Assembly (NCBI GenBank): GCA_947626955.1
Contig: CANQUB010000012.1
Span: 1-36,288 of the forward strand
DNA length: 36,288 bases
From: an uncultured Clostridia bacterium
GTDB taxonomy: Bacteria > Bacillota > Clostridia > Christensenellales > UBA1242
Reading direction: 5' to 3'
Part shown: positions 1-36,288 of the stretch, in pieces
How the letters are laid out: the number at the start of each line of letters is the position of its first letter
How positions within the stretch are numbered: position 1 is the first letter of the stretch
Made by a program: the position numbers and the translations under genes
Notes under the pieces: generated by a model
Seen by the model: only the letters and a program-made list of their open reading frames with translations
Told to the model about the DNA's origin: nothing
The model's database searches: none

Positions 1-84
1 AGGATGAAGCACAGCGCGCAGCTGAGCATTACGATAGTGGTGATAAAACAAATGAACTTTTTCATAGCCATTACCTCTATGAAA

Positions 85-113
85 ATAATAAGCACAAACG
101 TCAAAATTGTCAA
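85..113 (-). promoter_or_regulatory. Sigma70-type promoter for the minus-strand lipoprotein 2 (across the contig join)
   Basis: Minus strand: TTGACA (113-108), 17-nt spacer, TATTAT (90-85). Confidence 0.8.
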
Positions 114-160
114 CAAGCGGCAGAAAGGAGGAAGAAAATTTATTTCGGAGGAGGGCGAAA

Positions 161-391
161 ATGAAAGACTATGAATATTTCAAAGCGCACCGTGATGAGC
201 TGATAGAGAAATACCCCAACAAGTTTGTTGTCATCAAAAGTTGCGCCGTCGTCGCGGTGTATGACGCGTTTATGGAGGCATACAACGAAACGGTCAAGAC
301 CGAGGCGCTTGGCACGTTTATCATCCAACAGTGTGTAGACGATGACAGCACGGCGGCGCATTTTCATAACAGCAACGTTAAGTTTGCATGA
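161..391 (+). CDS. Small phage protein, DUF5678-like (76 aa), inside repeat R
   Basis: ATG at 161 preceded by ggaggagg; MKDYEYFKAHRDELIEKYPNKFVVIKSCAVVAVYDAFMEAYNETVKTEALG. Confidence 0.7.
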   Translation: MKDYEYFKAHRDELIEKYPNKFVVIKSCAVVAVYDAFMEAYNETVKTEALGTFIIQQCVDDDSTAAHFHNSNVKFA

Positions 392-413
392 GAAACACAA
401 TCAACAAAATCAA

Positions 414-440
414 GCGGGTGGCAAAAGCCATCCGTTTTTT
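414..440 (+). terminator. Rho-independent terminator after repeat R
   Basis: cgggtggc-aaaa-gccatccg-tttttt: 8-bp stem with one G-U pair, then T6. Confidence 0.75.
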
Positions 441-453
441 ATAGGAGGAATAA

Positions 454-1575
454 ATGCAAAACAAACAACTTCATGCGTTGAGGACTCTTGCGCTAAAGCT
501 GAACGTCAGCGGGACGGCGGAGGTCCTCGATGAGCAAAAGCTCTATCAAGGGAGCTATGGCTTCGTAAAATTGCAGGTGTATGCGCCAAAGACGCAGAAT
601 ACTGACACGCCCGTGTGTACGGTGTTTTGCACTACGGTGGACGAAAGGGGCGTGCGCGTTGTAAGCACCAAAAACCACTATTTGACCTACGTCGGCGAGT
701 TTGGTTTAAAAGACGGCACATACTTGCTGTTTGAGCGCTATTTGCCCAAAGACTTCACGGCAAAGGTAACCGAACCAAACGGGTTGACGATAACCGTCAA
801 TTATATGGACACCGCGCCAACGTTGGGTGAGGACGGCAGCGTGCTATATGAAGAAAACGGCGTGCAAAAGCGCCACGCGACGGATATGCTTGCGTCAAAC
901 GTATATACGACAACCGTCTATCCGGGCGGGTGGAACGACAACGGCGTCGATTTGGACATCAACTCGGCGGAGGCGGCGCAAATAGGCGTAAACACAAGCG
1001 ATATCGCCGAGCTGCAAGCCGAAGCGCTTGAGTTTAAAAACACGTTGGACGATTTCAAAGCCGATTTGCAGGCCACAAAGGATATTGCATTAAACCGCGA
1101 CAACTCTCGTGTGTTCGCCACCGTGGACGAGATGAACGAGTGGTTGAGCGTTCCGCAAAACGCGCAAAGTCTTGCAGTTGGCTCAAATTTGTTCATCGTG
1201 GACGCGGACGCTCCCGATTTTTGGTGGGACGGCTCTCAACCAATCGAAGAAAAGGACACGACGGACCTATCTATCTATTACACTAAAGACGAGGTCGAAA
1301 ACAAGTTGGTTGAGACAAAGCAGCAATTGCGTGAGCAATACGACTTTGATTATTTGACTACAACGCCCGATTCGAGCGCGCAGCGAGTTATAACGCTAAG
1401 CTATAAAGATTATAAAGAGCTGTCATACAAAGACCCAAACACGCTGTATATTGTGCCCGATGAATCTATATCGCAGAACCAAAATGGCGATATACAGGCT
1501 ATTTTGGCTAGGTTGACAGCCCTTGAGACGCGCGTGAACGAGCTTGAAAATCTTATAAAGGAGGCAAAACAATAA
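454..1575 (+). CDS. Baseplate upper protein-like (BppU-N type) / tail fibre protein
   Basis: SD aggagg; N-terminal beta-rich domain, C-terminal coiled coil (ILARLTALETRVNELENLIKEAKQ). Confidence 0.6.
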   Translation: MQNKQLHALRTLALKLNVSGTAEVLDEQKLYQGSYGFVKLQVYAPKTQNTDTPVCTVFCTTVDERGVRVVSTKNHYLTYVGEFGLKDGTYLLFERYLPKDFTAKVTEPNGLTITVNYMDTAPTLGEDGSVLYEENGVQKRHATDMLASNVYTTTVYPGGWNDNGVDLDINSAEAAQIGVNTSDIAELQAEALEFKNTLDDFKADLQATKDIALNRDNSRVFATVDEMNEWLSVPQNAQSLAVGSNLFIVDADAPDFWWDGSQPIEEKDTTDLSIYYTKDEVENKLVETKQQLREQYDFDYLTTTPDSSAQRVITLSYKDYKELSYKDPNTLYIVPDESISQNQNGDIQAILARLTALETRVNELENLIKEAKQ

Positions 1576-3062
1576 TGAGTATCTACAAAGGCGATAAGCT
1601 GGTGTCTGGCATATTGGGGCCAACGGGATTGCCCGGCGTTAATTCGTCCGGGGGCAGCGACGTGGGGTCGGTGATAATAAACATCTTGCCGGGCGCGTGG
1701 CAAAAACTTGGCGACGAATACATCCGCACCATAACCGCCAACGAACACAAAATGAGCGCTTCTGCGGCGCTGCTTGTGTATACGGCAATCTACAACGAGA
1801 GTTATACCGCGCTTGAAAAATTAGATTGCCAATCCGATGTGTCAGACGACGGCACCGTGGTTTTGCATTCAAACACGGCGTGGGAGGGCATTTGCGTCAT
1901 CGCGGGCGGCATTTCGCAAGCGACGGACGCCGTTGCAAGAAAAGCCATTGATGACGAGCAAAACCGCGCACAAGGCGCCGAGGCCGCTTTAAACGCGGCT
2001 ATAACATCAGAGTCGCAGCGGGCGCAGGGCGCCGAAGAGGCTACTTTAAACAGCGCCAAAGATTATGCGGATAGAAAAATTGCCGAAACGGTTGCCGCGT
2101 CTCAAAGATGGTTGCCCGCCGTAAGCGCGTTTGCAAATCTGCCCGCAATTGTGGACACGTCCACGACATATCTATGCCGCGTAATTGCCGACAACGACGT
2201 GTATCAATGCGTAGCGGGGCAAACGTCTTGGAGCAAATACTCCGACAATACCGACTATATCGACGAAGAGGAATTGTCAGATGCTATTGAACTTGAAAGG
2301 CAAAGAGCGGTCAACGCCGAAGAGACGTTGAGCGGCAAAATAGGCCTTGCTACCGCCAAGTTTAAGTGCTACAAGACAGAGGGCACGGCGAGCGCATACA
2401 CCGTCAACGACGAGGCCTTAGGGCATGAATATGTCAACGGGCTTACGTTTGAAATTTTGCCGCATATCGACTCAAACGAAGCTCCCACGCTTAACGTCAA
2501 TGGGCTTGGTGCGGCGGCGTTCTATGTCAAATCGCTTTCGGGCGCCACCAAGCGGCTGTTTGCAACGCTTACCGAGGGAGCGAGCTATATAGTGTCATAC
2601 AGCGCGTCCGACAGCGGTTGGGTAATACTTAATATAAGCTATCCCGACTATGCTGACGTTGAAGGCGCTCCGCCAATTTACGGCAGTACGGGGCAGTCTG
2701 AGACGGGGCTAATGCACCAAAAAGCTATAACCGAGGCAATAAACGCCGTTAGCGTCGCGGCAAGCGAGGCTCTTTCTGCCGAAACCGAAAGGGCGCAGGG
2801 CGTTGAAAGGTCTCTTGACGAGGCATTGCGTCTTGCGCAATCTACGGCGGCAGCTAAGTACACAAAGCCGACTGACGGCATTCCGACGTCCGACTTGGAC
2901 ACCGCCGCGCAAGGGGCATTGACTAAAGCCGATACGGCGGTGCAGCCAAACGACCTCGCTGCCGTCGCAAAGAGCGGTAGCTATAACGATTTAAACAACA
3001 AGCCCGCTTCGGTGTCTATATCAAAAGACTCATCGGGATATTGGCACATCAACGTGGGCTAA
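1575..3062 (+). CDS. Tail fibre protein
   Basis: Repeated coiled-coil motifs (AEAALNAAITSESQRAQGAEEA), C-terminal GYWHINVG; overlaps the upstream stop. Confidence 0.65.
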   Translation: MSIYKGDKLVSGILGPTGLPGVNSSGGSDVGSVIINILPGAWQKLGDEYIRTITANEHKMSASAALLVYTAIYNESYTALEKLDCQSDVSDDGTVVLHSNTAWEGICVIAGGISQATDAVARKAIDDEQNRAQGAEAALNAAITSESQRAQGAEEATLNSAKDYADRKIAETVAASQRWLPAVSAFANLPAIVDTSTTYLCRVIADNDVYQCVAGQTSWSKYSDNTDYIDEEELSDAIELERQRAVNAEETLSGKIGLATAKFKCYKTEGTASAYTVNDEALGHEYVNGLTFEILPHIDSNEAPTLNVNGLGAAAFYVKSLSGATKRLFATLTEGASYIVSYSASDSGWVILNISYPDYADVEGAPPIYGSTGQSETGLMHQKAITEAINAVSVAASEALSAETERAQGVERSLDEALRLAQSTAAAKYTKPTDGIPTSDLDTAAQGALTKADTAVQPNDLAAVAKSGSYNDLNNKPASVSISKDSSGYWHINVG

Positions 3063-3082
3063 AAATAAATGGAGGTGTAAAT

Positions 3083-3361
3083 ATGGCAACAACAAAAATA
3101 AGCGGAGACCTGTCGTTTTTTGACGGGTCTGTGCCAAAGAGCCTTGCAGAAGAGCTGCATAAACTTGAAAAACCCAGCGACGGCATAAGCAAAGATGACC
3201 TTGAAGAAACCATCAAGCAAAGCCTGGATAAGGCGGACAGCTCGGTGTCATACAACGACGTGCAAAATTTGACAGCGGAGCAAAAACGTCAAGCGCAAGC
3301 CAATATTGGGATATCCGTTTTTGTTGATGTTACGGGGTATTGGCACATCAATACAAAATAG
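3083..3361 (+). CDS. Small tail fibre-like protein (92 aa)
   Basis: SD ggaggtg; ends GYWHINTK, matching the end of the previous ORF. Confidence 0.55.
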   Translation: MATTKISGDLSFFDGSVPKSLAEELHKLEKPSDGISKDDLEETIKQSLDKADSSVSYNDVQNLTAEQKRQAQANIGISVFVDVTGYWHINTK

Positions 3362-3375
3362 TTGCGAGGTGTAAA

Positions 3376-4647
3376 ATGAGCTTTTATCTTAATGGAAATT
3401 TTATCGCAGACGGAACACCGTTTTATATAAACGGCACAAAAATAGATACAAAATTATTTCTAAACGATAACCTAATATGGTCGCCAAACGAGGAGGTAAA
3501 AATTATGGCACAATTGGTTCTTAACAAGATAAGTTATCACGGCAGAGGATGTATTGCGGACCTTCCTAACGAAATTACAAAAAGAAATTTTCAAAAGGCG
3601 TTGATTTGCGTAGACCCGGATTTTGTAAAATTCGATTATGTCCAAAACGTAACGAGCGTCCTTGCCACGGCGGGTATATCTTATGAACTCTATTCCGACA
3701 TTAAATCACCATATCCGACGATAGAAAGTATACAACACGGCGTAGAAACGTATAAACAATCGGGCGCGGACTGCATTATTGCTTTCGGCGGTGCAAATGC
3801 GATGAGCGCGGCAAAGGCGATAGGCATAGTCATAACCAACCCCGAATACGCAGATATACGCTCGCTTGAGGGCGTGGCAAATACGAGAAACGAGAGCGCT
3901 CCGATATTTGCCGTCCCCGCCGAATGTACGGCAGAAGAAATCACATACGTCTATAAAATTAAAGACGCTAAAAAATCGCGCATAATGTTATGTTTAGACG
4001 TCAATGCGCTACCTATTATGGCGTTTGTGGATAGCGACCTGTTCTTGGGCGAAAAGACTGTAATCGCCCAAGACGGGATGTATACGCTGTGCAATGCAAT
4101 AGAGGGATATTTAACAAAAGGCGCATGGGAAATGACGGACATGTTTTGCCTAAAGGCTATTCAGCTTATAGCAGATAATTTGCACGGCGCTGTTGCGCAA
4201 GACGCCAACAGCCTCGAAAAGATTGCGCTGGCGCAATACATATCGGGCATGGGATGGGGCAATGCCGGCGTCGGCTTGGCAAACGCTATGGCAGAACCTC
4301 TCGTCGCGATATACGATATGCCTAAGGGGGTTGCTTGCGGCATTTTACTGCCCGCTGTTATGGAATATAACGCCCCTGTAACGGGTGAAAAATATAAGGA
4401 TATAGCAAAAGCCATGGGTCTTGAGGGCGTGGACAGCATGGGACAAGATGAATATCGTAAAGCGGCTATAGACGGTGTAAAACGGTTGAGCGCAGACGTC
4501 GGCATACCCGAGAGCTTGAAAGAGTATCTAAAAGCAGAGGACATTTCATATTGCGCGCAGTCTGCGGCAAACGGAGTTTATACGTCCGGTAACCCAAGAG
4601 AGACCAGCGAGGAAGAAATTGCGCAAATTTATAGAGCTTTGCTGTGA
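3376..4647 (+). CDS. Short fibre-type domain fused in frame to a degenerate iron-containing alcohol dehydrogenase (FucO-like) domain
   Basis: Residues 1-43 MSFYLNGNFIADGTPFYINGTKIDTKLFLNDNLIWS; then MAQLVLNKISYHGRG...AIEGYLTKGAW...GEKYKDIAKAMG...GNPRE aligns along FucO from its start to its C-terminus. Confidence 0.85.
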   Translation: MSFYLNGNFIADGTPFYINGTKIDTKLFLNDNLIWSPNEEVKIMAQLVLNKISYHGRGCIADLPNEITKRNFQKALICVDPDFVKFDYVQNVTSVLATAGISYELYSDIKSPYPTIESIQHGVETYKQSGADCIIAFGGANAMSAAKAIGIVITNPEYADIRSLEGVANTRNESAPIFAVPAECTAEEITYVYKIKDAKKSRIMLCLDVNALPIMAFVDSDLFLGEKTVIAQDGMYTLCNAIEGYLTKGAWEMTDMFCLKAIQLIADNLHGAVAQDANSLEKIALAQYISGMGWGNAGVGLANAMAEPLVAIYDMPKGVACGILLPAVMEYNAPVTGEKYKDIAKAMGLEGVDSMGQDEYRKAAIDGVKRLSADVGIPESLKEYLKAEDISYCAQSAANGVYTSGNPRETSEEEIAQIYRALL

Positions 4648-4657
4648 GGAGGTAACA

Positions 4658-5278
4658 ATGAAATATCAACTTATAAAAGGCGTTCAAAAGGGCGTAATAG
4701 TTGACCCAACGCCCGTATTAAAAGATGTCAAGGACACCTTCAAGGTGTCCTTTATTTTGCCTTGCGTGGGCGCATATATCGCATTGTTTAAAGGCGAGGA
4801 CGGCATCGAATATAAGGCGGCATTGCGCAACGGCGAGGTGATTTTTCCAAAGGCGCTACTTGCAAAAGAACAAACGGTCGAGGTGTGCGTCTGCATGATT
4901 GATAGCGATAAGATTGTAGATGCATGGCAGTGTCAGCCTCTCAAGGTAGGGGCGTTTCTGCAAATGAGACAAACAATGCGGCAGCTGTCGCCGGGTGTAA
5001 CTCTAGACGCGGTGTATCAACGCATTGCCGAGCTTGAAAACGACCATGCGGCCATCAGCAAAGATTTCGACGACCTAAAACAAAAATACGTCGCGCTGTT
5101 GCAAAAAAACAACATGGTTATAAAAGAGCTTACTGACCATATCGCTGGTTATACGCACATAAATGAACAGTTAAGTCTCAAAAATGACGAATATGCCAAT
5201 AAGTTAGCCCTGTTTGAAGCCGAGTTGCAGGATATAAAAACACAGGTGTTGCGCATCTTTGAAGCCTTAGAACAATAA
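4658..5278 (+). CDS. Phage structural/baseplate protein with C-terminal coiled coil
   Basis: SD gaggaggt; MKYQLIKGVQKGVIVDPTPVLKDVKDTFKVSF...; follows the fibre genes. Confidence 0.55.
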   Translation: MKYQLIKGVQKGVIVDPTPVLKDVKDTFKVSFILPCVGAYIALFKGEDGIEYKAALRNGEVIFPKALLAKEQTVEVCVCMIDSDKIVDAWQCQPLKVGAFLQMRQTMRQLSPGVTLDAVYQRIAELENDHAAISKDFDDLKQKYVALLQKNNMVIKELTDHIAGYTHINEQLSLKNDEYANKLALFEAELQDIKTQVLRIFEALEQ

Positions 5279-5358
5279 TCGCAAAACGCAGGTGTGTCTG
5301 CAAAAAAAAATAATTCAATGCCACGTCTTGCACACAGGGCACGGCAAAAGGAGTTTTT

Positions 5359-5865
5359 ATGAACATCGAGCAAATCAAAGAAATCATCAATCCAATCGTC
5401 ATCTTTTTGACCAGCGGCACGGGCGCGTTGCTTATCGGCGTGGTGGTCAAAGCTATTGTCGCCGCCGTTGCTACCGTCAAGTCTAAAAAAGCGGCAAAGC
5501 TTACCGAGGCGGATAAACAGGACATCGCCAACAAGTTGCTGCAAGCAATGCAGGGTGGCCTCAAGGTGGATATGGACGCCGAACTTGACCGCGCGACCAA
5601 CAAACGAATGACCGCAATGGAAGAACGTCTGAATGAGTTTAGCGAGCTTATGAATAAGGTGATAAACGTGTCATCCGCGACAATGTCTGCCGTAGGCGAC
5701 TTCAAAACGATATCACAGGAAAGCCGTGAAAAAATCAAGGCGTTATCGGATGACGTTTCGTCTGCAAGAGCGGCTAAGTTTGAAGTGCCGGCAACGCCTA
5801 CGGTTGAGCTTAAAGTTCCCGCAGAAACAAGCTCAACTGGTGTTGACAAAAAGCCTAAGTATTGA
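5359..5865 (+). CDS. Phage membrane protein, holin-like (one N-terminal TM plus helical tail)
   Basis: MNIEQIKEIINPIVIFLTSGTGALLIGVVVKAIVAAVATVK then a charged helical region; SD aaaggag. Confidence 0.5.
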   Translation: MNIEQIKEIINPIVIFLTSGTGALLIGVVVKAIVAAVATVKSKKAAKLTEADKQDIANKLLQAMQGGLKVDMDAELDRATNKRMTAMEERLNEFSELMNKVINVSSATMSAVGDFKTISQESREKIKALSDDVSSARAAKFEVPATPTVELKVPAETSSTGVDKKPKY

Positions 5866-5881
5866 TTTATGGAGGCAGATA

Positions 5882-6394
5882 ATGAAACACAATACGATTA
5901 CTTTGCTGCTTAAGGTTTTTGAGTATATCGCGCTTATTGCGCCGACCGCAGCTTATGCTATTTACAGCTATGTAACTACTTTGCAACACACAATGTCAAC
6001 GTCAAGCAAGGGTTGTTTTTGGACGCTGATTGCCGTGGCTATCATTGTAGGCGTGGTGTATGCGATATTTCGCAAACATTACGACAGATATGTGCAAGGT
6101 TACGTCCAACAGAAAACGGATCTCGAGACGAACCCCGCCAATGAACTATTGATTAAAAAGGTGGCGGAAAAAAAGGCGATAATCGAAAACGTAGATTATA
6201 TTGTCATTCTCATACCCGTTTTAATTGCGATGACGGTCGTTGCCGCCTTTCAAACCGCTATAGAACAATTGCTTGTTTTACTCAGCATTGTTGCGGGTAG
6301 CCTTGTCGCCAAGGTGGGTTTGCACCTTGTATGTATACGCGTGCAAAAGAAGTACATGCTCAAAGCCATTGCGGATAAGAAGAAGGAGGAATAA
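5882..6394 (+). CDS. Multi-TM membrane protein (holin candidate)
   Basis: ATG 5882 after ggaggc; about 4 hydrophobic segments. Confidence 0.5.
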   Translation: MKHNTITLLLKVFEYIALIAPTAAYAIYSYVTTLQHTMSTSSKGCFWTLIAVAIIVGVVYAIFRKHYDRYVQGYVQQKTDLETNPANELLIKKVAEKKAIIENVDYIVILIPVLIAMTVVAAFQTAIEQLLVLLSIVAGSLVAKVGLHLVCIRVQKKYMLKAIADKKKEE

Positions 6395-6397
6395 GCT

Positions 6398-7387
6398 ATG
6401 CCCGAAATAGATAAAGACCGTCAAAGAACTTTTATATCTTCCACAAAGTCTATTATCAATATAGCTATAGTGGTGTGCGTGTCGATTGCGTTTTTGCTGG
6501 TCGGCATGTTTGTGCTGGACGGGGACAACGGCGCTCTTCAAACTGATAAGTCTTATTGGATGCAAAAGTTTTTGAGCGGCCTCGGCAGTCTACTTATAAT
6601 GTTTTCCTGCGCCAACATTGCAGAGGAAACCCTCAAAAAGCGCTCACAGCCATTTGCGGAAAAAATCGAAAGATTGGACGAACACTATGCTACCGTAATG
6701 CAAAACGGTGAAGTAGAAGCGCTCGAGCTGTTCTTGACAAATAAAAATAAACGCAATAAATATCGCGCACATTTGCGAAAATACAAATTTCTTTTGCGGT
6801 GGTTCGGCAAAATAGGCAAAAAAGAAAAAATAAAAGCATATTGCGAAAACAAGCTTGTCATGTCGCCGGCAGAAGTGTGGGATATGGAATCGCCGAAGAC
6901 ATTGTATCCAAAACTCACAGTTGATAAACTGTTTGCGGGGGCGTTGACAGTGCAAGATAGGGACGAATCGTCTGATATCAATATGCACCGCATGCGATAT
7001 GTGCTTGAAAAAATGCTGTGGAAAGCAATTTTTATTGTGGGCTTCGGCTGCTATGTACCCGACCTTGTGTACCACTTTACCGCATTCACGGTCGATATGA
7101 TTGTGCCTCTTATTTTCAAATTTGTAGTGATTTTGTGGGCGGTATATTCGGGCATAGTGTTCGGCTATCAAATGCTCGACCGTCTGCTTGTCGTTCTCAA
7201 ACGCAAGCTTGTGCTTTTTTCGGAGTTTCGCACCCGTACTGACGACGATACGGAAAAGACTTTGTATGACCGTTACAAAGTGGAAATTGAACCGGACAAA
7301 TTCGTTGAGAATATCAAAAAACGCCTAGCCGAAGAGGCATCTTCCGACACGCTTGCGCTGCCTGCAATTACAGGTTTTCGCGATTGA
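6398..7387 (+). CDS. Multi-TM membrane protein, unknown function
   Basis: 329-aa ORF, SD aaggagg; hydrophobic segments around residues 20-45, 60-75, 210-260. Confidence 0.55.
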   Translation: MPEIDKDRQRTFISSTKSIINIAIVVCVSIAFLLVGMFVLDGDNGALQTDKSYWMQKFLSGLGSLLIMFSCANIAEETLKKRSQPFAEKIERLDEHYATVMQNGEVEALELFLTNKNKRNKYRAHLRKYKFLLRWFGKIGKKEKIKAYCENKLVMSPAEVWDMESPKTLYPKLTVDKLFAGALTVQDRDESSDINMHRMRYVLEKMLWKAIFIVGFGCYVPDLVYHFTAFTVDMIVPLIFKFVVILWAVYSGIVFGYQMLDRLLVVLKRKLVLFSEFRTRTDDDTEKTLYDRYKVEIEPDKFVENIKKRLAEEASSDTLALPAITGFRD

Positions 7388-7420
7388 AATGTTGAATTTT
7401 TTGTGATATATTCACATAAC

Positions 7421-7467
7421 CACAATATCTAGTGGTATTTTTAAATATAAAACCACTAGATATTGTG
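7421..7467. repeat. Perfect 16-bp inverted repeat, 15-nt loop
   Basis: cacaatatctagtggt (7421-7436) / accactagatattgtg (7452-7467). Confidence 0.9.
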
Positions 7468-7504
7468 CTATTGCGTCCCTTATTGTCTCCACCAGCGTAT
7501 TCGG

Positions 7505-7550
7505 AAAACCGCCAAAATATCTACTGTTTAGTAGGACTTTGGCGGTTTTT
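7505..7550. terminator. Bidirectional rho-independent terminator
   Basis: aaaaccgccaaa...tttggcggtttt between the plus-strand late operon and minus-strand integrase. Confidence 0.7.
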
Positions 7551-7647
7551 CTTTGTTTTTGTAAGCCTTGATTTTTGGCTATTTTATGCTGATTTTAGCC
7601 CATTTTTGATATTTTTTGTGATATTTTTTGTGATATTTTTTTTCGGG

Positions 7648-8760
7648 CTAATCTAAAGATTTTACTGCCAAAACAAGGTCTTGCGGCGTGAGGTGCGCAT
7701 AAGTTTTTACGACTTGCTCGACAGTGTCGCCTATCAGAGCGGCGACTACAACAAAATTTGTGCCGTTTGAAATGAGCATGGATACATAAGAATGTCTGAA
7801 ATCGTGCAACCGGATTTTAGGGAGCCCCGCAAGCACGGTATACTTGTTTTGCGCATTTTGGATAGCGTTTAGACTTATTGGCGCGTCCCCGCCGAAAATA
7901 TATTTATTTGGCAGATTGTTGTCTTGTTTATATTTTAGCCACTCGTTTAATATTGCGATGGTATGTTGGGGGAGCGGAACGGTATGTAGCTTATAGTTTT
8001 TGGTTTCGGTAATTTTATAAGCGCTGCCGTCCATTGTCTTGCGAGTATAAGTGCTCTTGACTTTGATGGCTTGCCCGTCAAAACATTCGGGCGTGAGGGC
8101 TTGCAGCTCGCCAATGCGCAGGCCGCTGAAAAACAGCACGTTGAACAGCGCCTTATATTTCAAGTCGGTTATTTGCCCGCTGAACTTTTCAAAGTCAGCT
8201 CTTGTCCAGATGGTATATTCTCTCTTTTGCAGTTTCTTTTTGGGAGGGTCTACATCCTCAAATATATTCTTGATTTTATATCGCTTTTGGCACCACAGTA
8301 AAAACGTCTTAAAATAGTTTCTGACGCGGATGAGCCTTTCAACGGAGTACGGCTCGCCGTTATTCTTCTTTTTGGCAAAAAGTTGCTCCTGCCACGTCAA
8401 AAGGTCGTCCGTTTTCAGAGTCGCCAAATCTTTTTTGGCGAAGAAATCGTCTACGTGCGTAGAAAACACGTGCGAGATGGTATACAGCGTGCTCTCTTTG
8501 GTTGAGACCTTTAAATAACCGTAATAATTATCGCGAGCGAACTCATAAAGGACCTTGCTCTTGCCGTCATATCGTTTAGGTGGAGCGATATAATGCGCCA
8601 TGAACTCGGTATAAGCAGCCTTTGCAAGGCGTTTGGTTTGATAGCCGCAAAGAGCCTTTTGAACCTCGCGGCCGTCTTCATTGACAATTCTAAAAATGAT
8701 GTCATAAACGACACCTTTCTTTTTTGTTTGCCTCTCTCGGAATGAAAATGAATAAGACAT
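7648..8760 (-). CDS. int: Tyrosine-type phage integrase
   Basis: LFFSGLRIGELQALTPE, LPKIRLHDFRHSYVSMLI, EQVVKTYAHLTPQD: catalytic R / H-x-x-R / Y pattern. Confidence 0.95.
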   Translation of the reverse strand: MSYSFSFRERQTKKKGVVYDIIFRIVNEDGREVQKALCGYQTKRLAKAAYTEFMAHYIAPPKRYDGKSKVLYEFARDNYYGYLKVSTKESTLYTISHVFSTHVDDFFAKKDLATLKTDDLLTWQEQLFAKKKNNGEPYSVERLIRVRNYFKTFLLWCQKRYKIKNIFEDVDPPKKKLQKREYTIWTRADFEKFSGQITDLKYKALFNVLFFSGLRIGELQALTPECFDGQAIKVKSTYTRKTMDGSAYKITETKNYKLHTVPLPQHTIAILNEWLKYKQDNNLPNKYIFGGDAPISLNAIQNAQNKYTVLAGLPKIRLHDFRHSYVSMLISNGTNFVVVAALIGDTVEQVVKTYAHLTPQDLVLAVKSLD

Positions 8761-8764
8761 AAAA

Positions 8765-9085
8765 TTACCTGCCCGCACTCGGAATAATACCTATGGCATT
8801 GAACTCCTCTTTCCACCTTTTTGGAGTCATCGTAAAGCGATTATACCCGACCTCTTCGGTTTTAATTATGCGCATTTGCACGGAATTAAAATTCGGATTG
8901 TGTATCTCCTCCCACAGACTGTAAAACTCAAATGAATCTTTATTGGACATCCAATTGCGCACAACTCCCGACGGGTCTTGCGGATTGTAGAACTTTGCCA
9001 TATCCGTAATTGAGATATAGTCTTCTTCATCGACCTGTTTGTATCTGACATCAATTCCTTTTACAATAACTTCTTTGTTTGTCAT
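8765..9085 (-). CDS. KilA-N domain protein, apparently C-terminally truncated
   Basis: EEDYISITDMAKFYNPQDPSGVVRNWMSNKDSFEFYSLWEEIHNPNFNSVQ...NAIGIIPSAGR*; stops at the usual AGR of KilA-N. Confidence 0.8.
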   Translation of the reverse strand: MTNKEVIVKGIDVRYKQVDEEDYISITDMAKFYNPQDPSGVVRNWMSNKDSFEFYSLWEEIHNPNFNSVQMRIIKTEEVGYNRFTMTPKRWKEEFNAIGIIPSAGR

Positions 9086-9107
9086 GACTTACTCCTTTGT
9101 CAGATTC

Positions 9108-9746
9108 TCAAATATCTCTAATAAGCTTGACGGCTTTGCCGATGACGTGGCAGAACTCTAAGTCGGAGCCGGATATATGTTTTGTCTCATACTCGGGGTT
9201 GGCTGGGATGAGGTCAAGCCAATCTTCGCCCTCTTTATACACTACCTTTTTTATTGTAGCCTCGTCGCCGTTGTATGAAATCACGGCGGTGGTGCCACTG
9301 TCCACACTGTCGGTGCGCAGCACAAGCACCTTGTCGCCGTCCAAAAGCTTGGGATACATCGAATTGCCTCTTACTTGAAAAACAAGATAATCGCCGGCAG
9401 GCCTGCCGTTCAACATCTCAATCGGCAGTGTGATATATTCGCCCGTGCCAAACTCCTCAACTTGTCCGTCATAACCCGCCTTTATTGACCCGATGACAGG
9501 AAATTGCACGAGTGCGTCGGGTGTATAAGAACTTGACATCATAACAGGCGATGATGCTCCCGAACGCCCAAGTAGATAATCAACCGTTACGCCAAAATAA
9601 TCAGCTAATTTTATCACAGTAGCATTATCCGGGTCTCGTTGTCCTGTTTCATATAAAGATATAGTGCTTTCAGAGACGCCAATATCTTTGCCAAGTTGCT
9701 TCATCGTTATTTTTTTATTTTTTCTCAAAATTCGCAAATTTTTCAT
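9108..9746 (-). CDS. Phage repressor, HTH_3 + S24 LexA-like peptidase (repressor B)
   Basis: MKNLRILRKNKKITMKQLGKDIGVSESTISLYETGQRDP...VRGNSMYPKLLDGD...EATIKKV. Confidence 0.9.
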   Translation of the reverse strand: MKNLRILRKNKKITMKQLGKDIGVSESTISLYETGQRDPDNATVIKLADYFGVTVDYLLGRSGASSPVMMSSSYTPDALVQFPVIGSIKAGYDGQVEEFGTGEYITLPIEMLNGRPAGDYLVFQVRGNSMYPKLLDGDKVLVLRTDSVDSGTTAVISYNGDEATIKKVVYKEGEDWLDLIPANPEYETKHISGSDLEFCHVIGKAVKLIRDI

Positions 9747-9747
9747 C

Positions 9748-10383
9748 TCAATAATACTTTCTCTTGATTTCACGTAGCACGCCCAGGATGTAGGCGTCGC
9801 CGTTTTGGAACTCCTGCTGTGATATAACATAGCTTTGCGCGGCAGGGTTGTCTGCCTTGAATAAAATAGATCCATTGGCTTGTGGCTCGTACCGTTTGAG
9901 GGTGGCATATTCGCCATTGAGGCACACTGCAACAATTTGCCCGGGTGTAGCGTAGTTTTGGTGTCTGATGATTGCGTATGACCCCGTGGTGATTTCAGGC
10001 GCCATGCTGTCTCCCTCAACGCGAAGAACAAAGTGATTGCCGTCGCCGTACTTTGGGTCTTCGTATATCCATTCATCAGTAGGGGACTGTGATGTGTTGA
10101 TAGGACTGCCAGCCGCAATCGCGCCATAAACGGGTAGGCGGATAGGGGACTCAAGGGGATAGACGTTCCGTACGTTTGACGGCAGGTTGGCTGTTAACGT
10201 TCGTCCAAGTAGATAATCAACAGAAACATCAAAATATGTAGCTAATTTATTTAATATATCGTATGGTGGTTTTGCAGTATCATTCTCATAGGCTGCATAG
10301 GCTTGCTGGGTAATTCCCAAAAATGCTCCCATTTGTGCCTGTGTTTTTTTTGCATTCTTTCTAAGGATTTTAAGATTATTCAT
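9748..10383 (-). CDS. Phage repressor, HTH_3 + S24 LexA-like peptidase (repressor A)
   Basis: MNNLKILRKNAKKTQAQMGAFLGITQQAYAAYEND...VEGDSMAPEITTGS...YATLKRYE. Confidence 0.9.
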   Translation of the reverse strand: MNNLKILRKNAKKTQAQMGAFLGITQQAYAAYENDTAKPPYDILNKLATYFDVSVDYLLGRTLTANLPSNVRNVYPLESPIRLPVYGAIAAGSPINTSQSPTDEWIYEDPKYGDGNHFVLRVEGDSMAPEITTGSYAIIRHQNYATPGQIVAVCLNGEYATLKRYEPQANGSILFKADNPAAQSYVISQQEFQNGDAYILGVLREIKRKYY

Positions 10384-10480
10384 AAGATTTTCTCCTGTTA
10401 CTATTTATAATTGTACAAATAAAATTTGTCATTAACAATAAAATATCAAAAAAATCTACAAAAAATAATTGTAAAAGGAC

Positions 10481-10523
10481 TTGACAATTACAATTTAGAT
10501 TTGTATAATGCAGATATACAAAT
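10481..10523 (+). promoter_or_regulatory. Early promoter (PR-like) with overlapping operator
   Basis: TTGACA (10481-10486), 17 nt, TATAAT (10504-10509); operator arms atttgtata (10499-10507) / tatacaaat (10515-10523). Confidence 0.85.
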
Positions 10524-10564
10524 GATGTTTGTAAAAATTGAGAACAAAAAATAGGAGGTAGTCA

Positions 10565-10759
10565 ATGAGTTTGAAAGAGTTGATGGCTAAAAACAATTTG
10601 ACTCAAGGGCAATTAGCCATGAAGGTCTCAGTTAGTCAACAGGCTGTAAGCCAATGGGAAAAGGGGCGTTCAGTGCCTCGCCGCAAGTTGTGGAGTCGCC
10701 TTGCGGTGGCGCTTGATTGCTCGGTAGATGACATTCTGAATTGTTTTCGCGAGAAATAA
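10565..10759 (+). CDS. Cro-like HTH regulator
   Basis: MSLKELMAKNNLTQGQLAMKVSVSQQAVSQWEKGRSVPRRKLWSRLAVALDCSVDDIL. Confidence 0.85.
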   Translation: MSLKELMAKNNLTQGQLAMKVSVSQQAVSQWEKGRSVPRRKLWSRLAVALDCSVDDILNCFREK

Positions 10760-10870
10760 AACAAAAACCGCCCGGGCCTTGCAACACTGGACGGTTAGGG
10801 TAGAGGGGGAACAACCTGCCTTCCCCTCTGCTCACGATATACAAAGTATATAACGGGCAGGTAAAAAAGT
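10760..10870 (+). ncRNA. Structured leader / attenuator-like intergenic region
   Basis: Stems aaccg..cggtt, agagggg (10802-10808)/cccctct (10823-10829), long-range acctgcc/ggcaggt. Confidence 0.4.
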
Positions 10871-10886
10871 CAAGAGGGAGTAAACA

Positions 10887-11378
10887 ATGACACTAAGAGA
10901 ATTATTGAAGAAAGACATCAATGTAGACTTTGAAAGCAATTTCACCGACGATTGGGCTATTGCATTTGTCGGACCTGTCAATCTGACTAAAGGTGGCGAG
11001 GCGCTATTCTCGGCTATCCTTGACAAAGAAGTAGACTTTATTGACGACGACCATGCTCAACTGATAGTTGACACCGACGAGGAGGACCTCTTGGCGAATC
11101 GCTTGTTTCGTTTCGCAGCCGGCTATTGTAGCGTAGAGATTTACGATAAGCTGTTTGTTGATGAACCCGTTCATAAAGCCATATCACGGGACGAGTTGTA
11201 TTACCTTTGCAATAAATATCAATGGTTCACCGCCGGAGACATTGACCAATATAACAAACTGTTTCAGAAGTGCGAAGCGGGAGCCAGTCTTGAAGAACTC
11301 GCCTTGATAATATGGCTATGCAGTAGCAACGCAACCGAAGATGAGATTTTGAAAATCTTGAAGACAGATTGTAATTGA
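10887..11378 (+). CDS. Hypothetical early protein (163 aa)
   Basis: SD gagggag; C-terminal ELYYLCNKYQWFTAGDIDQYNKLFQKCEAGASLEELALIIWLCSS. Confidence 0.6.
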   Translation: MTLRELLKKDINVDFESNFTDDWAIAFVGPVNLTKGGEALFSAILDKEVDFIDDDHAQLIVDTDEEDLLANRLFRFAAGYCSVEIYDKLFVDEPVHKAISRDELYYLCNKYQWFTAGDIDQYNKLFQKCEAGASLEELALIIWLCSSNATEDEILKILKTDCN

Positions 11379-11403
11379 TATAAAGAGAGGTAAAAGGCAA
11401 GAG

Positions 11404-11434
11404 AAAAACCTGCCACCAATAGACAGGCTTTTCA
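11404..11434 (-). terminator. Terminator for the minus-strand 43-aa gene
   Basis: Minus strand AAGCCTG...CAGGTTTTT, one G-U pair then T-run. Confidence 0.5.
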
Positions 11435-11484
11435 AAAAGTTTGAGACACCGAATTATCCTCCTCTCAATGATGTGGTAAGAAAA

Positions 11485-11616
11485 TCACTTACCTTTACGG
11501 GTTTGCGATAGAGCGCTTGCAGCACAAGTTTTAGAGGCCTTGCTGGTGCGACCATCGCGCAATACCTTGCTTGCAGTGCTTGCTACACGATGAGATGTTT
11601 GCTTAGTATTTGCCAT
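11485..11616 (-). CDS. 43-aa basic Ser/Ala/Lys-rich small protein (not in ORF track)
   Basis: Minus strand with aggaggt SD: MANTKQTSHRVASTASKVLRDGRTSKASKTCAASALSQTRKGK*. Confidence 0.75.
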   Translation of the reverse strand: MANTKQTSHRVASTASKVLRDGRTSKASKTCAASALSQTRKGK

Positions 11617-11676
11617 TGCCTTTTACCTCCTTTATATAGATTATATATAGTATACACTATTTTAGGAGCAAGTCAA

Positions 11677-11883
11677 GTGGAAAAAGAAAAGGTAAAAGAG
11701 CAATTTATAACATTGCTGAAACAATCAAATATGTCCATTCAACGAATAGCCAAGGCGAGCGGGGTGAACCGTGGGACAATCAACAATTGGTATTACGGAA
11801 ACACAATGCCTACCATAGATAAGGCGGTTGCCGCATTGGAAGCCGTGGGATATAAGGTAACAGTGTCGGATAAGGAGGACTGA
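11677..11883 (+). CDS. HTH regulator
   Basis: GTG start after aggag; KQSNMSIQRIAKASGVNRGTINNWYYGNTMPTIDKAVAALEAVGYKV. Confidence 0.75.
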   Translation: MEKEKVKEQFITLLKQSNMSIQRIAKASGVNRGTINNWYYGNTMPTIDKAVAALEAVGYKVTVSDKED

Positions 11884-11885
11884 AC

Positions 11886-12080
11886 ATGTTTAAGTGGATG
11901 ATATTTGAGAATTATATCCCCGGCGAGACCGAACGTGTATACCATGTCGGGCGCCAGATCAGGGAGGGAGAGCCGTTGCACAGCGGGAACATCGAATGGA
12001 GCGGCAGCGATCTCATGACTCGAAGTGAAGCAGAACAAGAGGCGGAGCGCCTCAATAAGGAGACTAGAGATGACTTTTAA
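11886..12080 (+). CDS. Hypothetical small phage protein
   Basis: SD aaggagg; 64 aa; in operon. Confidence 0.55.
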   Translation: MFKWMIFENYIPGETERVYHVGRQIREGEPLHSGNIEWSGSDLMTRSEAEQEAERLNKETRDDF

Positions 12081-12279
12081 AAAACTGTTGGAGTCAAAAA
12101 ACATTACTCAAGTAGAACTAGCAAGGGAACTTGGGCTTTCGCAAAGTGCAATATCACTTTATACTAGCGGGAAGCGAGCGCCACGCATTTTGTTATTGCC
12201 GCGAATTGCAGAAGCGCTGGGCTGCACTATGGAAGAGTTGCTCAAGTGTTTTGCGGACGGCAAGGAGGTAGACCAATGA
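12070..12279 (+). CDS. HTH (Xre/Cro) regulator
   Basis: MTFKKLLESKNITQVELARELGLSQSAISLYTSGKRAPRILLLPRIAEALGCTMEELL. Confidence 0.8.
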   Translation: MTFKKLLESKNITQVELARELGLSQSAISLYTSGKRAPRILLLPRIAEALGCTMEELLKCFADGKEVDQ

Positions 12280-12578
12280 CATTTTGCGAGAGGGAAGAAA
12301 TGTTCAGCAAGGACGTGCTGACCATAAAGGACGTGCAGCAGTTGATGTGCATGGACTATACGACCGCAAGTCAATTCATTTTGCGCGTGAAGCGCAAGGT
12401 CGGAGACAGGTTGCGCGTAAGCGGCAAGTTGCATGTGCAAGATTATCTTGATTATATCGGGGTAGATGTAGACCGATATAGTCGTCAACCCAAGAACAAC
12501 GAGGTTGTGCTTGAGAAAATCGGCAATATAAGGCGTATGCTTGCGGACAAGGAGGGCAACGGCGATGCGGGCAAATGA
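12276..12578 (+). CDS. DNA-binding / excisionase-like small protein
   Basis: Overlaps upstream stop; VLTIKDVQQLMCMDYTTASQFILRVKRKVGDRLRVSGKLHVQDYLDYI. Confidence 0.5.
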   Translation: MTFCEREEMFSKDVLTIKDVQQLMCMDYTTASQFILRVKRKVGDRLRVSGKLHVQDYLDYIGVDVDRYSRQPKNNEVVLEKIGNIRRMLADKEGNGDAGK

Positions 12579-13191
12579 CTATGAGACGGTTGAATTGCTG
12601 TACGACAGCCCCGAATGGCTCAAATTCCGCACAGGGCGACTTGGCGGTTCGGACGCGGCAGCGGTGCTTGGTATATCGCCGTATAAGAGCAACGACCAAC
12701 TGTGGCGCGAAAAGAAGTACGGCGTGCAAAACGCCATATCCAACGACGCCATGACTTATGGCAAGCTGGCGGAAGCGCCTATCGTAGAGCTGTTTGGGTT
12801 GGACCATGCCAACGAATATACGGTATCAACGCACAAGGATATCGTCTTTGTAAAAGGCAAACTTATGGCGTCGGTAGACGGGCTGTTAACCGAGATAACG
12901 ACAGGCAGGTCGGGCATTCTTGAGGTGAAAACCGTTAATGCGCTAAAGGTGTGGACAAACTTGTTGCCGCAACATTACTACACGCAGATACTGCATTATT
13001 TCAACGTTTTGACCGACGCTGAATTTGCGGTGCTGCGGGCGTATTTCAAAAACCAAATGCTGTTTAGGGAGTTTCTTATCGAACGAGCAGATTGTGAATA
13101 CGACATCCGCTTATTGGCAGAAAAAGAGCTTGAATTTTTGGAATCGCTTAAAAACGACAATCCGCCGGCAAGGATATTGCCGCGCGTTTAA
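12565..13191 (+). CDS. YqaJ-like viral recombinase / lambda-type exonuclease
   Basis: SPEWLKFRTGRLGGSDAAAVLGISPYKSNDQLWREK...GKLAEAPIVELFGL...GILEVKTVNA...PQHYYTQILHYFNVL. Confidence 0.9.
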   Translation: MRANDYETVELLYDSPEWLKFRTGRLGGSDAAAVLGISPYKSNDQLWREKKYGVQNAISNDAMTYGKLAEAPIVELFGLDHANEYTVSTHKDIVFVKGKLMASVDGLLTEITTGRSGILEVKTVNALKVWTNLLPQHYYTQILHYFNVLTDAEFAVLRAYFKNQMLFREFLIERADCEYDIRLLAEKELEFLESLKNDNPPARILPRV

Positions 13192-13206
13192 CAGGAGGAA
13201 GATAAA

Positions 13207-14076
13207 ATGGAACAATTAACTTTCACTTTGGACGAGCCTATTACAAACCTCGTCCCAATCGCAATCAAATTCAACAAAGATGAGCTTATTGCAGGCATCT
13301 CGGAAATGGTTGAGCCGTATAACAACGCAATCTACGGTGAGGAACAAATCTCTGAGCTGAAAGAGGCGTTGGCGCGCATGCGTAAGCTGGACGCCGCATT
13401 AGACGGTGCGCGTAAGGACGTGCAAAAAGCGTACAACAAGCCGTTTGATGTGTTCAAGGCAGACGTTGAGGACGTGCGCAACATCGTTAAACAGGCGATA
13501 AACCAGCTCAGCGCACAAGCGGACGCGTACGAGCAAAAGCGCATAGATGAAAAGACCGAGCTCATCAAGCAATGCTGGGCGGAAGTAGTTGGCGAATACA
13601 ACGACGTCATCTCGCTGGACAAAGTGTGGGACGAGCGCTGGCTGAACAAGACCTACGACATGAAAAAAGTGCGCAAGGACATGACGGACTTTATAAGCAA
13701 CGTGGCTCAGAATCTTGAGACCATAAAGATGTTGAAGTCGCCCGATGAGCTTGTGCTTTTAAGCTTGTATTTCCGCACACTGTCCTTGGACAGCGCGTTG
13801 CGCGAGAATGAGCGCCTAAAAGCGGAAAGAGAGCAGGCGCGCATCTTTGCCGAAAGAGAACAGGCAAAGGCTAAAGTCGCCCAAGAGGCGGCACAGGCGG
13901 TTATAGAGCCTACCACAGTCATCGACGAGCAGGCTGCCGTTAATGAGGAGGAACAACAAGCTACCGCAGGCATGACGGTAGTGCTAAGGTTTGTGGATAT
14001 GACCGAGGCGCAGGCGAGAGATTTGTTGAGCTACATCAAATCAAGAGGTTTGAAATTTAAACGTATAAAAGAGTAA
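13207..14076 (+). CDS. DUF1351 family protein
   Basis: ARMRKLDAALDGARKDVQKAYNKPFDVFKADVEDVRNIVKQAINQL...; between exonuclease and RecT. Confidence 0.8.
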   Translation: MEQLTFTLDEPITNLVPIAIKFNKDELIAGISEMVEPYNNAIYGEEQISELKEALARMRKLDAALDGARKDVQKAYNKPFDVFKADVEDVRNIVKQAINQLSAQADAYEQKRIDEKTELIKQCWAEVVGEYNDVISLDKVWDERWLNKTYDMKKVRKDMTDFISNVAQNLETIKMLKSPDELVLLSLYFRTLSLDSALRENERLKAEREQARIFAEREQAKAKVAQEAAQAVIEPTTVIDEQAAVNEEEQQATAGMTVVLRFVDMTEAQARDLLSYIKSRGLKFKRIKE

Positions 14077-14088
14077 AGGAGCGAAATT

Positions 14089-15054
14089 ATGCAAAAAGCA
14101 ACCAACACATTGAGCAACAACGGCGGCGAGAAGAGACGTTTGTCGACCTATCTCGCCCAAGACCAAACCAGGAGGAGCCTTATAAACAGCATGGGCGAGA
14201 AAGAGGCGCAACGCTTTGTTTCATCGCTCTGCACCATGGCAAGTCAAATGCCGCAAATTAACGAATGCGACTATACGACGGTGGTTGCGGCAGGGCTTAA
14301 AGCCAACGAGCTTAAACTGCCGATGTCAAACCAACTTGGCTATTGCTATATATTGCCGTTTAAGGACAATAAAAACACGCGGTTGGTGGCAACGTTCATC
14401 CCCGGGTATAGGGGCTATATACAACTTGCCATAAGGTCGGGGCAGTATAGGCGCATAAACGTGCTGGAAGTTAAGCAGAGCGAGTTCAAGGGATGGAACC
14501 CGTGGACAGAGGAGTTATGCCTAAACATGGACTTTAGCAATATAAATCGAGACAAAGAACCCACGATTGGGTATGCTGCGTCATTCGAACTGCTTAACGG
14601 CTTTACCAAAACGATCTATTGGAGGAAGGAGCAAATGCTGGCGCACGCTGCGCGTTACAGCAAGGCGTTTCACCTTAATGCGGAAAAAGGCTTTGCGTCT
14701 TATGAAGACTATGTCGCGGGCAAATACCCCAAAGAGGACGAGTGGAAGTATAGCTCGTATTGGTACAAAGACTTCGACGGCATGGCGAAAAAGACGATGA
14801 TTCGTCAGCTCATCGGCAAGTGGGGCATTATGAGCGTGGACATGCAGACCGCGCTTGAGGTTGATATTGCCGCAGACAAAGCGCGCGAGGGCATGACCGA
14901 TTTTGACGACGCACCATTTTTGGACGTTGATACAGCTGCTTTTGCCGGACAGTCGGACGCTACTCTTGCGCTTGAAACGTCGTCTGAAGCCACCACGGGC
15001 GAAATAAGCGACGTTAACGCAACCGCCGACGACTTGTTTGGGGAGGCGGAATAA
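14089..15054 (+). CDS. recT: RecT family single-strand annealing protein
   Basis: AAGLKANELKLPMSNQLGYCYILPFKD...ATFIPGYRGYIQLAIRSGQYRRINVLEV...GMAKKTMIRQLIGKWGIMS. Confidence 0.92.
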   Translation: MQKATNTLSNNGGEKRRLSTYLAQDQTRRSLINSMGEKEAQRFVSSLCTMASQMPQINECDYTTVVAAGLKANELKLPMSNQLGYCYILPFKDNKNTRLVATFIPGYRGYIQLAIRSGQYRRINVLEVKQSEFKGWNPWTEELCLNMDFSNINRDKEPTIGYAASFELLNGFTKTIYWRKEQMLAHAARYSKAFHLNAEKGFASYEDYVAGKYPKEDEWKYSSYWYKDFDGMAKKTMIRQLIGKWGIMSVDMQTALEVDIAADKAREGMTDFDDAPFLDVDTAAFAGQSDATLALETSSEATTGEISDVNATADDLFGEAE

Positions 15055-15096
15055 AAGGCCACGAGACTTGTCTCAACGAAGAGTATAAAGGGAGCG

Positions 15097-15279
15097 GTGC
15101 CTGTTGTGCTGGTTAAAGAAAGCGGGGCGTTTAGCAGATTGTATAGCATTATAATAAACGACTCCGACGACTTTTCAAGGGTGCTGGACGGAAGCGCCGG
15201 GGCAACGATAATACCTACCGAAAGGGGGACGTTGCCCCATGCGTTCGGGGACTGGGAAATAAGGTGTAACTATGAGTAA
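15097..15279 (+). CDS. Hypothetical small protein
   Basis: 60-aa in-operon ORF. Confidence 0.35.
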   Translation: MPVVLVKESGAFSRLYSIIINDSDDFSRVLDGSAGATIIPTERGTLPHAFGDWEIRCNYE

Positions 15280-15361
15280 GCAAGCGAAGCCCGATTTGTG
15301 CGTCATTTGCTTTTTGCCGCCAAAGGGCAAGAAAAAAGGAAAGGTAATTAGGAGAGAAATC

Positions 15362-16057
15362 ATGGGTAAAGGATGGGTTAAGGTCTACCGTCAACTGTTA
15401 GAAAACCCTATCGTTACAAAAGACGCGGACCATATTGCAGTATGGATGGACCTCATGCTTAACGCTGCGCATGAAGATGTAGGCGCGCTGTTTAAGGGGA
15501 GCAAAATCGTACTGCATCCGGGGCAGCTTATAACGAGCGCCGCAGCCATTGCCGACCGTTGGAATATCGACAAAACAAAAGTACAGCGCGTTTTAAAGTC
15601 GTTTGAAAATGATATGCAGATTGCACAGCAAATGAGCAGTCAAAATCGCCTCATTACAGTATGCAATTGGGGCAATTACCAAAGCAAGAGTGCAACGCAA
15701 AATGCAACTCAAATGCAACGCGAGTGCAACGCCTATATAAACAAGAATGAAAGAAGACTGATAAAAATAATAAAGAATAATATATCACGCGCGTACGAGG
15801 GATTTATCCCGCATGAAGATATGGTGGATAAGGTGCTTGAGGCATTAGATTCGGCGGCAAATTGGGATGAGCCCAAAAATCTCAACGGCGCATTATACAG
15901 CGCGGACGACTTTGACAAACTGCTTAACATGCTTAGCCCAAACGACTATATCGCAATCATCAACAGGGTATTGCCCCACGTTAAAGAGGTTCGCGATTTG
16001 GACAATTACATATTAAGCGTAACGGTGGATAGATATGGGAAGTTATTGCAACAATAA
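15362..16057 (+). CDS. Phage replication initiator / DnaD-like protein
   Basis: SD aggagag; MGKGWVKVYRQLLENPIVTKDADHIAVWMDLMLNAAHED...LHPGQLITSAAAIADRWNIDKTKVQRVLKSFE. Confidence 0.75.
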   Translation: MGKGWVKVYRQLLENPIVTKDADHIAVWMDLMLNAAHEDVGALFKGSKIVLHPGQLITSAAAIADRWNIDKTKVQRVLKSFENDMQIAQQMSSQNRLITVCNWGNYQSKSATQNATQMQRECNAYINKNERRLIKIIKNNISRAYEGFIPHEDMVDKVLEALDSAANWDEPKNLNGALYSADDFDKLLNMLSPNDYIAIINRVLPHVKEVRDLDNYILSVTVDRYGKLLQQ

Positions 16058-16430
16058 ATCGCTTTGCCAAACCTGCTTCAACTTTGATTGCAGCTGGCAC
16101 AATTATTTCAAGCCCGTAGAGGGGTGGAGCGCCACTCCCACTATGCTAACTCACAGTGGGCAAACGATTGCGTCTTATCAAGTAAAAAAATGCCCGCAAT
16201 ACACAGCTAGGTCGCCGCAAATGGACGGGATTGTTGAATCGCAGAGCATTGCGGAAATAGCCGAATTTATATGCGTGAACCCAACCACGTTGTATAGGTG
16301 GATAAGGATAGGAGCCGTTGACGAAAAGCTTAAACAATATGGCATCAGCATAAAGGTTATCCCCGAAAACGAGCGATACGATAATACAAAGTATATGGTG
16401 ATAAAACGAGGTAAAAAAAATGATGGGTAG
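16035..16430 (+). CDS. Hypothetical phage protein with HTH-like segment
   Basis: IAEIAEFICVNPTTLYRWIRIGAVDEKLKQYG; Cys-rich N-terminus. Confidence 0.55.
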   Translation: MGSYCNNKSLCQTCFNFDCSWHNYFKPVEGWSATPTMLTHSGQTIASYQVKKCPQYTARSPQMDGIVESQSIAEIAEFICVNPTTLYRWIRIGAVDEKLKQYGISIKVIPENERYDNTKYMVIKRGKKNDG

Positions 16431-16659
16431 GCAGTTAAAATATCTAGTTACCGTACGGCAGGCAGACGGCGGATATAAATACGTCATACGCGAAGCTCAA
16501 AGCAAAGACATGGCATTTGGCGCAGCCGTGCAGGAGTTTGGGACCTTTAAAGTGGGCGGCGTCAGCGTATTGAGTACACGCAATGTAGAGCAGCTCCGCA
16601 TAATGCGAATTCCGCCGCTTGAAAACGATATGAGCCTGCCAAAATACATGGCAAAATAA
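16420..16659 (+). CDS. Hypothetical protein
   Basis: Overlaps upstream gene; in-operon spacing. Confidence 0.5.
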   Translation: MMGRQLKYLVTVRQADGGYKYVIREAQSKDMAFGAAVQEFGTFKVGGVSVLSTRNVEQLRIMRIPPLENDMSLPKYMAK

Positions 16660-16681
16660 AGACATTTATGGAGGAAGATAA

Positions 16682-16984
16682 ATGAAAGATTACAGGTTGA
16701 GCGAGATACAAGCGAAATGCAAGGAAAGAAAGAAAAGCAGAATGTCTTGCGATGATTGCGAGTTCTATACACTTTGTTCTTGGCAAGGTTTTGGAGCGAT
16801 TAACATCGAGCCGCGCGATATGATAGAGTTGCCATACAAAGAGCGCAGGGTAGCTGAATATGGGAATATCTATTGGGACGTATATTTTAGAAACAAAAAA
16901 AGAGGTTACATTGACAATTTGAGTTTTTGGAACAAAGCCGAAGCGGACGCATTTTTGGAGCGATTAAAGGGGGATAAGAAATGA
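16682..16984 (+). CDS. Hypothetical protein
   Basis: SD ggagg; 100 aa; 4-bp overlap with next ORF. Confidence 0.6.
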   Translation: MKDYRLSEIQAKCKERKKSRMSCDDCEFYTLCSWQGFGAINIEPRDMIELPYKERRVAEYGNIYWDVYFRNKKRGYIDNLSFWNKAEADAFLERLKGDKK

Positions 16985-17514
16985 ACAAAGCAGTTTTATT
17001 ATCAATACAGCCTAAATGGTGTGAACTTATAGCAAACGGTAAAAAGACGGTAGAAGTGCGCAAAAGCAAGCCGACGTTGAAAACTCCGTTCAAGTGCTAC
17101 ATCTATGAAACAAAGGGTGTTTGCGAAGTGCCGCAATTTATAGATGAGGACGGTCATACAAGTTATCGTGGGAGAGGGCAAGTCATAGGCGAGTTTGTTT
17201 GCTATTACATAGACGAGTTTCAAGTCTTTAACAATGGTGCGGTGCAGAATTGGAACTATTATGACCTTGAAAAAAGCGGCTTGACTTATGAAGAAATAGC
17301 GACGTATATAGGGCGAGATAATATAGGCTATATTTGGCACATATCAGAGCTGAAAATCTACGACACGCCGAAAGAGTTGAGCGAGTTTAAGAGACCTTGC
17401 GATAGATTTTTAGACTGCTTCCTTTGTCGGCGACATATACGTGATGAGTTTGGTGGTTGCGACAGTAAAATACGTCGTCCGCCGCAAAGTTATATGTATG
17501 TGGAGGAAATATGA
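16981..17514 (+). CDS. ASCH-domain-like protein
   Basis: MNKAVLLSIQPKWCELIANGKKTVEVRKSKPTLKTPFKCYIYETKG...GQVIGEFVCYYI. Confidence 0.8.
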   Translation: MNKAVLLSIQPKWCELIANGKKTVEVRKSKPTLKTPFKCYIYETKGVCEVPQFIDEDGHTSYRGRGQVIGEFVCYYIDEFQVFNNGAVQNWNYYDLEKSGLTYEEIATYIGRDNIGYIWHISELKIYDTPKELSEFKRPCDRFLDCFLCRRHIRDEFGGCDSKIRRPPQSYMYVEEI

Positions 17515-17525
17515 GAGAGGGGATG

Positions 17526-17858
17526 AAAATGACAGTTAAGCCGCTCACACTTCAAGTAGTTGAGTTTGCCGTAGATGGGCAGCATGTCGGCGGGGCGGAT
17601 ATAGAGGTGCAGGGCGACGAGGTGTGGTGCAACAACTTCGCAATTACGCCTGAGTTCAGAGGCAAAGGCTACGCCCAACAGGCCCTAAAAATGCTCATAG
17701 AACGTTTTGGAGTAAACACACGGACGTGTGCTGTTTATAAGGAAGCAGCCCTGCATATCTACGAAAAGTTTGGCTTTAGAATAGTGGACGAAGGGATGCA
17801 TGACTATGACGGGAAGTCGTATTTGTTGAAAAGGATTGTAGGTAAAAGAGAGGGGTAA
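17526..17858 (+). CDS. GNAT family N-acetyltransferase
   Basis: NNFAITPEFRGKGYAQQALKMLIERFGVNTRTCAVYKEAALHIYEKFGFRIVDEG. Confidence 0.85.
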   Translation, partial: KMTVKPLTLQVVEFAVDGQHVGGADIEVQGDEVWCNNFAITPEFRGKGYAQQALKMLIERFGVNTRTCAVYKEAALHIYEKFGFRIVDEGMHDYDGKSYLLKRIVGKREG

Positions 17859-17859
17859 G

Positions 17860-18027
17860 ATGAAAACGGTTAAGATGGTAGCGGATATATTTTTGACAGC
17901 GGCATGGCTGGTGGTGTTTATCTTGGCGCGAGTTTTGGGGAACAGCGTTATGAGCGGGATAGGCATTGCAGGGGTGATAGTGTTTGCAACCCTGTCCGTT
18001 GCGGACGTCGCGCGCGCAAAAGAGTGA
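17860..18027 (+). CDS. 55-aa two-TM small membrane protein (not in ORF track)
   Basis: MKTVKMVADIFLTAAWLVVFILARVLGNSVMSGIGIAGVIVFATLSVADVARAKE*; starts 2 nt after the previous ORF ends. Confidence 0.65.
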   Translation: MKTVKMVADIFLTAAWLVVFILARVLGNSVMSGIGIAGVIVFATLSVADVARAKE

Positions 18028-18068
18028 GAAAAATGACGTTCGGGACTTGATAAATTTGGGGAGGATAT

Positions 18069-18509
18069 ATGCAAAAAATAAAGCACAGTGCGGATGATAA
18101 AATAAATATAGCGATTGAAGAGTTGCTGAGCTTTTGTAAATTGCAACGTCTTATCGCAAAGATGGAGCAGCGGCGTGAAGAGTTGCGCGAGCGGTATATC
18201 GGCGTGGGATGTCATGATTATGACACGGTGCGCGTCTCGGGCGGCAGGCAGGAAAACATACTTGTGAATATCGCTGTTGAGTGGGCGGACCTGGATGTCG
18301 AGATACACAACAAACATAGGGAGGTTGAGCGTTTGTGGATAACTATTCAAAACAAGCTGTTCAAACTTACCATGGTTGAGGGACGGGTGCTTGAGCTGTA
18401 TTATATAAAGGGCTATTCGAGGCAAAAGGTTGCCATGATTATGAATTATTCTGACGCCGGAGTCAGAAATATCAAGCGCCGAGCTCTAGAAAAATATGCA
18501 GAATTATAA
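18069..18509 (+). CDS. Late-gene transcription regulator (ArpU / sigma-70 region 4-like)
   Basis: EGRVLELYYIKGYSRQKVAMIMNYSDAGVRNIKRRALEKYAEL; last gene before the late operon. Confidence 0.75.
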   Translation: MQKIKHSADDKINIAIEELLSFCKLQRLIAKMEQRREELRERYIGVGCHDYDTVRVSGGRQENILVNIAVEWADLDVEIHNKHREVERLWITIQNKLFKLTMVEGRVLELYYIKGYSRQKVAMIMNYSDAGVRNIKRRALEKYAEL

Positions 18510-18513
18510 AAAT

Positions 18514-18546
18514 GTGTCCATAAGTGTCCGTATCGCGTGTTATTAT
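18514..18546 (+). promoter_or_regulatory. Candidate late promoter with regulator half-sites
   Basis: gtgtcca (18514-18520) and gtgtccg (18524-18530), 10 bp apart; extended -10 TGtTATTAT (18538-18546). Confidence 0.6.
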
Positions 18547-18597
18547 GTTAGTGTGAAAATTTGAGGTGATGCTTCTCAAATAATTATCTTCCTGGGT

Positions 18598-18655
18598 AAA
18601 CCATTCTGACGACGCGGCATGCTCCCTCGGGTCGCAGTCAGAGTGGTTTTACTTT
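18598..18655 (+). terminator. Large hairpin / terminator downstream of late promoter
   Basis: aaaccattctgac (18598-18610) / gtcagagtggttt (18637-18649), one G-U pair, then T-rich ttacttttgg. Confidence 0.5.
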
Positions 18656-18688
18656 TGGTTGCAAACTTGCGGGAGGTGTGATATAATT

Positions 18689-19303
18689 ATGGCTGATAAT
18701 AGGATAGCCTTTGGACTGTGTAAGAAGTATAACATACATTTGCCGGAAAATGCAAGCCCTAAAGAGGCTTGGGACGCATTAAGGGACGGGTTAGCGGCAA
18801 AAGGCATCGATGTAAATAAGATACTAAACGACCTTAACGAAGACCGTAAAGAGCGTTCTAAATCGGACGCTATGCGTGAAACTGCGTCAAAAGCTCAAGG
18901 CGACGCGGCAACAAAAAAGACCAACGACAAAGTCGTAGTGCCCATAGGGCGTGAAAAGGGTTGCACATACGTTCACAAGGACGGCACAAAAGAGTGGGTT
19001 CCAGATGGTGAAAGACCCAAATACAAGCCAAATGAGCAAAAAACGAAATCGGGTTCGGCAAAAGCAAACAACATCGTGATTTTGCCGCCGAAGGAATATG
19101 CAGCTGTGTGTAGTGCCGTAAGGACGAGATATGCAAATAAAATACCAGATAAAGGTTCTGTATTTTACGGCAATAACTATTATCGTTTTACCTATAACAA
19201 AAACGATGAAAAAATTGAATACGCTTTGAGTTTGCCCATCGAGAATAATGAAAAATATATAAATTGGTTGGAGGATAATAAAAATGGCAGAAAAAATAAC
19301 TGA
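18689..19303 (+). CDS. Late-operon cargo protein; candidate polymorphic toxin-like C-terminal domain
   Basis: SD gggaggtg; RIAFGLCKKYNIHLPENASPKEAWDALRDGLAAKG; linker YVHKDGTKEWVPDGERP; distinct about 90-aa C-terminal domain. Confidence 0.5.
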   Translation: MADNRIAFGLCKKYNIHLPENASPKEAWDALRDGLAAKGIDVNKILNDLNEDRKERSKSDAMRETASKAQGDAATKKTNDKVVVPIGREKGCTYVHKDGTKEWVPDGERPKYKPNEQKTKSGSAKANNIVILPPKEYAAVCSAVRTRYANKIPDKGSVFYGNNYYRFTYNKNDEKIEYALSLPIENNEKYINWLEDNKNGRKNN

Positions 19304-19514
19304 ATTTACCGAGAATGAAGAGGCTCTGAAAATTTTGTTGCGCAATAGGCTGGATAGAGATGATTATCTTGGCACAATGCTTACTCTAATGGTCAATCAA
19401 AGCGATCCTGACGGCAATTGTAAAAAGCTGTATGACTATTTGCAGGAGCACCCAGACGCAACACGTGATGATATCTATGATAAAACGGATGAAATTATCG
19501 GTCTAATATACTAA
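19284..19514 (+). CDS. Small acidic protein overlapping previous gene (immunity-like candidate)
   Basis: SD ggagg; 76 aa, acidic. Confidence 0.5.
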   Translation: MAEKITEFTENEEALKILLRNRLDRDDYLGTMLTLMVNQSDPDGNCKKLYDYLQEHPDATRDDIYDKTDEIIGLIY

Positions 19515-19528
19515 GTGTAAGTAAAATT

Positions 19529-19615
19529 GCTAGTATATTTTAAAATATAGAACTAGAGCTAGTAAAATATAATTTAGCTTCTAAGCTTGTATAAGCCGTC
19601 CTACGGGGCGGTTTT
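19529..19615. promoter_or_regulatory. Candidate terminase (pac/cos) recognition region plus terminator
   Basis: Palindrome tatattttaaaatata (19534-19549), repeated gctagta motifs, then ccgtcc-tacg-gggcgg-tttttt. Confidence 0.35.
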
Positions 19616-19633
19616 TTAATACGCAAAAGGGAG

Positions 19634-20008
19634 GTGATGAGAGTGGCTAAACAAGACGATAATTTGATACCGCAAGCGCACAAGTTAACTGTCGATGAAC
19701 AGTCGAAAGGCGGCAAAAAAAGCGGCGACGCGCGTCGCAAGAGAAAAGAGTTTAAAACGCTGCTTGAAACAGCGCTATGCGAACAGGTCGAAGTCAACGA
19801 AAAGGCAATGAGCAGGGCAGAAGCTATTGTTATTAGTTTGATAGCCAAAGCGGCGAGGGGTGATGTGCAAGCGTTTTTGGCTATACGAGACACAATAGGT
19901 GAGAAGCCCAAAGACAAGGTGGATGTAAAGGTGAACAACTCAGAAAGGGCAGCATATCTAAAGGCGGCAGAGGCAATCAAGACGTCAAAACGAGGCGATA
20001 GCGAATGA
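19634..20008 (+). CDS. Terminase small subunit-like protein
   Basis: HKLTVDEQSKGGKKSGDARRKRKEFKTLLETAL; immediately upstream of large terminase. Confidence 0.65.
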   Translation: MMRVAKQDDNLIPQAHKLTVDEQSKGGKKSGDARRKRKEFKTLLETALCEQVEVNEKAMSRAEAIVISLIAKAARGDVQAFLAIRDTIGEKPKDKVDVKVNNSERAAYLKAAEAIKTSKRGDSE

Positions 20009-21423
20009 AATTTAACGAAATAATTTGGACGGACAAAATGAGGGCAATCTTCGCCGACACCTCGCCCGTCATTCACCTTTGCGGCAGCATGGGGACGTCC
20101 AAGACCTTGGTCGCGGGGCTGTTGTTTTTTGACCGTATAATCAACGCGCCCGCGAACGTCAACCAGTTTGCCATAATAGGCGTATCCTCGGTGCTTGTCA
20201 AGAGAAACTTCGTGGATAAGGCCGACAGCCTTTATAACATCCACAGAGGGCTGTGCAGCGATTACAGCGACGGCGACAAGGTCGCGGCAGGCTCTCACTT
20301 TTGCATAAACGCGCCTACGGGCAAAAAAATAGTCTATCTCGCGGGGGCGGACAACAAGAGCAGTTATACCAACATTTTGTCGCTTGACCTTGGCGGGATA
20401 TTGCTTGACGAGCTGTCGGTGCTACACCCGGACGTGTGGCGCGAGGCTTATGGGCGCGTCCAGCGTCTTTCATACCCGGGCTGGCTTATCACCACCACCA
20501 ATGGTGGTAACCCTACGCAGGAGTTTTATACCGAGCTTGTAAATCACGCGACGGTGCAGTTTGCCGATACCGTGCCCAAAATAGAGCTGGACGACATGAT
20601 ACAAGACCGCCCGGACGAGCATTATTATCACTTCAATCTGCGAGACGACTGCCCACATAAGACCGCAGAGCACACTCAAAAATTGATGAACAGCTATCCG
20701 GTGGGCAGCTTTTATTATTACAGCAAGATACTTGGTTGCAGGGGCTACAGCGAGGGCGCCCTCTATGCGCCGCTGTTGGCAGACACCAAGACCGTAAATA
20801 TTGCAAATCTTAATCTTAACGCTTTTGAAGAAGTGATTGCGGCGGTGGACGTGGGCGCCAGCGTGAATGGGGACGACGCTTCGCGGTCTCACACAATAAT
20901 CGCCTTGGGCGGGTATACGCGGGGCTATCACAGGGTGGTGGTTATTGCCTCAAAGAAGATTGCTAGCATAGAGCACAGGGACATTATAGAAGAGGCGGAA
21001 AATTGGCTGTATCCGTTTTGGCTTAAGTTTTATGGCAAGCTGACGGCTATCATCATTGACAACGCAGATTATAAGCTTGTGTCCACGTGGCAGAACCACA
21101 GCCGATGGCGCGGCAAAATAACCGTGCGAGGCTGCATAAAAAACCACAAAAAGTTGTGCCCCAACTTGAGCACAAGAGCGGCTATCAAGTGTCAGCTTAT
21201 GATGACAAGCAAGCAATATCCGACGTCTCGAATTGTTTGGTGTGATGAGGACATGCTGAAAGCGCATCGTCAGATATTGCAAGACAAGGACGGCTCAGAG
21301 CTTGACCAGGGCGATATTTGGCAAGACTTTGCAGACTGCCTATCGTATATCATTTTGTGGCGCATGCCGCAGATAATGGCGGACTCAGCCCAAAACGAGA
21401 CGCAAAAAATCAAATTTTTTTAG
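20005..21423 (+). CDS. terL: Terminase large subunit
   Basis: LCGSMGTSKTLVAGLLFFDRI (Walker A-like), GGILLDELSVLHPDVW (Walker B-like), AAVDVGAS...IIIDNADY nuclease-like. Confidence 0.9.
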   Translation: MKFNEIIWTDKMRAIFADTSPVIHLCGSMGTSKTLVAGLLFFDRIINAPANVNQFAIIGVSSVLVKRNFVDKADSLYNIHRGLCSDYSDGDKVAAGSHFCINAPTGKKIVYLAGADNKSSYTNILSLDLGGILLDELSVLHPDVWREAYGRVQRLSYPGWLITTTNGGNPTQEFYTELVNHATVQFADTVPKIELDDMIQDRPDEHYYHFNLRDDCPHKTAEHTQKLMNSYPVGSFYYYSKILGCRGYSEGALYAPLLADTKTVNIANLNLNAFEEVIAAVDVGASVNGDDASRSHTIIALGGYTRGYHRVVVIASKKIASIEHRDIIEEAENWLYPFWLKFYGKLTAIIIDNADYKLVSTWQNHSRWRGKITVRGCIKNHKKLCPNLSTRAAIKCQLMMTSKQYPTSRIVWCDEDMLKAHRQILQDKDGSELDQGDIWQDFADCLSYIILWRMPQIMADSAQNETQKIKFF

Positions 21424-21432
21424 GAGGAAACA

Positions 21433-21690
21433 ATGAATACAAAAAAACAGTTTAGGCTATCAAAAAAGCCCGCCGAAAAACTTGAGCTTATGCTTAACGA
21501 GATTAAAAAAGGCATTCTAAACGTGTGCAATTTGCACACTTATGACAAGGCGCCGTCAATGACCAAAGCGGCGTTTGAGAGAGCATACATAGACAAGGTG
21601 CTTGGCGCAACTATGTCTATGCTGTCGCTGGACATAAAAACCATAGTAGCTGCGTTAGAGCAACAGCGAGTTAAAGAGGAGGACAAATGA
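21433..21690 (+). CDS. Hypothetical protein
   Basis: SD aggagg; 85 aa. Confidence 0.55.
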   Translation: MNTKKQFRLSKKPAEKLELMLNEIKKGILNVCNLHTYDKAPSMTKAAFERAYIDKVLGATMSMLSLDIKTIVAALEQQRVKEEDK

Positions 21691-21977
21691 AAACTTATGT
21701 TAAAAACGGTCTTATGACAGTGGTTGACGATAACGACCCTCGCATAGCGGGGTATATCGCAAGCGGCTGGGCAGAGACGTCGGCGGTTAAAAAGCCAAAG
21801 AGCGTCGCCGATGAGAGAAGAGAGCAGGCGATAAAAGATATCAAGCAGGCAAACTTGCAGCATGACGTTGAAAGCAAGCCGCTTAACGAGGCGTTAAAGG
21901 CGGCAGAAAATGCTGCCGATGAAAGCGAGGCCGTCGATGACGGTCTTTTTTCTACCGTTGAGGAGAGCAAACAATGA
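21687..21977 (+). CDS. Hypothetical protein
   Basis: MKTYVKNGLMTVVDDNDPRIAGYIASGWAET; 4-bp overlaps both sides. Confidence 0.55.
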   Translation: MKTYVKNGLMTVVDDNDPRIAGYIASGWAETSAVKKPKSVADERREQAIKDIKQANLQHDVESKPLNEALKAAENAADESEAVDDGLFSTVEESKQ

Positions 21978-22192
21978 GCGATGAATATGTGAGGTCGGAC
22001 AGTCTTATCTGCATACAAGACGCGACAGGGCAGCTTAAAACCGTGATATACGAGGGCGACTATGAGCGCATATACAAGCCACGCGGGTGGACCGTGATAA
22101 CTCAAGATTGGACTAAAGAGCGCGAGATACGCAAGCCTGTAAATATGCAAGCCGAACTAGAGCTTGAAAAACTTGCAAAGGGCGTTAGATAA
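21974..22192 (+). CDS. Hypothetical protein
   Basis: 72 aa; 4-bp overlap. Confidence 0.5.
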   Translation: MSDEYVRSDSLICIQDATGQLKTVIYEGDYERIYKPRGWTVITQDWTKEREIRKPVNMQAELELEKLAKGVR

Positions 22193-22215
22193 CAAACGTA
22201 GAGGTGAGTGCGATT

Positions 22216-23922
22216 ATGGAATTTAAAAATCAATATCAGATGAATTTAATATCTGCCGGCAAGACCAAACTATACAATCAAAGCGCCTTATGGGCATACA
22301 ACACCGCAAAATATCGCGCCCTCCTCTCAAATGACCCTACAATCATTAAGCGATTTTATAGAGAGGAGTCGGGCGTTTTTATGCTGGACGCCCACAATTT
22401 TTTTGAGAAAACGCGCTCGTTTTATTACGGCGACGGATTTAATGAAAACGCAGAAGAGTTCTTTGGCATTATCCCGATGATATGCGAAAGCATTGCAAAA
22501 ATGGTGTGCGGGGCGGGATATGAATTTTCGCCGTCTATCCCGGACGACATAAAGCAAAGGCTGCAAGTTATCTTGGACGACAACAATTTTGACACCGATT
22601 TTCCGAAAGCCAGCGTCAAAGAGACGATAGGCTTGGGCGACGCCGCTTGGCATGTGTTTTTCAACCCCGAGCTAAGCAGTTATCCGTTGATAGAGCTTGT
22701 GCCGGCAGAAAGGCTGTTTTTAAAACGAGTGAGCAACAGGATAGTTGAAATAGGCATTAAACAGCAGGTCTATATAAACGGCGAGGCGCAACCTTATGAG
22801 CTGCACACTATATACAAGAAACGCCGCAAAAAGATAGAAGTTAATGAGGTCTCTAAGTGGGTGGACGACGGCGTCGTGCAAAAAATAAAGATTTGGGACG
22901 GCAGACAATATATAGAGAACAACCCGCCGTTGCAGGATAAGATTTTTAAGGCGTACAACCTCAGCAGCGCCGAAACGGTTTTGCCGCTTGTGGATATCCC
23001 CGTCATATATTTGCCCAACACGCTCAATCACGCGCAGTCTATAGACAACAACGCGCGCCCTTATGGCATTGTGTTCGGCCTTGAAAGCGTCTCATCGGCT
23101 TTGGACGAGATATTGTCAAACTGTGTGGATACAGTGCGTAAGAGCTTTCCGTTTCTACTTATCGATGAACAAATGGTGCCAAGCGATTTGCGAGGCGACA
23201 AAAATCTTAGCGAATTTTCAACGCGCAAACACTCATATATGCTGCCCAAAAACGCGCAGGACGCAGACAAGCTGTTGCAACAGGTGCAAGCGAAGCTCAA
23301 TACGACCGAGTTTGTCGAGGCGGCAAAATTTCAGATAAACATCGCGCTTAATAAAGCGGGTATCAACGCCGCCACTTTGGGCTTGCAGTTGTCGGGACAT
23401 GTTGAGGCCGAAGCGACGCAAAACGCCAAAGAACGCAACAGTATCCGTACGCGCAACGCCATTGCAGCCGATTATGAAAGATACATATCAAATTTGTTTT
23501 CGGTGCTGTTGCAATACGAAGATTATATCAACGGCAACCCGATTGCGGTAGATCGCGCCACGGGTGAAGAGGCGCTCATCGCCGAAGACTATCACGGCAT
23601 AAAGGTCGCGTTTAGAAAATACATCGTTGACACTCCCGAAGAAGTATCCGAAGTGCTGGCACGCAAGGTGCAGGCAAATTTGATGAGCATATATGCTGCC
23701 GTCAGAGAACAGCATCCCGATTGGGATGACGAGGCTATCTATGACGAGGCAAACCTCATCTATGCCGAAAAGCAGGGCATGGCAATGCAGGTAGAGCCGG
23801 GCGAAGAAGCTGTTGACAACACGCTCAAGCCTTTGGGCCCGCATAAGGAGCCTGATGACGAGCAGCCGCAAGAAGAGGCCCCAAAAGACGAAAAAGAAGC
23901 GGAGGAAACGACAAATGGATAA
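22216..23922 (+). CDS. Portal protein (SPP1 gp6-like)
   Basis: Position after terminase; 568 aa; FGIIPMICESIAKMVCGAG, GIVFGLESVSSALDEILSN, acidic C-terminus. Confidence 0.85.
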   Translation: MEFKNQYQMNLISAGKTKLYNQSALWAYNTAKYRALLSNDPTIIKRFYREESGVFMLDAHNFFEKTRSFYYGDGFNENAEEFFGIIPMICESIAKMVCGAGYEFSPSIPDDIKQRLQVILDDNNFDTDFPKASVKETIGLGDAAWHVFFNPELSSYPLIELVPAERLFLKRVSNRIVEIGIKQQVYINGEAQPYELHTIYKKRRKKIEVNEVSKWVDDGVVQKIKIWDGRQYIENNPPLQDKIFKAYNLSSAETVLPLVDIPVIYLPNTLNHAQSIDNNARPYGIVFGLESVSSALDEILSNCVDTVRKSFPFLLIDEQMVPSDLRGDKNLSEFSTRKHSYMLPKNAQDADKLLQQVQAKLNTTEFVEAAKFQINIALNKAGINAATLGLQLSGHVEAEATQNAKERNSIRTRNAIAADYERYISNLFSVLLQYEDYINGNPIAVDRATGEEALIAEDYHGIKVAFRKYIVDTPEEVSEVLARKVQANLMSIYAAVREQHPDWDDEAIYDEANLIYAEKQGMAMQVEPGEEAVDNTLKPLGPHKEPDDEQPQEEAPKDEKEAEETTNG

Positions 23923-24538
23923 GGAACGTGGGCGTGATGTAGTTGACGGAGAGTACGGCGTTTGGCGCACCGTGTGTGGCAAGCGAGTTTTTATAAAAGA
24001 CGGGCAAGAGTTGAGCGATGCCATGCTCGAAAGCGGAAAATTCACAAAAAAAGCGATAGACGCTGTTGATGAGAATGAGAAAGACCCCAAAAAGCAGGAA
24101 ATGAAGAAGGAGCGAGGGGTTATTTCTAAGGATGAACTAAAGCAGTTTTTGGGCCCTGAATTCAAGGGACTAAAAGGGCAGGCGGCAATAGAAAAGGTCG
24201 CTCATGAGAAAAAGGGACATGTTAAAGGCGCGTTCCATAGAGAAGATATCGGGGATATTGATTTGGTCTGGGGGACTGATAAGGCTGGATTGCAGCATAT
24301 AATTTCTCGTCGACAAGAACAGGGCATTGATGTTTCAAGCTTTCTTGATGAAATAACAGATGTTGTTGAACACGGAAATTTTGGCGGACCCGCAAAGTCC
24401 CCGGACAGCTTTATATTCCGAACAGATAACAGAAGCGCTGTTATCAATTATACATACAAGGGGAACGACATCCAATATCTGCTGACCGCATTTGCGTCTA
24501 GCGGAGGAGGGCAAGGCAAGAAAAAACCGCCACAATGA
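23915..24538 (+). CDS. Portal-adjacent toxin-like protein with candidate phage PBECR (Barnase/EndoU/ColicinE5/RelE-like) nuclease domain
   Basis: N-terminal GVWRTVCGKRVFIKDGQ; C-terminal GHVKGAFHREDIGDIDLVWGTDKAGLQHIISRRQEQG...FIFRTDNRSAVINYTYKGNDIQYLLTAF. Confidence 0.7.
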   Translation: MDKERGRDVVDGEYGVWRTVCGKRVFIKDGQELSDAMLESGKFTKKAIDAVDENEKDPKKQEMKKERGVISKDELKQFLGPEFKGLKGQAAIEKVAHEKKGHVKGAFHREDIGDIDLVWGTDKAGLQHIISRRQEQGIDVSSFLDEITDVVEHGNFGGPAKSPDSFIFRTDNRSAVINYTYKGNDIQYLLTAFASSGGGQGKKKPPQ

Positions 24539-24552
24539 TGTGACGGTTTTAT
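24523..24552 (+). terminator. Terminator after toxin-like gene
   Basis: aaaaccgccaca-atga-tgtgacggtttt then att. Confidence 0.65.
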
Positions 24553-24719
24553 TAGGAATGTGCTTTGGATGGACGCATCTCCCACTCCAACGTGAGCACC
24601 CCATCATTCTAAGATACAGCGGATGCGATTTTCTGTATGTCGAAGCAATTTCTGTATTTATTATAAGCAGAGATTCAAAAAAAAGTCAATAGATTTTCCA
24701 AAAAAAATATGGAGGCAAT

Positions 24720-25586
24720 ATGGATCATGATTTTAACGATGAAATTCTGACCTTTGATGAGCTCCTGGAGGACGACTACTACAAGTCCGAATTCGAAAAG
24801 AGAGTGCAGCAAAGGGTAGAAGAATACAGCAGCCACTCAGGCTTAAAAGGAGGAAACGATATGAACGATAACGAAACCGTTCAGAATGAGGAAATCGCGC
24901 AGACGGAGGCGGCAGAGAACGCCGAGCAACCCGTCAGCGCAAGCACGGCGGACGACTCATCCGCAATTAATGAGGCGGCAGAACGCAAACCTGCAGAGCC
25001 TGCAAGCGCCAACGAACCGATGAAAGAGATGTCGGCTGAACAATACGCCCGATACAATGAAACGCTTAGAAGCGTGTCTAAGACCGCCGCAGCGGGGCTT
25101 ACAACGCCTTACAACGCGTTTGACGACGGCGCTGTTAAAGCCGAGGTCAAAAGACAGATATTGGCGGGGGAAACTCCCGACGTGAAAGCGCTTGCAAAGG
25201 ATGTCATCGACAAGAGAACTCAGCAGGACGGCGGGGCGGTTAAGCCTCAGACAGCAGCACAGCCTGTTAAGCAATCAGACAACAGCGACGAGTTGTTGTC
25301 GCTAAAGGCAGAAAACGCCTTGCTTAAGGCCGGAATCAAACCCGACAGGATAGACGCGGCAAGAAAATTGTTTGTTGCCGAGGGCTTCGCCCTTGATAAG
25401 GCAAGCGAGTTTGTCGCCAAATATCCCGAATGGAAACAACAGCAAGAGGGCGGCTATGACATCAAAAAAGGCGCGCCTCTTGGCGGACCTACGGCGCCAA
25501 CTCCCAACGGGTCCGTAACGCTTAATGACTTTGAAAAAAAGGTCATGGCAGCACGAAAAGCAAGAGGGTTGGACTATAAAATTTAA
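24720..25586 (+). CDS. Scaffold protein
   Basis: Acidic, Ala/Glu-rich; ends NDFEKKVMAARKARGLDYKI; directly upstream of capsid. Confidence 0.75.
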   Translation: MDHDFNDEILTFDELLEDDYYKSEFEKRVQQRVEEYSSHSGLKGGNDMNDNETVQNEEIAQTEAAENAEQPVSASTADDSSAINEAAERKPAEPASANEPMKEMSAEQYARYNETLRSVSKTAAAGLTTPYNAFDDGAVKAEVKRQILAGETPDVKALAKDVIDKRTQQDGGAVKPQTAAQPVKQSDNSDELLSLKAENALLKAGIKPDRIDAARKLFVAEGFALDKASEFVAKYPEWKQQQEGGYDIKKGAPLGGPTAPTPNGSVTLNDFEKKVMAARKARGLDYKI

Positions 25587-25601
25587 AAGGAGTAAAAAAC
25601 T

Positions 25602-26594
25602 ATGGCAATCACACTTGGTGATGCATTCCAAAATTGGAACAAAGATTCAAATATCCCCACCGATGGGGCTATGGTAGATGGCGGCGTTATAGCTATGCTT
25701 GAACCCAACCTTTTCCGCAACAAGGTAATGGTGCCCAACGTAACTTATTCAACCGACGTCGAAAGCTTGATGACCGACAACCGCTTTGCTGTCGCGTACA
25801 TCAGAAAACTTGACAAAATCAAAGTCAATATGTGTAAGGCAAGCGACCAAAACGCTTTTCGCGTTGTCGCTACGCAATCCGACGGCGAATTCCTCGAAAT
25901 TCGTTGTAATGACGTTCTGAAAGTCGCAGAAGTCGTCAACGAGCCTTTGGACAAAGCAAGAGTAAGCGGCAGAACGGCAGACCGCGTCGCGCTCGCGTCC
26001 GAGAGCTACGATGAGATAAAAGAGCTGCAATATCTCTCGTATCTTATCAACGGCGGTGGCTCTAACGACCCGACGGATGTAGGCGCTCCCGCCTCGCCCA
26101 ACACCAACGCTTGCACCAAAGACACCGTGCTTGACAACATCATTGACGACCGCACGATTCTTCGCAAGGCAGGCGCCGACCCCGACGTGCTGATTATGTC
26201 AGAGGATACCGACGCGGTGTTCCTCAAGTACTTGGGGCAAAAGACCTATTTCAGACCCGCAAGCGAGACCGAGGCTGCGGCGTTCGGTCAAGTCTTCGCG
26301 GGCACGCTGTTCAGCGGCAAGGTGAAAGTGTTTACCTCAAACGCCTTGGGGCAGGACAACTCGCTGCTGGTCGGCAAAGAGGCAAAAGACAAGACATGGG
26401 ACTGGTCGGCAATCGAGTATATCTTGTACGACCACAGGACGTTGAGCATTGTCAACGTCGCTCAGTTTATCGGCATAATCGACTATTCGGCTATCATCCA
26501 CAACAGCTCGCTTATTTCCATTCTCACGGTATGCGGCGGCCGCGTGAGAAACACTCAAAAAGCGATTGCGAAAAAGACTGCCGCAGGCGATTAA
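25602..26594 (+). CDS. Major capsid protein
   Basis: 330 aa following scaffold; DRTILRKAGADPDVLIMSEDTDAVFLKYLG. Confidence 0.8.
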   Translation: MAITLGDAFQNWNKDSNIPTDGAMVDGGVIAMLEPNLFRNKVMVPNVTYSTDVESLMTDNRFAVAYIRKLDKIKVNMCKASDQNAFRVVATQSDGEFLEIRCNDVLKVAEVVNEPLDKARVSGRTADRVALASESYDEIKELQYLSYLINGGGSNDPTDVGAPASPNTNACTKDTVLDNIIDDRTILRKAGADPDVLIMSEDTDAVFLKYLGQKTYFRPASETEAAAFGQVFAGTLFSGKVKVFTSNALGQDNSLLVGKEAKDKTWDWSAIEYILYDHRTLSIVNVAQFIGIIDYSAIIHNSSLISILTVCGGRVRNTQKAIAKKTAAGD

Positions 26595-26609
26595 GCATTT
26601 TACAACCAC

Positions 26610-26634
26610 GGAGCGGGGCTTTTTGCCTCGCTCC
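26610..26634 (+). terminator. Hairpin after major capsid gene
   Basis: ggagcggggc-ttttt-gcctcgctcc. Confidence 0.55.
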
Positions 26635-26656
26635 TATCCTCACGATATTGTAGAGG

Positions 26657-27100
26657 GTGATGAAAAACAGCAAGGAGGGCATTATGAGGCTTCTTTATGT
26701 AACCTATGGACATCACGGACATCGTGGGTATGATTATCTGACCGAAAAGCAATACAAGTCTGGCGACGTAGTTGTTGTGCCGGTGGAACATTACAAAAGT
26801 CATAAGCTTTATAATACGTTGGCTATTGTAGAAAAAACGTATGATTCAGAGAGTAAGCCTGCCCAAAAAATCATCAAATTTGATGAGGGCAATCGAGGCA
26901 AAGACGGGCGTTTTAAAAAACGAGTTAAAATAAAAACCATATCGCAGCGTTTTGAAGTTGCGCGAAGTATGGGGCTTGACGTAAAAGACGATCATGCGGT
27001 CGGCATTAGGACGCTGCCCGGATATTCCACAAGACTGAGCGACGACCAATGGCATAGCTCAAAACGCATGATATCAAGAGGAGGGGATGAAGATGTATAA
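26657..27100 (+). CDS. Hypothetical head-region protein
   Basis: MRLLYVTYGHHGHRGYDYLTEKQYKSGDVVVVPVEHYKSH... Confidence 0.55.
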   Translation: MMKNSKEGIMRLLYVTYGHHGHRGYDYLTEKQYKSGDVVVVPVEHYKSHKLYNTLAIVEKTYDSESKPAQKIIKFDEGNRGKDGRFKKRVKIKTISQRFEVARSMGLDVKDDHAVGIRTLPGYSTRLSDDQWHSSKRMISRGGDEDV

Positions 27101-27638
27101 CATAGACAACAGCAAGTTGGTTATACCGTTCTACGACGATATACCAAGCGACGCACAATATCCGTGTTCTACCGAGCGACTTGCATACAACAAAGACGAC
27201 CACCGCTATTATCTCACTGAGGCGGGGCTGTCTTATTACGGAGTGCAATGCGCGCCGTCCGAAGTTAAAAAGCTGATTAGGGCGGCTACCGAACACGTTT
27301 ACAGCTATATAGCTATAATGGCGCAAACCAAATATAACGTCATGTGTTATAGGATAGCTAAGAGCCTCTTCGGGCGATTTAAGAGCGCCAAAGAGGGCAG
27401 AAATGAATTTGAATATATGCTTGCCATACAGGCAGATTATATATCGGAGTTCGGCGACGCCAAAAAGACCCCGAAAATGGTGATAAGCCCCGAGACTGGG
27501 CGCGTAAAAGATAACGACCTAAATTGGTCTACGGGTTTTTGGCTTAGCGACGAAGTGCTCATTTGGCTAAAAAACAATAATCTAACCGACCCAAATATAG
27601 CATATTATCCGTGGCAAATACGTTGGGATGAATATTAA
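27093..27638 (+). CDS. Head-tail connector-type protein (putative)
   Basis: Position after capsid; SD gagggg. Confidence 0.45.
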   Translation: MYNIDNSKLVIPFYDDIPSDAQYPCSTERLAYNKDDHRYYLTEAGLSYYGVQCAPSEVKKLIRAATEHVYSYIAIMAQTKYNVMCYRIAKSLFGRFKSAKEGRNEFEYMLAIQADYISEFGDAKKTPKMVISPETGRVKDNDLNWSTGFWLSDEVLIWLKNNNLTDPNIAYYPWQIRWDEY

Positions 27639-27650
27639 GGAGGGCGCGCT

Positions 27651-28034
27651 ATGGCAGAATATCCGTTGTGGTCGCCCAATAAACGAGGCAAATTGTATAA
27701 GAGGTTTACGGACAATATCGACGTCAATATACAAGACAGGGACGACGTTATTGCTGTGCAGAAAAACTATTATGTGTGTAGGGACACGTTTCGGTGGGTG
27801 GATATTAACAACGCCGAAAAGGTGGAAGAACAGCCGCTTACGGGGCTTGCCGTCCCCAATGAGTATAGGACGATAAGGACAAACTCTAGGGCAAAATTCG
27901 ATGTAGGCGATATTGTTGAGTTGCCGGGGTTAGGGCTATATATCATACAAGACGGCATCCAAATAGGGTATGCCTATACGCCCAAGCGCGTGCAGACCTA
28001 TCAGAATCTATCATTGTCAAGCGTGGGTATATGA
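27651..28034 (+). CDS. Head-tail joining protein (putative)
   Basis: 127 aa; SD aaggaggg; 4-bp overlap with next. Confidence 0.45.
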   Translation: MAEYPLWSPNKRGKLYKRFTDNIDVNIQDRDDVIAVQKNYYVCRDTFRWVDINNAEKVEEQPLTGLAVPNEYRTIRTNSRAKFDVGDIVELPGLGLYIIQDGIQIGYAYTPKRVQTYQNLSLSSVGI

Positions 28035-28549
28035 TTAACTACAACACAAATTTAGGGATGAGAGATATTTTCTTAAACCCGGCATTAAAAGGTATCTTTC
28101 CGCAAATGGACGGCGTAAAGCTGCAAAATGTATATTCCTTTGCGGAGGTGGAAAAGCGTGTGCAAACATATTTGGCTCAAGTGCTAAACGCACGCTATGA
28201 CGACGACGGCGAACTTGTCGTCAAAGGCAAACACGAAACCGTTATAAATCGCGTAAAGCAGCTAACGCCCCTCATCGAGGGCTTTTTTAATAACATGCCC
28301 AAGATAGTTGCGGGAATACGACGAAACACGCCGCTGTATCTGCCTTATGCATCTATAGAACAATTAAAAAATTTGCATACCACAGCCCAAAAAATCAAAG
28401 CCATGCAGGCGGTAATGGACAATTTTCAATATCGTCATGACCTTGGGGCCGAAAACAGTATATCTAATGAGTCGGACGAGGTGTTTGCACGCAAGCAGAA
28501 AGCGTGGCAAAGAAAAGTGGGCTACAGCGGGAGGCTTAAACGAGTATGA
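28031..28549 (+). CDS. Hypothetical connector/tail protein
   Basis: 172 aa, overlapping neighbours. Confidence 0.45.
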   Translation: MINYNTNLGMRDIFLNPALKGIFPQMDGVKLQNVYSFAEVEKRVQTYLAQVLNARYDDDGELVVKGKHETVINRVKQLTPLIEGFFNNMPKIVAGIRRNTPLYLPYASIEQLKNLHTTAQKIKAMQAVMDNFQYRHDLGAENSISNESDEVFARKQKAWQRKVGYSGRLKRV

Positions 28550-29556
28550 AAAAAGTTGAAATCACGGCAGACGCCATTTTAAAATTGCTAAAGGGCATTT
28601 TTGAGGATGAAGATGTCAATTTTGTAATAAGCGATAACGACGCGTCCGAGTCGTCCGAATGGCGGGGCAAGACGGTTAACGAAGTGCTTAATATTGAGTA
28701 TTATACTTTTAAGCATCGTCCGTCTTCGAATCAAACCATTTTGAATGATATAGCGGCAAACGCGCCCAACAACAAGCTTGAGGCGTTGACGCGCTCTTTT
28801 TGCTTGTTGTCTATCAGCAACATAGAGCGGCTATATTCCAAGAACGAGGATATGGTTGCCGTTGACGTACTGTTGGAGTATTATGTCCAAACCGAAAAGG
28901 TAAAGCTGCTTGAAAAGCTTATCGAGTGCAGTTCGGCGGGGGTAAGCGGGCTTAGATTTGACTTTGATTTTGTCGGCGGCGAATTTTTGCATCATGACGC
29001 GAGCCATGAGGGCATAGAAAGGCGTAAGGCGGTGGTATTCTTCGGCGCGCTTACCGAAAGCGACGTTTTGCCAACTACGCCGTTTGGCGAAATGGTGGGG
29101 CTTGAAATCAAGGTGTCCGTGATGTTTTATCCGCCCGTATACAGCTATAGCGACTATACGGCTAGCTTTACTTTTGCCGACGAAGAGGGGCTGAAAACGG
29201 TTGAAGATATGCCGCTTAAGAGCATATCTATAGCACATGTCATGACGCAAGAAGCTGTCCCAAACATAGAAAATAATTGCAAGGTAGGCGCAATCAACCT
29301 GTCCGGTGCGACGTCGTTTGTTCTTGTTTTTGACGGATACGATAACGATTTTATCGATTACCTTGCCGATATGACGCTCAATTGCGACATCACCGACAAC
29401 AATATGCCTATAAACTTTACACTTAAGCGAGGCGAAAAGGCTTATACGCATATCGTGGTTATCAAAGACCACAAGATGGTCATAAACGCTGACACGGGCA
29501 ACGAGACTCATACCTTAACGCTTGTAAGGAGCGTTTCGGACGATGGGCGGAGGTAA
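28546..29556 (+). CDS. Hypothetical tail protein
   Basis: 336 aa in the tail gene interval. Confidence 0.45.
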   Translation: MKKVEITADAILKLLKGIFEDEDVNFVISDNDASESSEWRGKTVNEVLNIEYYTFKHRPSSNQTILNDIAANAPNNKLEALTRSFCLLSISNIERLYSKNEDMVAVDVLLEYYVQTEKVKLLEKLIECSSAGVSGLRFDFDFVGGEFLHHDASHEGIERRKAVVFFGALTESDVLPTTPFGEMVGLEIKVSVMFYPPVYSYSDYTASFTFADEEGLKTVEDMPLKSISIAHVMTQEAVPNIENNCKVGAINLSGATSFVLVFDGYDNDFIDYLADMTLNCDITDNNMPINFTLKRGEKAYTHIVVIKDHKMVINADTGNETHTLTLVRSVSDDGRR

Positions 29557-29562
29557 ATATAA

Positions 29563-30135
29563 ATGGCATTGCACAATTTAAAAATAACGGTCATAGATGG
29601 CGGCAAAGCAGAGACTTCAGCGTTTGCGACGTCTTCAAATGCCGACACATCGTCTAAAAAGCGGAGCTCGTCCGGCAAAGACTCTACGATATACAATTTT
29701 TTTCACGTAAACCAAGGGCTTCGCGATAAGCTAAGTCAAGCCACGTCGCCAACGGTAGTGTTTAGCATACAGCAGGGGATGAACCTTGCCGTGCAAACAA
29801 CAAGAGCGGCTATAAACTACTATGTCAGCGACATAGGCAGGGCTAACGGCGACAGCAACTATCAAGCCATTGTCAATCGCGAAATGGAAAAGGTTACCGA
29901 CGCGCTCAGCGTAGGGCAAGGGTTTTGGAGTGGCGCGGTTGCAGGTTCTGCCATGGGCATTATAGGCGTTGCCGTAGGCGGTATCATAGGCGTAGCGTCG
30001 TCTGCGATAAACCTCGGCTTTAAATACGCAGAACGCGAGCGTGCCTATCAGCACGAGATGTTCAAAGAGCAAACTTCGCAAGCATACCAACTTGCGCGTG
30101 CCAATTACAGCGCTCTGACGGGGCGTGTGAGATGA
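29563..30135 (+). CDS. Short membrane-active tail/ejection protein (tape-measure-position candidate)
   Basis: 190 aa; GAVAGSAMGIIGVAVGGIIGVASSAINLG hydrophobic Gly/Ala stretch; located directly upstream of TA/hub. Confidence 0.45.
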   Translation: MALHNLKITVIDGGKAETSAFATSSNADTSSKKRSSSGKDSTIYNFFHVNQGLRDKLSQATSPTVVFSIQQGMNLAVQTTRAAINYYVSDIGRANGDSNYQAIVNREMEKVTDALSVGQGFWSGAVAGSAMGIIGVAVGGIIGVASSAINLGFKYAERERAYQHEMFKEQTSQAYQLARANYSALTGRVR

Positions 30136-30162
30136 AACAGAACAAAGCCCAGCAAAAAAATC

Positions 30163-30199
30163 TTGACACCAGTGGATAAAAGTATTACACTTGTAATAC
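30163..30199 (+). promoter_or_regulatory. TA cassette promoter with overlapping palindromic operator
   Basis: TTGACA (30163-30168), 17 nt, TACACT (30186-30191); gtattac-actt-gtaatac (30182-30199). Confidence 0.75.
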
Positions 30200-30221
30200 A
30201 ATAAAGTAGGAGGTGCAAATT

Positions 30222-30458
30222 ATGGTTTTAACTTTAAGGGTAAACGATAAAGAGCGCGAGCTTATAGAGAAAACGGCTAAGGTTTATGGCATGAGCATGT
30301 CCGAGTTTATGCGCCATGCTATTTTTGAGAAGCTGGAGGACGAATTTGACCTAAAGGCTTACGAAGAAGCCAAAGCTGAGTATGACGCAAATCCTAAGGT
30401 CTATTCGCTTGATGAGGTAAGCAAAATGCTGGGTATTGAGGACGATATCAAAGGGTGA
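30222..30458 (+). CDS. RelB/DinJ-type antitoxin (RHH)
   Basis: SD aggaggt; LTLRVNDKERELIEKTAKVYGMSMSEFMRHAIFEKLED. Confidence 0.85.
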   Translation: MVLTLRVNDKERELIEKTAKVYGMSMSEFMRHAIFEKLEDEFDLKAYEEAKAEYDANPKVYSLDEVSKMLGIEDDIKG

Positions 30459-30464
30459 TTTGCT

Positions 30465-30737
30465 ATGGACAAGCGATATTCGGTAGTTTTTTCGGAATAT
30501 GCCGTGAGGCAGTTTAAAAAGTTGGACAAGCAAACGCAGGTTATGATTCAGCGGTGGATAATAAAAAACCTCAGCGGCTGCGAAGACCCTCGCGCTCATG
30601 GCAAGGCGTTGACCGCCAACCGAACGGGGCAGTGGCGGTATAGAATCGGCGACTACAGATTGATCTGCGATATACAAGAAGAACTCATCCGCATTTTAGT
30701 GTTGGAAGTCGGGCACAGAAAAAACATATACGACTGA
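30465..30737 (+). CDS. RelE/ParE family toxin
   Basis: YSVVFSEYAVRQFKKLDKQTQVMIQRWI...RAHGKALTANRTGQWRYRIGDYRLICDIQEELIRILVLEVGHRKNIYD. Confidence 0.92.
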   Translation: MDKRYSVVFSEYAVRQFKKLDKQTQVMIQRWIIKNLSGCEDPRAHGKALTANRTGQWRYRIGDYRLICDIQEELIRILVLEVGHRKNIYD

Positions 30738-30768
30738 CATCCGCTGCGGGCAATAAACAAAGCAAATG

Positions 30769-30795
30769 AAAGACGCTGTGAAAACGGCGTCTTTT
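30769..30795 (+). terminator. Terminator closing TA cassette
   Basis: aaagacgc (30769-30776) / gcgtcttt (30787-30794) then tc. Confidence 0.6.
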
Positions 30796-30816
30796 CATAT
30801 AAAAACGGAGTGAAAC

Positions 30817-33800
30817 ATGCAAAATTATTATTGGAAAGTGTATTTGTGGAAAGACGGCAAGAGGGGCGACGACCTCACCAAATACGTCATGGCGCCTATC
30901 TTTTTAGAGGATAAGCTTGACGAAACGCTTGATACGGGCGAGATTATTTTAAAACGCATGCCCATATCAACCAAAACGGCTTACCCGCCCAAAACCAAGT
31001 TCCGCATAGAATGCTACCTTGACAAGGAGCACACCCAACAGCTTGACCATTGGGATATGGTTGTTGAACACGACGATGTGGAAGAGTACGTCGGTTGCCC
31101 GGACATCTGCACCCACCGCATACACCTCATAGAAGCGTCCGTTATAGCCCAAGGCATGCACGTTGACAACATAGCGCTTACCTACGAGCTGCAGGACGTC
31201 GATTTGAATTATAAGGTGGTAAATGACAGTTCTGGCGACTCACTAGATGCACTTGATAGAATTGAGGCGCAAGGCAACGGATGGGAACGTATAATACATG
31301 AAAATCAAGTAATAACTAGAGAAATGCTTGATGAAGTGGAAAAAACGGGCAACAATGAATTTGTATATTTTATCAATTCATATAATTATGTATGGCGCGA
31401 CTATGATGATTTAAAGTCATTAAAGACAAGGTATAACGCCTTAAATTCACATAGCATTGAGTTTACAATTCCGACTTTAATAATACAAGGTGCTAAAGAC
31501 GGGGAATGGGTGGACATTTGCGAGGCTCAAACTGAAACAACAATAATTATAAAACATTGTAGAGGTGATGAGATTTTAAGTAGTAAAGAACAAAAAATTA
31601 TTTGTGGGCCCACTAATTTATCTGAAACAACAAGTTATCCCGAATTATATCAAGTAAGAGAAATGTCGGGTCGTCGAGAGTATTATCCTACATCAATAGA
31701 TGGAATATCTTCTTACACTTATCTTGAAAACGGGACTTGGAATGAGCCCTTTGATTTTTCCGATCATTATTCACTCATTGACGGAGGTCCGACTCGTTCT
31801 TGTATATTTACATGGGAAAATGCTCAAGCAAAAAGTAAACGAATTACACTTGAAACGGAAATATTAACCGATGCACAACTTGCAGCGCATGAATATTTTA
31901 AATATGAAATTCATACAAGGGTGTATGATGAGAAAGTGTGGGTGGATGCCGAAATTGATGGGGATACACAGCATGTAATGTTACAAAGGGTATTTCCAAC
32001 TTATTATGAGACGAGGTCGCAAATATGGTACTATAATGGCCAATTTCATGTTTCCAGTTATCAACTTGAAAATACTCCTACATATCACGAATGGGTAAAT
32101 TGCAACGATATTTATTTTACAGCAGATTTTGAAGTAGGGGACACATCAACATTTGTTGACGGAGGTGCATTCCTGAAAAAAGCTGCGCCATATAATTGTC
32201 TACAGTTTTTGCAAAAGGCGTTGCTTACTGTCGACACACAAGTACTAGATATAAGGACGGAGTCTCTTGACGGATTAAAAGACAAATATCCCATATATGT
32301 GGATAATTCAGCACCAGATTATTGGAAAAATCAACTTGAGTCATGTCAGATGAATGAAACGGTGTTTGAGCAAAAAAACTTATGGGAAGTGCTCATTCAG
32401 ATAGGCTATTATCGTCATGCTATTCCGTATTTGGAATTTGCGGAGGATGGGACAGACCGCTTTGTGTTAAAGTTTCATCAGCTTGGCGACACAAAGCAAA
32501 AGACGGATAGTAACACCAAAATAACGGTGTTCAATAGTCGGAATCTATCCGATTATTTCACGCAATATGACAGCTATGTTACCAACTTTTTTTCACCTCA
32601 AAACGAGGTGGAAGAGTGGCTCGTTCCTAAAACCAGCGACAGCTCATATCTTGTGTCAAACGACACAGCAGAAATTCATACTAAGTATCCGATACAAGGA
32701 ATCAAGGAATTTGATTTAATTTATAATGGGCGTTCACATTCGGCATTAAACATGATTTTTGAGAAGGCGGTGTATCAAGTTTTAACGCCTTCAATAGAAA
32801 TAAGACCATCGAAGGCAAGCGCATTATATTATTCTTTAGGGGATAACAAAATTTTAGGATTAACTTATATTCCCCCGAACAAAAATAACGGGGATGACTC
32901 ATTTGCCTTAAAAAATATTTTAAGCTTATTATTCGGAACGAACCCTAACGGGGATATAAAATTTAATGATATACTGTTCCATATTAAATATATAGCAAAG
33001 GATAGCCTTAGAATATCGGAAGTACGCCCAGATATATTTAAATACATGAGAAGTTCTATGTATGAGAAATATCCGCACCATGAGCAGTTTTACGGCCAGC
33101 AGGATAAAATTGTGGACAGCGAGAGGTTTAGCGCCAACCTGTTTGGCAAGCTGATAAGGGTCGGCAATGCCGTGTATCAGCGGCAAGAGTATGTCAGCAA
33201 TGCGCAAGACAGGAAAGAGAGCGGCGACCTTGTTATGCTGGGCGTAGAACCCTACTATGTTACAGCGGTTGAAAATGAATGTTATGCGGACGCAATGTTG
33301 CAAAAGGTAACTTACTCTAAAAACTTCAACCAGCTGTCTAATATTGTAACAATTCCTAGCGAGCCTCGATTTTATGAGGTGAGCGAAAGGTCAGAAGTTA
33401 GGCGAGAAGTCCGCATTTTGGACTTTTTAACATTAACAACCAATGAGAAAGCGCCTCAAAAATCATCGATGTTCATTAAGGATAAATATTGGCAAAATTT
33501 TGTAAGAGGAACTATTTTTGCGGATACAGCATTAGAACCCCCGAATTTTGCTTATACAAGATTTCAGGTCGATAAAAAGCGTAAGCGTGCAGGATGTTCT
33601 ATTCCCGATGAAAAGTTGTTTCCAAGTTGTGAGGTTGAACGAAAAGGGGAAAATAGTATAGTTCCTAAAGCTTCTAGTGATCATATCGATGTTGTTTGCC
33701 CTCTCATGTGTTTCCCCCTTAAAAACGCAATTGTTTTTGAATGGGATATGGACGACAATTTTAAGGCTGGAGATAGTATTGATACTCAAACAAACGAGGC

Positions 33801-34407
33801 AAATGATACACTAGATCAAGCTTATTTTTCGATGACTCCTGTTAGATATTGCGACATCTTTGGGCGCGCTGATTTGTTTAGATTTGGGCTGTTTTATAAA
33901 AAGAATTGGGATATAAATCAAATTCGACGTCTCCCGTTTGTGGACGAGTCGGACGATTTTTTTAATACAAACGAAGTAATGTTTGAATTGCCGCCCAATT
34001 ATGCTATTGCACTTGATAAAGATAATAGAGAGGCATTATCTTTTAACTATCAAATAAATATGGTGCATAACGACCAGTTTTTAACTTTTGCAAATTTATT
34101 TGGATCAAAGGGTAGTCGATTGCGGATGTGTTTATTAAACACGGAGGTTCCTAAGTTCTCTGAAACTGTCCCACTAAAGGAACCAAACTTAATATATGAT
34201 AATGTATCATATTCTTTTGACGAAGGCAGCAATGCATTGCATGTAAAAATCGAAGTCCCAACAGGGATAAATATTAGCCAAGTAAAATCAATTGTTTTAT
34301 ACGAGGAGGATGCAGCATCTAAATATGCATATATATGTAGAAATGTTGCAAATAGAGATGATAATGACAAACTTAAAGATTGGTGGATATACCCAGCTAT
34401 TGATTAA
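30817..34407 (+). CDS. Tail hub / tail tip protein (1196 aa) with variable C-terminal domain (CTD1)
   Basis: N-terminal hub-like MQNYYWKVYLWKDGKRGDDLTKYVMAPIFLEDKLDETLDTGEIILKR; C-terminus homologous to 35270-35752. Confidence 0.75.
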   Translation: MQNYYWKVYLWKDGKRGDDLTKYVMAPIFLEDKLDETLDTGEIILKRMPISTKTAYPPKTKFRIECYLDKEHTQQLDHWDMVVEHDDVEEYVGCPDICTHRIHLIEASVIAQGMHVDNIALTYELQDVDLNYKVVNDSSGDSLDALDRIEAQGNGWERIIHENQVITREMLDEVEKTGNNEFVYFINSYNYVWRDYDDLKSLKTRYNALNSHSIEFTIPTLIIQGAKDGEWVDICEAQTETTIIIKHCRGDEILSSKEQKIICGPTNLSETTSYPELYQVREMSGRREYYPTSIDGISSYTYLENGTWNEPFDFSDHYSLIDGGPTRSCIFTWENAQAKSKRITLETEILTDAQLAAHEYFKYEIHTRVYDEKVWVDAEIDGDTQHVMLQRVFPTYYETRSQIWYYNGQFHVSSYQLENTPTYHEWVNCNDIYFTADFEVGDTSTFVDGGAFLKKAAPYNCLQFLQKALLTVDTQVLDIRTESLDGLKDKYPIYVDNSAPDYWKNQLESCQMNETVFEQKNLWEVLIQIGYYRHAIPYLEFAEDGTDRFVLKFHQLGDTKQKTDSNTKITVFNSRNLSDYFTQYDSYVTNFFSPQNEVEEWLVPKTSDSSYLVSNDTAEIHTKYPIQGIKEFDLIYNGRSHSALNMIFEKAVYQVLTPSIEIRPSKASALYYSLGDNKILGLTYIPPNKNNGDDSFALKNILSLLFGTNPNGDIKFNDILFHIKYIAKDSLRISEVRPDIFKYMRSSMYEKYPHHEQFYGQQDKIVDSERFSANLFGKLIRVGNAVYQRQEYVSNAQDRKESGDLVMLGVEPYYVTAVENECYADAMLQKVTYSKNFNQLSNIVTIPSEPRFYEVSERSEVRREVRILDFLTLTTNEKAPQKSSMFIKDKYWQNFVRGTIFADTALEPPNFAYTRFQVDKKRKRAGCSIPDEKLFPSCEVERKGENSIVPKASSDHIDVVCPLMCFPLKNAIVFEWDMDDNFKAGDSIDTQTNEANDTLDQAYFSMTPVRYCDIFGRADLFRFGLFYKKNWDINQIRRLPFVDESDDFFNTNEVMFELPPNYAIALDKDNREALSFNYQINMVHNDQFLTFANLFGSKGSRLRMCLLNTEVPKFSETVPLKEPNLIYDNVSYSFDEGSNALHVKIEVPTGINISQVKSIVLYEEDAASKYAYICRNVANRDDNDKLKDWWIYPAID

Positions 34408-34924
34408 GAGGTGGAAAATTTGAAAAAATCAACTTCTCTTCATATCTTGTGGTTTTCTCGTATAAAACAATATATCCGCTTGCCTCAATAAAAGTACATG
34501 AAGGATAAGTTCTTTTTATTCTAGTCCAATCATCGGCATCCATGTATGGCATAACATATTGTTCTCTTTGTTCTATAAGGAACCAATCATCTTCCAATGG
34601 CGTTCCGGACAAAAATAAATTGTGATTTACATACATGGTGTGGTCCCCATGATAATATGCACTGAACTTGTAAAATTCAGACGTGCTGTCTTTTTCGGTA
34701 TAAGAAGCGGAAATAGACAATATGTCGTTGGTACCTTTGTAATAAGTTACAGACCAATCTATATTATTGATGGTTTCATTAAAATGATATGTGATTAAGT
34801 TCTGTGTAGGTTTATCCAGTTGCTCCGCATTTTCGTCGGAAGCGCATCCCGTCAGGATGAAGCACAGCGCGCAGCTGAGCATTACGATAGTGGTGATAAA
34901 ACAAATGAACTTTTTCATAGCCAT
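34397..34924 (-). CDS. Lipoprotein 1 (variant mature domain A)
   Basis: MAMKKFICFITTIVMLSCALCFILTGC lipobox; gaggt SD; stop overlaps the hub 3' end by 11 bp. Confidence 0.85.
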   Translation of the reverse strand: MAMKKFICFITTIVMLSCALCFILTGCASDENAEQLDKPTQNLITYHFNETINNIDWSVTYYKGTNDILSISASYTEKDSTSEFYKFSAYYHGDHTMYVNHNLFLSGTPLEDDWFLIEQREQYVMPYMDADDWTRIKRTYPSCTFIEASGYIVLYEKTTRYEEKLIFSNFPPLNQ

Positions 34925-34937
34925 TACCTCTATGAAA

Positions 34938-34966
34938 ATAATAAGCACAAACGTCAAAATTGTCAA
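34938..34966 (-). promoter_or_regulatory. Sigma70-type promoter for lipoprotein 1
   Basis: Minus strand TTGACA (34966-34961), 17 nt, TATTAT (34943-34938). Confidence 0.8.
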
Positions 34967-35013
34967 CAAGCGGCAGAAAGGAGGAAGAAAATTTATTTCG
35001 GAGGAGGGCGAAA

Positions 35014-35244
35014 ATGAAAGACTATGAATATTTCAAAGCGCACCGTGATGAGCTGATAGAGAAATACCCCAACAAGTTTGTTGTCATCAAAAGTTGCGCC
35101 GTCGTCGCGGTGTATGACGCGTTTATGGAGGCATACAACGAAACGGTCAAGACCGAGGCGCTTGGCACGTTTATCATCCAACAGTGTGTAGACGATGACA
35201 GCACGGCGGCGCATTTTCATAACAGCAACGTTAAGTTTGCATGA
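35014..35244 (+). CDS. Small DUF5678-like protein, second identical copy
   Basis: Same as 161-391. Confidence 0.7.
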   Translation: MKDYEYFKAHRDELIEKYPNKFVVIKSCAVVAVYDAFMEAYNETVKTEALGTFIIQQCVDDDSTAAHFHNSNVKFA

Positions 35245-35269
35245 GAAACACAATCAACAAAAACTTCCG

Positions 35270-35752
35270 ATGGCTGTCATAACTCCGAACGAGAGCGACT
35301 GCATTGCTTATCTTCCATCTCCGTACACGATAGGACTAGATAAAGATAATCGAGAGGAGCTTTCTTTCAACTATCAAATAAATCTATTGCATCGACCGAC
35401 GGAGGACGACACCGAGGACTTTATTACTTTTCCGAATCTTTTTGGACAAAAAGACGGCCCATTAAAACTCTTCTTCATGAGAGAACCACAAAGCCTATTT
35501 AATGGGAACATTAAATTGACACTTAATAGCACATTGGCAATTGAGGAGTGGAATACCCCAATTGAACATGATGATATTAATGCAATTGAGATTAAAATTA
35601 CCGCGCCGAAGAATGTCGCAGTTAAAGATATTCAGTCAATTGCTCTATGTTCAGTCGATAAAGATAATAGGGTTACAGCATATATCGTCAAAAATGTTCA
35701 GGGATACTCTGATGATGAAAAATTAAAAAGTTGGTGGATATATCCTGTATAA
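35270..35752 (+). pseudogene. Silent hub C-terminal domain cassette (CTD2)
   Basis: TIGLDKDNREELSFNYQIN...FITFPNLFG...DDEKLKSWWIYPV aligns to hub C-terminus (AIALDKDNREALSFNYQIN...LTFANLFG...DNDKLKDWWIYPAID); no SD at the only plausible ATG. Confidence 0.85.
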
Positions 35753-35763
35753 TAACCCCACGC

Positions 35764-36282
35764 TTATAACTCAAATATTATATTTTTGAGGCATTTGGAA
35801 TTGCCTAAATCAAATCCGACGACGATGTATTGATAGTCAGAAGAATTTATGCGCGGAGGACGGTACTCGACACTTTCATTAGGGTGAATGATTGTGTCAT
35901 TGTTTTTAGTGAACCATGTGAAATATTCGTCATCAATATATGAAACGCCTGCAAACGCAATGTTTCCAAGTGGGAAAGGCATCGGTGAGAGGTTCTTGAC
36001 AATAAATACTTCGAGCTGCTCTCTATTGTCCCACCCGACAAAAGTTACCTCAGCCATGATAGAGTTATTAGAATAAAGTGTCGCGGTTTCACCTTTTTTG
36101 TAAACTTTCATCGGTGCAGGTGCTTGTGATTGTAACGATTCGAGTTGTTCTTGAAGCTCTGATATTTGATTTTTAAGGGCATCAATTTCGTCCTCCTGCC
36201 CGCATCCCGTTAGGATGAAGCACAGCGCGCAGCTGAGCATTACGATAGTGGTGATAAAACAAATGAACTTTTTCATAGCCAT
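35764..36282 (-). CDS. Lipoprotein 2 (variant mature domain B, coiled coil + DUF4352-like beta domain)
   Basis: Same MAMKKFICFITTIVMLSCALCFILTGC signal, then GQEDEIDALKNQISELQEQLESLQS and KKGETATLYSNNSIMAEVTFVGWDN...; promoter lies at 85-113 across the join. Confidence 0.85.
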   Translation of the reverse strand: MAMKKFICFITTIVMLSCALCFILTGCGQEDEIDALKNQISELQEQLESLQSQAPAPMKVYKKGETATLYSNNSIMAEVTFVGWDNREQLEVFIVKNLSPMPFPLGNIAFAGVSYIDDEYFTWFTKNNDTIIHPNESVEYRPPRINSSDYQYIVVGFDLGNSKCLKNIIFEL

Positions 36283-36288
36283 TACCTC
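36212..36288. repeat. Terminal 77-bp overlap with 1-77 (contig circularisation overlap)
   Basis: Exact 77-nt match of window end to window start; preceding base differs from copy 2 (t at 36211 versus c at 34853). Confidence 0.9.

Follow-up and report, generated by a model that had tools for sequence, protein, structure and literature searches.

Pseudoenzymes and modular phage tail fibres are each already known, but an origin from an iron alcohol dehydrogenase (Fe-ADH) is known to us for no phage tail protein. Literature searches retrieved no earlier case of an Fe-ADH pseudoenzyme in a phage or of an Fe-ADH in phage tails. The enzyme closest to the protein described here is lactaldehyde reductase FucO (EC 1.1.1.77; E. 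coli structures 1RRM and 2BL4), with which it shares full-length homology and a two-domain fold, whereas its Fe ligands, His267, Asp102, Asn151 and most pocket residues are replaced. In FucO, His267 binds the catalytic water (PMC10324492). Maleylacetate reductases are likewise members of the Fe-ADH superfamily with an altered active site, but they carry the signature LHHKLCHTLGG with an essential lysine (PMC5741723), while the present protein lacks this catalytic His/Lys signature and has lost the NAD loop. ErcA, an Fe-ADH-like regulatory protein of Pseudomonas, is another case of the Fe-ADH fold outside plain metabolism; unlike our protein, it is chromosomal and adjoins a sensor kinase, and the ErcA family model NF041833 scores the present protein with 215 bits against a cut-off of 550. 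From the genomic side, the nearest systems are the phage receptor-binding cassettes with DGRs or Gp10_C collar-type fibres, which occupy the identical slot in related phages, and phage DGRs mainly target receptor-binding proteins (PMC10743442). In contrast to these cassettes, the slot described here holds an enzyme-derived protein without reverse transcriptase or TR/VR repeat.

A FucO homologue in the tail region of a temperate phage

The window, i.e. the whole stretch of 36,288 nucleotides analysed here (G000:C12:1-36288), encodes an integrase, a CI-like repressor, RecE/RecT, a DnaD-like loader, a portal protein and tail genes, and by this gene content it is a temperate tailed phage, of gut type. 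Binning, together with related prophages found within the same family of bacteria, is the basis of its host assignment. The following genes mark the phage outside the region of interest:

7648-8778, minus strand: phage integrase
9108-10154, minus strand: CI-like repressor
22204-23922, plus strand: portal protein
30817-34407, plus strand: large protein of the tail region, with conservation among related phages

The FucO-like gene and its surroundings comprise:

454-1575, plus strand: conserved fibre/baseplate-type protein, 5' border of a variable slot, found in four related phages
1575-3062, plus strand: tail-fibre-like protein, coiled-coil-like, with C-terminal GYWHINVG
3083-3361, plus strand: short fibre-tip-like protein with C-terminal GYWHINTK
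3366-3371, plus strand: putative ribosome-binding site GAGGTG for ATG 3376, from sequence
3376-3504, plus strand: in-frame 43-residue leader MSFYLNGNFIADGTPFYINGTKIDTKLFLNDNLIWSPNEEVKI with three FYLNGxxI-like repeats
3490-3497, plus strand: putative ribosome-binding site GAGGAGGT for ATG 3505, stronger than that of ATG 3376, from sequence
3505-4647, plus strand: putative pseudoenzyme of the FucO fold with replaced active site, 380 amino acids and TGA, from homology, Pfam and superposition
4658-5278, plus strand: conserved 3' border protein with an N-terminal beta sandwich and a long coiled coil
5359-5865, 5882-6394 and 6398-7387, plus strand: three small membrane/coiled-coil ORFs, matched in relatives by ORFs of similar size and identical order

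The initial annotation had described ORF 3505-4647 as an intact frame that aligns along FucO, and both statements proved correct. The frame is open throughout, with neither stop codon nor frameshift, and phmmer matched it to E. coli FucO over residues 3-377 with an E-value of 1.6e-100; chance similarity was thus discarded as an explanation (E 1e-100). Identity to FucO is 43-44%, with about 44% to the E. coli enzyme in the structural alignment. The protein clearly passes the Pfam cut-offs for Fe-ADH (PF00465, 104 bits against 31.3) and ADH_Fe_C (PF25137, 160 bits against 27) and, together with its two-domain fold, belongs to the Fe-ADH superfamily. The structure prediction and superposition proposed earlier yielded a confident model (mean pLDDT 82, at least 90 in 228 residues) that superimposes on FucO with Z 57.4 and an rmsd of 1.3 Å over 377 residues; as the input alignment consisted of intact relatives, this marks the fold as compatible with FucO, short of proof. 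In a tree, the branch leading to the protein is long, with 1.66 changes per site where the median terminal branch has 0.14. It groups with proteins from other families of the order and not with most FucO proteins of the host family, its exact placement among clostridial FucO proteins being left unsettled by the tree.

The same frame remains open upstream to an in-frame ATG at 3376. Ribosome-binding sites precede both ATG 3376 and ATG 3505, so that the product may comprise 423 amino acids including the 43-residue leader, and a shorter form of 380 amino acids from the internal start, i.e. two products, is possible. The leader is a possible tail-attachment module. No relatives of it were detected by searching, and its weak genome matches were rejected as unrelated proteins; its GC content (0.32) differs from that of most neighbours and its structure model is of low confidence, so the link between gene and tail is a positional one. 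At the other end, the stop codon of the FucO-like gene and the ribosome-binding site of the gene that follows overlap, in the style of a compact operon. Just 3' of the FucO-like gene, positions 4730-4752 in the first part of ORF 4658-5278 combine a stem of 10 bp and a T-rich tail, an arrangement that looks terminator-like on both strands.

Replacement of the active site

Comparison with FucO revealed that all four Fe ligands are replaced (D196 to Y193, H200 to N197, H263 to N260 and H277 to K274; FucO residue first) and that H267 became E264, so that each of the five metal and proton-relay residues is changed. The NAD loop GGGSPQD reads GGANAMS, and PTTAGTAAE reads PAEC-TAEE with one residue deleted. 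These residue and motif assignments, made by eye in the initial annotation, were all confirmed. Further changes affect D102, N151, V153, V164, V166, F254, L259 and C362. With the 14 documented active-site residues and the FucO numbering taken from PMC10324492, 13 of the 14 are changed as compared to 20 of 76 other conserved sites (Fisher p 3.7e-6), and this enrichment is stable across conservation thresholds from 0.9 to 1.0. The earlier claim that every active-site element had been selectively lost therefore holds as a strong enrichment and not in its literal form, since T149, a nicotinamide contact, is the sole active-site residue left unchanged and the 20 sites elsewhere were altered as well.

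In the 79 aligned relatives of full length, which come from clostridial genomes and others, the metal site is kept and the active-site positions named above are invariant, bar a single change in one of them. D-H-H-H-H is present in 85 of the 86 further FucO or Fe-ADH matches in the alignment; ligand loss is accordingly no general feature of the family. The exception (L123) is the FucO of a bacterium belonging to a different family within the order; it shows a lone D196 to Y change and retains every His ligand, and the change may be an error of sequencing or a loss at an early stage. The features of a lactaldehyde reductase, namely the Fe2+ ligands Asp196, His200, His263 and His277 and the NAD loop GGGSxxD with Asp102, are missing from the window protein, which also stays below the FucO equivalog cut-offs of NF007911 (462 against 537 bits) and TIGR02638 (425 against 523 bits); eight intact relatives pass these cut-offs with 553-689 bits. 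From these replacements we infer that the protein is catalytically dead. The replacements at conserved sites gain five Tyr/Trp residues, whereas neutral runs gain 1.7 on average and reach five in 8 of 500 cases; this agrees, if weakly, with the idea of a new binding pocket. DGR hypermutation was considered as the cause of the losses and rejected, as neither RT nor TR/VR is present and several ligand changes require substitutions at non-adenine bases (GAY to TAT, CAY to AAY).

The same slot in related phages

Four viral contigs carry homologues of both border genes (IMGVR 3300006143_000054, 3300006141_000055, 3300006149_000058 and 3300006201_000066). The first of these matches the window at 80-86% in the terminase-region gene 20005-21423, at 67% in the portal gene and at 42-75% in the genes that follow. 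In these four phages, homologues of the 5' border protein are 32-46% identical over its N-terminal part, and those of the 3' border protein are 39-43% identical. The fold of the latter matches phage tail/baseplate models and resembles baseplate/fibre proteins. A search of the bacterial family for the 3' border gene recovered the window itself and, beyond it, only two weak matches that were limited to the coiled coil. The fibre gene 1575-3062 had no detectable homologue in the related phages, and no tblastn similarity links the three small ORFs at 5359-7387 to their positional counterparts.

The content of the slot varies among relatives. It comprises Gp10_C/collar-type fibre ORFs together with small chaperone-like ORFs, which in one phage (L150) lie between the fibres; in two relatives, a collagen-type fibre and, just before the 3' border gene, an ORF resembling a tail-assembly chaperone (PF16778, E 1e-4, under the curated cut-off); and in another, a DGR consisting of a variable protein, a reverse transcriptase and a TR/VR pair, with 22 of 24 TR/VR differences at template adenines. 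In a more distant prophage relative, the fibre gene is followed by a second DGR, which includes Avd and RT (15 of 15 differences at adenines). The two DGRs with adenine-specific VR/TR differences noted in related phages are those of L156 (6176-6480 with RT 6589-7692) and L085 (10102-10842 with RT 11113-12249). In L154, a fibre protein of the same slot (5181-7697) ends in many short Cys/Tyr-rich repeats (YYNCxxLxNC) of a family unfamiliar to us.

As the slot of relatives holds collar-type fibres or DGR-diversified proteins, the interval between 454-1575 and 4658-5278 looks like a receptor-binding cassette, and the FucO-like gene lies where a receptor-binding protein is expected, in a variable distal-tail cassette. 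The initial annotation had offered a virion structural or ligand-binding module as one option, and the DGR-variable, Gp10_C and collagen-type fibres found in this slot favour it. Features of a DGR variable protein were not found, with no RVT_1 in the genome bin and no TR/VR repeat at 1500-5400 of the window. The FucO-like gene is absent from the tail regions of these relatives, and other Fe-ADHs of bacterial genomes are located outside the tail region.

Searches for further copies turned up neither a homologue that shares these losses nor an intermediate, and the gene in the window is the sole copy known; a scan of viral contigs with the protein as query gave no relative, and a scan with the alignment gave three loci only, 44-45% identical and with intact ligands where covered. 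A DNA pattern of a conserved FucO segment had no match, and among BFVD models no viral protein of the Fe-ADH fold appeared under E 0.001. Matches in phage collections were dismissed as phage relatives: some are unverified or contaminated, and the closest have intact sites and may be bacterial DNA.

Possible origin and role of the protein

The observations support repurposing rather than decay, as had been proposed before: the frame is open, the hydrophobic core is kept and the changes cluster in the active site. At 55% protein identity, saturation of synonymous sites stands in the way of direct dN/dS, and simulations were used in its place. The protein keeps 107 of 112 always-hydrophobic columns, compared with 91.9 ± 5.0 under neutral simulation, where none of 500 runs reached 107. 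Simulations matched for changed invariant sites accumulated on average 4.7 stop codons, frameshifts excluded, and only 1% of runs stayed stop-free. A second simulation with columns outside the active site and three transition biases gave the same answer. These calculations take the changes at invariant sites as a clock of neutral time; if such changes were positively selected, conservation of the core may reflect short time, and repurposing would still be implied. A passenger gene in neutral decay would fit the 20 altered conserved sites outside the active site and a change rate that is near flat across conservation classes of at least 60%, but the uninterrupted frame and a core retained beyond the neutral simulations make it very unlikely.

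Other roles for a protein with constrained scaffold and replaced active site have to be weighed. A helper of tail assembly made late in infection, i.e. a fibre-assembly chaperone or scaffold that does not bind a receptor, is suggested by the chaperone-like ORFs between the fibres of L150 and by the PF16778-like ORF that directly precedes the 3' border gene of two relatives. Those ORFs have 100-170 amino acids, however, while the window protein has 380, a two-domain enzyme fold and an in-frame beta-rich leader, and we regard this role as unlikely. The initial annotation had also proposed a decoy or dominant-negative partner of the host enzyme. Such a cytosolic protein, tuning host metabolism through an Fe-dependent dehydrogenase (FucO or AdhE), could draw on the still recognisable N-terminal strand region (LN..YHGRG), and Fe-ADH-like ErcA offers a regulatory precedent (NCBIfam NF041833; Hempel 2013, as represented in citing papers). 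However, the host bin (93% complete) encodes no other Fe-ADH (PF00465) and the host genus only distant ones with 25-28% identity; the gene moreover lies in a presumably late tail operon with tight junctions, so that the proposal is disfavoured and appears quite unlikely. A rebuilt enzyme that needs no metal could have emerged as maleylacetate reductases did from Fe-ADHs. These are NADH-dependent reductases of the Fe-ADH superfamily that use other essential residues (PMC5741723), and the cleft of the window protein did gain polar and charged residues. Yet the segment corresponding to LHHKLCHTLGG reads LANAMAEPLVA, without the essential Lys and His residues, and the NAD loop GGGSxxD has likewise disappeared, which makes a rebuilt metal-free enzyme highly improbable. 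Finally, the gene is known from one copy in one metagenome bin, as would fit an assembly chimera of a bacterial gene and a phage contig. Against this artefact stand the tight junctions in operon register on both sides, the failure to find a bacterial fucO with these losses, a GC3 of 0.48 within the phage's own range and the self-closure of the contig by a 77-bp overlap; we consider it extremely improbable.

We thus favour, at roughly even odds, an exapted enzyme scaffold that serves as a tail component, most likely as a receptor-binding or tip module. A clostridial fucO would have been captured by a temperate phage into its variable distal-tail cassette, where it provided a ready-made soluble two-domain scaffold. 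Selection would then have kept the FucO fold and dropped catalysis, with iron site, NAD loop and substrate pocket all replaced. The product, probably of 423 amino acids with the beta-rich leader and perhaps also in the 380-residue form, would be expressed late alongside the tail genes, attached to the tail by its leader and present in the virion, and its interdomain cleft or outer face would contact the host surface and bind a receptor. The more specific version, in which the scaffold became a receptor-binding protein whose old NAD/iron cleft is the ligand pocket for a host-surface molecule, is tentative and on balance doubtful. FucO is a dimer whereas phage receptor-binding proteins are mostly trimeric, and we count this against the favoured reading. 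If the tail reading, which is built on a single sequence, is true, a gut bacterium's metabolic enzyme can be converted into a tail protein, and the locus would represent a before-and-after case of an active site converted while the fold persists.

Structure of the contig

The terminal 77 bases of the window are identical at both ends. Such ends are the usual mark of a circular assembly, and the contig is therefore most likely a complete phage genome, closed at about 36.2 kb; an exact direct repeat of 409 bp (1-409 and 34854-35262) makes the circular closure less certain. Adjoining this repeat, 35195-35752 partially duplicates the C-terminus of the large protein encoded at 30817-34407 in the tail region. 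Two lipoprotein-like ORFs with a common signal peptide lie near the repeat on the minus strand, at 34397-34969 and 35764-36282.

Follow-up and report, generated by a model that had tools for sequence, protein, structure and literature searches.

Phages T5 and BF23 have distantly related receptor-binding proteins (RBPs) and Llp lipoproteins that lack homology with one another (PMC4728585). Llp is expressed early in the lytic cycle and inactivates the outer-membrane receptor, and recombination between receptor-binding and Llp genes is known, as in DT57C (PMC4728585, PMC9586334). In Drexlerviridae, RBP loci with cognate exclusion proteins lie downstream of gpJ, and the separate RBP genes are matched to receptors (PMC8594841). 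The temperate Streptococcus phage TP-J34 carries the gene of the surface lipoprotein Ltp in its lysogeny module (PMC3952083). Orphan rhs-CT/rhsI modules consist of a displaced, start-less C-terminal fragment with a remnant core, followed by a partner gene, and the fragment can be fused to the main gene through recombination (PMC3967940).

We analyzed a 36,288-nucleotide stretch of DNA (hereafter, the window), which is contig C12 in a 1.23-Mb metagenome-assembled genome, and in which a tail hub gene is followed by two units of a hub C-terminal domain (CTD) and a convergent lipoprotein gene (Table 1). As in T5/BF23, a lipoprotein gene adjoins the gene with the presumptive host-recognition tip (in the window and seven relatives), and homology between the lipoproteins of related phages may be lacking. 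Unlike T5/BF23, the phages are temperate and have Clostridia-type hosts, the convergent gene has its own promoter, and the hub protein itself includes the tip. The position after the tail-tip/hub gene is the same as in Drexlerviridae, whereas no separate RBP was recognized in the slot and no matching was found. The locus resembles TP-J34 ltp in belonging to a temperate phage, in its own promoter, and in the prophage surface lipoprotein expected from it; it differs in lying between the hub and the next tail gene, and its lipoproteins have no Lipoprotein_Ltp match in Pfam or NCBIfam. The second unit is like orphan rhs-CT/rhsI in its start-less fragment with a remnant core, its partner gene and the possibility of fusion to the main gene. 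Unlike rhs-CT/rhsI, the tip is no recognized toxin, the partner gene is convergent, the core is 45 bp at 87% identity rather than 522 bp at 95%, and matched pairs were not found. With regard to the invertible tail-fibre switches of Mu and P1, which have inverted repeats and a dedicated invertase, the comparison covered direct repeats, which flank both units here, and the part of the proteins that was scanned, among which no invertase was recognized.

A Circular Temperate Phage Contig

Identical 77-bp sequences at both contig termini give a circle of 36,211 bp that closes inside the repeat R. An end overlap of 77 bp is typical of de Bruijn assembly with k = 77. The anatomy previously read from the letters alone (the sequence-only reading) stands, and the circular contig of 36,211 bp is added to it as a correction. 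In L009, L004, L014, L020, and L023, the hub or the hub/lipoprotein pair has after it a gene that resembles the next tail gene of the window, and this gene order supports the circular join. Because an integrase and S24/HTH repressors (7.6-10.4 kb) occur together with YqaJ, RecT, and structural genes, the window represents a temperate phage. Its hub had no tblastn match in a collection of 50,697 phage records, and the phage family is known here from metagenomes only. Neither Rfam families nor tRNAs were found in the window, and the sole PADLOC match in it was the HTH of a repressor.

Several accessory genes were also observed. A 47-bp repeat, D4, lies in two tandem S24/HTH (CI-like) repressor genes (9108-10383, minus strand), which suggests a duplication. 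An iron-containing alcohol dehydrogenase gene in the tail-gene region (3340-4644, plus strand) encodes a protein similar to lactaldehyde reductase (NCBIfam E 1.8e-138) that is extended at its N terminus by about 55 aa; the parts of relatives that were fetched contained no homologue. A ParE-type toxin and a DUF6290/ribbon-helix-helix antitoxin are encoded between tail genes, immediately 5' of the hub (30213-30737, plus strand); this ParE was not found in any of the fetched relatives. A PBECR1 nuclease-domain gene (23813-24538, plus strand) is flanked by the putative portal gene and the putative scaffold gene.

Table 1. Features of the hub locus and of the recombination genes in the window.
Feature	Position	Strand	Basis or remark
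R copy 2, over the circular join	1..409		sequence identity
lipo2 promoter, in R copy 2	85..113	-	scored on circularized sequence
DUF5678 gene, second copy	161..391	+	in R copy 2
Next tail gene	454..1575	+	similar genes after hub/lipoprotein in several relatives
YqaJ exonuclease	12541..13191	+	PF09588 E 1.5e-19
RecT annealing protein, phage-encoded short-homology recombination	14089..15054	+	PF03837 E 4.2e-36
Tail hub gene, 1196 aa, class A, ends in CTD1	30817..34407	+	fold matches to phage hubs; relatives
Core 1, conserved hub motif DKDNREALSFNYQIN before the tip	34015..34059	+	39/45 to core 2
CTD1 tip, predicted beta domain	34060..34407	+	sequence comparison and model
lipo1, convergent lipoprotein; 11-bp overlap with the hub at the stop codons; L014 homologue	34397..34927	-	sequence
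R copy 1, containing signal peptide, promoter and DUF5678 gene	34854..35262		409 bp identical to copy 2
lipo1 sigma-A promoter TTGACA-17-TATTAT	34938..34966	-	promoter scoring
DUF5678 small gene, R copy 1	35014..35244	+	PF18929 E 4e-5
CTD2, start-less 3' end of class-B hub, begins KLPMAVITP right after R	35261..35752	+	97% to L020 hub, first 64 aa
Core 2, inside CTD2	35339..35383	+	39/45 to core 1
lipo2, convergent lipoprotein; coiled-coil-like start of mature protein	35764..36282	-	sequence
R copy 2, first 77 bp (= terminal overlap)	36212..36288		sequence identity

The Hub, Its Tip and the Two Lipoproteins

The sequence-only reading had called the large gene a tail hub, and structure comparison agrees: a model of moderate confidence (pLDDT 67) gave Foldseek matches mostly to hub or tail-tip proteins of phages and injection systems, the best being the HFTV1 tail (E 4.7e-6). 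In the hub tree, the window hub is the sister of L023. The CTD model had no match below E 0.6 in the PDB, and only weak ones among viral structures, to tail-collar fibre proteins (E 0.01), which is a hint; no toxin domain was recognized in the CTD. The hub tip presumably recognizes the receptor.

The order of the units was read correctly as hub-CTD1, convergent lipo1, R, start-less CTD2, convergent lipo2, and R again over the join. CTD1 and CTD2 are homologous but divergent, as had been claimed (36% identity across 148 columns, E 7e-30). Their cores do lie in the same frame with 39 of 45 positions identical, and share exact runs of at most 15 bp. The core had been taken for a recombination boundary; it is, however, a conserved motif (KD.RE.LSF.YQ-like) that is found in the hubs of relatives and is general to the family, and the idea of a dedicated recombination site was rejected. 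Nor is it the left end of the displaced fragment: the homology of CTD2 starts at K35261, 26 codons 5' of the core and directly at the end of R.

CTD2 is, judged by its sequence, the genuine 3' end of a class-B hub in a displaced position. Only two differences separate its first 64 residues from the hub of the rabbit-gut locus L020; in this pre-core/core part, synonymous change is near saturation (pS 0.94) and there is almost no amino-acid change (pN 0.013), which indicates that CTD2 was functional until recently. The CTD2 tip is far more divergent than its core, and this could reflect selection for another use. The in-frame ATGs of CTD2 have no Shine-Dalgarno sequence visible by eye, in line with the earlier claim that it lacks start signals.

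The two copies of R are exactly identical over 409 bp, as within-genome duplication predicts. Going leftward, the first mismatch is C/T at 34853, with 10 further matching bases beyond, so that the shared stretch starts at the lipobox. The repeat itself had been recognized before; the DUF5678 gene inside it is added here as a correction. In the scanned viral contigs, nothing was found for the DUF5678 protein or lipo2, and in 299 family genomes R and lipo2 had only short or marginal matches beyond the window.

The products of both convergent genes are lipoproteins, and each gene has a promoter of its own; as the earlier reading held, lipo1 and lipo2 share a signal peptide and an 11/12 sigma-A promoter. 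Beyond the signal/lipobox end, their mature bodies appear unrelated, the sole local match covering 26 residues and possibly including residual signal peptide. Searches with lipo1 gave only short or marginal matches in 199 family genomes, and a search with the lipo1/L014 alignment returned the L014 contig alone. No match to exclusion families was found in Pfam, NCBIfam, or PADLOC. By analogy with Llp (PMC9586334) and Ltp (PMC3952083), and from their orientation, promoter, and membrane anchoring, the lipoproteins would probably act in superinfection exclusion.

The Slot in Related Phages

Relatives were collected from scans and genome searches, which yielded 18 hubs with a readable 3' end. A convergent lipoprotein gene lies 3' of the hub in L004, L018, L054, L012, L023, L014, and L020, giving nine hub-end lipoproteins from eight phages when the two of the window are included. 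A convergent transmembrane (TM) protein occupies the slot in L021, L022, L026, and L011 and as the second gene in L014, which shows that two convergent genes can be accommodated; that of L009 is frameshifted. No slot gene was seen in L010, L015, L016, L017, or L024, and L025 is cut off by the contig end. Among relatives, the hub end thus recurrently adjoins a convergent gene for a lipoprotein or membrane protein. In most cases, the hub and convergent-gene stop codons overlap by 4-39 bp. A sigma-A promoter of at least 11/12 lies within 200 bp in seven of the eight lipoprotein promoter regions scored (R of the window being counted once, its copies being identical), as compared with 5 of 1600 shuffles.

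The bodies of the L012 and L023 lipoproteins (genes L012:9560-10048 and L023:9500-10288, both minus strand) match the SecDF P1 head (E 2.9e-12 and 3.2e-17, respectively), and the L004, L018, and L054 lipoproteins are homologous to that of L023. Such proteins could possibly mimic or act on the host SecDF translocase. The tree of these SecD-type lipoproteins has very long branches, and percent identities were used in its place.

Other genes and fragments were seen near the hub end of relatives. In L009 (10147-11170) and L018 (10241-11160), another displaced module, with a second copy of a toxin-gene start and an N-terminal scaffold fragment, sits between the hub/convergent gene and the next tail gene; that of L009 includes PBECR3. 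Near the hub 3' end of L010 (10156-12560) and L022 (10283-11448), an ImmA/IrrE-type peptidase or like open reading frame (ORF) is followed by a TM protein gene; the ImmA/IrrE-type Pfam match comes from L010, which also has a transposase-like ORF.

Tip and Lipoprotein Assort Independently

The sequence-only reading had stated that CTD and lipoprotein vary together, and that related phages in which the two types assort independently would speak against it. Such independent assortment is what the relatives display. Across 13 hub ends, a small sample with manually assigned neighbor families, tip identity was 31.8% for pairs with the same neighbor family and 32.7% for other pairs (p = 0.56); with class C hubs excluded, the values were 41.9 and 38.6% (p = 0.17). 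Individual phages agree with this result. L014 combines a class-B tip, like CTD2, with a homologue of lipo1 (39% over 145 aa of the mature protein, E 5e-36), and the lipoprotein beside the L020 hub, the nearest hub to CTD2, shows no relation to lipo2. The lipoproteins of L023, whose hub is the sister of the window hub, and of L054, whose hub is of the distant class C, share 42% identity over 203 aa; in the hub tree, the longest branch separates these two hubs. The hubs of L014 and L026 are 81% identical in the body, and their neighbors differ.

Thus, joint replacement of recognition domain and lipoprotein, as in the T5/BF23 module, was not encountered in this small sample, and the lack of co-segregation argues against a partner specificity of the Rhs/CDI kind. 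We file the locus under neither the RBP-lipoprotein nor the orphan rhs modules, because co-replacement was not seen and the tip is no recognized toxin.

Origin and Fate of the Second Unit

With somewhat better than even confidence, we interpret the stretch that separates the hub from the next tail gene as a moron slot, in which duplication and replacement left an orphan tip and a second lipoprotein. The slot would hold a convergent lipoprotein or small membrane protein of fast turnover, the lipoproteins usually having their own strong promoter, and the lysogen would most likely produce the slot proteins as a means of superinfection exclusion. The ancestral order was most likely hub(class B)-CTD2-lipo2-R. 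Tandem duplication of CTD2-lipo2-R would have occurred where the end of R and the hub pre-core share a microhomology, after which the hub-attached copy would have been replaced by CTD1-lipo1 via homologous recombination, with crossovers in the hub body on one side and in the lipoprotein signal-peptide region on the other, perhaps aided by the phage's YqaJ/RecT. This order of events, which we infer from the present arrangement, gives the most economical history. Insertion of a class-B fragment (CTD2-lipo2) from another phage is an equivalent alternative that would leave identical anatomy.

The junction between R and CTD2 bears on both the mechanism and the reality of the arrangement. R ends in ...AATCAACAAAA and CTD2 goes on with ACTTCCG, where a class-B hub would encode Q-K-L-P. 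The two were probably joined at a microhomology of about 5 nt. A match of this length is too short for any assembler k-mer, which argues that the junction is real DNA. We accordingly consider it quite unlikely that CTD2-lipo2 stems from a different phage and that assembly linked it to this one by way of R. The contig does close inside R with a 77-bp overlap, and a collapsed repeat would likewise yield identical R copies; however, a k-mer overlap is ruled out as the origin of a junction of a few nucleotides, the gene order agrees with that of relatives, and the small loop ends in R at both sides, so that a mini-circle would itself require a tandem parent.

A stored, swappable tip-lipoprotein cassette, with receptor range and exclusion switching together by recombination between the cores, had been the earlier proposal, and we regard it as improbable. 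The spacings of 1324 bp between the cores and 1358 bp between the R copies are as had been claimed, and core x core recombination does yield an in-frame hub-CTD2 product. CTD2 is open and was recently constrained, the phage RecT could use about 45 bp, and precedents exist in the orphan Rhs fusion (PMC3967940) and in T5/BF23 (PMC4728585). However, core x core and R x R recombination are both one-way deletions and neither restores the other state, so that they do not constitute a switch. The exact runs of at most 15 bp in the core compare poorly with 522 bp at 95% in Rhs, and recombination should take place much more often between the R copies (409 bp, exact) than between the cores (45 bp, 87%), which favors loss of the unit. 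The lack of co-segregation also speaks against the cassette, as does the absence of the orphan tip unit from relatives (several of whose contigs stop early), by which it is not a maintained feature of the family. The sequence-only reading therefore stands for the hub, the lipoproteins, the promoter, and the recurrence, but not for the co-variation or the switch. It is very unlikely that the phage stores a second intact tip and exclusion lipoprotein, both swapped in by one RecT-assisted recombination; if it did, host range and superinfection immunity would change together in a single step.

Within the moron-slot interpretation, the second unit may or may not have a selected role. That it is a neutral, transient leftover, which R x R deletion would soon remove, is a possibility we hold tentatively: it occurs once among the relatives, its R repeats are exact, and its junction is probably a microhomology. 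Both CTD2 and lipo2 are intact, which counts weakly against neutrality, since it is expected if the event was recent. It is somewhat doubtful that lipo2 instead adds a second exclusion specificity with CTD2 as a passenger, in analogy to orphan immunity genes, although lipo2 is intact with its own 11/12 promoter and the two convergent genes of L014 fit such a slot. Lipo2 is probably still expressed from the promoter that it retains, so that a lysogen would probably make both lipoproteins, and virions would carry CTD1 only.

Biological Meaning

In this phage family, a moron slot tied to the hub 3' end is thereby defined, with lipoproteins and membrane proteins that change fast as its contents. 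If these are exclusion proteins, the slot would be a ready source of new superinfection-exclusion families, and the SecD P1-head types may point to a host factor for DNA entry. The orphan tip represents a type of intermediate through which the exchange of hub tips may proceed.
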